This document shows, piece after piece, positions 1 through 36,356 of a stretch of DNA of 36,356 nucleotides (positions are counted from its first letter, which is position 1; each line of letters opens with the position of its first letter). Under the pieces are notes generated by a model. The model was not told the DNA's origin, searched no databases, and saw only the letters and a list, made by a program, of their open reading frames with translations. A program made the translations under genes and the position numbers. The DNA is taken from the NCBI GenBank assembly GCA_946538525.1, contig CAMNGU010000011.1, positions 1 through 36,356 of the forward strand, given 5' to 3'. The DNA is from an uncultured Lachnospiraceae bacterium. Lineage in GTDB: Bacteria > Bacillota > Clostridia > Lachnospirales > Lachnospiraceae.

Positions 1-50
1 GCATCTGCCTTACAAGCAGAGGGTCACAGGTTCGAGCCCTGTAGGCCCCA
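1..50 (+). tRNA. tRNA-Val (TAC), 5' part cut off by the window edge
   Basis: The window opens inside a tRNA. A 5-bp anticodon stem (4-8 with 16-20) closes a 7-nt loop CTTACAA with anticodon TAC at 11-13. A TTCGAGC T-loop, the acceptor strand AGGCCCC and discriminator A50 follow. The D-arm and 5' acceptor strand lie outside the window. No CCA is encoded. Confidence 0.93.
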
Positions 51-69
51 TTTTCCTTTTATATAACAT

Positions 70-143
70 CGCGGGGTGGAGCAGTCTGGAAGCTCGTCGG
101 GCTCATAACCCGAAGGTCATAGGTTCAAATCCTATCCCCGCTA
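70..143 (+). tRNA. Initiator tRNA-Met (CAT)
   Basis: This is a full cloverleaf. Acceptor CGCGGGG (70-76) faces CCCCGCT (136-142), leaving the first pair C1 x T72 unpaired, which marks initiator tRNAs. The anticodon stem carries the G-C run GTCGGGCTCATAACCCGA with CAT. The T-loop is TTCAAAT and the discriminator is A143. No CCA is encoded. Confidence 0.96.
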
Positions 144-171
144 CTGGTACTTTAATAATTGTAACAAACGA

Positions 172-304
172 TTTATCGCCCATCGGCTGCGTTTCACTAC
201 GCCGATGTCCGTAGATTCGCTAAAGCGAATCCACTCAGTTTCGTTTGTAAGAACCTCTTTACAAGCAAGCTTGTACGAGATTCTTAAAACTCAACTGCGA
301 TAAA
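172..304. repeat. Multi-hairpin intergenic element
   Basis: The 178-nt gap between two tRNAs is densely palindromic. The outer arms TTTATCGC (172-179) and GCGATAAA (297-304) pair perfectly. Inside are CATCGGC/GCCGATG (181-187/201-207), GATTCGC-TAAA-GCGAATC (214-231) and ACAAG-CAAG-CTTGT (261-274), the last flanked by AAGAA/TTCTT. ACAAACG (164-170) can also pair with CGTTTGT (242-248), which would make a pseudoknot or an alternative fold. No ORF is supported. It could be a spacer in the tRNA precursor transcript, a small RNA or a mobile palindromic repeat. The octamer GCGATAAA recurs at the base of the 14331-14402 element. Confidence 0.6.
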
Positions 305-321
305 TGCTTTTCAAATCTTTC

Positions 322-394
<73 letters not shown>

Positions 395-408
395 CTTTTT
401 ATTTTCTG

Positions 409-439
409 AAGAGTCATTTGACTCTTTTTTTATTTTTTT
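409..439 (+). terminator. Intrinsic terminator after the tRNA cluster
   Basis: Stem AAGAGTC (409-415) and GACTCTT (420-426) with loop ATTT is followed by a T-rich run reaching about 439. The position just after tRNA-Phe and before the rpsF promoter fits the end of the tRNA transcript. Confidence 0.85.
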
Positions 440-566
440 CATCAAAGCATTGATTTATAAAAATGTATACGGCATATTTACAAACAATAAATGATATATC
501 ATTAATGAAACAACGAAAAAAAATAAAAAAAACTAGCGAAAACCAAGAAAAATAGCTATTTTCTAC

Positions 567-595
567 TTGCATCAAGCGTGCCTTTATGTTATATT
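567..595 (+). promoter_or_regulatory. Sigma-A promoter for rpsF-ssb-rpsR
   Basis: TTGCAT (567-572) and TATATT (590-595) are separated by exactly 17 nt, downstream of an A-rich stretch (about 500-550) that could act as an UP element. The predicted transcription start near 602 leaves a leader of about 139 nt before rpsF. Positions 440-566 hold no credible gene. Confidence 0.8.
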
Positions 596-620
596 AATGA
601 AACTGTGATGAAAAATCCTT

Positions 621-713
621 GTTTCTGTTACGCACTTAGATTGAGTATCGTGATAGTAATTATAATAAGTATTTATAATAAATATTTACCAGTAATTCAC
701 GAATAACAGAAAC
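621..713 (+). promoter_or_regulatory. Structured 5' leader of rpsF operon, candidate autoregulatory RNA
   Basis: Nested inverted repeats fill the leader: P1 GTTTCTGTTA (621-630) with TAACAGAAAC (704-713), 10 perfect pairs; P2 TCGTGA (648-653) with TCACGA (697-702), stacked on P1 with one nucleotide between on the 3' side; P3 ATTATAA (659-665) with TTATAAT (673-679). The fold ends 14 nt before the AGGAGGTG ribosome site, a position suited to translational control. Many bacteria have an S6:S18-binding leader on rpsF mRNA. I do not see its diagnostic CCG bulge clearly, so membership of that family is only a hypothesis. Confidence 0.6.
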
Positions 714-740
714 CAGAAAAGTCCATAAGGAGGTGCAAAA

Positions 741-1028
741 ATGAATAAGTATGAGATAGCTTTAGTGCTTAGCTCAAAGATCGATGACGAGGCTAGAACT
801 GCAACACTTGAAAGATTAAAGCATCGTGTTGAGAGATCAGGAAGTACAATTACTGATATTGAAGAGCAGGGCAAGCAGAGATTAGCATACGAGATTCAGG
901 ATATGCTCGAGGGATATTACTACTTCGTACATTTCGAAGGACCAGATGAAGCTCCAGCATATATTGAGTCACATCTTCGTATCTATGAAAATGTCATCAG
1001 ATTCTTAATTGTTAAGCAGGAAGACTAG
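741..1028 (+). CDS. rpsF: 30S ribosomal protein S6
   Basis: The product is 95 residues, the normal length for S6. It starts MNKYEIALVLSSKIDDEAR and contains the family's GKQRLAYEIQDMLEGYYYFVHF segment, equivalent to the GKRKLAYxIxKxxEGxY stretch of other S6 proteins. S6 binds the central domain of 16S rRNA as a heterodimer with S18, which is encoded two genes downstream. The start is set by a perfect AGGAGGTG (728-735) five nucleotides before ATG. It is first in the rpsF-ssb-rpsR operon, with its own promoter and a folded leader that may sense free S6:S18. The antisense ORF 686-874 is a shadow. Confidence 0.97.
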   Translation: MNKYEIALVLSSKIDDEARTATLERLKHRVERSGSTITDIEEQGKQRLAYEIQDMLEGYYYFVHFEGPDEAPAYIESHLRIYENVIRFLIVKQED

Positions 1029-1052
1029 TTTAAGAATTGAGAGGTGTATTTT

Positions 1053-1517
1053 ATGAACAAAGTTATATTGATGGGGCGCCTTACTAGAAATCCTGATGTA
1101 AGGTATACAAATTCAGCAAACGGGGATAACATGTGTATCGCAAGATATACTCTGGCTGTTGATAGAAGATTTTCAAGAAAGAATAGCGGAGGAGATAGTC
1201 AGCAGGATGCTGATTTTATCTCTTGTGTAGCATTTGGAAAAACGGGAGAATTCGCTGAGAAGTACCTTAAGCAGGGTACTAAGATTGCGGTTACTGGACG
1301 TATTCAGACAGGTTCATATACAAATAAGGATGGTCAGAAGGTTTACACAACAGAGGTTGTTATCGAAGATCATGAATTCTGTGAGAGCAAAAATGCCAAC
1401 TCCGGATCACAGGGAGATGGTGGATATGTTCCTCAGTCTGCACCTTCATCAAGTGATGCTAGTGCAGAAGACTTTATGAATATTCCAGCGGCTAATGATG
1501 ATCTCCCATTTAAGTAG
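1053..1517 (+). CDS. ssb: Single-stranded DNA-binding protein
   Basis: This 154-residue SSB protects ssDNA in replication and repair. The OB fold is residues 1 to about 110, beginning MNKVILMGRLTRNPDVRYT and containing the FISCVAFGKTGEFAEKYLKQG core. A Gly/Ser-rich linker leads to the acidic tail NDDLPFK that docks partner proteins. The usual tail ends in PF; here one Lys follows the Phe, a small departure. The ORF track starts at a GTG at 1044, but GAGAGG (1039-1044) is spaced correctly for ATG 1053, which also gives the family's standard N-terminus. It lies 24 nt after rpsF. Confidence 0.96.
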   Translation: MNKVILMGRLTRNPDVRYTNSANGDNMCIARYTLAVDRRFSRKNSGGDSQQDADFISCVAFGKTGEFAEKYLKQGTKIAVTGRIQTGSYTNKDGQKVYTTEVVIEDHEFCESKNANSGSQGDGGYVPQSAPSSSDASAEDFMNIPAANDDLPFK

Positions 1518-1564
1518 AATCAGGGTAATCGAGGCCCCTAGGGAATCAAATGGAGGATAATAAT

Positions 1565-1828
1565 ATGCCATATGGTAATAAAGAGGGTGGAGCAGCACCT
1601 ATGAGAAGAAGACCTATGCATAGAAGAAGAAAGGTCTGTGTATTCTGCTCAGATGATAGTCAGAAGATTAGTTACAAGGATGCAAATCTTCTTAGAAAGT
1701 ATATTTCTGAGAGAGGAAAGATTCTTCCACGTCGTATTACAGGAACATGTGCAAAGCATCAGAGAGAGCTTACTGTAGCTATTAAGAGAGCTAGACAGGT
1801 AGCACTTCTTCCATATGTAATCGAGTAA
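1565..1828 (+). CDS. rpsR: 30S ribosomal protein S18
   Basis: The product is 87 residues. An Arg-rich N-terminus ([16 protein letters not shown]) is followed by the S18 core [24 protein letters not shown] and the C-terminal [22 protein letters not shown] CxxC pair (VCVFC) plus a later Cys in GTCAKHQ make this a cysteine-containing, probably zinc-binding S18. S18 dimerises with S6 on the ribosome platform. I start at ATG 1565 because GGAGG (1552-1556) sits 8 nt upstream; the ORF-track start at 1550 overlaps that ribosome site. It closes the operon, and a strong intrinsic terminator follows about 83 nt later. Confidence 0.97.
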
Positions 1829-1911
1829 TAATCAAATAAAAGTCGAATAAGAATCTAGTATAATCAACTGATTTTTATTCAAAAATTTTATATAACTGAT
1901 TAAGTATTTTG

Positions 1912-1950
1912 TAGGGAATAAACCGGTAAGGTTTGTTCCCTATTTTTTTT
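1912..1950 (+). terminator. Intrinsic terminator of rpsF-ssb-rpsR
   Basis: TAGGGAATAAACC (1912-1924) pairs with GGTTTGTTCCCTA (1930-1942) around the loop GGTAA, with one T-G wobble, and is followed by eight T (1943-1950). It separates the ribosomal operon from dapF. Confidence 0.93.
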
Positions 1951-2063
1951 GCTGTTATATGTGGGTAGGTAAATAGATTTTCCATATGATTTTATTTGTA
2001 AAAAGTGCCCTACTTATCAAAGCTTTTTGGCTATTTTTCAATAAAAATCTTAATAATATAGGG

Positions 2064-2142
2064 TTTTCTAATATACGGATTTGTGATATTATATAGGTTG
2101 TATTTTTGCGTCTCAACATGAGTAAAAAATTGGAATTGAGAC
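2064..2142 (+). promoter_or_regulatory. Probable promoter and short inverted repeat upstream of dapF
   Basis: The gap 1951-2157 is AT-rich without a credible gene. TATTAT (2087-2092) is a plausible -10 box with TTTTCT (2064-2069) 17 nt upstream as a weak -35. The predicted leader contains GTCTCAA (2110-2116) facing TTGAGAC (2136-2142), a 7-bp stem with a 19-nt loop ending 8 nt before the AGGA ribosome site. This is the most likely entry promoter for dapF and possibly for the glycan genes, since no terminator separates them. Confidence 0.4.
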
Positions 2143-2157
2143 AGAAAGTAGGACGAT

Positions 2158-3150
2158 ATGAAATTCACGAAGATGCAGGGCATCGGAAATGATTATGTAT
2201 ATGTAAATGCAATTGAAGAAAAGATTGAAGATCCGTCAGCACTGGCTGTCCTTGTTAGTGACCGTCATTTTGGAATAGGTTCAGATGGACTTATTCTAAT
2301 TTGCGCCAGTGATAAGGCGGATTTTATGATGGATATGTATAATCTGGACGGCTCTAGAGGAAAGATGTGTGGAAATGGAATCCGTTGTGTCGGAAAATTT
2401 GTTTATGATCACGGATTGACAGATAAGAAGATTATAACAATTGAAACACTCGCAGGAATTAAAACACTTAATCTTACAGTTAAGCCTGTGGATGAAGTTG
2501 ATGGGTATGCCCAGGTAAGTAATAAGGGGTATGTGGTCTCAGATGTTACAGTAAATATGGGATCTCCAGAATTTACACCAGATCAAATTCCTGTGGAATT
2601 GTCTGAAGGTTACTCACCAGCAAAACTATCTGCTCTTGTGGATATTAATCCGGTGAAGAATCCGGGATTAGATGTTGATCAAAAAGTTGTTTATAATATG
2701 GGGCTTTCATTTACCAGGTCTTCAATTGCCAGATCTGATGATGAAAGCGTTAGTGCTTCTAATACGGAGTTCTACTATGGAACATGTTTATCGATGGGAA
2801 ATCCACATTGTGTAGTATTTGTTGACGATGTTGATAACTTTGATGTAAAGGGAGTTGGTCAGCTATTTGAACATGCTAGATATTTTCCAGAGGGCGTGAA
2901 TACTGAGTTTGTGAAGATCGTCGATAGAACTCATGTAAAGATGAGAGTGTGGGAGCGTGGTTCTGGAGAAACCATGGCATGTGGTACAGGCGCTTGTGCT
3001 ACAGTTGTAGCCTGCATCTTAAATGGAAAAACTGATGAAACTGTAACAGTTTCTCTTTTGGGCGGTGATCTTAAAATCCGTTGGGATATGGAAGAAAATC
3101 TTGTATTTATGACGGGACCGGCCAGAACAGCATTTGAAGGTGATTATTAA
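2158..3150 (+). CDS. dapF: Diaminopimelate epimerase with an internal insertion
   Basis: DapF converts LL- to meso-diaminopimelate in the cytoplasm, for lysine and peptidoglycan. The two-cysteine racemase machinery is intact: Cys71 in MCGNGIRCVGKF and Cys275 in MACGTGACATVVA, with the GSGET phosphate-binding stretch before it. The N-terminal KMQGIGNDYVYV is typical. At 330 residues it is about 50 longer than usual. The excess lies between the VNMGSPEF strand and SMGNPHCVVF, where roughly 40 extra residues (about 150-200) have no counterpart I know. AGGA lies upstream of ATG 2158. rfbF follows after 41 nt with no terminator, so it may be co-transcribed with the glycan locus. Function is secure; the insert is odd. 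Confidence 0.93.
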   Translation: MKFTKMQGIGNDYVYVNAIEEKIEDPSALAVLVSDRHFGIGSDGLILICASDKADFMMDMYNLDGSRGKMCGNGIRCVGKFVYDHGLTDKKIITIETLAGIKTLNLTVKPVDEVDGYAQVSNKGYVVSDVTVNMGSPEFTPDQIPVELSEGYSPAKLSALVDINPVKNPGLDVDQKVVYNMGLSFTRSSIARSDDESVSASNTEFYYGTCLSMGNPHCVVFVDDVDNFDVKGVGQLFEHARYFPEGVNTEFVKIVDRTHVKMRVWERGSGETMACGTGACATVVACILNGKTDETVTVSLLGGDLKIRWDMEENLVFMTGPARTAFEGDY

Positions 3151-3191
3151 GAGTATAAAGTTTTAAAGAAGCGATTAACAGGAGGATGCAT

Positions 3192-3977
3192 ATGAAGGTT
3201 GTTTTACTTGCTGGAGGTTATGGAACAAGAATTAGTGAAGAGAGTCATCTTAAGCCAAAGCCAATGATCGAGATTGGTGGAAAGCCAATACTTTGGCATA
3301 TTATGAAGGAATATTCCTACTATGGATTTAACGAGTTTATTATCTGTGCAGGATATAAGCAGCATGTTATTAAGGAGTGGTTTGCAAATTATTATCTGCA
3401 TAATTCAGATATTACATTTGACTTCACTGCTGATAATAAGATGACAATTCATAATAATGTTGCAGAGCCATGGAAAGTTACGATTGTGGATACTGGACTA
3501 AACACTATGACAGGTGGCCGCATTAAGAGAATTAAAGATTATGTTGGTGATGAAGCATTTATGCTTACCTATGGTGATGGCGTTTGTGATATTGATATGA
3601 ATGAATTACTGAAGTTCCATAAGTCTCATGGAAAGCCGGCAACAATTACAGCTATTCGTCTTGGACAGAGATTTGGAATTCTCGATATAAATGACGCTGG
3701 GGTTATTACAAGTTTCCGTGAGAAGGAAGACAGCGATGGAGAAAGAATCAATGGTGGTTACATGGTTCTTGAACCTGAAGTATTCGATTATCTTGAAGAT
3801 GATAGCACAGTATTTGAACAGGCTCCACTTAGAAATCTTGCTAAAGATGGCAAGCTTATGGCATATGAGTATGATGGATATTGGCAGTGTATGGATACAA
3901 AAAGAGAGATGGATAAGTTGAACGAGCTTATTGAATCTGGTACTGCTCCATGGATGAAGTGGAATCAAGAAAAATAA
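3192..3977 (+). CDS. rfbF: Glucose-1-phosphate cytidylyltransferase
   Basis: RfbF joins CTP and glucose-1-phosphate to make CDP-glucose, the first step to CDP-3,6-dideoxyhexoses. The 261-residue product has the nucleotidyltransferase signature VVLLAGGYGTRISEES with KPKPMIEIGGKPI, which is diagnostic for RfbF rather than RmlA or GalU. LTYGDGVCDID supplies the metal-binding Asp. The C-terminal GYWQCMDTKREMDKLN is also typical. I start at ATG 3192, six nucleotides after a perfect AGGAGG (3180-3185); the ORF-track start at 3186 abuts that site. It is the first enzyme of the rfbF-rfbG-rfbH-reductase block. Confidence 0.96.
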   Translation: MKVVLLAGGYGTRISEESHLKPKPMIEIGGKPILWHIMKEYSYYGFNEFIICAGYKQHVIKEWFANYYLHNSDITFDFTADNKMTIHNNVAEPWKVTIVDTGLNTMTGGRIKRIKDYVGDEAFMLTYGDGVCDIDMNELLKFHKSHGKPATITAIRLGQRFGILDINDAGVITSFREKEDSDGERINGGYMVLEPEVFDYLEDDSTVFEQAPLRNLAKDGKLMAYEYDGYWQCMDTKREMDKLNELIESGTAPWMKWNQEK

Positions 3978-4079
3978 TCAAAAAATAATTTTCAAAAAAT
4001 AGACTCAAAAATTGATAATCAAAAACACAAATAAATATATTAAAAAATAACTTAAAAAACTCAAAAATTTCACAAATCT
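3978..4079 (+). repeat. Degenerate 13-14-nt A-rich tandem repeat between rfbF and rfbG
   Basis: Four head-to-tail units each begin TCAAAAA: 3978-3991, 3992-4004, 4005-4018 and 4019-4032 (14, 13, 14 and 14 nt). A further diffuse copy (TCAAAAATTTCAC) lies near 4062. The spacer is nearly free of G and unlikely to fold. The AAAAAGG ribosome site of rfbG follows. Confidence 0.7.
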
Positions 4080-4096
4080 TAAAAAAGGTAAATAAC

Positions 4097-5155
4097 ATGA
4101 ACAAAAAAGATCTTGAATTTTACAAGGGAAAGAAGGTTCTGATCACTGGACATACAGGCTTTAAGGGAAGTTGGATGTGCAAGATTTTGATCGGTGCTGG
4201 AGCTGAGGTTACGGGCTATTCTCTGGAACCACCTACAAATCCAAGTGTATTTGATGAGGCTGGTATAGCTGCAGAGATAAATAATGTAGTTGGAGACATT
4301 AGAGACCGTGAAAAACTTATGAAGCTGTTTGAAGAAGTACAGCCAGAGATTGTATTTCATCTGGCTGCGCAGCCTATCGTAAGAGAATCTTATAAGGATC
4401 CGGTGGGAACCTACGAGACAAATGTGATGGGTACAGTGAATATTTGTGAAGCTGTTCGCCAAACTCCAAGTGTTAAGTCTTTCCTGAATGTAACAACTGA
4501 TAAGGTTTATAAGAATAACGAGTGGTGCTGGGGATATCGCGAAGATGAGCCGTTAGATGGATATGATCCATATTCAAACTCTAAGTCATGCTCTGAGTTG
4601 GTAACCCATAGCTATATTAATTCATTTTACAATGATATGGATGTGGCTGTTTCTACAGCTCGTGCGGGAAATGTTATTGGTGGCGGTGATTATGCTCCAG
4701 ACAGAATTATTCCTGACTGCGTGAGAGCTGCTGAAAAAAATGAGCAGATAATAGTGAGAAATCCTTACTCAACTCGTCCATATCAGCATGTACTTGAGCC
4801 ACTGAATATTTATCTTACTATTGCGAAGGCGCAGTATGAGGATAAGGCAAAGGCTGGATTTTACAATGTAGGTCCGGATGACAGCGATTGTGTAACAACT
4901 GGTGATATAGTTGATAAGTTCTGTGCATCCTGGGGTGAAGGTATCTCATGGGTGAATAAGCATGACGGAGGTCCTCATGAGGCAAACTTCCTCAAGTTGG
5001 ACTGTTCGCTTATCAAACAGGTATTTGGTTGGAAACCAGTATGGAATATAGATAAGGCAATCGAAATGGTTGTCCAGTTCTCCAAGAGAAGAATGGCTGA
5101 GCCTGATAAGGTAGCTGAGGAGATGGATCTGGAAATCGATGAATTCTTTAGCTAG
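4097..5155 (+). CDS. rfbG: CDP-glucose 4,6-dehydratase
   Basis: This 352-residue extended short-chain dehydrogenase turns CDP-glucose into CDP-4-keto-6-deoxyglucose. The N-terminus VLITGHTGFKGSWM is the NAD-binding GxxGxxG in the form seen in RfbG. TTDKVY carries the active-site Thr-Asp of sugar 4,6-dehydratases, and YDPYSNSKSCSEL gives the YxxxK pair. The GGGDYAPDRIIPD and RPYQHVLEP stretches are typical of the CDP-glucose branch. The start ATG 4097 has an AAGG site upstream. It lies between rfbF and rfbH in the conserved order known from Salmonella and Yersinia O-antigen loci. Confidence 0.95.
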   Translation: MNKKDLEFYKGKKVLITGHTGFKGSWMCKILIGAGAEVTGYSLEPPTNPSVFDEAGIAAEINNVVGDIRDREKLMKLFEEVQPEIVFHLAAQPIVRESYKDPVGTYETNVMGTVNICEAVRQTPSVKSFLNVTTDKVYKNNEWCWGYREDEPLDGYDPYSNSKSCSELVTHSYINSFYNDMDVAVSTARAGNVIGGGDYAPDRIIPDCVRAAEKNEQIIVRNPYSTRPYQHVLEPLNIYLTIAKAQYEDKAKAGFYNVGPDDSDCVTTGDIVDKFCASWGEGISWVNKHDGGPHEANFLKLDCSLIKQVFGWKPVWNIDKAIEMVVQFSKRRMAEPDKVAEEMDLEIDEFFS

Positions 5156-5157
5156 GT

Positions 5158-5192
5158 TATAATTTCTTAGAGCGAAGTCTTTTAGGATTATG
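5158..5192 (+). repeat. TCATCCTGAG-type intergenic hairpin, degenerate copy 1
   Basis: Just after rfbG, TTTCTTAGAGCGAAGTC leads to TTAGGATTAT, which aligns with the GTCATCCTGAGCGAAG...AGGATC type of palindromic repeat. ATAAT (5159-5163) and ATTAT (5187-5191) form the outer arms. It is a diverged member of the series at 6729, 7784, 11933, 15043 and 16561. Confidence 0.45.
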
Positions 5193-5333
5193 AAATAATT
5201 AGAGAAATCAGAAAATTCAAGTAAATTATATGTCTAACAAAATGCAAAAAATATAATAAGATAATCAGTAAAATAATAAGAAAATTAGAAAAAACAAGAA
5301 ATCGAAAAAAAGAAAAAATTAGGAGAAATAAAG

Positions 5334-6680
5334 ATGAGCAAGTGGAATAGTGAATCAGAAGCAAGGGAAGAGATTAAGAGCTTAGTTGCTGAGTACTATA
5401 AAGAGTTTAAGAAACCTGAGCAGGATAAGCCATTTGAAGAGGGTGACAGAGTACCATATGCAAGCCGTGTATATGATGAGAAGGAAATGTTATCTCTTAC
5501 AGATGCAACTCTTGATTTTTGGCTTACAACTGGTAGATTTTCTGATGAGTTTGAGAAGAACTTTGCAGAATGGATTGGCGTTAAGTTTGCAAACCTAGTA
5601 AATAGTGGTTCTTCAGCTAACCTTATAGCTTTTATGACACTTACTTCACCACTTCTTGGTGATAGACAGGTTAAGCGTGGAGATGAGGTGATTACAGTTG
5701 CTGCGGGATTCCCTACAACAGTTGCTCCAATCATTCAGTATGGTGCTGTTCCTGTGTTTGTTGATGTTAAGCTTCCTGAGTATAACATTGATCCTTCGCT
5801 TCTGGAGGCGGCTCTTAGCGACAAGACAAAGGCAGTTATGATAGCTCATACTCTTGGAAATCCATTTGACTTAAAAGCAGTTAAGGAGTTCTGTGATAAG
5901 AATAATCTCTGGCTGGTTGAAGATAACTGTGATGCGCTTGGAACAAAGTATACAATTGATGGTGTTACTAAGTTCAGTGGAACTTGGGGCGACATCGGAA
6001 CAAGCAGTTTCTATCCACCACATCATATGACAATGGGTGAGGGCGGCTGCGTTTATACAGACAATCCACTTCTTAATCGTATAGCAAAGAGCCTTCGTGA
6101 CTGGGGCCGTGACTGTATCTGTCCTTCAGGACATGACAACTTCTGTGGACACAGATTTGACGGACAGTTTGGTCAGCTTCCTGAGGGCTACGATCATAAA
6201 TATGTTTATAGCCATCTCGGCTACAACCTTAAGGTTACTGACCTTCAGGCTGCAGTTGGAGTTGAGCAGTTAAAGAAATTCCCAACATTTATTGAAAAGA
6301 GAAAAGCTAACTGGAAATATCTTCGTGAAGCTCTTGCTGATCTGGAAGATAAGCTTATTCTTCCAGAACCTACAGAGAATTCAGAGCCTTCATGGTTTGG
6401 TTTCCTCATCAGCGTTCGTCCAGAGTCAGGGCTTAAGAGAAATGCTGTAACAAGATTTATTGAAGAGCATAATGTTCAGACAAGACTTCTCTTCAGTGGA
6501 AATCTTATACTTCATCCATGCTTTGACCAGATTCGTGATACAGATGCATATAGAGTATCTGGTTCACTTGATGAGACAAACTTCATCATGAATAATTCTT
6601 TCTGGATTGGCGTATATCCTGGAATGACAGAAGAGAAGCTTGCATACATGAGCAAGGTTATTCATGAAGCTGTAAAATAA
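5334..6680 (+). CDS. rfbH: CDP-4-keto-6-deoxyglucose 3-dehydrase (E1), PMP and [2Fe-2S] enzyme
   Basis: RfbH/AscC removes the 3-hydroxyl of CDP-4-keto-6-deoxyglucose using pyridoxamine phosphate and an iron-sulfur cluster. The 448-residue product has an aminotransferase fold, but the catalytic Lys is replaced: the motif reads SFYPPHHMTMGEGG with His230/His231, the hallmark of this dehydrase. Cysteines 261, 263 and 271 (DCICPSGHDNFC) match the C-x-C-x7-C cluster ligands; Cys199 in EDNCDALG could be the fourth. The reductase partner RfbI/AscD is not in the window. An A-rich spacer of about 140 nt without a gene precedes it, and TAGGAG sets the start. Confidence 0.95.
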   Translation: MSKWNSESEAREEIKSLVAEYYKEFKKPEQDKPFEEGDRVPYASRVYDEKEMLSLTDATLDFWLTTGRFSDEFEKNFAEWIGVKFANLVNSGSSANLIAFMTLTSPLLGDRQVKRGDEVITVAAGFPTTVAPIIQYGAVPVFVDVKLPEYNIDPSLLEAALSDKTKAVMIAHTLGNPFDLKAVKEFCDKNNLWLVEDNCDALGTKYTIDGVTKFSGTWGDIGTSSFYPPHHMTMGEGGCVYTDNPLLNRIAKSLRDWGRDCICPSGHDNFCGHRFDGQFGQLPEGYDHKYVYSHLGYNLKVTDLQAAVGVEQLKKFPTFIEKRKANWKYLREALADLEDKLILPEPTENSEPSWFGFLISVRPESGLKRNAVTRFIEEHNVQTRLLFSGNLILHPCFDQIRDTDAYRVSGSLDETNFIMNNSFWIGVYPGMTEEKLAYMSKVIHEAVK

Positions 6681-6699
6681 GGATTTAAAATGTAATTTT

Positions 6700-6756
6700 C
6701 GCTAAGTCTTAGCGTTAATGAGTTTAGTTTCATCCTGAGGACTGTATCCAAAGGAC
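6700..6756 (+). repeat. Stem-loop plus TCATCCTGAG-type hairpin, copy 2
   Basis: CGCTAA-GTC-TTAGCG (6700-6714) is a perfect 6-bp hairpin. It is followed by TTCATCCTGAGGACTG...AAAGGAC (6729-6756), whose TCCT and AGGA arms pair. Both lie in the 106-nt gap between rfbH and the reductase gene, just before its weak GAGAGAAAG site. Confidence 0.6.
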
Positions 6757-6786
6757 CTTTACAAAAAAATTAGAGAGAAAGAAACC

Positions 6787-7755
6787 ATGGAAAATGTAAT
6801 AATAACCGGCGCTACCGGAATGATTGGAGCACATGTTGCTAAGGTTTTGATGGAGCGCGGCGTAAATGTAACAGCTATTGTCAGACCTATGTCTGAAAAG
6901 ATAGATAATCTTAAATGGGCTGAAGAGAAGGCTAGTATAGCTAACTTTGAAAATTCAAACAATAATGCAGAGGTGGGAAAACTACAGGTAGTTGAATGTA
7001 ATCTGTGGGAATTACCAAGTCTTAGAGATAAGCTGGGCTGGGAGCATGATACCTTCTTTCATTTTGGATGGGGCTATACATTTGGAACTGGTCGAAACGA
7101 TGCTCCAAAGCAGGAAGCTAATATAAAAGCCTGTCTAGATGCGGTTCATTTGGCTTATGAAGCTGGATGTAAGGCGTTTATAGGAGCTGGTTCCCAGGCT
7201 GAATTTGGTCATGTTAGTGGAAAACTATCTGATGCACTTCCTAAGGATCCGGTTACAGGATATGGAATCGCTAAACTTGCTGCATGCAGGTTATCAGCTC
7301 TGGAATGTCAGAATCTGGGCATGAAGCAGAACTGGGGCAGAATACTCAGCTGCTATGGTCCAGGAGATAATGATTATGCTATGGTCATGGCTGCTGTCAA
7401 AGCGATGCTTAGAGGAGAGAGAATGAAATTCTCACCTGGCGAGCAGGTCTGGGATTACATTTATGCAGAGGACTGTGCGAAAGCGTTTGTGGCTATAGTC
7501 GAGAAGGGCGAAAACATGAAAGCTTATACCATTGGTTCTGGAGAGCATAGACTTCTGAAGGAATATATTTATGCAATCAGGGATGCGATAGATCCAAACC
7601 TTGAAGTTGGAATTGGCGAGAGGGAATATAATCAGGATCAGGTTATGCATCTGGTAGCTGATATTACAGATCTGGTAAATGATACAGGCTATAAGCCAGA
7701 AACCAGCTTTGAAGACGGAATTAAAAAGACTATTGAGTGGGCAAAAAACTCATAA
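6787..7755 (+). CDS. NAD(P)-dependent epimerase/reductase, probable CDP-3,6-dideoxyhexose synthase
   Basis: This is an extended short-chain dehydrogenase of 322 residues. IITGATGMIGAHVAKVL is the Rossmann GxxGxxG, GAGSQAEFG supplies the catalytic Ser region, and GYGIAKLAACRL the YxxxK pair. Its place directly after rfbFGH indicates that it reduces the 4-keto group of CDP-4-keto-3,6-dideoxyglucose, as RfbJ (abequose), RfbS (paratose) or AscF (ascarylose) do. The sequence does not tell me which stereoisomer results. No separate RfbE-type CDP-tyvelose epimerase is seen. The ribosome site is weak (GAGAGAAAG) and preceded by a repeat hairpin. An alternative role as a 4-epimerase cannot be excluded. 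Confidence 0.75.
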   Translation: MENVIITGATGMIGAHVAKVLMERGVNVTAIVRPMSEKIDNLKWAEEKASIANFENSNNNAEVGKLQVVECNLWELPSLRDKLGWEHDTFFHFGWGYTFGTGRNDAPKQEANIKACLDAVHLAYEAGCKAFIGAGSQAEFGHVSGKLSDALPKDPVTGYGIAKLAACRLSALECQNLGMKQNWGRILSCYGPGDNDYAMVMAAVKAMLRGERMKFSPGEQVWDYIYAEDCAKAFVAIVEKGENMKAYTIGSGEHRLLKEYIYAIRDAIDPNLEVGIGEREYNQDQVMHLVADITDLVNDTGYKPETSFEDGIKKTIEWAKNS

Positions 7756-7783
7756 AATGAGACAAAAAGTTTTCAGATAATCT

Positions 7784-7810
7784 GTCATCCTGAGCTTAGG
7801 CAAAGGATCT
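7784..7810 (+). repeat. TCATCCTGAG-type hairpin, copy 3
   Basis: GTCATCCTGAGCTTAGG (7784-7800) is followed by CAAAGGATCT. ATCCT and AGGAT form the outer arms and CCTGAGCTTAGG is nearly palindromic. It sits 18 nt before the GGAG site of the next gene. This is the best-preserved copy of the series. Confidence 0.7.
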
Positions 7811-7841
7811 AAAATATAATCTTCTAATGGAGATGAATAAT

Positions 7842-8804
7842 ATGAAAAAAGTAAGTATATTGATACCTTGCTACAATGAAGAGGAAAATGTTGTTCCTAT
7901 GAGCAACGCAATCCGTGAGATGTTTGAGAAGAACCTCCCGCAGTATGATTACGAGCTCCTGTTTATCGATAATGATTCATCAGATAACACACGTCCTCTT
8001 CTTAGAGAAATCTGTGCAAGAAATAAGCATGTGAAGGCAATATTCAATGCGAAGAATTTTGGTCAGTTCAACTCACCATATTATGGAATGCTTCAGACTT
8101 CTGGAGATTGCGTAATTTCCATGGTATGTGACTTCCAGGATCCTATTGAAATGATTCCTAAGTACCTTGAGGCTTGGGAAGAGGGCTACAAGATTGTTAT
8201 TGGAATTAAGACTGCCAGTAAAGAGAATAAGCTTATGTACGCTCTTAGATCCGTGTACTATAGCTTTGTAAAGAAGTTCTCTGATGTGGAGCAGATTCAG
8301 CATTTTACCGGTTCGGGCCTTTATGACAGAGAGTTCATCGAGGTTCTTCGTAAGCTGAAGGATCCGACACCATTCCTTCGTGGAATCGTGGCTGAGCTGG
8401 GATTTGAGAGAAAAGAAATTGAGTATGAGCAGCCAAAGAGAAGGGCTGGAAAGACACATAATAATTTCTACACCCTTTATGATGCAGCCATGCTGTCCAT
8501 TACTTCATATACGAAGATAGGACTGAGACTCTGTACGTTTATTGGAGCAATTATAGGTATTATAAGTATTATAATCAGTTTAGTTTACTTGGTGCTCAAG
8601 CTTACCAACTGGTACGGTTTTGAAGCTGGTATGGCTCCGATCATCATTTTGATCTCATTCCTTGGAGCGGTGCAGATATTCTCTATCGGCTTCATGGGCG
8701 AATATATTATGAGTATGAATAAGCGAATTATGAACAGACCTCTGGTTGTTGAAGAGGAACGAATTAATTTTGATGATAAAAAAGTTGATGAGAAAAAACT
8801 TTAA
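7842..8804 (+). CDS. GtrB/DPM1-like GT2, undecaprenyl-phosphate sugar synthase
   Basis: The 320-residue product begins MKKVSILIPCYNEEENV, the GT2 start of polyprenyl-phosphate sugar synthases. MVCDFQDPIEMIP corresponds to the metal-binding D-x-D/Q region. KRRAGKTHNNFYTL matches the R-x-A/S-G-x-S/T stretch before the membrane part. Two C-terminal helices (about 227-260 and 268-292) anchor it to the cytoplasmic face. Such enzymes load one sugar on undecaprenyl phosphate for use outside the cell. The two large GT-C-like proteins encoded next are the natural users, giving a gtr-like layout. I start at ATG 7842 because GGAG (7829-7832) is spaced for it; earlier ATGs at 7827 and 7833 overlap that site. 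Confidence 0.88.
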   Translation: MKKVSILIPCYNEEENVVPMSNAIREMFEKNLPQYDYELLFIDNDSSDNTRPLLREICARNKHVKAIFNAKNFGQFNSPYYGMLQTSGDCVISMVCDFQDPIEMIPKYLEAWEEGYKIVIGIKTASKENKLMYALRSVYYSFVKKFSDVEQIQHFTGSGLYDREFIEVLRKLKDPTPFLRGIVAELGFERKEIEYEQPKRRAGKTHNNFYTLYDAAMLSITSYTKIGLRLCTFIGAIIGIISIIISLVYLVLKLTNWYGFEAGMAPIIILISFLGAVQIFSIGFMGEYIMSMNKRIMNRPLVVEEERINFDDKKVDEKKL

Positions 8805-8830
8805 AAAATCATTGCTAAAAAAATTCATAA

Positions 8831-8872
8831 ATATGAAGAAATAAAATATGAAGAAATAAAATATGAATAAAT
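8831..8872 (+). repeat. 15-nt tandem repeat carrying in-frame ATG-AAG-AAA-TAA units at a start site
   Basis: ATATGAAGAAATAAA occurs at 8831-8845 and 8846-8860, with a partial third copy ATATGAATAAAT at 8861-8872. The third copy supplies the ATG (8863) of the next gene. Each full unit reads ATG AAG AAA TAA in the same frame, so two minimal upstream frames precede the real start. Confidence 0.85.
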
Positions 8873-11800
8873 ATCGTATGAAAAAACTTCATAAAGTAAT
8901 CCTGCAGTTGATGCTTATTTCTGCTTATCCTGCAGTATTTCATGCTGTGGCTTTTCTGGGAAATGGCAATATGTATAAGCCTGATAGTATGGCTGAAATG
9001 AAATTCCCAATAGCTACTTTTTTGGTGTTTGCAATCTTACTTGTAGCTACTTTTGTTACATTTATAATGGCAAAGTTGGCAGAAAAGAGAGCGAAAATCA
9101 TAGAGGACAGTGAAAATTTACAAAGCGGAAAACTAACGGCGAATTTAGCTCATACCACAAGTAAGCTGATAGCTGAAAACTCTGAAGAAAAGTTTCGTGA
9201 AGTTGTAAAAGCTCATGAGACACCTGATGAGAAGAAAAAGAGGAGAAGAAAGGCTATTAGAAGAAAGGTTCCGATTATTTTACTTTTAGTAATAAGTGTT
9301 GCTTTAAGGCTCCCGATGATTGGAACATTTCAAAGATGGGATGCAGGAGAATACTTCTACACCATAGGAACTTCAGTGCAGGATTATACATTTACCCTGT
9401 CGGACTTTCTGTATAATTTCTCAGTTGCTTATCATCTGAATTACGGATTTACAAGTTTCATCGCAATACCGCTATTTATAAATGCGAGAAGCGTTGAGGC
9501 TGTTACCATATGGCAGATCGTATTTTCAATCCTGGCGATACTTGCGTTATATCAGATTTTTAGAACTGATTTTGGATTTAGACGGTCAAAGTCTGCAGTA
9601 GGCGCATTGATGGTTGGAAATGTACCAATATTCCTGGGACTTTCAGCGTATTGTACACCAGACTATTATGTGGTTTTGTTCTTTATATTTGCGCTTTATT
9701 TTGAGGCGAAGAAACTTCATATATTAGAAGCTTTCATGATCCTTATGATGTGCTTTACGAAGGAAAATTCGGCGCTTATTGTATTTGGCTACTATGGAGT
9801 GAAGATTCTTTACAGATTCATAATAGCTGGAAAGCTTGTTGGACAGAGAAAAGCAATTTTAAATAATATTTCTAAAGCAAAGAGTAGTAAAGAATCTGCT
9901 ACGGATTTAAAAGAAGATTATAGCGATGATTATAGTGAAGATTATAACGAAGATTATAGCGAAGAATCAGAAGATGATTATGGAGAATCAGAGAATGATT
10001 CTAAAAAATCAAAACTGAGAGTAACATTTATTGAAAGACTTAAAATTGTAGTATGTTCTAAAGATTTCTGGGTTGCACTTACTACAGGAGCTGTATTTGT
10101 TGCTGCTATGGGTGTAATGGGCTCTAGTTGGGCTGATAAGCTTAATTCTACAACTATTGCACCAGATGGTATTGCGCCTACAGGATTAACCCTTGAAAAA
10201 CCTTATGTTTATTTCAAGTTGAAGCAGTTTTTTGGTTCGAATTATGCATGGCTCATATCTCTATATTTTCTTCATGCATTTAAAAATATAGTGGTTGAAA
10301 GACTATGGAAGAATCTTAGACATAAAGGCTGGATGACATTTTGTGGACTGATGGGCTCGATGTTCTTCTTCCTGGTTTTTGGTCTTGTATATCATATAGC
10401 TGCAATTGAAAGATATAACATTTTCTTTGCGATTGCTTTAGCCTTTATTTGTGCCATAATTCTTGGAACGGATCTAAATAGTAAATGGTCCTATGCGATT
10501 CTTGGTGGAATTCTAGCAATTCTTCTAGGTGTCGAGAGTTTTATAACCATAGATCCAATGACAAAGTGGCTGTTTGAACAGGTTTCCATTGGAAATGGAA
10601 GAACAATGAATTTTGAAAGTGAATTTACTGAATACTTTGGTGATGGTCTAGTTACAAATTATCAATATGCTTGGATAGACAAATCATTTGATAAATTCCT
10701 TGATGATATTGATTACAATACTGACAAAGCAATCTACTTCCCGGATGAGGAAAGTGGAATGAAGTCAGGAGTCCAGTTTGAAGGAAATGGCGGATATTTC
10801 CGAATTGGATGGTTCCCGGAAAAGAGGAAGCGCGGTTATTATGATTACAATATGTCGGATTGGGAAGAACTGTATATCTGCAGAATTTTCTCTGATAATA
10901 CATGGTTCCCTTATGTCTATGTTCCTTACACAAGAAATGTGACTACAGAATATATGAAGGATCAGTCTTATGTTTGTTTTATTCCTTACTATAAGGAATT
11001 GGGAGTGAACGAAGAGTACTATAAAAATGTTCTAAGCGAATACTATTATTTAGGCAGCGAGGAACAGTCGGAAGCTTATCGTGGAGCTATAAGTTATTAT
11101 CCTATGCTAAAAAAGGATTTGTATTCAGGTGGACTTAGCATGGATATGGTAATTGATGAGCTTAGGGCTAGTCAGAATGAGAGTAACCCGGATGCTCAAA
11201 GACAAAAAAATGTTACCAAGACTGAGATAAGCGAAGCTGCCGAGAGGCTTGCCATGTTAAAAAAGTCTGAATATCTGGTTGTTGCTGAAATGAATGAGGT
11301 TGACAGAACAAAAATTCAGGCGATGGATAGTATCATTCTCTCTGTTCAAATGTTTGATTCAGATGGTAAGAAGATTAAATTAGAGCATGAAGATGAAGAC
11401 ATGGTAGTAAGTGTTGGTACAGGGACTTTAGTAGATGAAGTAGATAAAGCTCTTCAGTCAATGGAATGTGGCGAAGTAGCAGATGTGGAGTTCAAGGTTC
11501 CAGAAGGATATCCAGAACTGGAAGAATATGCAGGAAAATCTGTAATTGCAAAGATTAGTCCACAGGAAATTGTTTGTAGTCTTGAATACAGTATTGAGCA
11601 GGAAGATATTGAAGCTATAGAAGCGTATGCCCGCGATGAGGCAAATGAGTATTTTGACAGATTGAAAGCAAAACAGTGGGTTCGTGGATATATATATCGA
11701 AATGGTACAGAAAATCTGACTAGTATGGTTTCTGAAGAAGAAATAGAAGAGGTAAGAGTGTACTATTACGAATATCTTGAAGGAGTCAATAAGACTAGAG

Positions 11801-11892
11801 ATGAATTTGAGGCCTGGATTGGTGCTACTCCAGAGGAATATGAGCAGGCATTGGCAGTAATAGCGGCCTATGCGAAATGGAGTGGAAAGTAA
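8863..11892 (+). CDS. Polytopic GT-C-like membrane glycosyltransferase with C-terminal trigger-factor-type PPIase domain
   Basis: A 1009-residue membrane protein. Hydrophobic helices start near residues 10, 47 and 133, the last after a KKKRRRKAIRRK basic patch, with more up to about 560. QRWDAGEYF after the third helix suits the catalytic Asp loop of GT-C enzymes, and MCFTKENSALIVF is typical of GT39-like proteins. Residues 347-384 form an acidic tandem region (EDYSDDYSEDYNEDYS). About 450 residues after the last helix should be extracytoplasmic. Within them, about 812-902 (MDSIILSVQMFDSDGKKI...VGTGTLVDEVDKALQSMECGE...VPEGYPELEEYAGK) read as an FKBP/trigger-factor PPIase, followed by a helical tail. 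Expected role: transfer of a lipid-linked sugar outside the cell. The ribosome site is weak (GAAGAAA, inside a repeat). Confidence 0.75.
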   Translation: MNKYRMKKLHKVILQLMLISAYPAVFHAVAFLGNGNMYKPDSMAEMKFPIATFLVFAILLVATFVTFIMAKLAEKRAKIIEDSENLQSGKLTANLAHTTSKLIAENSEEKFREVVKAHETPDEKKKRRRKAIRRKVPIILLLVISVALRLPMIGTFQRWDAGEYFYTIGTSVQDYTFTLSDFLYNFSVAYHLNYGFTSFIAIPLFINARSVEAVTIWQIVFSILAILALYQIFRTDFGFRRSKSAVGALMVGNVPIFLGLSAYCTPDYYVVLFFIFALYFEAKKLHILEAFMILMMCFTKENSALIVFGYYGVKILYRFIIAGKLVGQRKAILNNISKAKSSKESATDLKEDYSDDYSEDYNEDYSEESEDDYGESENDSKKSKLRVTFIERLKIVVCSKDFWVALTTGAVFVAAMGVMGSSWADKLNSTTIAPDGIAPTGLTLEKPYVYFKLKQFFGSNYAWLISLYFLHAFKNIVVERLWKNLRHKGWMTFCGLMGSMFFFLVFGLVYHIAAIERYNIFFAIALAFICAIILGTDLNSKWSYAILGGILAILLGVESFITIDPMTKWLFEQVSIGNGRTMNFESEFTEYFGDGLVTNYQYAWIDKSFDKFLDDIDYNTDKAIYFPDEESGMKSGVQFEGNGGYFRIGWFPEKRKRGYYDYNMSDWEELYICRIFSDNTWFPYVYVPYTRNVTTEYMKDQSYVCFIPYYKELGVNEEYYKNVLSEYYYLGSEEQSEAYRGAISYYPMLKKDLYSGGLSMDMVIDELRASQNESNPDAQRQKNVTKTEISEAAERLAMLKKSEYLVVAEMNEVDRTKIQAMDSIILSVQMFDSDGKKIKLEHEDEDMVVSVGTGTLVDEVDKALQSMECGEVADVEFKVPEGYPELEEYAGKSVIAKISPQEIVCSLEYSIEQEDIEAIEAYARDEANEYFDRLKAKQWVRGYIYRNGTENLTSMVSEEEIEEVRVYYYEYLEGVNKTRDEFEAWIGATPEEYEQALAVIAAYAKWSGK
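9910..9995 (+). repeat. 12-nt coding repeat encoding acidic EDYS/EDYN units
   Basis: Within the 1009-residue gene, GAAGATTATAGC-type 12-mers repeat about four times and then degrade, encoding EDYSDDYSEDYNEDYSEES. The period is a multiple of three, so copy number can change without breaking the frame. The tract falls in a loop between hydrophobic helices. Confidence 0.75.
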
Positions 11893-11932
11893 TAAGAGTA
11901 TTAGAGCAAAACATCAATTATATGGTTTAGGT

Positions 11933-11965
11933 GTCATTCTAAGGACTGATAAGTCCGAAGAATCC
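11933..11965 (+). repeat. TCATCCTGAG-type hairpin, copy 4
   Basis: GTCATTCTAAGGACTG is followed by ATAAGTCCGAAGAATCC. Outer ATTCT/AGAAT (11936-11940/11959-11963) and inner GGACT/AGTCC (11943-11947/11952-11956) are both perfect, giving a two-step hairpin. The spacer otherwise holds no gene. Confidence 0.72.
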
Positions 11966-12017
11966 TATAAAGAAAAATAGTAGTTGAATTAATAAGTATG
12001 GGAGAAAAGGAAGGATT

Positions 12018-14321
12018 ATGAGCACAGAACAGAAGGACTTAAAAAAGAATGTGGCAGCAGAAGAAAAAATAGTAGAAGAAAATGCGAAAAAAGCAGCTTC
12101 AACTGTGGCTTCAAAACTAGCGAAGATTTCAGCGGCTAAAGATGATGGAGAGCTGGAAAGTACAGTTTCTAAAGCAGAAGAGAAAGAAAAAAGTACAGCA
12201 TCAACAGCATCATCCTCAAAAGAATCTTCAAGAACAGCCACATCTGGTAGTTCAAGCGGTTTCATAGCTTGGGCAAAGTCAAATAAAGGGAAGATGATAC
12301 TTGGCGTTATAGCTTTATTTATTATCTATGTACTCTATCAGCTGAAATATGTTTATGAAGTTTGGTTCGATCCAGACGAGCTGGATATTTATACTGTTGC
12401 ATTTGAGATGGTAAAGGGTAAGGTGCTATATAGAGATATAGCTTCTCAGCATATGCCATTTACATATATTTACAGTACCATCTTCTATTGGCTGGGTGCA
12501 CATGAAGTTTGGCTTCAGAGAATATATTATTACATTCTGTTTGCTTTCTTCTGGACTATGTTTGTTATTAGATATAATAAGTATGTGAATAAATGGGCGC
12601 TTGTGCTTCATCCATTTCTATTCTATACATATATGCAGCTTCAGGATTTTTCTACACAGATTCTTTCGGAAAATATAGTAGCAATCGGTGCAGAAATATT
12701 TGTTCTGGAGTTCATTCGTTTCCTTAAAGAAAAAGATATTGATACAAAGGGCTGCATCCTTATGGCTGTAGCGGTAATGTTCACCTTTGGTACCACATTC
12801 ATAGCAATATTCCCACTGTTCTTTGTTGGATTGGGAGTACTTCTACTAGAGATTAAGTGGCGCATCGAAAGAGGGCAGTCTCGTAAGGACTGGTGGCAGA
12901 TGATGCTAAAGAGATATGGAAAGCTTTTCGGAATCACCTTGATTCCATGGCTAGGGTTCCTTATCTACGGAGCTGCTACACATTCTTTAGGCGACTTCTA
13001 TGTAGATGCTTATCTTATCAACAGACTTTACTATCCTAAGTACAATGATGGCGTTGGCGGAAGTGTTGGAGGTACATTCCTGACTCCGTTTATGAGCCTT
13101 GCAAATGAATTCTTCGGCATAAATATGTCTGCGATAGAACCAACATTTGTTCTTAGATGGATAGGTATAATCGCCGGAGGACTTTACTTCCCATATAAGC
13201 TGGCAAGAAAGTATGGATGGATTGCCGGATTTACTATGTTTGTATATACATTCTCTTATGGAACAAGAGGGTATTTCAATTATCACGGCAAGGGATTCGT
13301 GGCAGTTATAAGTATGATGACCATGATCACACTTGTTCAGTATGCATATAACAGTAAAGAAAGCTTTGATAATGGCGGCCTTGCAAGAAAGGCTTTCCTT
13401 GCTACAGCAGTAATGCTTATATTTGCAAATAATGCTTATAACATGAATAACATGTTCACAGTTCTTGTGAATTCAGAATATAACCACTATCAGTATGATA
13501 CAGATTATCTTACAAAGATTACTGATGAGGATGAGAGAATCTGGATGACTAATATGTGCGATGCTATTCCTTGGGCTGCTAAGAGAGTAACAACAGGTTC
13601 TCCAGTAAGTTGTCCATGGATGTGGGAAGGTGTAGGAGCTCCAATGTTTGAAGAGTTTTCCAAGAACCCACCTAGAGTTATTATGTTCCAGCTGGGATAT
13701 GAATCTTGGGGACACAAGATGGCAGACTATGCGCCGGATGCATATTATTTCATAGTAAATAACTACAGATATCTTCCAGATTCAGGACAGCTCTGGGTGC
13801 TTAATTCATACTATGATGAGGCATGCCGCAAGGTAGGAATTGATCCGGAAACTTATCCAAATGATAATGGCCTTGGGGTAACCCCATACACAGTTGATCC
13901 TTCAGAAATACCAGGAATGACAGCAGAAGATAGAGCAAGATATAGAGAAGCATTGGCAAATGGTGGTGCACCGGCTGAAGTGAAAACAGAGGAACCTACA
14001 ACAGAGGAAGTTACCACAGAGGAGCAAACTACTGAGGCAACAACAGAGGCAACAACCGAAGAAATCAATGTAGATGATGACGCGGAAGATAGCGATGCAC
14101 TTATCGTAACACCTGATTCAAATGATAATAATGATATTATTGATGATACAACAGGACCTGGTTCTACTTCATCAGGAAATGGACCTGGAGATGTAAATGT
14201 AAGCCCTGCAGATGAAAGAGGCGGAAGTAACAGTGATGTAAATGGTGATACACCTGGTGCAGTACAGGCTCCAGATGGCAGCTGGGTAATACCAGACGAT
14301 AGTGATGGACCAGGAATGTAA
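12018..14321 (+). CDS. Second polytopic GT-C/GT39-like glycosyltransferase with low-complexity termini
   Basis: The product is 767 residues. Residues 1-90 are a cytoplasmic Lys/Glu/Ala/Ser-rich segment. The first helix (about 93-115) is followed by YEVWFDPDELDIYTVAFEM, where PDELD fits the acidic catalytic loop of GT39/GT83-type enzymes that use polyprenyl-phosphate sugars. QHMPFTYIY and LQRIYYY continue the family pattern. About ten helices follow. From about residue 654 the tail is an extracytoplasmic Thr/Glu region (TTEEVTTEEQTTEATTEATT) and then an Asp/Gly/Pro-rich end finishing SDGPGM, like a wall-spanning or spacer segment. AAGGAAGG precedes ATG 12018. It probably acts with the GtrB-like enzyme upstream; its substrate is unknown. 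Confidence 0.78.
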   Translation: MSTEQKDLKKNVAAEEKIVEENAKKAASTVASKLAKISAAKDDGELESTVSKAEEKEKSTASTASSSKESSRTATSGSSSGFIAWAKSNKGKMILGVIALFIIYVLYQLKYVYEVWFDPDELDIYTVAFEMVKGKVLYRDIASQHMPFTYIYSTIFYWLGAHEVWLQRIYYYILFAFFWTMFVIRYNKYVNKWALVLHPFLFYTYMQLQDFSTQILSENIVAIGAEIFVLEFIRFLKEKDIDTKGCILMAVAVMFTFGTTFIAIFPLFFVGLGVLLLEIKWRIERGQSRKDWWQMMLKRYGKLFGITLIPWLGFLIYGAATHSLGDFYVDAYLINRLYYPKYNDGVGGSVGGTFLTPFMSLANEFFGINMSAIEPTFVLRWIGIIAGGLYFPYKLARKYGWIAGFTMFVYTFSYGTRGYFNYHGKGFVAVISMMTMITLVQYAYNSKESFDNGGLARKAFLATAVMLIFANNAYNMNNMFTVLVNSEYNHYQYDTDYLTKITDEDERIWMTNMCDAIPWAAKRVTTGSPVSCPWMWEGVGAPMFEEFSKNPPRVIMFQLGYESWGHKMADYAPDAYYFIVNNYRYLPDSGQLWVLNSYYDEACRKVGIDPETYPNDNGLGVTPYTVDPSEIPGMTAEDRARYREALANGGAPAEVKTEEPTTEEVTTEEQTTEATTEATTEEINVDDDAEDSDALIVTPDSNDNNDIIDDTTGPGSTSSGNGPGDVNVSPADERGGSNSDVNGDTPGAVQAPDGSWVIPDDSDGPGM

Positions 14322-14330
14322 GTGATAAAT

Positions 14331-14402
14331 TAACATATAGCGATAAAGCGTCTGCGAAGCAGACGAGAGAGCACGAAGTGCGGCTTTATCGCCTATATGT
14401 TA
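14331..14402. repeat. Cruciform-like intergenic element with two inner hairpins
   Basis: TAACATATAGCGATAAAGC (14331-14349) pairs with GCTTTATCGCCTATATGTTA (14383-14402), interrupted only by one bulged G, a stem of about 19 bp. Inside are GTCTGC-GAA-GCAGAC and GCAC-GAA-GTGC, both with GAA loops, making a three-way junction. No T-run follows, so it is not a standard terminator. It lies 9 nt after a stop codon and 51 nt before rfbC. The basal octamer GCGATAAA/TTTATCGC is shared with the element at 172-304. Confidence 0.75.
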
Positions 14403-14453
14403 GTCAAACTGTGGAACAGTGCAATATAAGAAAATATTAAGGAGAAAAATATC

Positions 14454-15041
14454 ATGGGAAAAATTACAGTAGAAGATTGCGTAGTAGACGGACTTACAAT
14501 TGAAGGCCTTAAGGTTATTACACCAACAGTATTTGGTGATGACAGAGGCTACTTTGTTGAAACATATAACTTAAATGATATGAAAGAAGCTGGAATGGAC
14601 TATACATTTGTTCAGGACAACCAGAGCGCATCTAAAAAGGGTGTTTTAAGAGGACTTCATTTCCAGAAGGAATTCCCACAGGATAAGCTTGTAAGAGTAG
14701 TTAACGGCGAAGTATTTGATGTGGCTGTTGATCTTAGACCAGGTAGCAAAACATTTGGAAAATGGTACGGAGTACTTCTTTCAGCTGAAAATAAGAAGCA
14801 GTTTATGATTCCAAAGAATTTTGCACATGGCTTTATTGTTCTTTCAGATTATGCCGAGTTCTGTTATAAGTGTACAGATTTCTATCATCCAAATGATGAG
14901 GGGGGACTTCTCTGGAAGGACCCTGAGATTGGGGTAGAATGGCCAATGCCAGAGAGAATGACTGAAGCTGATCTTACTCTTTCTGATAAGGATCAGAAGT
15001 GGAGTGGAATTGCTGAATATAAAAAAGAAAGAGGACTTTAA
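14454..15041 (+). CDS. rfbC: dTDP-4-dehydrorhamnose 3,5-epimerase
   Basis: RfbC/RmlC epimerises C3 and C5 of dTDP-4-keto-6-deoxyglucose on the way to dTDP-L-rhamnose. The 195-residue product has normal length and the hallmark cupin motifs: FGDDRGYFVETYN, QDNQSASKKGVLRGLHFQ (catalytic His region), GEVFDVAVDLRPGSKTFGKW, and FAHGFIVLSDYAEFCYKCTDFYHP. AAGGAG precedes ATG 14454. No rmlA, rmlB or rmlD is present in the window, so dTDP-4-keto-6-deoxyglucose must come from genes elsewhere. Its position between the GT-C genes and the ABC exporter suggests that rhamnose, or a related 6-deoxy-L-sugar, is part of the exported chain. Confidence 0.95.
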   Translation: MGKITVEDCVVDGLTIEGLKVITPTVFGDDRGYFVETYNLNDMKEAGMDYTFVQDNQSASKKGVLRGLHFQKEFPQDKLVRVVNGEVFDVAVDLRPGSKTFGKWYGVLLSAENKKQFMIPKNFAHGFIVLSDYAEFCYKCTDFYHPNDEGGLLWKDPEIGVEWPMPERMTEADLTLSDKDQKWSGIAEYKKERGL

Positions 15042-15042
15042 T

Positions 15043-15073
15043 GATATCCTGAGGGCTTAAGTCCAACGGTTCT
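15043..15073 (+). repeat. TCATCCTGAG-type hairpin, copy 5
   Basis: GATATCCTGAGGGCTTAAGTC is followed by CAACGGTTCT in the 48-nt gap between rfbC and the permease gene. GGGCTTAAGTCC is the inner near-palindrome. The element runs directly into the purine-rich AGAGAGAAAA in front of the next start. Confidence 0.55.
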
Positions 15074-15089
15074 TTAGAGAGAAAAAAGT

Positions 15090-16553
15090 ATGAACAAGAA
15101 AAAACTACTACGAATTCTGTTCGTAGTAATAATAATCATTCTTAATTTAATAATTTTTTGGAAGATAGATTTTTCCGATATTGACACCAAGGGTGTTTCA
15201 TTTGTGATGGAGATGGCTTCGAATAAAGATGATGAATATCAGATTTATTACACTAAGGTGGGCGAGGATTTTAGCGAAGCAGCCAGCAAGAAGGTGTTTT
15301 ACGATGGCTTTGCAAATGGAACAGATGTAACAACCATAGAAAATGATACTGAAAGCATTACTGTAGGAAAAAAACAAACCCTAAGATTTGATTATCCAAT
15401 AGAATATGATAATCTTCGTCTTGATTTTGGCCAGTATGCAGGAAATACAGTTATTTATGATATGTATTTTGAGATGTCTGGAGTAAAATATCAGATACCT
15501 ATGGAGCAGATTCAAAATGAGAAGAATGCTCCAAGCATTCTGTCTAGAATATTGATGGAAAAGGAAGGACAACAGTGTCTGGTAGTAAATGCAGAAGCTG
15601 GAGATCCAAACATGCTTATTCAGTTCCATAAGGATCAGCTTTTGGAACAGTATAGAGAAGCAAATAGACAGAATACGCTTATTTTAGATATTGCAATATG
15701 TGTTGTTATGGATTTTATTGCAATCTATGTACTTCTGCACTTTTATTCTTTGATTGATATTCCAGTACAGATTTATCAGAATAGAAAGCTGGCTTTAACA
15801 CTTGCTAAAAATGATTTCAAGACAAAATATGCAGGTTCATATCTTGGTATGATATGGGCATTTATACAGCCGGTGGTTACCATTTTGGTTTATTGGTTCG
15901 TCTTTTCAGTAGGTTTAAAGGCTGGTAATGAGGGAGACTACCCATATGTTCTTTTCATTGTGGTAGGTATTATTCCTTGGTTCTTCTTCTCGGATTCACT
16001 TAATGGAGGAACCAATGCAATGACAGACTATAACTATCTGGTTAAAAAGGTGGTATTCAATATTGATATCCTTCCATTTGTGAAGGTATTATCAGCATTT
16101 TTCGTGCATTGTTTCTTTATTGCATTTGCACTGATCCTCTGTACTTGTATGGGACATCATCCAACCATCTATACGGTTCAGCTTATATACTACATATTCT
16201 GTAACTTCGTGTTTGTACTGGGGCTTTCATATCTTAGCTCTGCAATAGTAGTATTCTTCCGAGATTTAGGGCAGTTTATAAATATATTTATCCTGCAGGT
16301 GGGTGTATGGCTTACACCTATTATGTGGAATGCAAATAAGATGCTTAGTCCAACTGCGCTTAAGTTATTTAAGATAAATCCAATGTTCTATATTGTCAGT
16401 GGATTCAGGGACAGCGTTCTGGATAAGAACTGGTTCTGGACAGGAGACAGACTCCTTTGGACCATTTATTTCTGGATTATCACAATATTGGTATTTGGAC
16501 TGGGAGTAAAAATATTTAGAAGATTGAAGATACATTTTGCAGATGTATTGTAA
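15090..16553 (+). CDS. ABC-2 polysaccharide export permease (Wzm-like) with an added N-terminal extracytoplasmic domain
   Basis: The permease of a glycan ABC exporter, paired with the Wzt ATPase downstream. The C-terminal part (about 225-487) is a complete Wzm/TagG unit: an amphipathic QIYQNRKLALTLAKNDFKTKYAGSYLGMIW stretch, then about six helices including VGIIPWFFFSD and VFFRDLGQFINIFILQVGVWLTPIMW. Normal Wzm proteins are about 260 residues; this one has 487. The surplus is a TM helix (7-24), about 170 residues predicted outside the membrane with strand-like repeats (LRLDFGQYAGNTVIYDMYFE), and a second helix (195-222). I do not know a named family for that domain. The ribosome site is weak (GAGAGAAAA). 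Permease identity is secure; the role of the extra domain is open. Confidence 0.9.
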   Translation: MNKKKLLRILFVVIIIILNLIIFWKIDFSDIDTKGVSFVMEMASNKDDEYQIYYTKVGEDFSEAASKKVFYDGFANGTDVTTIENDTESITVGKKQTLRFDYPIEYDNLRLDFGQYAGNTVIYDMYFEMSGVKYQIPMEQIQNEKNAPSILSRILMEKEGQQCLVVNAEAGDPNMLIQFHKDQLLEQYREANRQNTLILDIAICVVMDFIAIYVLLHFYSLIDIPVQIYQNRKLALTLAKNDFKTKYAGSYLGMIWAFIQPVVTILVYWFVFSVGLKAGNEGDYPYVLFIVVGIIPWFFFSDSLNGGTNAMTDYNYLVKKVVFNIDILPFVKVLSAFFVHCFFIAFALILCTCMGHHPTIYTVQLIYYIFCNFVFVLGLSYLSSAIVVFFRDLGQFINIFILQVGVWLTPIMWNANKMLSPTALKLFKINPMFYIVSGFRDSVLDKNWFWTGDRLLWTIYFWIITILVFGLGVKIFRRLKIHFADVL

Positions 16554-16560
16554 ATAAAAT

Positions 16561-16592
16561 ATAATTCTGAGGCTTTTGGCTGAAGAATTTTA
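16561..16592 (+). repeat. TCATCCTGAG-type hairpin, copy 6
   Basis: ATAATTCTGAGGCTTTTGG is followed by CTGAAGAATTTTAG. AATTCT (16563-16568) and AGAATT (16584-16589) are perfect arms. The hairpin touches the AGGTGA ribosome site of the ATPase gene, so folding could limit its translation. Confidence 0.6.
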
Positions 16593-16602
16593 GGTGAAAA
16601 TC

Positions 16603-17955
16603 ATGTCAGAAGATATAGCAATTAGAATAAATGATGTTTCAAAACTGTATAAGCTTTACGATAAGCCTACTGACCGGTTGAAGGAGTCTTTGGGACTTAC
16701 CAAGGCCAAGAAGTATAAGGAGCATTTCGCTCTTCGCAATGTGAGTTTTGATGTGAAGAGAGGTGAATGCGTAGGAATAATTGGAACTAATGGTGCTGGA
16801 AAGTCTACTATCCTGAAAATCATAACTGGAGTTCTAAATCCTACTGCCGGAGAGGTTACTATAAATGGCCGTATCTCTGCTCTTCTAGAGTTAGGAGCCG
16901 GCTTCAATATGGAATATACAGGTATAGAAAATGTTTATCTAAATGGTTCCATGATTGGATTTAGTCGTGAGGAAATTGATGCAAAATTACAGGATATACT
17001 TGATTTTGCTGATATAGGTGATTTTGTAAATCAGCCTGTAAAGACTTACTCATCAGGTATGTTTGTAAGACTTGCCTTTGCGGTGGCAATCAATATTGAA
17101 CCAGAAATACTTATAGTTGATGAAGCACTTTCAGTAGGTGATGTTTTCTTCCAGCTGAAATGCTTTAAAAAGTTTGAGGAATTTAAGCAGCAGGGAAAAA
17201 CTATTCTCTTTGTAAGTCATGATCTTTCAAGTATAGAGAAGTATTGTGACAAGGCAATTCTTCTGGATCATGGTAGAAATGTTGGAGAAGGAACTCCAAT
17301 TGATATCATAAATAAATATAAGAAGATAATGACAGGAATGACTGTCGAAGAAGTTGAAGAGCAGGAAAAGAGGAAAGCTGAGCTTAGAGATTTAGTAGCT
17401 GAGGACTCAGAAAATTCTGAAAATAAAGAGGAATTAGAAGAGGCTAAAACCAGTACTTTTTCACTTACACCAGAGGTTCCTTGGAAAGAAAGCTTTGATC
17501 TAAATCCAAATCTTGATGAATATGGAGATATGGGTGCCAAGATTATTGATATCGGTGTGTTTGATGAAGATGAAAATCTTACAACCACAATAATAAAGGG
17601 CGGTAAATTTACATTAAGATCAAAGATAGAATTTAAAACAGATATAGAAGATCCTATTTTTACATACACCTTTAAGACACTTAAAGGCCAGGATATTACA
17701 GGTACAAATACCATGTATGAAAAAGCAGGAGTAGGAATTGCCCATGCAGGGGATATATTTGTGGCAAGTTTTACACAGGAGATGAACCTGCAGGGAGGAG
17801 AATATCTGCTCTCTATGAGTTGTACAAGTTTTGTAAATGGCGATCTTGTAGCTCATGACAGACTCTATGATGTATTAAATATCACGGTTGTGTCGGACAA
17901 GAATACTGTGGGATTCTATGATATGAATTCCAAGGTTAAAATTGATAAATTATAG
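16603..17955 (+). CDS. Polysaccharide ABC transporter ATPase with C-terminal glycan-binding domain (Wzt-like)
   Basis: The 450-residue product powers the adjacent permease. Walker A is GTNGAGKST (61-69), the signature is YSSGMFVRLAFAVA, Walker B ILIVDEALSVGD and the switch His LFVSHDL. The N-terminal YKLYDKPTDRLKESLG is typical of glycan exporters. After a charged linker (about 245-280) a beta-rich C-terminal domain follows (about 290-450: DMGAKIIDIGVFDEDENL...GDIFVASFTQEMNLQGGEYLLSMS). In Wzt of polymannan systems this domain reads the modified chain end before export. Its presence predicts a terminal modification, and a methyltransferase and kinase-like gene follow directly. I start at ATG 16603, since AGGTGA overlaps the track's GTG at 16594. 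Confidence 0.94.
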   Translation: MSEDIAIRINDVSKLYKLYDKPTDRLKESLGLTKAKKYKEHFALRNVSFDVKRGECVGIIGTNGAGKSTILKIITGVLNPTAGEVTINGRISALLELGAGFNMEYTGIENVYLNGSMIGFSREEIDAKLQDILDFADIGDFVNQPVKTYSSGMFVRLAFAVAINIEPEILIVDEALSVGDVFFQLKCFKKFEEFKQQGKTILFVSHDLSSIEKYCDKAILLDHGRNVGEGTPIDIINKYKKIMTGMTVEEVEEQEKRKAELRDLVAEDSENSENKEELEEAKTSTFSLTPEVPWKESFDLNPNLDEYGDMGAKIIDIGVFDEDENLTTTIIKGGKFTLRSKIEFKTDIEDPIFTYTFKTLKGQDITGTNTMYEKAGVGIAHAGDIFVASFTQEMNLQGGEYLLSMSCTSFVNGDLVAHDRLYDVLNITVVSDKNTVGFYDMNSKVKIDKL

Positions 17956-17958
17956 AAG

Positions 17959-17988
17959 ATTTTTAATAGATAAATTTTTAATAGATTA
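17959..17988 (+). repeat. 15-nt tandem duplication after wzt
   Basis: ATTTTTAATAGATAA (17959-17973) is followed directly by ATTTTTAATAGATTA (17974-17988), one mismatch, in the 66-nt gap before the methyltransferase gene. It is one of several 13-15-nt units in spacers of this locus. Confidence 0.75.
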
Positions 17989-18021
17989 ATTTAGTAATAC
18001 ACAAACTAATAAAGGACTATT

Positions 18022-18765
18022 ATGGATATTTACGACGAGCTTTTAAATATAGTAAAAACTGAATCGGATTTAGAAGAGTTTCTTACCCATGAGAATAAAT
18101 GGGAATATCTCTATAATTTTTCAAATATCAGGAAGAATATTCTCGAATGGTATGATTTTAAATCTGATGCAAAGCTTTTGGAGTTTGGAGCAGAATGTGG
18201 TGCACTCACAGGGCTTTTCTGCGAAAGAGTGAAGGAAGTTGTTTCTGTTGAAGATGATGAGAGAAAACGACTGGTAAATAAAGCAAGAAATGAAAAATAT
18301 AGTAATTTAAAGATTGTATCTAACGAAGAATTGTCAGAGAAATCTTTTGATTATATTACTATAATTGGTAATTTTTCGATTGAAACTTTGAAAAAGGCTA
18401 AAAAGTTATTAAAGCCAAAGGGACGACTTATTATAGCAATCGAAAATAAATATGGAATGAAGTACTGGTCAGGAGAAGAGAGACCTGATACTTATTCCAG
18501 AATGCAATTAATTGGAATAATAAGGCGTGAGGGATTGCTGGAAGATGAGGTTTATTATCCTATTCCAGACTATGTATTACCTACGGAGATATATTCATCA
18601 AATAATCTGCCTAAAGTGGGAAGTATTTCTGCAAACTCTCCAGCATATGAAAAAGAAAAGATTACTGCATTTGACGAACCTTCAGCCTTTGATATGGTGA
18701 TAAAAGACAGAAGATTTGAAGAGTTTGCGAATTCATTTTTAATCTTTGCTAAGAGTAATAGCTAA
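18022..18765 (+). CDS. SAM-dependent class I methyltransferase of the glycan locus
   Basis: The product is 247 residues. LLEFGAECGALTGLF is the SAM-binding motif I (acidic end of strand 1 plus a glycine loop), VVSVEDDERKR motif II, and FDYITIIGNFS the motif IV region. LLKPKGRLIIAIENKYGMKYWSG is a pattern I associate with methyltransferases of clostridial surface-glycan loci. YYPIPDYVLPTEIYSS is the usual end of that family. The central part is shorter than in relatives I recall. It sits between the Wzt ATPase and the kinase/coiled-coil/GT protein, so it most likely methylates the glycan, perhaps at the end read by the Wzt C-terminal domain. AAAGGA is 5 nt from ATG. The acceptor is unknown. 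Confidence 0.8.
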   Translation: MDIYDELLNIVKTESDLEEFLTHENKWEYLYNFSNIRKNILEWYDFKSDAKLLEFGAECGALTGLFCERVKEVVSVEDDERKRLVNKARNEKYSNLKIVSNEELSEKSFDYITIIGNFSIETLKKAKKLLKPKGRLIIAIENKYGMKYWSGEERPDTYSRMQLIGIIRREGLLEDEVYYPIPDYVLPTEIYSSNNLPKVGSISANSPAYEKEKITAFDEPSAFDMVIKDRRFEEFANSFLIFAKSNS

Positions 18766-18815
18766 AATAATTAATTGTTTAGATATATATTATTGAAAAT
18801 AATTGGAGCATATAA

Positions 18816-21800
18816 ATGTCAGAGCTGTTGTATATAAAATATAATTCTCATAGAAAGCCAGAATATCAGGTATCTACACGAATAGTGTCAAAAAATGGCG
18901 TTAAGCGTGTAGTTAAGTGTCCATCGACACAAAAGGCTGAGATGCAAATCGATACAATAAAAAAGAATTATAAATTACTTAAGGATTATTATAACTCAAT
19001 AAAGGTAATACCATTTAGAAAGGCTGGAAATGGTGTTTCTTTTGATTTTGTTGAAGGTACATCAATAATCGAGGGAATTAATTTTGAGAAAGATAGCCTT
19101 GATAGTATTTATAAGAGGCTTCTTCATACAATGGATGAAGTACTGGATATTAAAGAGGAATATATCTGTGATTTCGAAGAAACAAAAGAGTTTAGTGAGA
19201 TTTTTCCGGATATGCATCCTACAGGAAAGGCATATAAAATCTGTAATCTGGATAGTATTTTCAGTAATTTCATAAGGACGAAAGATGGAATAATATGTAT
19301 AGACTATGAATGGGTTTTAAATTTCCCTGTTCCTATCAATTTTATTCGCTTTAGAATGATGCAAAATATCTACAATGAGCATATTGGATATCTTTTAGAC
19401 AAAGTGGATATTAAAGACTTTATAGGATGTCTGGAATTATCTGATGATGAGATGGATTTATATTTTGATATGGAGAGAGCTTTCCAGGAATTTGTTCATG
19501 GAGAGAATTTGAAATACAGCTATTTGGAAAATTATAAGAAAAGCTGGGGCAGATTAGATAATTTCATCGAGGAATTTAAGGAAAAAGAAAATCATGTTAA
19601 GAATCTGGAAGGAATTATTCAGAATAAGGATGAATTAATAAATAATAAAGATGAAGTAATCAAGGCGCGTGAAGAAATAATTCAAAATAAGGATGCAGTT
19701 ATTGAGTCAAAAGAAAACCAGATTAAAGAAAGAGAAATTAGTATTCAGAATTTGAATGATCAGGTTTCTGCAAAAGATAATCATATTGAGAATCTTAATT
19801 CTATAATAGAAAAAAAGCAGGAAGAGCTAGAGAATTTACTAGAAGCAAAGGCTCAATTACAAGAAGCAAAGGATCAGCAGGCAAGGGATTATGACAGTTT
19901 GCTTCAATATGAAATGTTAAGAAGAGATAATGATATTATATATAGAGATGGTCTTCTGCAGATAAAAGATGCTCAGATAGCTCATTTGACAAAAATGACT
20001 AGAAATCCGTTATATTGGGGCTATTGTCTGGGCCGAAAGGTATGTAGAAAAGCATACCGTATTATTGAGCCTAGGGGGTTAAAAGAGAAAAAAGCAGAAA
20101 TAGAGAAGAATGGAAAATATAAGTATAAATATAAAGATTTAATGGATCTGGATAATACAGATTATGCTGACTGGATTGAAAGAGTTGAGAAGAATTATCC
20201 AAAGGAAAAACGCTTAAAATACCAGCCAAAGATATCCGTGTTGGTTCCTGTTTACAATGTGTTGGATAAACATTTGATTCCTTGTATTGAGTCAGTCATC
20301 AACCAGACATATGATAACTGGGAACTATGTCTCGCAGATGACAAATCAACATGGGATAATGTTAGGGAGACTTTGGAAAAATATGAAGATCACCCTAAGA
20401 TTAAGATTGTTTATAGAAAAGAAAATGGACATATATCGGAGGCAACAAATTCTGCTCTATCAGTGGCATCAGGCGACTTTGTTGGACTTTTGGATTGTGA
20501 TGATATTCTTTCTCCAAATGCTTTATATGAAGTTGCTCTAAAGTTAAATGAGAATAGAGAGCTGGATTTTATTTATAGTGATGAGGATAAGGTGGATGAG
20601 GAAGGGAATAATCGCCATATGCCTCATTTTAAACCGGATTGGTCTCCAGATACTTTGATGTCCAATATGTATACATGTCATTTTACAGTGTATAGAAAGA
20701 GCTTAGTGGAAAAAGTTGGTGGTCTTAGAACAGAATGTAACGGTTCACAGGATTATGACTTGGCTCTTCGAATTATGGATGAGACTACTCCAGATAAAAT
20801 CTCACATATAGCTAAAATACTTTACCATTGGAGAGAGAGAGAAGAGTCTACCTCTGGAAATGCAACTGTTAAGCCATATGTTTTTGAAGCAGCTAAGAAG
20901 GCAAAACTGGATTCTCTTGAAAGAAGAGGAATTAAGGGTGAAGCTGTATATGTCGATGAAATGTATCAGTACAATGTTGTTTATACAGTTCAAAATAGTC
21001 CTAAGGTTAGTATAGTCATTCCTTCAAAGGATAATTATAAGGTACTCAGTAGATGTATAGAAACATTGCATAAATATACAGAGTATAAAAATTTTGAAGT
21101 CATTCTCGTTGATAATGGAAGTAATGATGAAAATAGAAAGAAATATGATAATCTATGTAAAAAACATAACATGAAATATTTCTATGAGAAAATGGACTTC
21201 AATTTCTCTAAAATGTGCAATATTGGTGTAAAAAATGCTACTGGAGAATATGTTCTTCTGCTTAATGATGATATTGAAATACTTGAAGAATCAGGAAATT
21301 GGCTTGGTGTAATGCTGGGACAGGCGCAGATATCATATACTGGAGCGGTAGGAGCAAAGCTTTTATATCCTGAAGAAAGAAAGATTCAGCACGTTGGTGT
21401 CATCAATATTGAGAATGGACCAGTTCATGCTTTTACAGGAATGTCAGATGATATTGTTTACTATTTCGGAAGAAATAGGCTGCATTATAATGTCCTAGCA
21501 GTTACTGCTGCTTGTCTTATGATCAGTAAAGAAAAATACTGGAAAGTTGGCGGATTTGATGAAAGCTTTGCAGTTGCCTATAACGATGTAGATTTTTGCT
21601 TCAAGCTTTCAGAGGCAGGATACTTTAATGTAGTAAGAAATGATATAACACTTATTCATCATGAATCTGTCAGCCGAGGGAATGATTTAGTTGATATAAA
21701 CAAGACTAGAAGATTGATGGATGAAGAGAATAGATTATATGGTATTCATAGTTCATATGCACATTATGATCCATTTTATAATTCTAATTTGACTCAGTTA

Positions 21801-22208
21801 AGACATGATTTTGAAAATAATGTTTGTGATTATAAGTTAAAAATATCGAAAGTAAAGAAATATAACAAACAATTATCATTATCTGAAGATGAAAATTTGG
21901 TATTCTCAATAGATGCTATAAATGTTGAGAGATATGTTTATATTGAAGGTTGGGCTTTTTATAAAGGTCGAGAGAATAATAACGACAATAAGGTTAGCGT
22001 TATATTGACTGGAGATTATTCGTATTGTATTGATACATATAAAGTCTATAGAAAAGATGTGGCTGAATATAATGATAAGGAAAAAGATATTGAGTTTGTA
22101 GGCTTTAGATGTAGATTTGATAGAAGACAGATTGAAGACGGTGAGTATGAAATCGTATTAAGAATTAACAGGGATTGTTACGATAGTGAGAAGAAACTAT
22201 TGAAATAG
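18816..22208 (+). CDS. Kinase-like fold, coiled coil and two GT2 domains in one 1130-residue protein
   Basis: Residues 1 to about 245 look like an aminoglycoside-phosphotransferase/protein-kinase fold: RVVKCP (Lys34), SFDFVEGTSI as the hinge, NLDSIFSN (Asp146, Asn151; the HxDxxxxN loop with His replaced by Asn) and CIDYEWV (Asp163). Residues about 252-395 are a coiled coil of clear heptads (NKDELIN, NKDEVIK, AREEIIQ, NKDAVIE, SKENQIK). The first GT2 (about 470-700) has ISVLVPVYN and LLDCDD; the second (about 730-960) has VSIVIPSKDN and LLLNDD. A beta-rich tail (about 1020-1130) begins with YIEGWAFY. There is no membrane helix. Known relatives by logic are WbdD (methyltransferase-kinase-coiled-coil terminator) and WsaE (methyltransferase plus two rhamnosyltransferases). 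A capping or chain-length role is inference; kinase activity is unproven. Confidence 0.78.
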   Translation: MSELLYIKYNSHRKPEYQVSTRIVSKNGVKRVVKCPSTQKAEMQIDTIKKNYKLLKDYYNSIKVIPFRKAGNGVSFDFVEGTSIIEGINFEKDSLDSIYKRLLHTMDEVLDIKEEYICDFEETKEFSEIFPDMHPTGKAYKICNLDSIFSNFIRTKDGIICIDYEWVLNFPVPINFIRFRMMQNIYNEHIGYLLDKVDIKDFIGCLELSDDEMDLYFDMERAFQEFVHGENLKYSYLENYKKSWGRLDNFIEEFKEKENHVKNLEGIIQNKDELINNKDEVIKAREEIIQNKDAVIESKENQIKEREISIQNLNDQVSAKDNHIENLNSIIEKKQEELENLLEAKAQLQEAKDQQARDYDSLLQYEMLRRDNDIIYRDGLLQIKDAQIAHLTKMTRNPLYWGYCLGRKVCRKAYRIIEPRGLKEKKAEIEKNGKYKYKYKDLMDLDNTDYADWIERVEKNYPKEKRLKYQPKISVLVPVYNVLDKHLIPCIESVINQTYDNWELCLADDKSTWDNVRETLEKYEDHPKIKIVYRKENGHISEATNSALSVASGDFVGLLDCDDILSPNALYEVALKLNENRELDFIYSDEDKVDEEGNNRHMPHFKPDWSPDTLMSNMYTCHFTVYRKSLVEKVGGLRTECNGSQDYDLALRIMDETTPDKISHIAKILYHWREREESTSGNATVKPYVFEAAKKAKLDSLERRGIKGEAVYVDEMYQYNVVYTVQNSPKVSIVIPSKDNYKVLSRCIETLHKYTEYKNFEVILVDNGSNDENRKKYDNLCKKHNMKYFYEKMDFNFSKMCNIGVKNATGEYVLLLNDDIEILEESGNWLGVMLGQAQISYTGAVGAKLLYPEERKIQHVGVINIENGPVHAFTGMSDDIVYYFGRNRLHYNVLAVTAACLMISKEKYWKVGGFDESFAVAYNDVDFCFKLSEAGYFNVVRNDITLIHHESVSRGNDLVDINKTRRLMDEENRLYGIHSSYAHYDPFYNSNLTQLRHDFENNVCDYKLKISKVKKYNKQLSLSEDENLVFSIDAINVERYVYIEGWAFYKGRENNNDNKVSVILTGDYSYCIDTYKVYRKDVAEYNDKEKDIEFVGFRCRFDRRQIEDGEYEIVLRINRDCYDSEKKLLK

Positions 22209-22247
22209 GAATTTTAAAAAAAAGATAAAAATGGTTGGTGGTAATTT

Positions 22248-24398
22248 ATGAGTAGAAATAAAATAATAACTATAAAAGTTTTATGTTCTATTATTGTGGG
22301 ATTATTGTTTGGGTATTTATTGAATCCATTTTTTACAAAAGAAGGAATAGCATCTATATCCAATATTATGTTTGAAGATGGAAGTAGTCTAGATACTCTA
22401 AAGGAGCTTATAAGAGAATGCTTAAATATTAAGTTATTTAATATAGTTGTTATTGAACGAATTGAAATTCTTACAATAGCATTTTCCTATATTTCTGCTC
22501 ATTTTATTTTTGGTCCAAGAAAGACTTTTAGATTCTTTTTTAAGTATAGATGGATTGTTGGTGGGATTCTTTTACTGTTTTTAGTTATATCAAGATATAA
22601 CGGTGATTCTATGGAGGCCTTTGAATTTATTCAACATGATAAAGGTACAGTATATGAAAATCCAATAATAGGATTTGAAACACCTGAAAGATCTGATGAA
22701 ACTATTGTAAGTACACCGAGAAGGTTTTGGTATTATAATAATGGTTTGCCGGGAACTGATTTCAATATCGCTTCTGTATTACGTAATCCAATAATTATAT
22801 TATGTGAGTTACTCCTTTATACAGTGGGAGTAGACTATGCCATTTCATTAGAATGGTATTTTTATGTTATATTAGCTGTATTGCTTTCAATAGAATTCTT
22901 TATGATTATTACTGAACGGCATAAGCTTTTTTCTCTTGCGGCAACAATGATGATCTATTGTTCAACTTTCTATTTGTGGTGGATATTTCCTACGCAGTTG
23001 ATTAATTCAATGGGTGTAATTGTTTCGTTTTATTACTGTTTAAAAGCGAAAAGGGATTTGCATAGAGTCTTATTGGGTATATCTACAGCTATATTTTCTA
23101 TCAAATATGTGTTCAGTCTATATCCTGCTTGGCAGGTTCCAACAGCTTACCTGATATTAGCATTAATGATTTGGGTTGTAGTTGATAGGTTTGCTGATAT
23201 TAAAGGATATAAAAAGAGAGAGTGGCTTGAAATAGGTGCATGTATAGCTTTTATGCTAGTTGGTATGCTGATTTGTTATTTTGATCAGTTAGCTTATATT
23301 TCAAGTGTTTCGGCAACAGTATATCCTGGAGAAAGGGTGGAATATGGTTCATATACTCTGGCAAAACTATTCAATTATATCCCTGCAGCATTGTTTTGGT
23401 TAAAGAGACCAGGTCATATGAGTGAAAATGGTATTATCATATCATTTTTCCCTTTACCAATATTATTGTCAGTTTATTATCTAATAAAGAGTAAGAAAAA
23501 AGACATTATGCTGTTTTTGGTTTCGTTAGCTACATTATTATTGATGCTATATTGTAGCAATGAAGGGTTATCACAATCAATCGCAAAGCTTACTCTTTTG
23601 TCGCATTCAACAGCACACAGAGCTGCTGATATAGTTGCATATGCACAAGTAATTCTATTGGCTCGTGTAGTAGGTATATATAGGGTTAAAAATGAAGATG
23701 AAGAATGGAACAATGTATGGTTTAAACGGATTACATTGTTAGTATGTGGAGTTGTTTTTGCATTGTATTCAATACATATAGCAAGAATAAACTTCGGAGA
23801 GTATATGCCACAGACATATATATATATTTGGATATGTATACTTACAGTTGTTGCATATTGCTTATTCTCAAATATGTCATATAAAAAGTATATTTGTCTT
23901 TCATTGGTTTTGATAAGTGTTTCATTGTTTACCGGTTTTATTATTCGGCCAATTAGAAAAGGAACAGATGTTTTATATAACAAACCAGTTTCAGAAAAAC
24001 TTTTAGAAATCAAGGAAAATGAAGAAGATACTGTTTGGATAGCGTATGGATCATTAACATCACAGGCATATTTAAAGGCTTTGGGGTTTGATGTAATAAA
24101 TTTTGTAAATATTACACCAAATATGGAATTGTGGCAAAAACTAGATCCAGAGGGTGTGTATAATGAAGTGTACAATAGATATACTCACGTAATTGTAGAT
24201 TTTACTGATGAAGATACAAGTTTTGAATTAATGCAGACAGATGCGATGTATTTGCATTTGAGCTATAAGGATATTGAAAAAACGGAATCTGATTACATTT
24301 TTTCACAAGGCGAACTATATGTTGATAGTGAGTATATTGATTTAGAAAATGTATATGATTACGATGGTGTATATATATATAAAATTATTTACAAATAA
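22248..24398 (+). CDS. Polytopic membrane protein, probable GT-C-type glycosyltransferase or polymerase
   Basis: A 716-residue protein with about a dozen hydrophobic helices, beginning IITIKVLCSIIVGLLFGYLL. The loop FETPERSDETIVSTP (near 148) resembles an RSDE...TP loop I associate with large uncharacterised membrane proteins of glycan loci. The last 120 residues or so are soluble and probably outside (EDTVWIAYGSLTSQAYLKALGFDV...). The next two genes encode a lipid-phosphate-sugar synthase and a DUF2304 membrane protein, forming a natural three-part unit for outer-face glycosylation. The gene is more AT-rich than the rfb block, with many ATA and TTA codons, suggesting separate acquisition. 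GGTGG lies upstream of ATG. A Wzy polymerase role is possible. Confidence 0.65.
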   Translation: MSRNKIITIKVLCSIIVGLLFGYLLNPFFTKEGIASISNIMFEDGSSLDTLKELIRECLNIKLFNIVVIERIEILTIAFSYISAHFIFGPRKTFRFFFKYRWIVGGILLLFLVISRYNGDSMEAFEFIQHDKGTVYENPIIGFETPERSDETIVSTPRRFWYYNNGLPGTDFNIASVLRNPIIILCELLLYTVGVDYAISLEWYFYVILAVLLSIEFFMIITERHKLFSLAATMMIYCSTFYLWWIFPTQLINSMGVIVSFYYCLKAKRDLHRVLLGISTAIFSIKYVFSLYPAWQVPTAYLILALMIWVVVDRFADIKGYKKREWLEIGACIAFMLVGMLICYFDQLAYISSVSATVYPGERVEYGSYTLAKLFNYIPAALFWLKRPGHMSENGIIISFFPLPILLSVYYLIKSKKKDIMLFLVSLATLLLMLYCSNEGLSQSIAKLTLLSHSTAHRAADIVAYAQVILLARVVGIYRVKNEDEEWNNVWFKRITLLVCGVVFALYSIHIARINFGEYMPQTYIYIWICILTVVAYCLFSNMSYKKYICLSLVLISVSLFTGFIIRPIRKGTDVLYNKPVSEKLLEIKENEEDTVWIAYGSLTSQAYLKALGFDVINFVNITPNMELWQKLDPEGVYNEVYNRYTHVIVDFTDEDTSFELMQTDAMYLHLSYKDIEKTESDYIFSQGELYVDSEYIDLENVYDYDGVYIYKIIYK

Positions 24399-24414
24399 TT
24401 ATTAGGTGTAAAAA

Positions 24415-25113
24415 ATGAATAAGAATGAAGTGTTGATTTTAATTCCAGCATATAACGAGTCTGAAAGTATTGAGGTGGTTGTGAATAATCTTGTAAACAA
24501 CTATTCACAATATGATTATATCATAGTTAATGACGGATCCTCAGATGATACATTAAAAATATGCAAGAAAAATAGTTATAACGTTATAGACTTTCCTATC
24601 AACCTGGGACTTGAATGTGGTGTGGTTGCAGGAATGAAATATGCATATCGAAAGGGATATAAATATATTATTCAGTTTGATGCAGATGGCCAGCACCTGC
24701 CAGAGTACATTGCTCCTATGTATGAGAAGATAGAGGAAGGCTATGATATAGTGATCGGTTCCAGATTTGTGACAGAGAAAAAACCATTTACTGCACGAAT
24801 GCTTGGAAGTAGACTCATATCTGGAGCTATAAAGTTGACTACCGGAAAGAGAATAAAGGATCCTACTTCCGGAATGAGAATGTATAATAGAAGATGTATG
24901 GAAGCTTTTTCAAAAGAGATTAATTATGGACCAGAGCCGGATACCATATCATATCTTATGAAGAATGGCTATAAGGTTGAAGAGGTTCAGGCTGAGATGC
25001 AGGAACGAATGGCTGGAAGCAGCTATCTTACATTTGCAAAGTCCATATCCTATATGATGAAGATGCTTACTTCTATTGTAGTAATTCAAAACTTTAGAAA
25101 AAAAGCGAAGTAG
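24415..25113 (+). CDS. GT2 glycosyltransferase of the DPM1 type, no membrane anchor
   Basis: This 232-residue enzyme has the GT2 start VLILIPAYNESESIEVVV, IIVNDGSSDDT, the metal site FDADGQH and the family's IKDPTSGMRMYNR. It ends without transmembrane helices, unlike the GtrB-like protein at 7842. Enzymes of this form usually transfer a sugar to undecaprenyl phosphate and are commonly partnered with a small DUF2304 membrane protein, which is the next gene, 13 nt away. AGGTG precedes ATG 24415. The sugar donor cannot be read from the sequence. Confidence 0.88.
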   Translation: MNKNEVLILIPAYNESESIEVVVNNLVNNYSQYDYIIVNDGSSDDTLKICKKNSYNVIDFPINLGLECGVVAGMKYAYRKGYKYIIQFDADGQHLPEYIAPMYEKIEEGYDIVIGSRFVTEKKPFTARMLGSRLISGAIKLTTGKRIKDPTSGMRMYNRRCMEAFSKEINYGPEPDTISYLMKNGYKVEEVQAEMQERMAGSSYLTFAKSISYMMKMLTSIVVIQNFRKKAK

Positions 25114-25126
25114 AGAGGGGATATAT

Positions 25127-25477
25127 ATGTCTTTAACGCTTAGAATATTTTTGATTATAGTATCATTTATTTCAATAATATATGTAATAAGAAGAATTAG
25201 AAAAGCAAAACTTAGAATCGATTATTCACTTTTCTGGATAATAGTTTCTGTACTTATAATGTTTCTTGCCATATTCCCTGGTGTTGCAATTAAGCTAGCA
25301 ACCATGATGGGGGTTATGTCAGCTGTAAACCTGATATATCTTGTTATGATATTTATATTGTTGGTACATAACTTTACCATGACCATGAAGATATCTTCTC
25401 TGGAAAGTAAGATCAATAATCTTACGGAGGAAGTTGCAATTAGAGAGAAGATGCAGAATGATGAGAATCAGGAATAA
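25127..25477 (+). CDS. DUF2304-family small membrane protein
   Basis: A 116-residue protein with three hydrophobic helices: SLTLRIFLIIVSFISIIYVI, then YSLFWIIVSVLIMFLAIFPG, then AVNLIYLVMIFILLVHNFTM. The RIDYSLFW segment and the short charged coiled tail (ISSLESKINNLTEEVAIREK) are typical of DUF2304. These proteins sit beside GT2 enzymes that make lipid-phosphate sugars; an anchor or a flipping role has been suggested, but I know of no firm proof. GAGAGGGG (25113-25120) overlaps the upstream stop, which indicates coupled translation. Confidence 0.88.
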   Translation: MSLTLRIFLIIVSFISIIYVIRRIRKAKLRIDYSLFWIIVSVLIMFLAIFPGVAIKLATMMGVMSAVNLIYLVMIFILLVHNFTMTMKISSLESKINNLTEEVAIREKMQNDENQE

Positions 25478-25490
25478 TAGAAAACAAAAT

Positions 25491-25535
25491 GAATTAAAAA
25501 ATTAAGAATTAAAAGATTTAGAATTAAGAGACTTA
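25491..25535 (+). repeat. 15-nt A-rich tandem repeat, three units
   Basis: GAATTAAAAAATTAA (25491-25505), GAATTAAAAGATTTA (25506-25520) and GAATTAAGAGACTTA (25521-25535) are diverged head-to-tail copies filling most of the 77-nt gap before the next GT2 gene. The following start lacks a good ribosome site (only GAAAG). Confidence 0.75.
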
Positions 25536-25554
25536 AAATCGAAAGAATATAAAT

Positions 25555-26520
25555 ATGGCAATTTCAAATAAAACAGTATCTATAATATTACTTTCCTATA
25601 GAAATCTTGAAGGGATATATGAGACTTTAGATAGCATTTTTATTCAGGATTATCCAGAAATAGAGGTGGTTCTCTCCGATGATGGAACACCAGAGTTTAA
25701 TCAGGAAGAACAGCGCTTAAGAGAATATATAGAGAAGAATAAAAAGAATAATACTAAAAATGTAATATTCAATCATCTGGAAGTAAACCAGGGGACTGTT
25801 AAAAATATAAATAGTGGTATCAAAAAATCTTCCGGAGGATATGTTAAGCTGATTTCTTCAGAGGATGTGTTAGCTGATCCTTCATCCCTAGCTAATTATG
25901 TGGCATATATGGATGAGAAGGATGCATATATTGTTTTTGGTAAGATGAGGGGAGTGACCAAGGAAGGCATTTATAAGGATGAGCTTCTTGCCTGTGAATC
26001 AGATTATGATCTGCTAAAGTCCTATAATCTGAAACAGCAGAGAGACAGACTTTTTGCCAGAAACTTCCTTCCGGCACCAGCTGCATTTTTCAGAAGAGAT
26101 GTGTTTGATAAGTGCGGAATGTTTGATGAGGATATCCGACTAATCGAGGATTATCCATATTGGATAAATCTTACCAAGCATCGTGTAAAGTTTGAATATC
26201 TGGATAAGGTTACTGTGTTATACAGGTTATCCGGAGTATCCAGCGCAGGCTCATATAGTGAAATGTTTATGGAAGATATGTTTGTAATATATGATAAGTA
26301 TATCTTCCCATATGACAAGAGATTTAAAGCTTTTCAGAAGCCATATAATGCATTAAAAAGAGATGGACTTACTTTCTATATGGAGAAAGCAAGGCTTAAA
26401 AAATATAAGGGGCTTAGAAAAACTTGGGTATATATTAGATATTCACCATACTTTGTCTATACAAAGCTTTTAGATTTAAAGGTGGATGCTAAGAATAAGA
26501 AAAGTAAGAGGAATAGTTGA
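25555..26520 (+). CDS. GT2-family glycosyltransferase
   Basis: The product is 321 residues and soluble. VSIILLSYRNLEGIYETLDSIFIQDYPEIEVVLSDDGT is a standard GT-A start with the nucleotide-binding SDDG. The usual D-x-D is represented by LISSEDVLADP. FDKCGMFDEDIRLIEDYPYW matches the acceptor-side E-D-x-x-x-W catalytic region of inverting GT2 enzymes, and TVLYRLSGVSSAG follows. Donor and acceptor are unknown; being directly upstream of the amino-sugar genes, it may use their product. The stop overlaps the next ATG (TGATG), so the two are translationally coupled. The Shine-Dalgarno for its own start is weak. Confidence 0.88.
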   Translation: MAISNKTVSIILLSYRNLEGIYETLDSIFIQDYPEIEVVLSDDGTPEFNQEEQRLREYIEKNKKNNTKNVIFNHLEVNQGTVKNINSGIKKSSGGYVKLISSEDVLADPSSLANYVAYMDEKDAYIVFGKMRGVTKEGIYKDELLACESDYDLLKSYNLKQQRDRLFARNFLPAPAAFFRRDVFDKCGMFDEDIRLIEDYPYWINLTKHRVKFEYLDKVTVLYRLSGVSSAGSYSEMFMEDMFVIYDKYIFPYDKRFKAFQKPYNALKRDGLTFYMEKARLKKYKGLRKTWVYIRYSPYFVYTKLLDLKVDAKNKKSKRNS

Positions 26521-26927
26521 TGGAAATAAATACTATAGATTTTGAAGAACATGGTGATGACAGAGGTACTCTTGTAGCTGTTGAACAGTTGAAGAATCTA
26601 CCTTTTGAGATAAAAAGATGTTACTACATGTATGATACCAAGCCTGGAGTAAGGAGAGGATTTCATGCCCATAAAGCCTTAAAACAGGTTTTACTTTGTG
26701 TTCATGGTAGTTGCAAGATTCTTTTGGATGACGGAACTGAAAAAGCAGAGGTTCTACTCGATAAGCCTAATCATGGGCTTGTTATCGAGTCAAATATATG
26801 GAGAGAAATGTTTGATTTTAGCGAAGATGCAGTGCTGATGGTTCTTGCATCTGAACTATATGATGAAGCTGATTATATTAGAAATTATGATGATTTTATT
26901 AAATATGTAAATGAAAAGGAGAATTAA
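26520..26927 (+). CDS. dTDP-4-keto-6-deoxyhexose 3,4-ketoisomerase (FdtA/QdtA type)
   Basis: This 135-residue small cupin moves the keto group of dTDP-4-keto-6-deoxyglucose from C4 to C3. [23 protein letters not shown] and the family motif [14 protein letters not shown] with its active-site histidines are clear, followed by [13 protein letters not shown]. The length equals that of FdtA/QdtA/WxcM-type isomerases. Whether it yields the galacto or gluco isomer (Fuc3N or Qui3N route) cannot be told by eye. I start at ATG 26520, eight nucleotides after AAGAGG; the track's TTG at 26517 is less likely. The aminotransferase follows after five nucleotides. Confidence 0.9.
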
Positions 26928-26932
26928 GTATA

Positions 26933-28021
26933 ATGAATATTCAATATACTGATTTTGCAAAAATGCATGATCCAATTAGAGAAAAACTGGATGCCGCTTA
27001 TAAAGAGGTTATGGATTCAGAGTGGTTCATCGGTGGAAAACAGGATGAAGCATTTGAAAAAGAATTTGCCCAGTGGTGTGGTTCGAAATATTGTATAGGC
27101 GTTGGTAATGGACTTGACGCACTTAGACTAATCCTTCAGGCTTATAATATAGGTGAAGGTGACGAGGTTCTTGTTCCATCAAATACTTTTATAGCAACTG
27201 TGCTTGCTATATCATATGTTGGGGCGAGACCTGTTTTTGTTGAACCGGATATTGATACATTTCTTATTACTCCAGAGGAAACTGCAAAGAAGATCACTCC
27301 GAAAACTAAAGCCATTATGGTGGTTCATCTTTATGGCCGACTTGCAGATATGGAGGGATTTGTAAGCTTAGCAGAGAAGAACAATCTTCTCCTGTTTGAA
27401 GATACAGCTCAGGCTCATGGTGCAATGCATAATGGTAAAAAAGCTGGAACCTTTGGAAAGGCAGGTGCTTTTTCATTTTATCCAGGAAAAAATATTGGTG
27501 CCCTGGGAGATGCTGGTGCTGTAGTTACAGATGATAAGGAATTAGCTGATAAGATAAGAGCCTTAGGTAATTATGGTTCTACAAGAAAATATAAGCATGA
27601 TTATATAGGGGTTAATTCAAGACTTGATGAATTCCAGGCTGCATTCCTAAGAGTAAAGCTTCCTGTTCTAGATGAGTGGACAAAGGAACGACAGAGAATA
27701 GCTGATATATATTATGACAAGATTCATAATGATAAAATAGTTCTTCCAAAGTATACAAAGGAAAATGTGTATCATATATTCCCTGTACTTTGTGAAACAA
27801 GAGATGAATTACAGAAATATTTAGAAGATGAAGGAATTCATACTTTAATCCACTATCCAATTGCGATCCATTTACAGGAATCCTATGCTGATCTGGGATA
27901 TGGAAGAGGAGATTTTCCTTTAGCGGAAAAGATAGCAGATCAGGAACTTAGTATTCCACTATATCCTGGAATGAGTAGTGAAGAGATAGAATATGTTATT
28001 AAAGCATTAAATGAGTTTTAA
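26933..28021 (+). CDS. dTDP-3-keto-6-deoxyhexose aminotransferase (FdtB/QdtB type, DegT family)
   Basis: A 362-residue PLP enzyme of the DegT/DnrJ/EryC1/StrS family. [41 protein letters not shown] (cofactor Asp) and [17 protein letters not shown] (Lys186, the Schiff-base lysine) are all present, as is [12 protein letters not shown]. It aminates the 3-keto sugar made by the ketoisomerase directly upstream. AAGGAG precedes ATG 26933. With the GNAT gene that follows, it defines a route to a 3-acetamido-3,6-dideoxyhexose (Fuc3NAc or Qui3NAc). Confidence 0.93.
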
Positions 28022-28082
28022 ACATATTTCGTAATTAGATGTTGCTTCAGGTATTGAAATAGATACAGATAAATAATGATAG

Positions 28083-28107
28083 ATAAATAGGACAAATAAA
28101 TAGGATA
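28083..28107 (+). repeat. 13-nt tandem repeat containing the ribosome-binding site
   Basis: ATAAATAGGACA (28083-28094) recurs 13 nt later as ATAAATAGGATA (28096-28107); only the second AGGA is at a useful distance (7 nt) from ATG 28113. The upstream part of the same 91-nt spacer carries related GATAAATAATGATA sequence. Confidence 0.7.
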
Positions 28108-28112
28108 AAAAA

Positions 28113-28643
28113 ATGATAAGAAATCTTAGAATGGAAGATGCTCCTGCAATGTTTGAATGGATGCATGACGAGAATGTAGTCCGTAATCTTCAGGCAGATT
28201 TTATGAGTTTTGGAATGGATAAGGTTAATGCGTTTATCCAGGCAAATTTTGAACCTGATATGGATGGCGATAATGTTAATTATGCCATTTGTAATGAAGA
28301 AGATAATTATGTAGGAACTATCAGTTTAAAGAATATAGATAGAAAGAATAAAAATGCAGAATATGCAATAGTTACTGGAAGCAAGGCACATGGGAAGGGT
28401 TACGCTAAACTTGCAACCATGGATATTCTAAAGGTGGCATTTGAAGAACTGAAGCTGGAAAGAGTTTATCTTTATGTTTCAGTAAATAATATTCCAGCAA
28501 ATAAATTTTATCAGAAGATGCATTTTGTTGAGGAAGGGGTTTTTAGAAAACATCTAATGATAGATGGAGAATTAAGAGATATTAGGTGGTATAGCATATT
28601 ACATGAAGATTATCTTCGTATGAAAGAAGAAAATGAAAGATGA
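28113..28643 (+). CDS. GNAT acetyltransferase (RimJ/RimL-like), probable amino-sugar N-acetyltransferase
   Basis: A 176-residue GNAT protein. IRNLRMEDAPAMFEWMHDENVV is the usual N-terminus, NAEYAIVTGSKAHGKGYAKLATMDIL contains the acetyl-CoA loop (Q/R-x-x-G-x-G/A in the form KAHGKGYA), and LYVSVNNIPANKFYQKMHFVEEGVFRKH completes the fold. After an FdtA/FdtB pair the expected enzyme is FdtC/QdtC, a left-handed beta-helix acetyltransferase. Here a GNAT occupies that place, so a replacement of that step is likely. An unrelated acetylation target is possible. Confidence 0.82.
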   Translation: MIRNLRMEDAPAMFEWMHDENVVRNLQADFMSFGMDKVNAFIQANFEPDMDGDNVNYAICNEEDNYVGTISLKNIDRKNKNAEYAIVTGSKAHGKGYAKLATMDILKVAFEELKLERVYLYVSVNNIPANKFYQKMHFVEEGVFRKHLMIDGELRDIRWYSILHEDYLRMKEENER

Positions 28644-28655
28644 GAATAAAAGAAA

Positions 28656-29951
28656 ATGAATATGCTTAGCAAATTATTGTTTGGTAATAGTGAAAATATT
28701 TCGAAGAGAGTTTACTTTTGGAATCTTTGTTCCAGCATGGTGTATAGTTTTCAATCTGCTATATTACTCCTTGTTGTAACCAGAGTAGGGGGCTTGGTAG
28801 AAGGAGGTATATTCTCTATTATTTATACAGTAACTCAGACTCTGGCTTCACTTGGAAGTTATTCCATGAGAAATTATCAGGTATCTGATGTTAAAGATGA
28901 TTATAATTTTGAAACATATTACACTTCCAGAGTAGTAACATGTGTACTTATGATTCTTTCCTGCGTAGTCTATGCAATTTATAAGGGCTCCAGTATAGAT
29001 AAATTTTTTATAATCATACTATTTTCGTTATATAGAACGGTTGATGGCTTTGAGGATGTATATCATGGAGCGGTTCAAAAGCTGGGAAGACTGGATGTTG
29101 TTTCCATAGCTATGACATTTAGGATAACCCTGTCTATGGTTATGTTTTCAGTACTTTATGTAATCACACATAATTTATTGATTGCTTCAGTTGGAATGGT
29201 AATTACGGCAGTTGCACTTTTACTAGGATTCAATAAGATAATTTTTTCCGAATTTACAGAGATTAAAAGAGGAATCGATTTTAGCAAAGTATTTAAATTA
29301 CTTACAGTATGTTTCCCTATATTTTTAGGAGCAATTTTATATAATTATCTGGTGAATGTTCCTAAATATTCTATAGATAATAATCTTGGAGAAGCAACAC
29401 AAACCATATTTAATATTCTTTTTATGCCGGTATTTGTTGTTAATATTTTGAGTATGTTTATCTTTAAGCCTATGGTTAACCAGATGGGAATATGGTGGAA
29501 AGATGGAGAGATAAAGAAACTTTTATTCTCTGTAATAAAGCAGATACTGATCATAGGTGGACTTACTATATTAGTGATAATTGGCGGATATTTTTTAGGA
29601 TGCCCTGTTTTGGGAGCGGTTTATAGCGTTGATCTGTCAGATTATCCATTATTCTTTGCAATGCTTCTTTCCTTTGGAGGAATCGCAGCATTATCAACTT
29701 TCCTCAGTGTGGTACTTACTATTATGAGGAAGCAGGCTTTTATAATCTTAGGCTATGTTCTTGGTTATATTGTTAACCTGTTTATAACTGATAGATTAGT
29801 TATACAATATAAGATAAGTGGAGCCGGATACGCTTATGGAATTATAATGGGCGTGGTTCTTATAGTATTTATAGTAGTTGCAGGAATAAATTTTGTTATT
29901 CGATATAATGAGGTGAAGAATGGTAGAGTTATTAAAGAAGATTTATCATAA
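28656..29951 (+). CDS. MOP-superfamily polysaccharide flippase (Wzx-like)
   Basis: The product is 431 residues with about twelve hydrophobic helices. VYFWNLCSSMVYSFQSAILLLVVTRVGG opens the first helix in the manner of O-antigen flippases, and RNYQVSD follows the second helix as in the Wzx/RfbX group. It would flip an undecaprenyl-linked oligosaccharide outward, making a second exporter besides Wzm/Wzt. The ribosome site is poor (AAAGAAAA). It begins 12 nt after the GNAT stop, and its last 32 nt overlap the next gene, so expression is coupled. The family is clear; its substrate is unknown. Confidence 0.87.
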   Translation: MNMLSKLLFGNSENISKRVYFWNLCSSMVYSFQSAILLLVVTRVGGLVEGGIFSIIYTVTQTLASLGSYSMRNYQVSDVKDDYNFETYYTSRVVTCVLMILSCVVYAIYKGSSIDKFFIIILFSLYRTVDGFEDVYHGAVQKLGRLDVVSIAMTFRITLSMVMFSVLYVITHNLLIASVGMVITAVALLLGFNKIIFSEFTEIKRGIDFSKVFKLLTVCFPIFLGAILYNYLVNVPKYSIDNNLGEATQTIFNILFMPVFVVNILSMFIFKPMVNQMGIWWKDGEIKKLLFSVIKQILIIGGLTILVIIGGYFLGCPVLGAVYSVDLSDYPLFFAMLLSFGGIAALSTFLSVVLTIMRKQAFIILGYVLGYIVNLFITDRLVIQYKISGAGYAYGIIMGVVLIVFIVVAGINFVIRYNEVKNGRVIKEDLS

Positions 29952-31227
29952 ATTTGCCCATTTTACTATAGTAAAGAAAATGGGAGAATTATATTTATTA
30001 GGCACACCGATTGGAAATATTAGAGCATATAATGAGTTAAAAAAAATAAATAAAAATAGGAAGACATTGACTAGGTGTCAAACTGTTTCTGGAGAAGGTG
30101 TTACAGATAGAAAAATTAGAGTTGCATTTATTGGGCAAAATATTCAAGTTTGGGGAAAAATAGCTCCTGTTTATGAAAAACTAATTCATGATCCGCGATT
30201 TGTTGTAAGATTATATGCAGTTAAGGATATAGTTGATGGAAATAGTAATAAAACATATGAATATTTTGCAGGACAATACAACAATGTAATAGCGGTTGAT
30301 GAAACTGGATCGTGTGCTCAAGATAAAGATTTAAAAGATTTTAAACCGGATTATGTATTTCTCACTAGACCATATGACCAATATCTACCGAAAAATTATA
30401 GAAGTGATGTAATTGCAAAGTATTCAAAGGTTTGTTATTGCAGTTATACATTCATACTGACTTATACAAATTTAAATGATTGTTATAGTAAAATATTTGC
30501 AAGAAATGTTAGCATATTTTTTGCAGATAATAAATTTATGAGAAATAGAAATATTCGACGGTTTAGCAAGGCTCATTCTGAGGGGATAATGAAATCTGTT
30601 TTTCTTGGATATCCCATAATGAGTAATCTGTCGAAAAAAATAGAAAAAGAAGAAAACTCAAAGCTGTCAATTCTTTGGACTCCAAGATGGTCTCAATCTG
30701 CGGAGACTGGTGGCGGAAATATGCTGAAATATAAAGATGCTATTGTCGAATATGCTAGAAAACGCGATGACATAAGACTGATATATAGACCGCATCCATT
30801 GGCGTTTCATCATTTTGTTGAAACTGGAGAGATGACGCAGCAAGAGGTGGATGAGTATCTTTCTATTTATACAGGTGATAAATTCGTATATGATAATGAA
30901 GCAGAGTATATAATTTCTTTTGCAAATGCAGATATACTTCTTTCTGATATTTCATCTATGATATGCGAGTTTTATATTACAGGAAAACCTATTGTATATT
31001 GTGATACGGGGGCAAAAACACTTCCTGTTATGGATAGGCTTCTTGAGGGATGTTATATTACAAAAACATGGAAAGAAGTTGAAGATACAATAGAGAAGTT
31101 GCGTACGGGAGAAGATCCACTTAGGAGTACGCGAGCTGAAATTGCTAAAGAAGTATTTGGTGATAATTTATCTCGTATTCCGGATAGGTTTGTTGAGTAT
31201 ATTGTAAAGGATTTTAGAAAAGGATAA
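29920..31227 (+). CDS. CDP-glycerol glycerophosphotransferase-like (TagB/TagF) transferase
   Basis: A 435-residue protein. IYRPHPLAFHH (near 291) and ILLSDISSMICEFYITGKPIVYCD (near 341) correspond to the pHP and TDYSS...FDF...KPI motifs of TagB/TagF enzymes, which transfer a phospho-alcohol from a CDP donor. An N-terminal Rossmann-like half (KIRVAFIGQNIQVWGKIAPVYEKL...) is also typical. No glycerol-phosphate cytidylyltransferase is nearby; a different cytidylyltransferase follows after 13 nt, so the donor may be its product. GAGGTGA (29910-29916) lies inside the flippase gene and drives ATG 29920 (32-nt overlap). The region from here to 34.1 kb is visibly more AT-rich than the rfb block. A diverged glycosyltransferase role is the alternative. 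Confidence 0.75.
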   Translation: MVELLKKIYHKFAHFTIVKKMGELYLLGTPIGNIRAYNELKKINKNRKTLTRCQTVSGEGVTDRKIRVAFIGQNIQVWGKIAPVYEKLIHDPRFVVRLYAVKDIVDGNSNKTYEYFAGQYNNVIAVDETGSCAQDKDLKDFKPDYVFLTRPYDQYLPKNYRSDVIAKYSKVCYCSYTFILTYTNLNDCYSKIFARNVSIFFADNKFMRNRNIRRFSKAHSEGIMKSVFLGYPIMSNLSKKIEKEENSKLSILWTPRWSQSAETGGGNMLKYKDAIVEYARKRDDIRLIYRPHPLAFHHFVETGEMTQQEVDEYLSIYTGDKFVYDNEAEYIISFANADILLSDISSMICEFYITGKPIVYCDTGAKTLPVMDRLLEGCYITKTWKEVEDTIEKLRTGEDPLRSTRAEIAKEVFGDNLSRIPDRFVEYIVKDFRKG

Positions 31228-31240
31228 ATTGGAGGTATAT

Positions 31241-33055
31241 ATGCAGGCAGTTATTCTTGCGGCTGGAATGGGAAAAAGACTAAAGGAACTTACCCATGAT
31301 AACACAAAATGCATGATTAAGGTTAATGGTGTAACATTAATTGAAAGAATGCTTGGACAAATTGATAAACATCATTTATCAAGAATTATAATTGTTGTAG
31401 GATATGAAGGTGAAAAATTAAAAGAATATATTTCTACTCTTAATATAAGTACTCCAATTGAGTATGTTGATAACCCGATATATGATAAAACTAACAATAT
31501 ATATTCGTTGGCGCTTGCAAAGGATTATCTGGCGTCAGATGATACTCTTCTTTTTGAATCTGATCTGATATTTGAAGATTCGCTTATTGATGAGCTTCTT
31601 AATGATTCTAGAGATACCCTTGCGTTGGTTGATAAATATGAAAGCTGGATGGATGGGACATGTGTAAAAATTTCTGAAAATGATGATATTGAAGCATTTG
31701 TTCCTGGAAAGAAGTTTAAATTTAATGAAATTAAAGATTATTACAAGACTGTAAATATATATAAGTTTAGCAAGCATTTTTCAGAAACGCATTATGTTCC
31801 ATTCCTTGATGCATATCAGAAAGCACTTGGATTAAATGAATATTATGAGCAGGTTCTCAGAGTGATTACCATGCTAGATAATCCAGAAATTAAAGCTAAG
31901 AGATTATCTGGACAGAAATGGTATGAGATAGATGATATTCAGGATTTGGATATTGCTGAATCTATCTTTAGTCCTGATGATGATGAAAGGGTTAAACTTA
32001 TACAAGGAAGATATGGCGGTTATTGGAGATACCCAAAATTGCTTGATTTCTGTTATCTAGTTAACCCATATTTTCCTCCGGAAAAGATGAAAGATGAGAT
32101 TAGAGCGAATTTTGATACATTGCTTACGGAATATCCATCAGGGATGCGTGTGAATTCTCTACTTGCTGCCAAAAATTTTGGCGTTCATCAGGAAAATATT
32201 ATTGTTGGAAATGGTGCTGCTGAGCTTATTAAGTCATTGATGGGATATTTAGAGGGAAAGGTAGGTTTTATAAGGCCAACTTTTGAAGAATATCCTAATA
32301 GATATGACAGGAATAATTCGATAGATTTTATTCCTAATAATAATGATTACTCTTATTCAGCTGAAGATATAATTGAATATTTTGAAGATAATAGAATTGA
32401 TAACTTAATCATAATTAATCCTGATAATCCGAGTGGGAATTATATATCAAAAGAAGGATTACTTAAGCTAATTAATTGGACGAAAGACAAAAGTATAAAA
32501 CTTGTTATCGATGAATCTTTTGCAGATTTTTCTGATGAATTAGATAATACACTAATAGATCAGGGGATTCTATCATCAAATCCGCACCTTTTTGTTATGA
32601 AGAGTATTTCAAAGTCTTATGGTGTTCCAGGATTAAGACTAGGTGTTCTAGCATCAGGTGATGAAAAAATAATTGCAAAAATGAAAAAGGATGTTGCTAT
32701 TTGGAATATTAATTCCTTTGGTGAATTCTATTTACAAATAGAGGAAAAATATAAGAAAGATTATGAAGAAGCTTTAGTGAAGTTTAGAACTGAGAGAAAG
32801 CGATATGAAAAGGAATTAGAAAGAGTTAAAGGAGTTAGAGTTATTTCATCTCAGGCAAACTTTGTTATGGTGGAATTGGATGAGGATATTTCTCCAAAGG
32901 ATTTATTAAAGATAATGCTTATTAAGCATAATATTCTTATCAAAGAATTAACAACAAAGACAAATGGCAGAAATTATCTAAGGCTTGCTGTTAGAGATAA
33001 AAAAGATAATGATTATCTTGTCTCGAAATTCTTACTAGAATTGGGAGAAAAATAA
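31241..33055 (+). CDS. LicC-like nucleotidyltransferase fused to a class I/II aminotransferase
   Basis: Two enzymes in one chain of 604 residues. Residues 1 to about 245: AVILAAGMGKRLKELTHDNTKCMIKVNG is a nucleotidyltransferase P-loop of the LicC (phosphocholine cytidylyltransferase) kind, with LLFESDLIFED as the metal site. Residues about 255-604: a fold-type I PLP enzyme of HisC/CobD style with VGNGAAELIKSL, INPDNPSGNYI, LVIDESFADF and MKSISKSYGVPGLRLG (Lys458). A comparable fusion known to me is PntC joined to 2-aminoethylphosphonate transaminase. The product may be a CMP-linked amino-phosphate or phosphonate for the TagF-like transferase upstream. I start at ATG 31241 after GGAGG (31231-31235). 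Substrates are not identifiable by eye; no PEP mutase gene is in the window. Confidence 0.83.
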   Translation: MQAVILAAGMGKRLKELTHDNTKCMIKVNGVTLIERMLGQIDKHHLSRIIIVVGYEGEKLKEYISTLNISTPIEYVDNPIYDKTNNIYSLALAKDYLASDDTLLFESDLIFEDSLIDELLNDSRDTLALVDKYESWMDGTCVKISENDDIEAFVPGKKFKFNEIKDYYKTVNIYKFSKHFSETHYVPFLDAYQKALGLNEYYEQVLRVITMLDNPEIKAKRLSGQKWYEIDDIQDLDIAESIFSPDDDERVKLIQGRYGGYWRYPKLLDFCYLVNPYFPPEKMKDEIRANFDTLLTEYPSGMRVNSLLAAKNFGVHQENIIVGNGAAELIKSLMGYLEGKVGFIRPTFEEYPNRYDRNNSIDFIPNNNDYSYSAEDIIEYFEDNRIDNLIIINPDNPSGNYISKEGLLKLINWTKDKSIKLVIDESFADFSDELDNTLIDQGILSSNPHLFVMKSISKSYGVPGLRLGVLASGDEKIIAKMKKDVAIWNINSFGEFYLQIEEKYKKDYEEALVKFRTERKRYEKELERVKGVRVISSQANFVMVELDEDISPKDLLKIMLIKHNILIKELTTKTNGRNYLRLAVRDKKDNDYLVSKFLLELGEK

Positions 33056-34136
33056 TGAAGGTTACTGTTGTAGGCGGAGGAAATATAGGAACACAATTTG
33101 CAGTACATGCTGCAGAAAGTGGATATGAAGTGACCATATATACTTCAAATCCTGAAATATATGATGGACATCTTGAGATTGTTGATGAGAATGGAGAGAT
33201 AACACATGAAGGTAGGATAGAATGTGTAACATCAGATCCCGTTGAAGCTTTTGAAGATGCGGAATTAATTATGGTTACTTACCCTTCGGATTTAATGGAC
33301 AGCATTTCCGGTGTTATTTATAAATATTCCAGAGATGATGCAATAATAGGTGTTGTGCCTGGAAATGGTGGTAGTGAGTGTGCGTTAAAAAATGCATAGA
33401 ACAGGGAAATATCTTTTTTGGGATTGAAAGGGTTCCTGCCATTGCTCGACTGGTAAAAAAAGGAAGAACTGTAAGATCAACAGGATATAGAAAGGAACTT
33501 CATATTGCATCTATTCCCTGTAAAGAGGCAGAAAAATGTGCGAATATAATAGCTGACATTTATAAGATGTCATGTGGAATAATTCCAAATTTTCTCAATC
33601 TAACAATGACTCCTTCAAACCCTATATTGCATACAACAAGACTTAGGACTATATTCAAAGATTGGAAAGATGGTATAATATATAGTGGCTTGCCTTTATT
33701 TTATGAAGAATGGGATAATGCAAGTTCGGAGTTACTTTTTAAATGCGATGAAGAAGTACAAGATATTTGTAGAGCGCTTCCAGAGTATAATTTACAATTT
33801 GTAAAGTCATTAAAAGAACATTATGAAAGCTTTACCATAGAGGAAATGACTAGGAAAATATCAAGTATAGATGCCTTTAAAGGATTAAAGACACCAGCGG
33901 TGATGTTGAATAGTGGTGGATTAATTCCAGATCTGCATTCTCGATATTTTACAGCAGATTTTTCGTTTGGATTAGCAATCATAAAGCAAATTGCGGATAT
34001 GGCTGGGGTTAGTACTCCTAATATTGATGATACATTGGAATGGTATGATAATATAGCCATCATGAAAAAGTGTTTTAAGTATTCCGATTATGGAATAAGA
34101 GAGAGGAATGATTTTGATGAGTTGTATTTGTTGTAA
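33055..34136 (+). pseudogene. Octopine/opine dehydrogenase family gene broken by a -1 frameshift in an A tract
   Basis: Two ORFs (33055-33399; continuation to 34136) together make a normal opine dehydrogenase of about 360 residues. The first holds the Rossmann start KVTVVGGGNIGTQFAVHAAESGYEV and VVPGNGGSECALK. The second continues CIEQGNIFFGIERVPAIARL and holds the helical domain with TPSNPILHTTRL and AVMLNSGGLIPDLHSRYF. One extra A in the six-A run near 33387-33392 would fuse them exactly. Such enzymes join an amino acid or amine to a 2-keto acid using NAD(P)H. The start overlaps the upstream stop (TAATG). It may be truly inactive, phase-variable, a sequencing error, or rescued by -1 slippage (A_AAA_AAT). 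It is probably a partner of the fusion enzyme upstream. Confidence 0.85.
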
Positions 34137-34424
34137 TATAATGTTAATATGCTTGGGAGTAGTTAATCTTCGCGTTATTAATAGCTATTGACCAGCCGTG
34201 TTAATACTATATTCAAAGAGCTTTTTGTAATTTATAAAGTATGGAATAGAAAAAAAGATATTGGATTGAAAAGTGATGGAAATCTGTATTATTTTTATGC
34301 ATGTGTAATAGTTGCTTGAAATTAAGGATAATATAATAAAAAATGATAGAAAGGTGGCTGTTTTTATAGTAAAGCCTTAAAGGTATTATGGATAATCAAG
34401 AATATTATTATGATGATGAAAAAG
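34137..34424 (+). other. Spacer between opine dehydrogenase and the insertion sequence, with a possible interrupted gene start
   Basis: These 288 nt are AT-rich and contain no full gene or terminator. Near the end there is a TATAAT box (34332-34337) with a poor -35, an AAAGG site (34379-34383) and ATG 34388. The frame from there reads MDNQEYYYDDEKE and hits a stop only inside the IS terminal repeat (34427-34429). This looks like the beginning of the next gene of the locus, cut by the insertion; the rest would lie beyond 36304. Confidence 0.35.
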
Positions 34425-34445
34425 AATGATGTGGGTGTCAAAAGT
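34425..34445 (+). repeat. Left terminal inverted repeat of the IS
   Basis: AATGATGTGGGTGTCAAAAG plus one further T is the exact reverse complement of 36284-36304. The next base outward (G34424 against A36305) does not match, which sets the outer limit of the symmetry. Confidence 0.9.
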
Positions 34446-34484
34446 CGGAATTTGAAGACCTACTATTGATATAGATTTTGTTCT

Positions 34485-34509
34485 TTGACAACTGAATATA
34501 ATTATGGAT
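34485..34509 (+). repeat. Subterminal inverted repeat, left copy
   Basis: TTGACAACTGAATATAATTA followed by TGGAT matches the reverse complement of 36236-36260 at 24 of 25 positions. It lies 39 nt inside the left terminal repeat and is a likely transposase-binding site. Confidence 0.85.
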
Positions 34510-34569
34510 TGGTTATTTTAGAAATTTATCTATGATTTTGAGATGTAAGATATGCTATTGTTCTTACTT

Positions 34570-36174
34570 TTATCGAAGTGATATGCATTTTTCTATTCCT
34601 TTTCCTTTTGTGTATCGGAATAGCTTGACGAAATTTAAGGCGCCAATTTTAAAGCCGAAGAACTGTTTAGTTCTCAGCTTTCCTCTTACTGGCATCTTAT
34701 CAACATTGTATTTGCTTCGCATTATTGATGGAACGGTTTCAACTTCATTTCTTATGCAACCTACAAGTTGATATGTTTCGTCTTCATGTCGTTCTCGTAA
34801 TCGATGTATGTATTCACTTGATTTCTTTGAGACAAATTTACATGCAGTTCTTGTTTTTATATCAGGATTACATTTATCTTTATGCGGACAGTTTTCACAT
34901 TGTTCTCTTTCAAAAGATATCTTGATATTTCCGTTCTGACATATATAATTATTACTTTTGGGTGTATAACCATTCGGACAAGTAATTACAGAAGTACCAT
35001 CCTCAGTGAAGGTGAAATCTCCAAGGATTTCATTTGGTGTCTTTCCAGACAAACCAGTAGTTATAAGGCCTATATTCTTATCAGCAGCTAACTTTCTTGC
35101 TTCTTCACTGTCATAAGCACCATCAGCTATAAGTGCTATAGTGTCTTCTTGAACAGGTGCTTCTTCCAGGTATTCTTTTATGAACTTGGAATCACTATGA
35201 GTATTTACATCATACTGATAATCGGATATAACAGAACCGTTTTCATCAACTGTTTCAATTATGTTTGCAGCATATCCTCTATGATTCTTTCCTGCTTTGC
35301 TTCTGAATGTTGCTTCCGGATCGGAAGGATTCTGTAAAACAGAAGAATCCATTGAATCATTTTTATCTTTTTGAACGCGTTTTGAATCATCGGCAGGATC
35401 AGGCTTTGTTTGTTCACCAATAGCTCTTAGTAGAAGTTGATAATCTTTGTTATCTGCATAGTATTTCTCACACAGTTTTATTAGATCAGATGCATCATCT
35501 ATAACTGTTTGAAGTTTATCCTTTGCGGATGTTTCTTTATCATGATATACAACCTTGTTTCGATTATTTGAATCATGATAATGATTGAATTTTTCAGGAA
35601 GATTTAACACACCATCTTCATATATAGCATTTACAAGATTGGCAAGGCATGTATAAAGTAGTTCAAGCCTTCCCATACATCTGATATTTGATTCTATCAT
35701 CATACTGTCCATTCGTTTTATGGAACCATCAAGATTCATATATTCAGCAATGTATTTTGAAAGCTTTATAATGCATTCATGTATCAGATCAGTTCCGGTA
35801 AGAAGTTCATAAGCGGCACATCTGGATTTGAATCTGCTAAATGTTCTATCGCTAATAGGCTGTTCTTCAAAGCTTATTGTATGAAGAGCATACTGAAATC
35901 GGAAATCAAACTCCATTGATTCGACTATTTCATCATCTGTCAGTCCTGTAAATTCTTTAAGAATCAAAGCTCCTATAATAACATTAATCGGAGCATTTGG
36001 CCGAGAGCTTGTATGCTCGCTGAAAAGAGGAGCAAATATGTACTCATCGATATTCAGAAAAATATGATCTGAAAATGCTTTAGCCCAGGAATTCTCTAAC
36101 ATGCGTTTTTTACGATCGGACGGGAAGTGAAATGAATCGAATAATGATAGTTGCAGATTAGCTTTAAAAGACAT
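34570..36174 (-). CDS. IS1182-family transposase
   Basis: This 534-residue transposase appears intact. The N-terminal DUF772-like part reads RPNAPINVIIGALILKEFTGLTDDEIVESMEF with FRFQYALH and ISDRTFSRFKSRC. The DDE core has MDSMMIESNIRC for the first Asp and ALIADGAYDSEEARKLAADKNIGL for the second. A Cys cluster (REQCENCPHKDKCNP) precedes the C-terminal RSKYNVDKMPVRGKLRTKQFFGFKIGALNFVKLF. Length and layout fit IS1182. GAGGTG (36180-36185, minus strand) is correctly spaced for the ATG. A minus-strand TATAAT (36211-36216) is the likely -10 box. It is convergent to the glycan operon, so read-through from the operon would be antisense to it. Confidence 0.93.
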   Translation of the reverse strand: MSFKANLQLSLFDSFHFPSDRKKRMLENSWAKAFSDHIFLNIDEYIFAPLFSEHTSSRPNAPINVIIGALILKEFTGLTDDEIVESMEFDFRFQYALHTISFEEQPISDRTFSRFKSRCAAYELLTGTDLIHECIIKLSKYIAEYMNLDGSIKRMDSMMIESNIRCMGRLELLYTCLANLVNAIYEDGVLNLPEKFNHYHDSNNRNKVVYHDKETSAKDKLQTVIDDASDLIKLCEKYYADNKDYQLLLRAIGEQTKPDPADDSKRVQKDKNDSMDSSVLQNPSDPEATFRSKAGKNHRGYAANIIETVDENGSVISDYQYDVNTHSDSKFIKEYLEEAPVQEDTIALIADGAYDSEEARKLAADKNIGLITTGLSGKTPNEILGDFTFTEDGTSVITCPNGYTPKSNNYICQNGNIKISFEREQCENCPHKDKCNPDIKTRTACKFVSKKSSEYIHRLRERHEDETYQLVGCIRNEVETVPSIMRSKYNVDKMPVRGKLRTKQFFGFKIGALNFVKLFRYTKGKGIEKCISLR

Positions 36175-36210
36175 ATGAACACCTCACGAATGTTTGAATT
36201 TACTATATCT

Positions 36211-36216
36211 ATTATA
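36211..36216 (-). promoter_or_regulatory. -10 box of the transposase gene
   Basis: On the minus strand TATAAT lies about 36 nt upstream of the transposase start. The perfect TTGACA of the right subterminal repeat is too far away (about 40 nt) to be its -35, and no good -35 is visible at 17 nt. Confidence 0.4.
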
Positions 36217-36235
36217 CAAAATAAGAAGTGTTTCT

Positions 36236-36260
36236 ATCCATAACTATATTCAGTTGTCAA
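36236..36260 (-). repeat. Subterminal inverted repeat, right copy
   Basis: Read on the minus strand this is TTGACAACTGAATATAGTTA followed by TGGAT, one mismatch from the left copy at 34485-34509. It lies 23 nt inside the right terminal repeat. Confidence 0.85.
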
Positions 36261-36283
36261 GGTACATTGAGGTGTCATTCTAT

Positions 36284-36304
36284 ACTTTTGACACCCACAT
36301 CATT
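36284..36304 (-). repeat. Right terminal inverted repeat of the IS
   Basis: ACTTTTGACACCCACATCAT plus T is the perfect inverse of 34425-34445. Only 52 nt of flanking sequence remain in the window after it, AT-rich and without a recognisable gene. Confidence 0.9.
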
Positions 36305-36356
36305 ATATTGCTTCATATACGTTATTTATATATTTACTACATTGGTTGATAAAAGA

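Follow-up and report, generated by a model that had tools for sequence, protein, structure and literature searches.

A predicted GT-C glycosyltransferase fused to a trigger-factor-type FKBP tail in Lachnospiraceae

Described GT-C systems and relatives of the tail

In multi-component glycosylation systems a GT2 enzyme loads a sugar onto undecaprenyl phosphate, the product is flipped, and a GT-C enzyme transfers the sugar on the outside (PMC8035078, PMC11127046). The larger GT-C enzymes bear accessory outer domains that bind the acceptor (PMC8035078, PMC11127046), and a review from 2021 speculated that the small ones need a separate acceptor-binding protein (PMC8035078). GtlB, YfhO, GacL and GT136 of Citrobacter youngae resemble the enzyme described here in that they are multi-span proteins with a conserved outer acidic residue, are found beside a polyprenyl-phosphate-sugar GT2 and, in the larger members, carry accessory outer domains (PMC8035078, PMC11127046). 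In contrast to this group, the accessory domain of our enzyme is a trigger-factor-type FKBP domain with an arm instead of a carbohydrate-binding module, and the neighbouring sugar pathway is that of CDP-3,6-dideoxyhexose. The mycobacterial enzymes EmbC and AftD likewise combine a GT-C with extra outer acceptor-binding domains (PMC11127046, PMC8035078), but these are carbohydrate-binding modules.

Trigger factor (Tig) shares the fold of its FKBP domain, and probably that of the first part of its arm, with the fused tail, whereas the tail lacks the ribosome-binding domain, is membrane tethered and predicted to lie outside, and has a degenerate pocket. The secreted trigger-factor-like lipoproteins of Lachnospiraceae, which lack the ribosome-binding domain as well, can be aligned with the tail from the FKBP domain through half of the trigger factor C-terminal domain. 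Unlike them, the tail possesses neither the PPIase pocket nor the remainder of that C-terminal domain nor a lipoprotein signal. FKBP11 at the human OST translocon also places an FKBP domain beside a GT-C and acts as an adaptor, not as an isomerase, its nominal catalytic site being buried (PMC12804085). However, it is a separate protein of a eukaryotic system and serves as an analogy only. The PPIase-dead variant F198A of FklB still binds its partners (PMC7353009). Both halves of the fusion are of known kinds, and their combination is restricted to a clade. No fitting report of a GT-C/trigger factor or glycosyltransferase/PPIase fusion was found in the open-access literature, and the GT-C/trigger factor fusion appears to be undescribed.

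Architecture of the fused protein and its gene neighbourhood

The window, i.e. the whole stretch of 36,356 nucleotides that was analysed, is one contig (C11) of an assembly of 2.63 Mb in 187 contigs that is 80% complete. The fused protein is read from a single open frame (8863-11892, +), and its parts and neighbouring genes are listed in Table 1.

Table 1. Features of the window discussed in this study
Feature	Position	Strand	Basis
Glucose-1-phosphate cytidylyltransferase RfbF	3186..3977	+	TIGR02623, 384 bits, above cut-off
CDP-glucose 4,6-dehydratase RfbG	4097..5155	+	TIGR02622, 443 bits, above cut-off
RfbH, 3-deoxygenation step of CDP-3,6-dideoxyhexose synthesis	5334..6680	+	NF011936, 711 bits, above cut-off
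SDR-family NDP-sugar epimerase/reductase	6787..7755	+	Several SDR models, all weak and below cut-off
GT2 with C-terminal hydrophobic segments, polyprenyl-phosphate-sugar synthase type (PgfS/ArnC-like)	7827..8804	+	Putative undecaprenyl-phosphate role
GT-C glycosyltransferase with trigger-factor-type FKBP tail, 1009 aa	8863..11892	+	ORF, Pfam, NCBIfam, AlphaFold model
GT-C transmembrane core, aa 121-563	9223..10551	+	PDB matches ALG12, ALG9, Pmt4, ArnT
Codon of the acidic residue D160, motif RWDAGEYF in the predicted first outer loop; candidate for catalysis	9340..9342	+	Conservation
Outer C-terminal domain, aa 564-748, common to the whole GT-C family; tail-less members stop here	10552..11106	+	
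Variable linker with helix running into FKBP domain, aa 749-815	11107..11307	+	
Trigger-factor-type FKBP domain, degenerate PPIase pocket, about aa 816-904	11308..11574	+	
Trigger-factor-like C-terminal helical arm, aa 905-1009, truncated after first half	11575..11889	+	
Second large membrane protein, probably another GT-C, Thr/Glu-rich tail (TTEE..)	12018..14321	+	
RmlC-type epimerase	14454..15041	+	TIGR01221 above cut-off
ABC-2 polysaccharide exporter permease, Wzm type	15090..16553	+	ABC2_membrane
Polysaccharide ABC exporter ATPase, Wzt_C carbohydrate-binding domain	16594..17955	+	Wzt_C, 133 bits

The folds of both halves were assigned by prediction and sequence. The full-length AlphaFold model (pLDDT 84, pTM 0.81; like the tail model, it comes without interdomain error estimates) matched AglB, ALG12 (TMt 0.53), ALG9, OST, Pmt4, ArnT and AftB in the PDB, in addition to trigger factor, and at the level of predicted structure the protein was confirmed as a GT-C glycosyltransferase. 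It contains 12 hydrophobic segments, which lies within the range of about 7 to 13 transmembrane helices of GT-C enzymes. The Pfam model PMT_2 reached 23.9 bits and stayed below its gathering cut-off of 26.1 bits, which a relative (L047) passed with 27.5 bits. A PDB sequence search with the full protein returned nothing useful. K300, R517, Y518 and D564, the latter located directly after the transmembrane core, are invariant in 27 homologues; D160, H191, D267, E301, W423, P565, N599 and W650 are conserved in at least 90% of them. D160 represents the conserved acidic residue characteristic of the first outer loop of GT-C enzymes, provided that it is positioned outside as predicted, and by analogy to known members it is the candidate catalytic residue. 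With 46 Lys and Arg against 88 Asp and Glu residues the C-terminal part is acidic; this composition and GT-C precedent suggest that it lies outside, including the tail.

An earlier note made from the sequence had described a membrane glycosyltransferase fused to a trigger-factor-type FKBP domain at about aa 812-902, followed by a helical tail. Pfam FKBP_C matched aa 817-888 with 23.8 bits (cut-off 21.1), and in a search of this one genome it matched window positions 11311-11526 with an E-value of 2.9e-6, besides trigger factor (L001) and a free-standing secreted trigger-factor-like lipoprotein (L002) as the other two of three matches. The NCBIfam trigger factor model TIGR00115 matched aa 808-899 (E 1e-7, 31.2 bits) with its positions 139-227 of 410; the score is far below the whole-protein cut-off of 180.2 bits because only a part of trigger factor is present. 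A profile built from nine fused tails aligned to seven secreted trigger-factor-like lipoproteins with a probability of 98.3% (E 2e-14). The alignment spans the FKBP domain and continues through half of the trigger factor C-terminal domain, the later half being absent from the fused tails. In the PDB the same profile retrieved trigger factor (E 1e-3). For the tail alone, AlphaFold2 predicted an FKBP fold (pLDDT 85, pTM 0.65). The best PDB matches of this model in Foldseek were chloroplast trigger factor, E. coli trigger factor and FKBPs, and its TM score to FKBP13 was 0.69 when normalised by target length. The FKBP_C search and the structure prediction, both proposed as checks in the earlier note, thus agreed with its reading. 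Together with TIGR00115 they bore out the fusion, and the ancestry of the domain is that of trigger factor rather than of a generic FKBP. The limits given were right within a few residues, the FKBP domain being placed rather at about 816-904, and the helical tail probably represents the trigger factor C-terminal arm in truncated form. Most likely, the tail descends from a trigger factor of the secreted lipoprotein type.

A chance match was ruled out by the profile-profile comparison and the structure match. The nine tails of the genus all share a cysteine, C905 (11575-11577), in an I-x-C motif where the FKBP domain ends.

The gene order of the window is broadly kept in four loci of relatives (L004, L005, L086, L087) as far as these extend, and partly in a shorter one (L088), with genes named by resemblance to the window's proteins. 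In the window and in all five of these loci a GT2 of the polyprenyl-phosphate-sugar type adjoins the GT-C. A second genomic context was found for four fused copies (L081, L082, L083, L084), which in four genomes lie by themselves, flanked by an ispH-rpsA fusion gene and by rplS-lepB-ylqF, without glycan genes beside them as judged from the translations of the neighbours. One genome (G459) holds one fused copy in each context. The best hint at a possible acceptor other than the polysaccharide of the operon comes from this standalone context.

Further observations concern other genes of the window. Neither Pfam nor NCBIfam assigned a family to the second large membrane protein, and Pfam did not match 28656-29951. 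In the ABC-2 permease the permease domain is preceded by about 200 additional N-terminal residues, its homologue in AC2031 (L005) being shorter. Positions 18816-22208 encode a protein of 1130 aa with an N-terminal part, a coiled coil and then two GT2 domains. Together with the adjoining methyltransferase (18022-18765) it is reminiscent of the chain-length rulers of methyltransferase/coiled-coil type that belong to ABC-exported O-antigens; a PDB sequence search gave no match in support of a WbdD-like identity. A nucleotidyltransferase fused to a CobD/HisC-like enzyme of the aminotransferase fold (31229-33055) possibly makes an activated amino-alcohol or phosphonate substituent. A transposase-like ORF (34570-36174, minus strand) is located at the end of the window.

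Distribution of the fusion and loss of the PPIase pocket

In our survey of the genus the GT-C core was detected in 10 of 61 genomes, eight of which hold nine fused genes. These include NE2001 and AC2031 (G465 and G005 of the genus set), which have the same fused architecture, the AC2031 copy being located on a contig of 3,191,482 bases. In one of the remaining two core-bearing genomes the gene is truncated at a contig end. The other belongs to a sister species (G470), in which the same operon encodes a protein (L049:1291-3477) from which the FKBP domain is cleanly absent by internal deletion while the final trigger-factor-like arm is kept. Hence, the enzyme can do without this domain. The linkers of the fused genes vary strongly in length. 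A tenth, divergent fusion was found in another genus (G267, L013; tail match E 1.5e-5). The named relatives are Lachnospiraceae. The survey of relatives proposed in the earlier note thus found the same fusion again, and the possibility raised there that the gene is an assembly chimera of two neighbouring genes was ruled out by nine fused genes in eight genomes, one of them on a 3.19-Mb contig.

At the family level, 26 of 397 genomes, the window's own included, contain the GT-C core. About 23 other genera of Lachnospiraceae have it without such a tail, and their proteins stop where the tail begins. Outside the family the core was found in one genome only among 391 genomes of the class. Long proteins with the tail were restricted to the window's own gene and the GT-C of G267 among the 397 family genomes, all other tail matches being in frames of 282-536 aa. 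In the tree of the core the genus copies form one clade with support of 100/100, and a single clade with the G267 fusion was not rejected (AU p 0.46). One protein of the family (L014:583-3354, G071) combines the same core with a different C-terminal extension with a Lys-rich end, which is DUF4214-like by eye, its Pfam matches being weak.

The substrate pocket of trigger factor, which we take to be lined by the aromatic residues F177, F198 and F233 plus F168, F185 and Y221 (E. coli numbering, register checked in the alignment), has degenerated in the fused domains. The equivalents of F177, F198 and F233 are I/V, V/I/L and A/V/I, i.e. non-aromatic in nine out of nine genus tails, those of F168, F185 and Y221 are partly replaced, and the FDGG/FEGG loop segment is missing. 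In contrast, all three positions are Phe in 8 of 9 free-standing trigger-factor-like proteins, including the trigger factor and the secreted lipoprotein of the same genome; the sole exception (L036) has none of them. The domain thus has the FKBP fold and the FKBP_C match of an FKBP-type PPIase but not the hydrophobic-aromatic substrate pocket. Since the aromatics were lost from all nine fused domains and kept in nearly all free-standing relatives, the fused domain is probably not an isomerase, although pocket loss alone is no proof of inactivity. Among relatives in the rfb operon the fused FKBP domains share 40-51% identity with that of the window, similar to part of the GT core, and dN/dS of the FKBP segment was about 0.1 in two pairs whose synonymous sites are saturated. 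Purifying constraint together with conservation like that of parts of the GT core indicates that the domain is used and not decaying. Judged by its sequence, it seems to be maintained for something other than catalysis.

Possible roles of the tail

The reading that we favour, giving it about an even chance, is that of a GT-C acting outside, in which a module derived from a chaperone docks the acceptor or a partner without being catalytic itself. It is the simplest account in view of the outer acceptor-binding domains of larger GT-Cs (PMC8035078, PMC11127046). The four copies away from polysaccharide genes and the sister species lacking the FKBP domain weigh against it. For the window copy we infer that the neighbouring GT2 probably loads the undecaprenyl-phosphate carrier, plausibly with a CDP-derived 3,6-dideoxyhexose. 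At the outer membrane face the GT-C would take the sugar from this carrier and transfer it to an exported acceptor. The tail has lost the isomerase pocket but retains the FKBP fold and, probably, part of the arm of the chaperone. It may keep the acceptor, whether a polymer or a polypeptide, or else a partner protein, close to the active site, in a position that carbohydrate-binding domains take in other large GT-Cs.

Alternatively, the trigger-factor-derived tail may capture unfolded or newly exported polypeptides for O-glycosylation by the GT-C, which would parallel in bacteria the chaperones that work next to oligosaccharyltransferase. Binding of polypeptides by trigger factor modules is established, PMTs and OST were among the fold matches, FKBP11 is located at the OST translocon (PMC12804085), and the four copies between ispH-rpsA and rplS-lepB are without polysaccharide genes. 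However, rplS and lepB are neighbours of an ordinary housekeeping kind, the copy in the window and those closely related to it reside among polysaccharide genes that include a Wzt_C exporter, the peptide-binding pocket of the FKBP domain is degraded, and an acceptor is not identifiable from GT-C fold similarity. We therefore regard this role as unlikely, albeit the most probable of the alternatives. With the window copy among polysaccharide genes and others alone by rpsA, rplS and lepB, the suggestion of the earlier note that the tail points to protein glycosylation was not established. A bolder version, in which the tail is a built-in capture module that passes unfolded exported polypeptides on to the GT-C for O-glycosylation, as a bacterial counterpart of the chaperone-coupled glycosylation at the ER translocon, is slightly more doubtful. 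Between these two we rank an intramolecular or assembly role, in which the tail lends stability to the outer domain of the enzyme itself (the earlier note had considered that it assists this domain), mediates dimerisation or contacts the neighbouring GT-C and leaves the acceptor untouched. The direct junction of the tail with the outer domain, the established use of FKBP domains as dimerisation or adaptor modules and the retention of the tail throughout one enzyme clade, apart from one loss, are consistent with such a role, whereas the enzymes without an FKBP domain in about 23 other genera and in the sister species argue against it.

It is improbable that the tail is an inherited passenger without a present function in glycosylation. 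The internal deletion in G470 and the variable linkers would fit this explanation, but the tail was retained in nine genes and two genomic contexts with a constrained FKBP segment. Least probable of all, and very much so, is an active PPIase or chaperone, as suggested in the earlier note, that isomerises prolines in an acceptor protein or in secreted proteins. The FKBP fold, the Pfam match above the cut-off and the equivalent of Y221 retained in five rfb-operon tails are in its favour; against it stand the altered pocket, including the missing loop, and the secreted lipoprotein encoded by the same genome, which kept its pocket. The idea of a working PPIase thus found no support.

How GT-C enzymes recognise their acceptors is an open question for most bacterial systems. 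The enzyme family described here exists in four states, namely tail-less, with the trigger factor tail, with a tail that lost the FKBP domain by deletion, and with another type of C-terminal extension. Comparing these states offers a way to test what the extra domain does. In the fused proteins, a folding helper has become a permanent and apparently non-catalytic component of an enzyme.

What the first reader, a model, noticed from the sequence alone, without database searches (positions are those of the whole stretch)
15090..15760. ABC glycan permease carrying an extra extracytoplasmic domain
About 220 residues (TM helix, roughly 170 outside residues, TM helix) precede a full-length Wzm permease. 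Standard Wzm/TagG proteins lack this. The domain is beta-rich by eye and could bind the emerging glycan, couple export to wall attachment, or receive the GT-C enzymes.
Basis: partly seen in the sequence, partly recalled or inferred. Interest (0 to 1): 0.65.

Follow-up and report, generated by a model that had tools for sequence, protein, structure and literature searches.

The report
Glycan export permease with external beta-sandwich
The membrane half of a bacterial surface-sugar exporter carries an extra folded domain on the outside of the cell, related to a domain that chain-capping enzymes from the same kind of gene cluster carry on the inside, so the two may grip the same sugar chain from both sides of the membrane.

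Summary
ORF 15090-16553 (487 aa) reads TM helix, about 167 extracytoplasmic residues, TM helix, amphipathic helix, then a complete Wzm/TarG-type permease. AlphaFold2 gives the extra part as a confident beta-sandwich (pLDDT 93). The fusion is real but not unique. It recurs in about 17% (25 of 150) of the listed Wzm matches in sampled Lachnospiraceae, and in Paenibacillus, Bacillus and Clostridium. It is gained and lost freely: near-identical permeases, one in a syntenic operon, keep the TM hairpin but lack the domain. It evolves far faster than the permease (window vs L068: 46% against 92% identity). Wzt_C ATPases follow fused and unfused permeases alike. No Pfam, NCBIfam or PDB family covers it. 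However, it is homologous (hhalign 98.3%; 20 shuffled controls at most 0.6%) to a module in cytosolic methyltransferase-kinase-coiled-coil chain terminators near most of these transporters, and in GT2, GT4 and GT-C enzymes. In Klebsiella O7 ORF6 a domain in the same position was called a carbohydrate-binding module (CBM) from its predicted fold (PMC11231755). Best reading: an optional CBM-like module holding the polymer as it emerges from the channel. Glycan binding is inferred, not shown. Docking of GT-C enzymes is not supported.

The parts
15090..16553 (+). fused Wzm-type ABC permease, 487 aa
15096..15164 (+). TM helix 1 (residues 3-25), preceded by lysines, N-in
   Evidence: AF2/DSSP; positive-inside rule (inference)
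15171..15665 (+). extracytoplasmic beta-sandwich domain (residues 28-192), CBM-like module
   Evidence: AF2 pLDDT 93; HMM match residues 32-194; conserved in 72 permeases
15414..15431 (+). motif LRLDFG (residues 109-114; R110 and D112 nearly invariant)
   Evidence: alignments A1/A2
15600..15611 (+). motif GDPN (residues 171-174; D172 nearly invariant), shared with the cytosolic modules as DPQ/DPY
15666..15737 (+). TM helix 2 (residues 193-216)
15741..15782 (+). helix 218-231, likely the interface helix that precedes Wzm/TarG TMDs
   Evidence: TarGH description PMC7078476
15786..16550 (+). Wzm/TarG permease core
   Evidence: Pfam ABC2_membrane residues 236-442; TarG 6jbh E 2e-38
16594..17955 (+). 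Wzt ATPase with C-terminal Wzt_C cap-binding domain (residues 308-444)
   Evidence: Pfam ABC_tran 8.5e-25, Wzt_C 6.9e-39
18022..18765 (+). methyltransferase, probable part of the chain terminator
   Evidence: weak methyltransferase-type Pfam hits, RrnaAD 1.1e-5 just above its cut-off; synteny
18816..22208 (+). probable kinase-like domain, coiled coil and two GT2 domains; lacks the beta module that relatives carry between kinase and coiled coil
   Evidence: Pfam Glycos_transf_2 5.5e-48 with 2 stretches; no module hit; kinase and coiled coil read from sequence and synteny (inference; no PDB match)
14454..15041 (+). RmlC, dTDP-4-dehydrorhamnose 3,5-epimerase, immediately upstream

Best explanation
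An ABC-transporter-dependent (Wzm/Wzt_C, capped-chain) surface-polysaccharide exporter whose permease has gained an optional glycan-recognition module. The module is a beta-sandwich of about 145-165 residues held outside the membrane as the loop of an N-terminal TM hairpin that leads into the interface helix of the Wzm fold. Two copies per Wzm dimer would flank the channel exit. Most likely they bind the backbone of the polymer as it emerges, preventing back-sliding or presenting the chain to extracytoplasmic modifying or attaching enzymes, while Wzt_C checks the cap on the inside. Shown here: the fold prediction, topology by sequence, modular gain and loss, rapid divergence, and homology to the module of the cytosolic methyltransferase-kinase-coiled-coil terminators. 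Inferred: glycan binding, dimer geometry and the ratchet or hand-over role.
For: Confident beta-sandwich between two TM helices. Profile-profile homology to the module in glycan chain terminators and glycosyltransferases: 98.3% probability over 105 columns including the DP motif, against at most 0.6% in 20 column-shuffled controls and 0.8% for Wzt_C. Hits to GT-C, GT2, GT4 and MT-kinase proteins at the same loci. In Klebsiella O7 ORF6, a proven MT-kinase terminator, an immunoglobulin-like domain read as a CBM sits at the same position between kinase and coiled coil (PMC11231755). Precedent: an extracytoplasmic CBM on the GT-C enzyme GT136 binds the exported backbone yet is dispensable (PMC11127046). 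Fast, mosaic divergence (21% mean identity against 61% for the core; dN 4-9 times the core in the relatives with core identity of 84% or more, 3 times in the others) and a weak partial correlation with Wzt_C distance (r 0.19) would fit recognition of varying glycans.
Against: No Pfam or NCBIfam CBM family matches above cut-off; only 2 of 53 members touch F5_F8_type_C, at best 1.5e-4. Foldseek finds no solved structure below E 0.001; the CBM60 hit 2xhh is E 0.11, prob 0.82, TM 0.37/0.47. No ligand is known and binding was not tested. The module's frequent loss shows export does not need it. The window's own terminator lacks the module. Homology of the Klebsiella domain by sequence was not tested.
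Confidence: 0.5

Rival explanations
1. The domain is a docking or scaffold domain that recruits another extracytoplasmic protein (wall ligase, S-layer or polymerising partner) to the channel exit, without binding sugar itself.
For: Beta-sandwiches often mediate protein contacts; the TM hairpin without the domain is conserved in its own large clade, which suggests the N-terminal addition has a membrane-proximal role independent of the glycan.
Against: The same module occurs in cytosolic enzymes whose common factor is the glycan chain, not a membrane partner. GT-C partners do not track its presence.
Confidence: 0.25
2. The domain is a variable, surface-exposed shield or decoy under diversifying pressure (phage or antibody contact), with little role in transport.
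For: It is the fastest-evolving part of the protein and often lost.
Against: A framework of Y, R, D and DP residues is kept; it lies at the membrane under the wall; cytosolic homologues are also diverse and cannot be under such pressure. dS is saturated, so positive selection could not be tested.
Confidence: 0.1
3. The domain regulates the ATPase cycle by sensing chain occupancy at the exit through the TM hairpin and interface helix.
For: The hairpin joins directly to the interface helix, which transmits motion in TarGH (PMC7078476).
Against: No direct data; unfused permeases with the same core work without it (inference from conservation).
Confidence: 0.1

Closest known systems
Wzm/TarG (TagG) type ABC-2 permeases, e.g. 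TarG 6jbh, Aquifex aeolicus Wzm
   Same: Complete permease core, interface helix, partner ATPase; the window's ATPase has the cap-binding Wzt_C domain of the O-antigen systems.
   Different: Solved members are 254-307 aa and lack the N-terminal TM hairpin and the external beta-sandwich.
Klebsiella pneumoniae O7 ORF6 terminator (methyltransferase-kinase-CBM-coiled coil-GT2-GT2)
   Same: Same order of domains as the terminators near these transporters; the domain between kinase and coiled coil is read as a CBM and corresponds in position to the module homologous to the permease domain.
   Different: Cytosolic, part of a terminator; its CBM was only modelled; sequence homology to it could not be tested here.
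GT136 GT-C enzyme ORF12 of Citrobacter youngae O1
   Same: Membrane protein of an ABC-dependent glycan pathway with an extracytoplasmic CBM that binds the exported backbone and is dispensable.
   Different: A glycosyltransferase, not an exporter; the CBM is C-terminal; no sequence relation tested.
Wzt_C carbohydrate-binding domain
   Same: Glycan-recognition domain attached to the same transporter.
   Different: On the ATPase, in the cytosol; no profile similarity to the permease domain (hhalign 0.8%).
CBM60/CBM36 (2xhh)
   Same: Best PDB fold match by probability and TM-score for the domain-only model.
   Different: Not significant (E 0.11); no sequence match.

Membership tests
Wzm/TarG-type ABC-2 permease | ABC2_membrane domain covering a six-TM core | tested here: met
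   PF01061 E 1.7e-13 residues 236-442; TarG E 2e-38
Wzm/TarG-type ABC-2 permease | encoded next to a Wzt-type ATPase in a glycan locus | tested here: met
   Wzt with Wzt_C at 16594-17955, RmlC upstream
Wzm/TarG-type ABC-2 permease | no large extracytoplasmic domain (true of all solved members, but not a formal criterion of the family) | tested here: not met
   about 167 residues outside between two added TM helices; solved members 254-307 aa. Hence 'variant', not plain member.
Capped-chain (polymerase-terminator) ABC-dependent pathway | Wzt with cap-binding C-terminal domain | tested here: met
   Wzt_C E 6.9e-39
Capped-chain (polymerase-terminator) ABC-dependent pathway | terminator (methyltransferase and/or kinase) with coiled coil | tested here: inconclusive
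   separate weak methyltransferase hit at 18022; kinase-like and coiled-coil stretches at 18816 read from sequence and synteny only; no PDB match
Carbohydrate-binding module | beta-sandwich fold | tested here: met
   AF2 pLDDT 93, all-beta
Carbohydrate-binding module | sequence or structure match to an established CBM family | tested here: not met
   no Pfam CBM above cut-off; Foldseek none at E <= 0.001
Carbohydrate-binding module | binds a carbohydrate | not testable with these tools
   needs pull-down or ITC
Module of the MT-kinase-coiled-coil terminators | profile homology including Y, LRxDxG-type and DP motifs | tested here: met
   hhalign 98.3%, E 1.9e-14, controls at most 0.6%

The most novel reading that the evidence does not exclude
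One glycan-recognition module family is deployed on both faces of the membrane in one export pathway: inside on the chain terminator and outside on the permease. Both would read the same backbone, so the external copy acts as a molecular pawl that makes export directional and hands the chain to external enzymes.
Probability: 0.3. Interest if true: 0.7.

Novelty: new variant of a known kind. Interest (0 to 1): 0.5.

Why it matters
How Wzm/Wzt transporters keep a long hydrophilic polymer moving outwards and pass it to external enzymes is unresolved. A permease sub-type with a natural external recognition domain, and near-identical sister permeases that lack it, gives a ready-made comparison. It also names an uncatalogued module (no Pfam family) that recurs in chain terminators, glycosyltransferases and exporters of Bacillota surface glycans.

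Tried and rejected
Pfam, NCBIfam and PHROGs on the domain: only chance-level hits such as Vma12, DUF5412 and UmoA. PDB profile search: immunoglobulin chains at E 0.2 and above matched through a short YY motif, and CBM32 (2jd9) at E 0.89, all rejected as not significant. Foldseek against PDB with and without TM helices and against viral structures: nothing at E <= 0.001. DUF7654 of the neighbouring GT-C considered as the relative: rejected, because the domain HMM does not hit the window's own GT-Cs, and the hit in DUF7657-type protein L114 lies N-terminal to both DUFs. WsaF N-terminal domain considered: rejected, it is a Rossmann-like GT-B half. Specific pairing with Wzt_C rejected. GT-C docking rejected. 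Positive selection untestable because dS is saturated. Long branches make parts of the FastTree topology unsure, so only the starred-branch minimum (5 domain changes) is firm.

Full report
Observation. The ORF at 15090-16553 encodes 487 residues. The permease proper begins near residue 217-236: Pfam ABC2_membrane covers 236-442 and TarG of the TarGH structure aligns from 217 to the end. Residues 1-232 were folded with 53 homologues: pLDDT 92.9, TM1 3-25, an all-beta domain, TM2 193-216 and a further helix at 218-231. The domain folded alone gives the same confident beta-sandwich (pLDDT 93.0). A lysine-rich N-terminus before TM1 and the cytosolic start of the Wzm fold place the domain outside; this topology is inference from the positive-inside rule and from TarGH (PMC7078476).

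How common it is. In 397 Lachnospiraceae genomes the Wzm core search lists 150 places. Their open frames fall into three groups: about 260-310 aa (plain Wzm), about 310-390 aa (extra TM hairpin, no domain) and 456-491 aa (domain present, 25 of 150 by my count of the table, sequences). A named scan of GTDB genomes brought about 60 full-length fusions, nearly all Lachnospiraceae or unnamed Clostridia, but also Paenibacillus apiarius, P. xylanilyticus, P. xylanexedens, Clostridium beijerinckii and a Bacillus. In an even sample of the phylum only one genome besides the window's has the full fusion. It is a recurrent but minority architecture.

Gain, loss and rate. A tree of 127 Wzm cores needs at least 15 changes of the domain state, 5 of them forced by well-supported branches (FastTree, some long branches). 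In the window's own well-supported clade, Lachnospiraceae NE2001 (L095) and AC2031 (L078) keep TM1 and TM2 but have only a short loop. NE2001's operon order is the same as the window's (GT-C, GT-C, RmlC, Wzm, Wzt, methyltransferase, kinase/GT2), and AC2031 differs by one extra membrane-protein gene between RmlC and Wzm. The domain is therefore dispensable for the transporter as such. It also diverges much faster than the core. Window against L068 is 46% in the domain and 92% in the core, against L071 29% and 87%; across 58 loci the means are 21% (domain), 61% (core), 51% (Wzt_C) and 78% (NBD). dN in the domain is 3-9 times that in the core (about 8-9 times against the two relatives with the most similar cores, L068 and L071) with saturated dS, so it remains constrained protein but no claim of positive selection can be made. 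The order of closeness differs between domain and core, which suggests mosaic exchange.

Neighbourhood. Where a complete Wzt lies downstream it has Wzt_C in 58 of 61 fused, 29 of 29 hairpin and 24 of 24 plain cases. Wzt_C belongs to the whole clade, not to the fusion. GT-C genes do not track the domain.

What the domain is. Pfam, NCBIfam and PHROGs have no family for it. Foldseek finds no significant solved or viral structure; the best by probability and TM-score is the carbohydrate-binding module 2xhh (E 0.11). The lead that held came from an HMM of the permease domain run on the neighbouring ORFs. It hits GT-C enzymes, GT2 and GT4 enzymes and, most of all, large cytosolic proteins with a methyltransferase, a kinase-like region and a coiled coil. 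Iterating finds 90 such non-Wzm ORFs in the held loci; the set includes a few duplicate loci. Profile against profile, the permease domains and these modules match at 98.3% (E 1.9e-14) over 105 columns, including the final DP motif. Twenty column-shuffled controls reach at most 0.6% and the Wzt_C domain 0.8%. The collection of the second set had been seeded by the permease-domain HMM, so that step is not independent; the first-pass hits (E 1.6e-7 to 1e-5 on a small database) and the shared extra motif are the independent part.

Why glycan binding is the leading idea. The proven Klebsiella O7 terminator ORF6 has methyltransferase, kinase, an immunoglobulin-like domain 'indicative of a CBM', coiled coil and two GT2 modules (PMC11231755). 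The Lachnospiraceae terminators carry the module in that position. An extracytoplasmic CBM on the GT-C enzyme GT136 binds the unmodified exported backbone and is dispensable (PMC11127046). Wzt_C reads the cap on the inside (PMC9445017). A module that appears only in proteins handling the glycan chain, on both sides of the membrane, is most simply a chain-binding module. This step is inference.

Literature. Six full-text searches found no description of this fusion; subscription journals are mostly not held.

Verdict. Real, recurrent, uncatalogued; a new variant of the Wzm/Wzt exporter with an optional, fast-evolving, CBM-like external module. Interest 0.5.

Noticed in passing
8863-11892: A GT-C (PMT_2-like) membrane protein with a C-terminal FKBP/trigger-factor-type PPIase-like domain (NCBIfam tig 1e-7, PF00254 5.7e-5). 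The fusion is conserved in L078 and L095 (E 1e-31 and 1e-27). A prolyl isomerase joined to a glycosyltransferase is unusual.
   Followed up: partly
12018-14321: GT-C-like protein without Pfam match, with a Thr/Glu/Asp-rich tail ending in a conserved peptide TPGAxQAPDGSWVxPDDSxGPG that is also present in L002 and L095.
   Followed up: partly
18022-22208: Methyltransferase plus kinase-like/coiled-coil/GT2-GT2 protein look like a split WbdD/ORF6-O7-type polymerase-terminator; relatives such as L068 (1902 aa) have it as one protein with the beta module.
   Followed up: partly
L104 9953-11382; L011: Fused Wzm split by a frameshift in the permease core (297 aa frame, then another frame) in two records of what seems one species; sequencing error or real.
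   Followed up: no
33055-34136: Octopine dehydrogenase-type gene split into two overlapping frames (NAD-binding half and helical half), next to a transposase on the other strand (34570-36174).
   Followed up: no
L147 163-2271, minus strand: A GT-C-like membrane protein (703 aa) with two tandem copies of the beta module at its C-terminus; the DP motif lies between copies, suggesting repeat or circular-permutation variants of the module.
   Followed up: no
26517-28643: FdtA, DegT aminotransferase and GNAT acetyltransferase together suggest a dTDP-3-acetamido-3,6-dideoxyhexose in the glycan.
   Followed up: no

Follow-up and report, generated by a model that had tools for sequence, protein, structure and literature searches.

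An O7-type putative kinase-coil-glycosyltransferase protein beside a probably inactive methyltransferase homolog in a Lachnospiraceae glycan export locus

ORF6 of Klebsiella pneumoniae O7 is a single protein in which a methyltransferase is followed by an unannotated AmiN-like kinase, then by a CBM-like domain and a coil, and finally by two GT2 domains that carry DXDD and NXD motifs (PMC11231755, Kelly et al. 2024). Its kinase is biochemically active, and the exchange D441A abolishes both phosphorylation and export (PMC11231755). In WbdD of Escherichia coli O9a, which is an analogous system, kinase, methyltransferase and coil are combined and the cap is read by Wzt_C. O9a chains are terminated by phosphorylation alone, kinase-dead WbdD blocks surface O-PS, and H132/H133 of WbdD are essential for its methyltransferase activity (PMC3482155). 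Geobacillus WsaE is encoded in a Gram-positive ABC-exporter locus and fuses a terminator module to two GT domains. It caps by 2-O-methylation through this fused methyltransferase, no kinase has been described for it, and its length control is said to require another factor (PMC2943079). In WbbB of K. pneumoniae O12, a single chain unites the terminator with a coil ruler and the polymerase (PMC11231755).

The window analyzed here, a stretch of 36,356 nucleotides, is a contig of the 2.6-Mb genome (80% complete) of a gut or rumen Lachnospiraceae bacterium. A relative of the same genus, the uncultured Lachnospiraceae RUG12891 (L032), carries an ortholog locus. In the window, genes for Wzm, Wzt, a member of a methyltransferase family and a protein of 1130 aa follow each other on the plus strand. 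A preliminary description of this DNA had correctly placed the latter two ORFs directly behind Wzm/Wzt, and the glycan-binding end of the ATPase and the two GT2 domains that it had proposed were recovered as well:

15090-16553, plus strand: Wzm-like ABC permease (Pfam ABC2_membrane, 1.7e-13) whose N-terminus is extended by about 200 aa
16594-17955, plus strand: Wzt-like ATPase (PF00005, 8.5e-25)
17515-17925, plus strand: Wzt_C glycan-binding domain of Wzt (PF14524, 136 bits)
18022-18765, plus strand: O7-type phosphate-methyltransferase homolog of 247 aa, probably inactive as judged from residue losses, and compared with RUG12891 by dN/dS
18816-22208, plus strand: kinase-coil-GT2-GT2-beta protein of 1130 aa
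18816-19538, plus strand: kinase-like domain, residues 1-241, with K34 (18915), D146 (19251), N151 (19266) and D163 (19302)
19551-20000, plus strand: helical coil region, about residues 246-395, with unbroken heptads at about 261-345
19836-19876, plus strand: 21-bp tandem duplication, LLEAKAQ LQEAKDQ (one heptad), the exact site where RUG12891 is 7 aa shorter
20214-20939, plus strand: first GT2 domain, residues 467-708, DCDD at 560
20991-21809, plus strand: second GT2 domain, residues 726-998, NDD at 817
21897-22166, plus strand: C-terminal beta-rich domain, residues 1028-1117, without Pfam match

The extra N-terminal segment of Wzm is also found in 12 other surveyed loci, including that of RUG12891.

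To relate this locus to O7, the comparison was made through a plasmid protein of Pseudomonas asturiensis and the published O7 residue numbers. This protein was found by tblastn (1457 aa, L217:8920-13293), is encoded beside Wzm/Wzt genes, and shows the published O7 residues Y28, Y66, G91, G93, E112 and Y158 as the same letters at identical numbers. A methyltransferase profile of the window gene and its relatives matched it with 187 bits, both GT profiles matched with 280 and 302 bits, and the kinase profile matched its kinase segment at the catalytic motif (1.4e-8, two-sequence search), with D146 aligning to D443, next to O7 D441. Thus the system of the window belongs with the O7 type, and by sequence its closest known counterpart is K. 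pneumoniae O7 ORF6 rather than WbdD or WsaE, to which it had been likened before. Both share the O7-type methyltransferase family, an unannotated APH-like kinase, a coil, two GT2 domains (DXDD, then NXD) and Wzm/Wzt genes; that terminated chains alone are exported, as in O7, is proposed for the window by analogy. Consequently, the general layout is not novel as initially assumed: it was published for O7 ORF6 in 2024, and O12 WbbB likewise joins terminator, coil and polymerase.

However, the window differs from O7 ORF6 in several aspects. Its methyltransferase is a separate gene without the active-site residues, its host is Gram-positive, and it lacks a CBM-like domain between kinase and coil, possessing instead the beta-rich domain at the C-terminus, which in relatives is also found on neighboring proteins or placed between kinase and GTs. 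With O9a WbdD the window shares kinase, methyltransferase and coil, while cap reading by Wzt_C and termination by phosphorylation are proposed for the window from this analogy. In contrast, the WbdD kinase is eukaryote-like, with no sequence relation to that of the window detected, its polymerase WbdA is separate and its methyltransferase is active. WsaE resembles the window in its Gram-positive exporter locus and in the fusion of a terminator module to two GT domains, but was ruled out as closest kin on sequence. It also differs in its layout, since the window has a kinase-like domain and encodes its methyltransferase in a gene of its own. O12 WbbB, unlike the window, has different terminator and GT families (GT99, GT102, GT103) and no described kinase.

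The kinase-like fold that had been proposed for the N-terminus of the 1130-aa protein is supported by its residues, though not confirmed by structure prediction. K34, D163, E165 and W166 are present in 103/103 kinase-domain copies, D146 and N151 in 98% of them, and residue order and spacing are as in kinases (D-x4-N, with the next D 12 residues further). None of 78 members of the domain matched a kinase family in Pfam. Profile-profile alignment to APH kinases (hhalign) reached a probability of 51.6% and placed the catalytic motifs in register, whereas six unrelated families reached at most 1.7%. The WbdD kinase gave 0.6%, which is a weak test as the target was a single sequence; APH against WbdD, the positive control, gave 70.7%. 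In a profile search of the PDB the best match, JAK1, was non-significant (E 0.17) and WbdD was absent among the matches; WbdD was ruled out as closest kin on sequence. AlphaFold2 modeling of the domain from two sequences (window and RUG12891) delivered a pLDDT of 41.4, too poor to use, and the order of secondary-structure elements in this same low-pLDDT run is compatible with a kinase. Foldseek found zero significant matches to the model. Two choline kinases and WbdD 4uw0 were among its non-significant matches and are discounted as evidence. No relative of the domain was found in the viral contigs searched, and a plasmid search with the window kinase gave no match, while an MT-kinase relative as query gave two Gram-negative matches.

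This kinase family is widespread. Among 299 Lachnospiraceae genomes it was detected in 144 by sequence search and in 157 by a 78-row profile; in 299 genomes sampled phylum-wide it occurred in nine, four of which, including the window's own, belong to the same family. Wzt_C was found in 149/157 kinase-bearing genomes and in 31/142 others (Fisher p 2e-42), so that the expected co-occurrence with Wzt_C-bearing ATPases was borne out. Neighborhoods were surveyed at 102 loci (the window, RUG12891 and 100 from genus-level representatives) with 103 kinase copies. Of these copies, 45 carry an N-terminally fused methyltransferase and 57 of the remaining 58 have one as direct neighbor, thus 102/103 overall, and a Wzt with Wzt_C lies within the locus for 94/103, so that Wzm/Wzt-type neighbors are the rule among relatives. 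The architectures found were kinase-coil, MT-kinase-coil, kinase-coil-GT(-GT) and MT-kinase-coil-GT(-GT). These associations support the earlier proposal that a putative chain-terminating kinase and its coil are joined in one protein with predicted polymerizing GTs and tied to a Wzt_C exporter. An unannotated kinase family of such breadth in Lachnospiraceae is new.

By sequence the methyltransferase gene belongs to the O7 family, yet the active-site residues of this family and several of its SAM-site residues are missing. In P. asturiensis/O7 numbering, the window protein lacks the N-terminal YSDG stretch that holds O7 Y28 and carries the substitutions G93 to E, E157/Y158 to S/I and E204-D205-H206 to R-P-D; two loops are shortened in the alignment to the O7-type family. 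Y66, G91, G95, E112 and the YPxPDY region are kept. E157/Y158 align with H132/H133 of WbdD. Across 121 loci these motifs behave all-or-none, with 58 intact, 61 lost and 2 mixed. Y158 is found in 58/58 intact sequences against 0/69 aligned segments of the lost group and H206 in 58/58 against 4/69, while the structural positions N192, Y247, P248 and P250 are still present in lost-group proteins. The kinase beside a lost site is intact, with K, D and D in 61/61 loci and N in 60/61 (single exception N151H). The lost form is not decaying but remains under purifying selection: dN/dS between window and RUG12891 is 0.11, and other unsaturated lost-form pairs give about 0.07-0.24. In a FastTree phylogeny of the kinase domain the methyltransferase state switches at least 14 times by parsimony, with five contrasts on well-supported branches. 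Thus the loss is recurrent and affects half of the loci, including the window. A link of the loss to GT fusion is strong by raw numbers (49/66 vs 12/52, p 4e-8) but is not claimed here, as the tree gives no independent support.

The assembled genome (80% complete) holds no second methyltransferase of the O7 family. Pfam RrnaAD barely exceeds its cut-off over the SAM-binding half of the window protein, and an AlphaFold2 model from two sequences (pLDDT 43.6) was too poor to use. Judged from its residues, the protein is probably inactive as a phosphate methyltransferase, and the working methyl cap proposed in the preliminary description finds no support because the residues for methylation are lost. 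That the methyltransferase site is lost time and again, with the altered form kept under selection, is new; neither this nor the breadth of the kinase family is described in the open-access literature searched. E. coli O8 WbdD represents the mirror case, a methyltransferase without kinase (PMC3482155).

The coil has a genuine heptad periodicity: between residues 260 and 345, hydrophobic residues occupy 12/13 heptads in one register, a score that none of 20,000 shuffles equaled. However, the unbroken stretch spans about 85 residues and not the 140 first described, and the coil is 'heptad-perfect' for one stripe, since Lys/Arg prevail at the second core position. The 1130-aa protein of the window and its nearest ortholog, that of RUG12891, are 84% identical, and their sole indel, 7 residues, lies in the coil; at the DNA level it corresponds to a 21-bp tandem pair (90% match) of which RUG12891 has one unit fewer. 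Coil length varies widely among members. In a subclass of 1040 aa, 17 proteins have exactly 181 residues between the kinase and GT anchors at a coil identity down to 24%, and a conserved QRLTNNHVxNL stretch within the coil resembles a binding site. Between pairs of coils, indels are most frequent at lengths of 7, 14, 21, 28, 35 and 42, in part an artifact because alignments favor register. An excess of period-21 repeats in coils (6 arrays/60 kb vs 22/1639 kb) is not taken here as evidence of a mechanism, as it may follow from heptad coding. Together with the analogy to known rulers, these length patterns fit a ruler, without proving one.

Taken together, the locus is best read as encoding a polymerase that gauges chain length and caps with phosphate, accompanied by a pseudo-methyltransferase partner. 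We infer its reactions, ruler function, cap recognition and the role of the partner as follows. In the cytoplasm, the two GT2 domains would elongate a lipid-linked glycan until its non-reducing end arrives at the kinase, which sits at the opposite end of the coil; phosphorylation there would stop growth. The phosphate cap would be recognized by the C-terminal domain of Wzt and the chain exported by Wzm/Wzt, while the methyltransferase-fold protein may be retained as a partner with a structural or regulatory role for the kinase. Since this partner has probably ceased to act as a phosphate methyltransferase, a bare phosphate is the most likely cap. Such a cap is mechanistically sound, because phosphorylation is sufficient for chain termination in O9a, where surface O-PS is blocked by kinase-dead WbdD. 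That the locus encodes an O7-type terminator-polymerase, with a kinase that caps with phosphate and a methyltransferase-fold partner that has lost its phosphate methyltransferase function, appears reasonably probable to us.

Other explanations have to be weighed against this reading. The methyltransferase could be diverged yet active, so that chains would end in a methyl-phosphate as in O7, or in a methyl on another atom. Its unchanged operon position, conserved C-terminal half, partly retained motif I, strong purifying selection and RrnaAD match barely over the cut-off all agree with this, and because G91, G95, the acidic residue 112 and the YPxPDY region are kept, some SAM binding or altered activity is possible. 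However, E157/Y158, E204-D205-H206, YSDG and G93 are lost jointly in 61 loci and kept jointly in 58, the first pair corresponds to residues essential in WbdD, and the assembled genome (80% complete) holds no other methyltransferase of the family; we consider an active enzyme unlikely. That the kinase-fold domain is itself a glycan- or partner-binding pseudo-enzyme, with termination by other means, agrees with its lack of a sequence match in Pfam or the PDB and of a confident fold. Yet its catalytic residues are all near-invariant across highly diverged sequences and the similar O7 kinase is biochemically active, which renders this explanation very improbable.

The length-gauging part of our preferred reading faces its own competitor, in which the coil is a mere scaffold that joins kinase and GTs. 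The candidate binding site in the 1040-aa subclass and the wide variation in coil length point in this direction. In contrast, the distance between the anchors is exactly 181 residues in 17 proteins despite strongly diverged coils, the sole indel between window and RUG12891 is one heptad, and indels peak at multiples of seven, in part an alignment effect, so that a scaffold seems somewhat doubtful to us. One might speculate further, and we do so tentatively, that phosphate-only capping operates in Lachnospiraceae, that a dead methyltransferase evolved repeatedly and was kept as obligatory partner of the kinase, and that glycan length is tuned heptad-wise by 21-bp tandem duplications.

About half of the sampled Lachnospiraceae, a dominant family of gut and rumen, carry a kinase family for which no Pfam model exists and which probably controls a main surface glycan in both its length and its export. 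The ortholog pair of window and RUG12891, 84% identical and one heptad apart, represents a natural ruler experiment. Furthermore, since the methyltransferase site is repeatedly lost while the kinase stays intact, bare phosphate versus methyl-phosphate caps are predicted in sister species, a contrast that would test which part of the cap is recognized by the exporter.

The kinase-coil-GT2-GT2 protein of the window carries a beta-rich domain without annotation, which recurs in other loci; L074, L084 and L096 are examples:

window 21897-22166, beta-rich domain
L074, residues 580-666, beta-rich domain
L084, residues 355-433, beta-rich domain
L096, residues 296-379, beta-rich domain

Its placement varies: it is C-terminal in the window protein, lies in the interval between kinase and GT in other members, and is found on adjoining proteins in many loci. 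It may correspond to the CBM-like domain that ORF6 of Klebsiella pneumoniae O7, the terminator-polymerase of the closest known system, contains, although sequence comparison of the window-type domain with the CBM-like domain of the O7-type, plasmid-encoded P. asturiensis protein gave no match. In a relative of kinase-coil architecture the coil itself is repetitive:

L046:8877-9118, tandem repeat in the coil, 2.9 copies of an 84-bp unit

Each unit corresponds to four heptads, and this coil is lengthened through tandem duplication.

Other features of the window are listed below:

8863-11892, PMT-like protein, 1009 aa
12018-14321, 767-aa protein
15090-15750, extra N-terminal segment of Wzm (about 200 aa), upstream of the ABC2_membrane part
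26517-28643, consecutive genes for an FdtA-like isomerase, a DegT aminotransferase and a GNAT acetyltransferase
28656-29951, 431-aa protein
31229-33055, LicC/PntC-like nucleotidyltransferase fused to a CobD/threonine-phosphate-decarboxylase-like PLP enzyme, 608 aa

The PMT-like protein contains an FKBP/trigger-factor-like domain around residues 808-899, an unusual fusion. Neither the 767-aa nor the 431-aa protein, both encoded within the glycan locus, had matches in Pfam or NCBIfam. The Wzm extension is common to 12 other surveyed loci, including L032, while most loci lack it.

The run of isomerase, aminotransferase and acetyltransferase genes suggests that the glycan contains a dTDP-3-acetamido-3,6-dideoxyhexose. 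The nucleotidyltransferase-PLP fusion, which a CDP-glycerol-phosphotransferase-like gene adjoins, could convert phosphoserine to CDP-ethanolamine for decoration of the glycan.

Follow-up and report, generated by a model that had tools for sequence, protein, structure and literature searches.

Three adjacent genes in an uncultured Lachnospiraceae bacterium raise the question of whether they encode the synthesis and transfer of a CMP-activated, opine-like decoration of a surface glycan. In the window, that is, the whole analysed stretch of 36,356 nucleotides, these genes encode a TagF-like transferase (29920..31227), a 608-aa fusion of a cytidylyltransferase and a PLP decarboxylase-like enzyme (31229..33055) and an opine dehydrogenase that is split into two fragments (33055..33399 and 33378..34136); they and the upstream genes described below lie on the + strand. 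They are real, adjacent genes of a single tight operon, with overlaps or gaps of a few bases between neighbours. Base 33055 is common to the stop codon of the fusion gene and the ATG of the dehydrogenase gene, and the start of the TagF-like gene is overlapped by the end of a gene encoding a multi-pass membrane protein (28656..29951), a probable Wzx-type flippase. This protein had no Pfam match in a profile search, and similar proteins are found near fusions elsewhere (e.g. at loci L071 and L088). Further upstream, genes for a glycosyltransferase, an FdtA-like isomerase, a DegT aminotransferase and a GNAT acetyltransferase (25555..28643) are probably involved in the synthesis of a dTDP-3-acetamido-dideoxyhexose, and the order FdtA-DegT-GNAT-flippase-TagF is repeated at two loci of the same genus (L125 and L126). 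An IS1182-type transposase gene adjoins the dehydrogenase gene. The difference in composition from the rfb block noted in the preliminary description is present (GC content of about 31-34% versus about 36-41%), but the drop begins near 18 kb and not at the three genes. That the TagF-like gene, the fusion gene and the dehydrogenase gene belong together is supported.

The fusion, whose translation more likely begins at the ATG at 31241, was aligned with 80 relatives (69-81% identity) and modelled with AF2 (pLDDT 82). It matches NTP_transf_3 and Aminotran_1_2 in Pfam. The solved structures closest to its nucleotidyltransferase (NTase) domain (31241..31981) are PntC-AEPT (6pd1) and LicC (1jyk) and not sugar-1-phosphate enzymes, which favours the LicC-like assignment made earlier over a plain sugar-1-phosphate enzyme. 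The signature G13xGxR17...K27, E110-S-D112 and W-Y-E233-I-D235 was identified, and its residues, among them G13, R17, K27, D112, E233 and D235, are unchanged across the 80 aligned sequences, gaps aside. E110-S-D112 is as in PntC, where Glu104 contacts the amine of 2-aminoethylphosphonate (AEP), whereas LicC has Asp105 at this position. By alignment, the counterpart of PntC Glu196 may be E204, Y206 or E207 of the fusion. The sequence similarity to PntC is limited to the NTase domain. Judging from these sequence relationships, the domain is probably a LicC/PntC-type cytidylyltransferase, with predicted activity on a phospho- or phosphono-amine.

The NTase/PLP fusion itself was confirmed, but its second half (31985..33052), previously described as an aminotransferase, is nearer to phosphoserine and threonine-phosphate decarboxylases of PLP fold type I, so that the amination step proposed for it is not borne out. 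The L-serine-O-phosphate decarboxylase SMUL_1544 (6oux) matched this domain with E=4.5e-47, 164 bits and Z 33.3, and the threonine-phosphate decarboxylase CobD (1lc5) with 1.8e-24, 90 bits and Z 33.1. The CobD equivalog TIGR01140 was the best NCBIfam match (165.6 bits), under its curated cut-off of 290.55. The domain has a putative Schiff-base lysine (K462), W492-N-I-N495 and R585-x-A-x-R589, and motifs of the W-N-I-N and R-x-A-x-R type are common to it, 6OUX and CobD, whereas a plant HisC has YNVS and RVSVG. It belongs to class I/II (Aminotran_1_2) and did not qualify as a class V AEP transaminase domain. Sequence and model comparisons therefore point to a domain that is probably a decarboxylase rather than a plain transaminase, in a fold whose decarboxylase and transaminase members are not reliably told apart by sequence.

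The presence of a TagB/TagF-like gene was also confirmed, although the protein is divergent: its PF04464 match (23.9 bits versus a cut-off of 22.1, E=2.4e-5) is just above threshold and confined to the C-terminal part. The LISDxSS-type motif of the profile is present, as seen in the alignment with TarL (8va1). The AF2 model (pLDDT 72) has a GT-B fold, for which TagF (3l7i, Z 21.2) and WecB-type epimerases (20.3) were tied within 1 by VIA-align, and Foldseek alone placed WecB-type GT-B enzymes above TagF. The W-H-G tripeptide containing the N-terminal catalytic His of TagF-type enzymes was not seen in the protein, of which the C-terminal half alone aligns by sequence. In a genome of the same genus (L131), a homologue is located directly upstream of the fusion gene; in two other genomes (loci L127 and L124), homologues directly precede a PntC-like gene and an AEP transaminase gene, such a pairing with PntC-like/AEPT genes being found in the pepM-positive genomes G003 and G082. 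The predicted role of the protein is to pass the phospho-aminoalkyl group from its CMP-activated form to the glycan.

The identification of an opine dehydrogenase held as to the family (PF02317) but not as to an intact gene, since a frame break in an A-run at about 33387-33392, overlooked in the preliminary description, divides it into two ORFs in different frames. The first fragment, with the NAD-binding motif GGGNIG and NAD_Gly3P_dh_N among its Pfam matches, corresponds in alignment to the N-terminal part of intact relatives, and the second contains the PF02317 domain (E=2.7e-28; 99.3 versus a cut-off of 30 bits). NPILHT and RYFTAD of the second fragment align with octopine dehydrogenase (3c7a) and include the His, Arg and Asp that we take to have the catalytic roles generally assigned to them in that enzyme. 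The coding sequence on either side of the break is well conserved, catalytic residues included.

To what extent these genes occur together was analysed at 80 loci with related fusions. In 27 of these the fusion gene directly adjoins an opine dehydrogenase gene, and in 12 others a gene for an ornithine cyclodeaminase-family reductase (PF02423), unrelated to PF02317; the two were never both present within 200 bp of the fusion gene, and about half of the loci have neither. Because PF02317 was absent from all 14 control genomes, the adjacency of fusion and dehydrogenase exceeds chance. The expected co-occurrence was therefore found for this pair, but all three families together are rarer, because relatives often carry LicD (adjoining the fusion gene in 18 of the 80 loci) or another transferase instead of the TagF-like protein. 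PF02317 and PF02423 genes also replace each other in an otherwise conserved operon (L025/L029 versus L044/L006), the shared neighbours being mostly 60-86% identical, and a similar swap was seen between sister fusions. Intact reductase genes adjoin the fusion gene at L013 (PF02317) and at L022, a Butyrivibrio locus, and L044 (PF02423), for example, and cultured carriers include Butyrivibrio sp. AE3009 and MC2021 and Bullifex porci. Since the inspected putative active-site residues of the fusion do not vary with the reductase partner, the fusion probably makes one product, on which the reductases act.

Taken together, gene order, homology, conserved residues, co-occurrence, partner swapping and the lack of pepM lead us to favour, by a modest degree of confidence, a module for synthesising a CMP-activated aminoalcohol phosphate and linking it to a surface glycan. 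The fusion would decarboxylate O-phospho-L-serine and couple the product with CTP to give CDP-ethanolamine, although CMP addition may precede decarboxylation, as in FrbH. Where relatives have an intact dehydrogenase, this enzyme would use NAD(P)H to condense the amine reductively with an alpha-keto acid, pyruvate being the likeliest, to yield N-(1-carboxyalkyl)-CDP-ethanolamine, and the phospho-group would then be moved to the glycan by the TagF-like protein, or by LicD or other transferases in relatives. The parts predicted from the genes thus fit the earlier proposal that a small phosphorylated amine is activated with CMP, condensed with a keto acid and transferred to the glycan. In favour of the route, N-[(R)-1-carboxyethyl]ethanolamine phosphate, its proposed product, has been described in Proteus O-antigens (PMC9630907), and C. 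jejuni supplies a capsule by decarboxylating phosphoserine (PMC12409886). The dehydrogenase might, on the other hand, use a different amine that the same operon makes.

An even chance can be given to the reading that the dehydrogenase gene of the window, next to an IS element, is in decay, and that the module adds plain phosphoethanolamine here, the likely product in this strain if the frame break is real. Besides the break and the neighbouring transposase gene, no second PF02317 copy was found in the 80%-complete genome, another dehydrogenase copy (L040) has an in-frame stop, and half of the fusion loci have no adjoining reductase. The conservation of the remaining coding sequence argues against decay, however, and the break may stem from an error in the assembly or from variation between strains. 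Decay in this strain would not conflict with the explanation preferred for the wider family. It is quite improbable, in contrast, that the dehydrogenase acts independently of the fusion on a sugar-linked amine or a glycan amino acid, their adjacency reflecting only a shared cluster. Opine-type amides (alanopine-type) do occur in Providencia O-antigens (PMC10609480), and the cluster in the window probably makes an amino sugar. Nevertheless, of the 30 dehydrogenase ORFs noted at fusion loci, 27 are within 200 bp of the fusion gene, across otherwise differing glycan clusters, and an unrelated reductase family takes the same slot.

As for the substrate of the fusion, another phosphorylated amine is unlikely but deserves consideration: O-phosphothreonine could lead to CDP-1-amino-2-propanol, or a triose phosphate could be transaminated and lead to CDP-serinol, with the same later steps. 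CobD is structurally level with 6oux and is the best NCBIfam match, and in C. jejuni ethanolamine phosphate and serinol phosphate alike depend on PLP enzymes (PMC12409886). However, the sequence match to the phosphoserine enzyme is far stronger, the CobD score is below its cut-off, and phosphoserine is a general metabolite. A phosphonate module, in which the fusion would activate AEP or, like FrbH, decarboxylate and activate 2-amino-4-phosphonobutyrate, is very improbable. It would be in line with the PntC-like E110, with the FrbH substrate L-2-amino-4-phosphonobutyrate (PMC6697681), with the location of distant rhizobial split homologues of the fusion next to pepM and with the pairing of the TagF-like family with AEP genes. 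However, a search for PEP mutase (pepM; TIGR02320) was negative in the 80%-complete genome of the window, where a PF13714 match (30.6 bits) was below the cut-off, in 31 of 40 fusion-bearing genomes (present in the other 9) and in 9 of the 11 that are at least 95% complete. The phosphonate substrate suggested earlier was accordingly rejected for most of these genomes.

Returning to the phosphoserine-derived route, we tentatively suggest that it represents a previously unrecognised path to N-(1-carboxyalkyl)ethanolamine phosphate, in which PF02317 and PF02423 reductases compete for the step after a single fusion and may differ in the keto acid used or in the stereoisomer formed. The module would then predict genes for the O-antigen component N-carboxyethyl ethanolamine phosphate, which is genetically unexplained as far as our literature search showed. 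Genes for ethanolamine, opines or a cytidylyltransferase go unmentioned in a serotyping paper on the Proteus O14 gene cluster, and a search on the combination of the three gene families found nothing relevant. Charged opine-like decorations would be expected in some spirochaetes and in many Firmicutes of the rumen and gut, with possible consequences for immunity, phages and host lectins. One interchangeable CMP-activation logic would link opine chemistry with the tailoring of glycans by phosphonates and phosphocholine.

Among known systems, PntC-AEPT of T. denticola (Tde1415; 6PD1/6PD2) resembles the fusion in joining a LicC-like cytidylyltransferase, with the same E-S-D metal/amine motif, to a PLP enzyme that serves in tailoring the cell surface. 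As the precedent named earlier, it is analogous in architecture, but its PLP domain is a class V AEP transaminase, whereas that of the fusion is class I/II and decarboxylase-like, and most fusion-bearing genomes lack pepM. The LicC/LicD phosphocholine pathway likewise activates a small aminoalcohol phosphate with CTP; it uses choline, whereas the module would use a decarboxylated amino-acid phosphate, with an extra reductase and, in the window, a TagF-like transferase. Octopine dehydrogenase (3C7A) and CENDH (1BG6) share PF02317 and the catalytic His, Arg and Asp with intact relatives and the second fragment in the window; their amine partner is an amino acid, whereas an aminoalcohol phosphate is predicted for the module, whose copy in the window is broken. 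The PLP domain is similar in sequence and fold to SMUL_1544, and ethanolamine phosphate from the phosphoserine decarboxylase Cj1436 of C. jejuni is used in its capsule. These two enzymes are not known to be fused to a cytidylyltransferase and serve cobamide synthesis and glucuronate amidation without CMP activation, respectively. FrbH, an NTase fused to a CobD/HisC-like PLP domain, as in the fusion, appears to be a closer precedent than PntC-AEPT by architecture and reported activity. It transfers CMP to L-2-amino-4-phosphonobutyrate (PMC6697681), by structure the phosphonate isostere of O-phosphoserine. FrbH functions in the biosynthesis of FR-900098, a secreted phosphonate antibiotic, whereas the fusion is found in surface glycan clusters, mostly of genomes without pepM. 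The gene set, which is widespread in gut bacteria, is probably a variation of known CMP-activation tailoring.

The last operon of the window consists of four genes that overlap or nearly touch throughout: a flippase (28656-29951), a TagF-like transferase (29920-31227), the nucleotidyltransferase (NTase)-PLP fusion (31229-33055, with the ATG at 31241 as the likelier start) and a broken opine dehydrogenase (33055-33399 and 33378-34136). Directly downstream, an IS1182-type transposase gene occupies the minus strand at the contig end (34570-36174). The flippase-like protein shares one glycan cluster with an ABC exporter pair (Wzm-like, and Wzt with a Wzt_C domain; 15090-17955), an arrangement that looks like either two routes of export or a merger of two clusters, and a GC drop from ~18 kb fits a cluster junction. 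The 1009-aa protein encoded at 8863-11892 has an odd make-up, a weak PMT_2-like membrane domain joined to an FKBP-type domain at its C-terminus.

Among solved structures, the best alignments of the NTase domain are to T. denticola PntC and to LicC. Its motif E110-S-D112 agrees with PntC, in which Glu104 contacts the amine of 2-aminoethylphosphonate (AEP) (PMC6697681); LicC carries Asp105. The PLP domain, previously labelled an aminotransferase, is better called a decarboxylase. In sequence comparison, 6OUX (164 bits) exceeded the next match, 3ftb (120 bits), and CobD (90 bits); its title names SMUL_1544, a decarboxylase whose substrate we take to be L-serine-O-phosphate. Fold comparison of the AlphaFold model of the fusion (pLDDT 82) put 6OUX and CobD ahead by small gaps (Z scores of 33.3 for 6OUX, 33.1 for CobD and at most 32.1 for HisC-named enzymes). 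In the sequence comparison, W492-N-I-N495 and R585-x-A-x-R589 are decarboxylase-like and unlike the plant HisC listed there.

The preliminary description had considered a phosphonate substrate and proposed a genome search for pepM. No PEP mutase (TIGR02320) was found in the window's genome (80% complete), and of 40 fusion genomes 31 lack the enzyme, among them those of the isolates Schaedlerella arabinosiphila, Bullifex porci, Bilifractor porci and Butyrivibrio sp. MC2021, VCB2006 and INlla14. Of 11 fusion genomes with at least 95% completeness, 9 lack it. Phosphonate is therefore not the general substrate, and this option is mostly excluded. It may apply in distant kin of the fusion, and split rhizobial homologues adjoin pepM. 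A distant fusion (32%) on Priestia megaterium plasmid pBM700 has as neighbours an additional DXR homologue and an acetyltransferase of the AAC(3) type, surroundings that recall a fosmidomycin/FR-900098-type cluster, yet the plasmid lacks pepM. On Erwinia and Rahnella plasmids, a distant fusion is followed, within a biosynthetic cluster, by a CDP-alcohol phosphatidyltransferase-family gene, which suggests that a CDP-aminoalcohol is used in another product.

The proposal that these genes belong together was borne out. Relatives were the best 80 of 447 from one genome scan, a set skewed to close kin (69-81% identity to the fusion), mostly from Lachnospiraceae, Oscillospiraceae and Erysipelotrichaceae, Treponema and Bullifex also being represented. 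Same-strand neighbours no more than 200 bp from the fusion include a PF02317 dehydrogenase in 27 of these 80 loci, LicD in 18 and a PF02423 reductase in 12; only 3 of the 30 dehydrogenase ORFs recorded lie beyond 200 bp. When 391 genomes of the class were sampled more evenly, the fusion was found in 11 other genomes, some of which overlap the first set; among the 10 with usable flanks, a dehydrogenase lies alongside in 3 and a PF02423 enzyme in 3, one of the latter on the opposite strand. The fusion-dehydrogenase association is thus real, recurrent and beyond chance. Three fusion loci (L031:8417-11209, L080 and L084) carry repeated 840-940 aa proteins, with a YidC-like insertase domain and a sulfatase/phosphotransferase-like domain, adjoining a TagF-like gene.

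The reductive partner is exchanged between otherwise similar loci. Loci L025 and L029 share the order LicD, fusion, dehydrogenase, LicC-like, amidohydrolase and LicC/A; in L044 a PF02423 enzyme replaces the dehydrogenase, as it does in L006, which lacks an adjacent LicD. The remaining common proteins are mostly 60-86% identical, one LicD pair showing just 30%, and the sister fusions L030 versus L031 and L029 versus L044 differ in the same way. These four loci and L075 share a conserved operon of fusion/reductase, a LicC-like protein with a winged helix, an Amidohydro_3 amidohydrolase, which may have a part in supplying phosphocholine or an amine, and a LicC/choline-kinase-like fusion. Because the PF02423 enzyme weakly resembles imine-reductase models such as SbnB, below cut-off, both families plausibly reduce a keto acid-amine adduct, judging from sequence. 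All but a few of 42 putative active-site positions inspected in the fusion are identical across the three partner classes, which is most simply explained by a fusion product that is the same everywhere, with the reductases acting on it.

The opine dehydrogenase expected beside the fusion is present in the window, but not as one intact frame. Its NAD-binding start (33055-33399) and PF02317 domain (33378-34136) lie in different frames, separated in an A-run at ~33387-33392; apart from this break, no other loss is apparent relative to intact relatives (~359 aa). The break could be an assembly error or strain variation. No second PF02317 gene was found in this metagenome-assembled genome (80% completeness), and the reductive middle step may have been lost in it. 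Another broken dehydrogenase, with an in-frame stop, occurs in Erysipelotrichaceae NK3D112 (L040:5268-6359), which has an intact copy besides (at L020).

The fold match of the TagF-like protein to TagF is level with that to WecB-type epimerases. A family member lies directly upstream of the fusion in one same-genus genome (L131), and in two others (L127 and L124), both with pepM, the family adjoins a PntC-like gene and an AEP transaminase of the PhnW/AepZ type; the L127 copy of the transaminase exceeds the TIGR03301 cut-off, and the L124 copy is similar but cut by the contig end. Two donors one atom apart, CMP-AEP and CDP-ethanolamine, thus seem to be used by members of this one family.

We infer all chemistry of the module as follows. 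The fusion would decarboxylate phosphoserine and transfer CMP, in either order; in FrbH, CMP goes onto the undecarboxylated amino acid phosphonate (PMC6697681). Reductive N-carboxyalkylation by the PF02317 or PF02423 enzymes would come next, and TagF-like or LicD proteins would perform the final transfer. Octopine-type dehydrogenases yield a D (R) centre, which would fit a product of (R) configuration. The predicted type of product occurs in Proteus O-antigens as N-[(R)-1-carboxyethyl]ethanolamine phosphate (PMC9630907).
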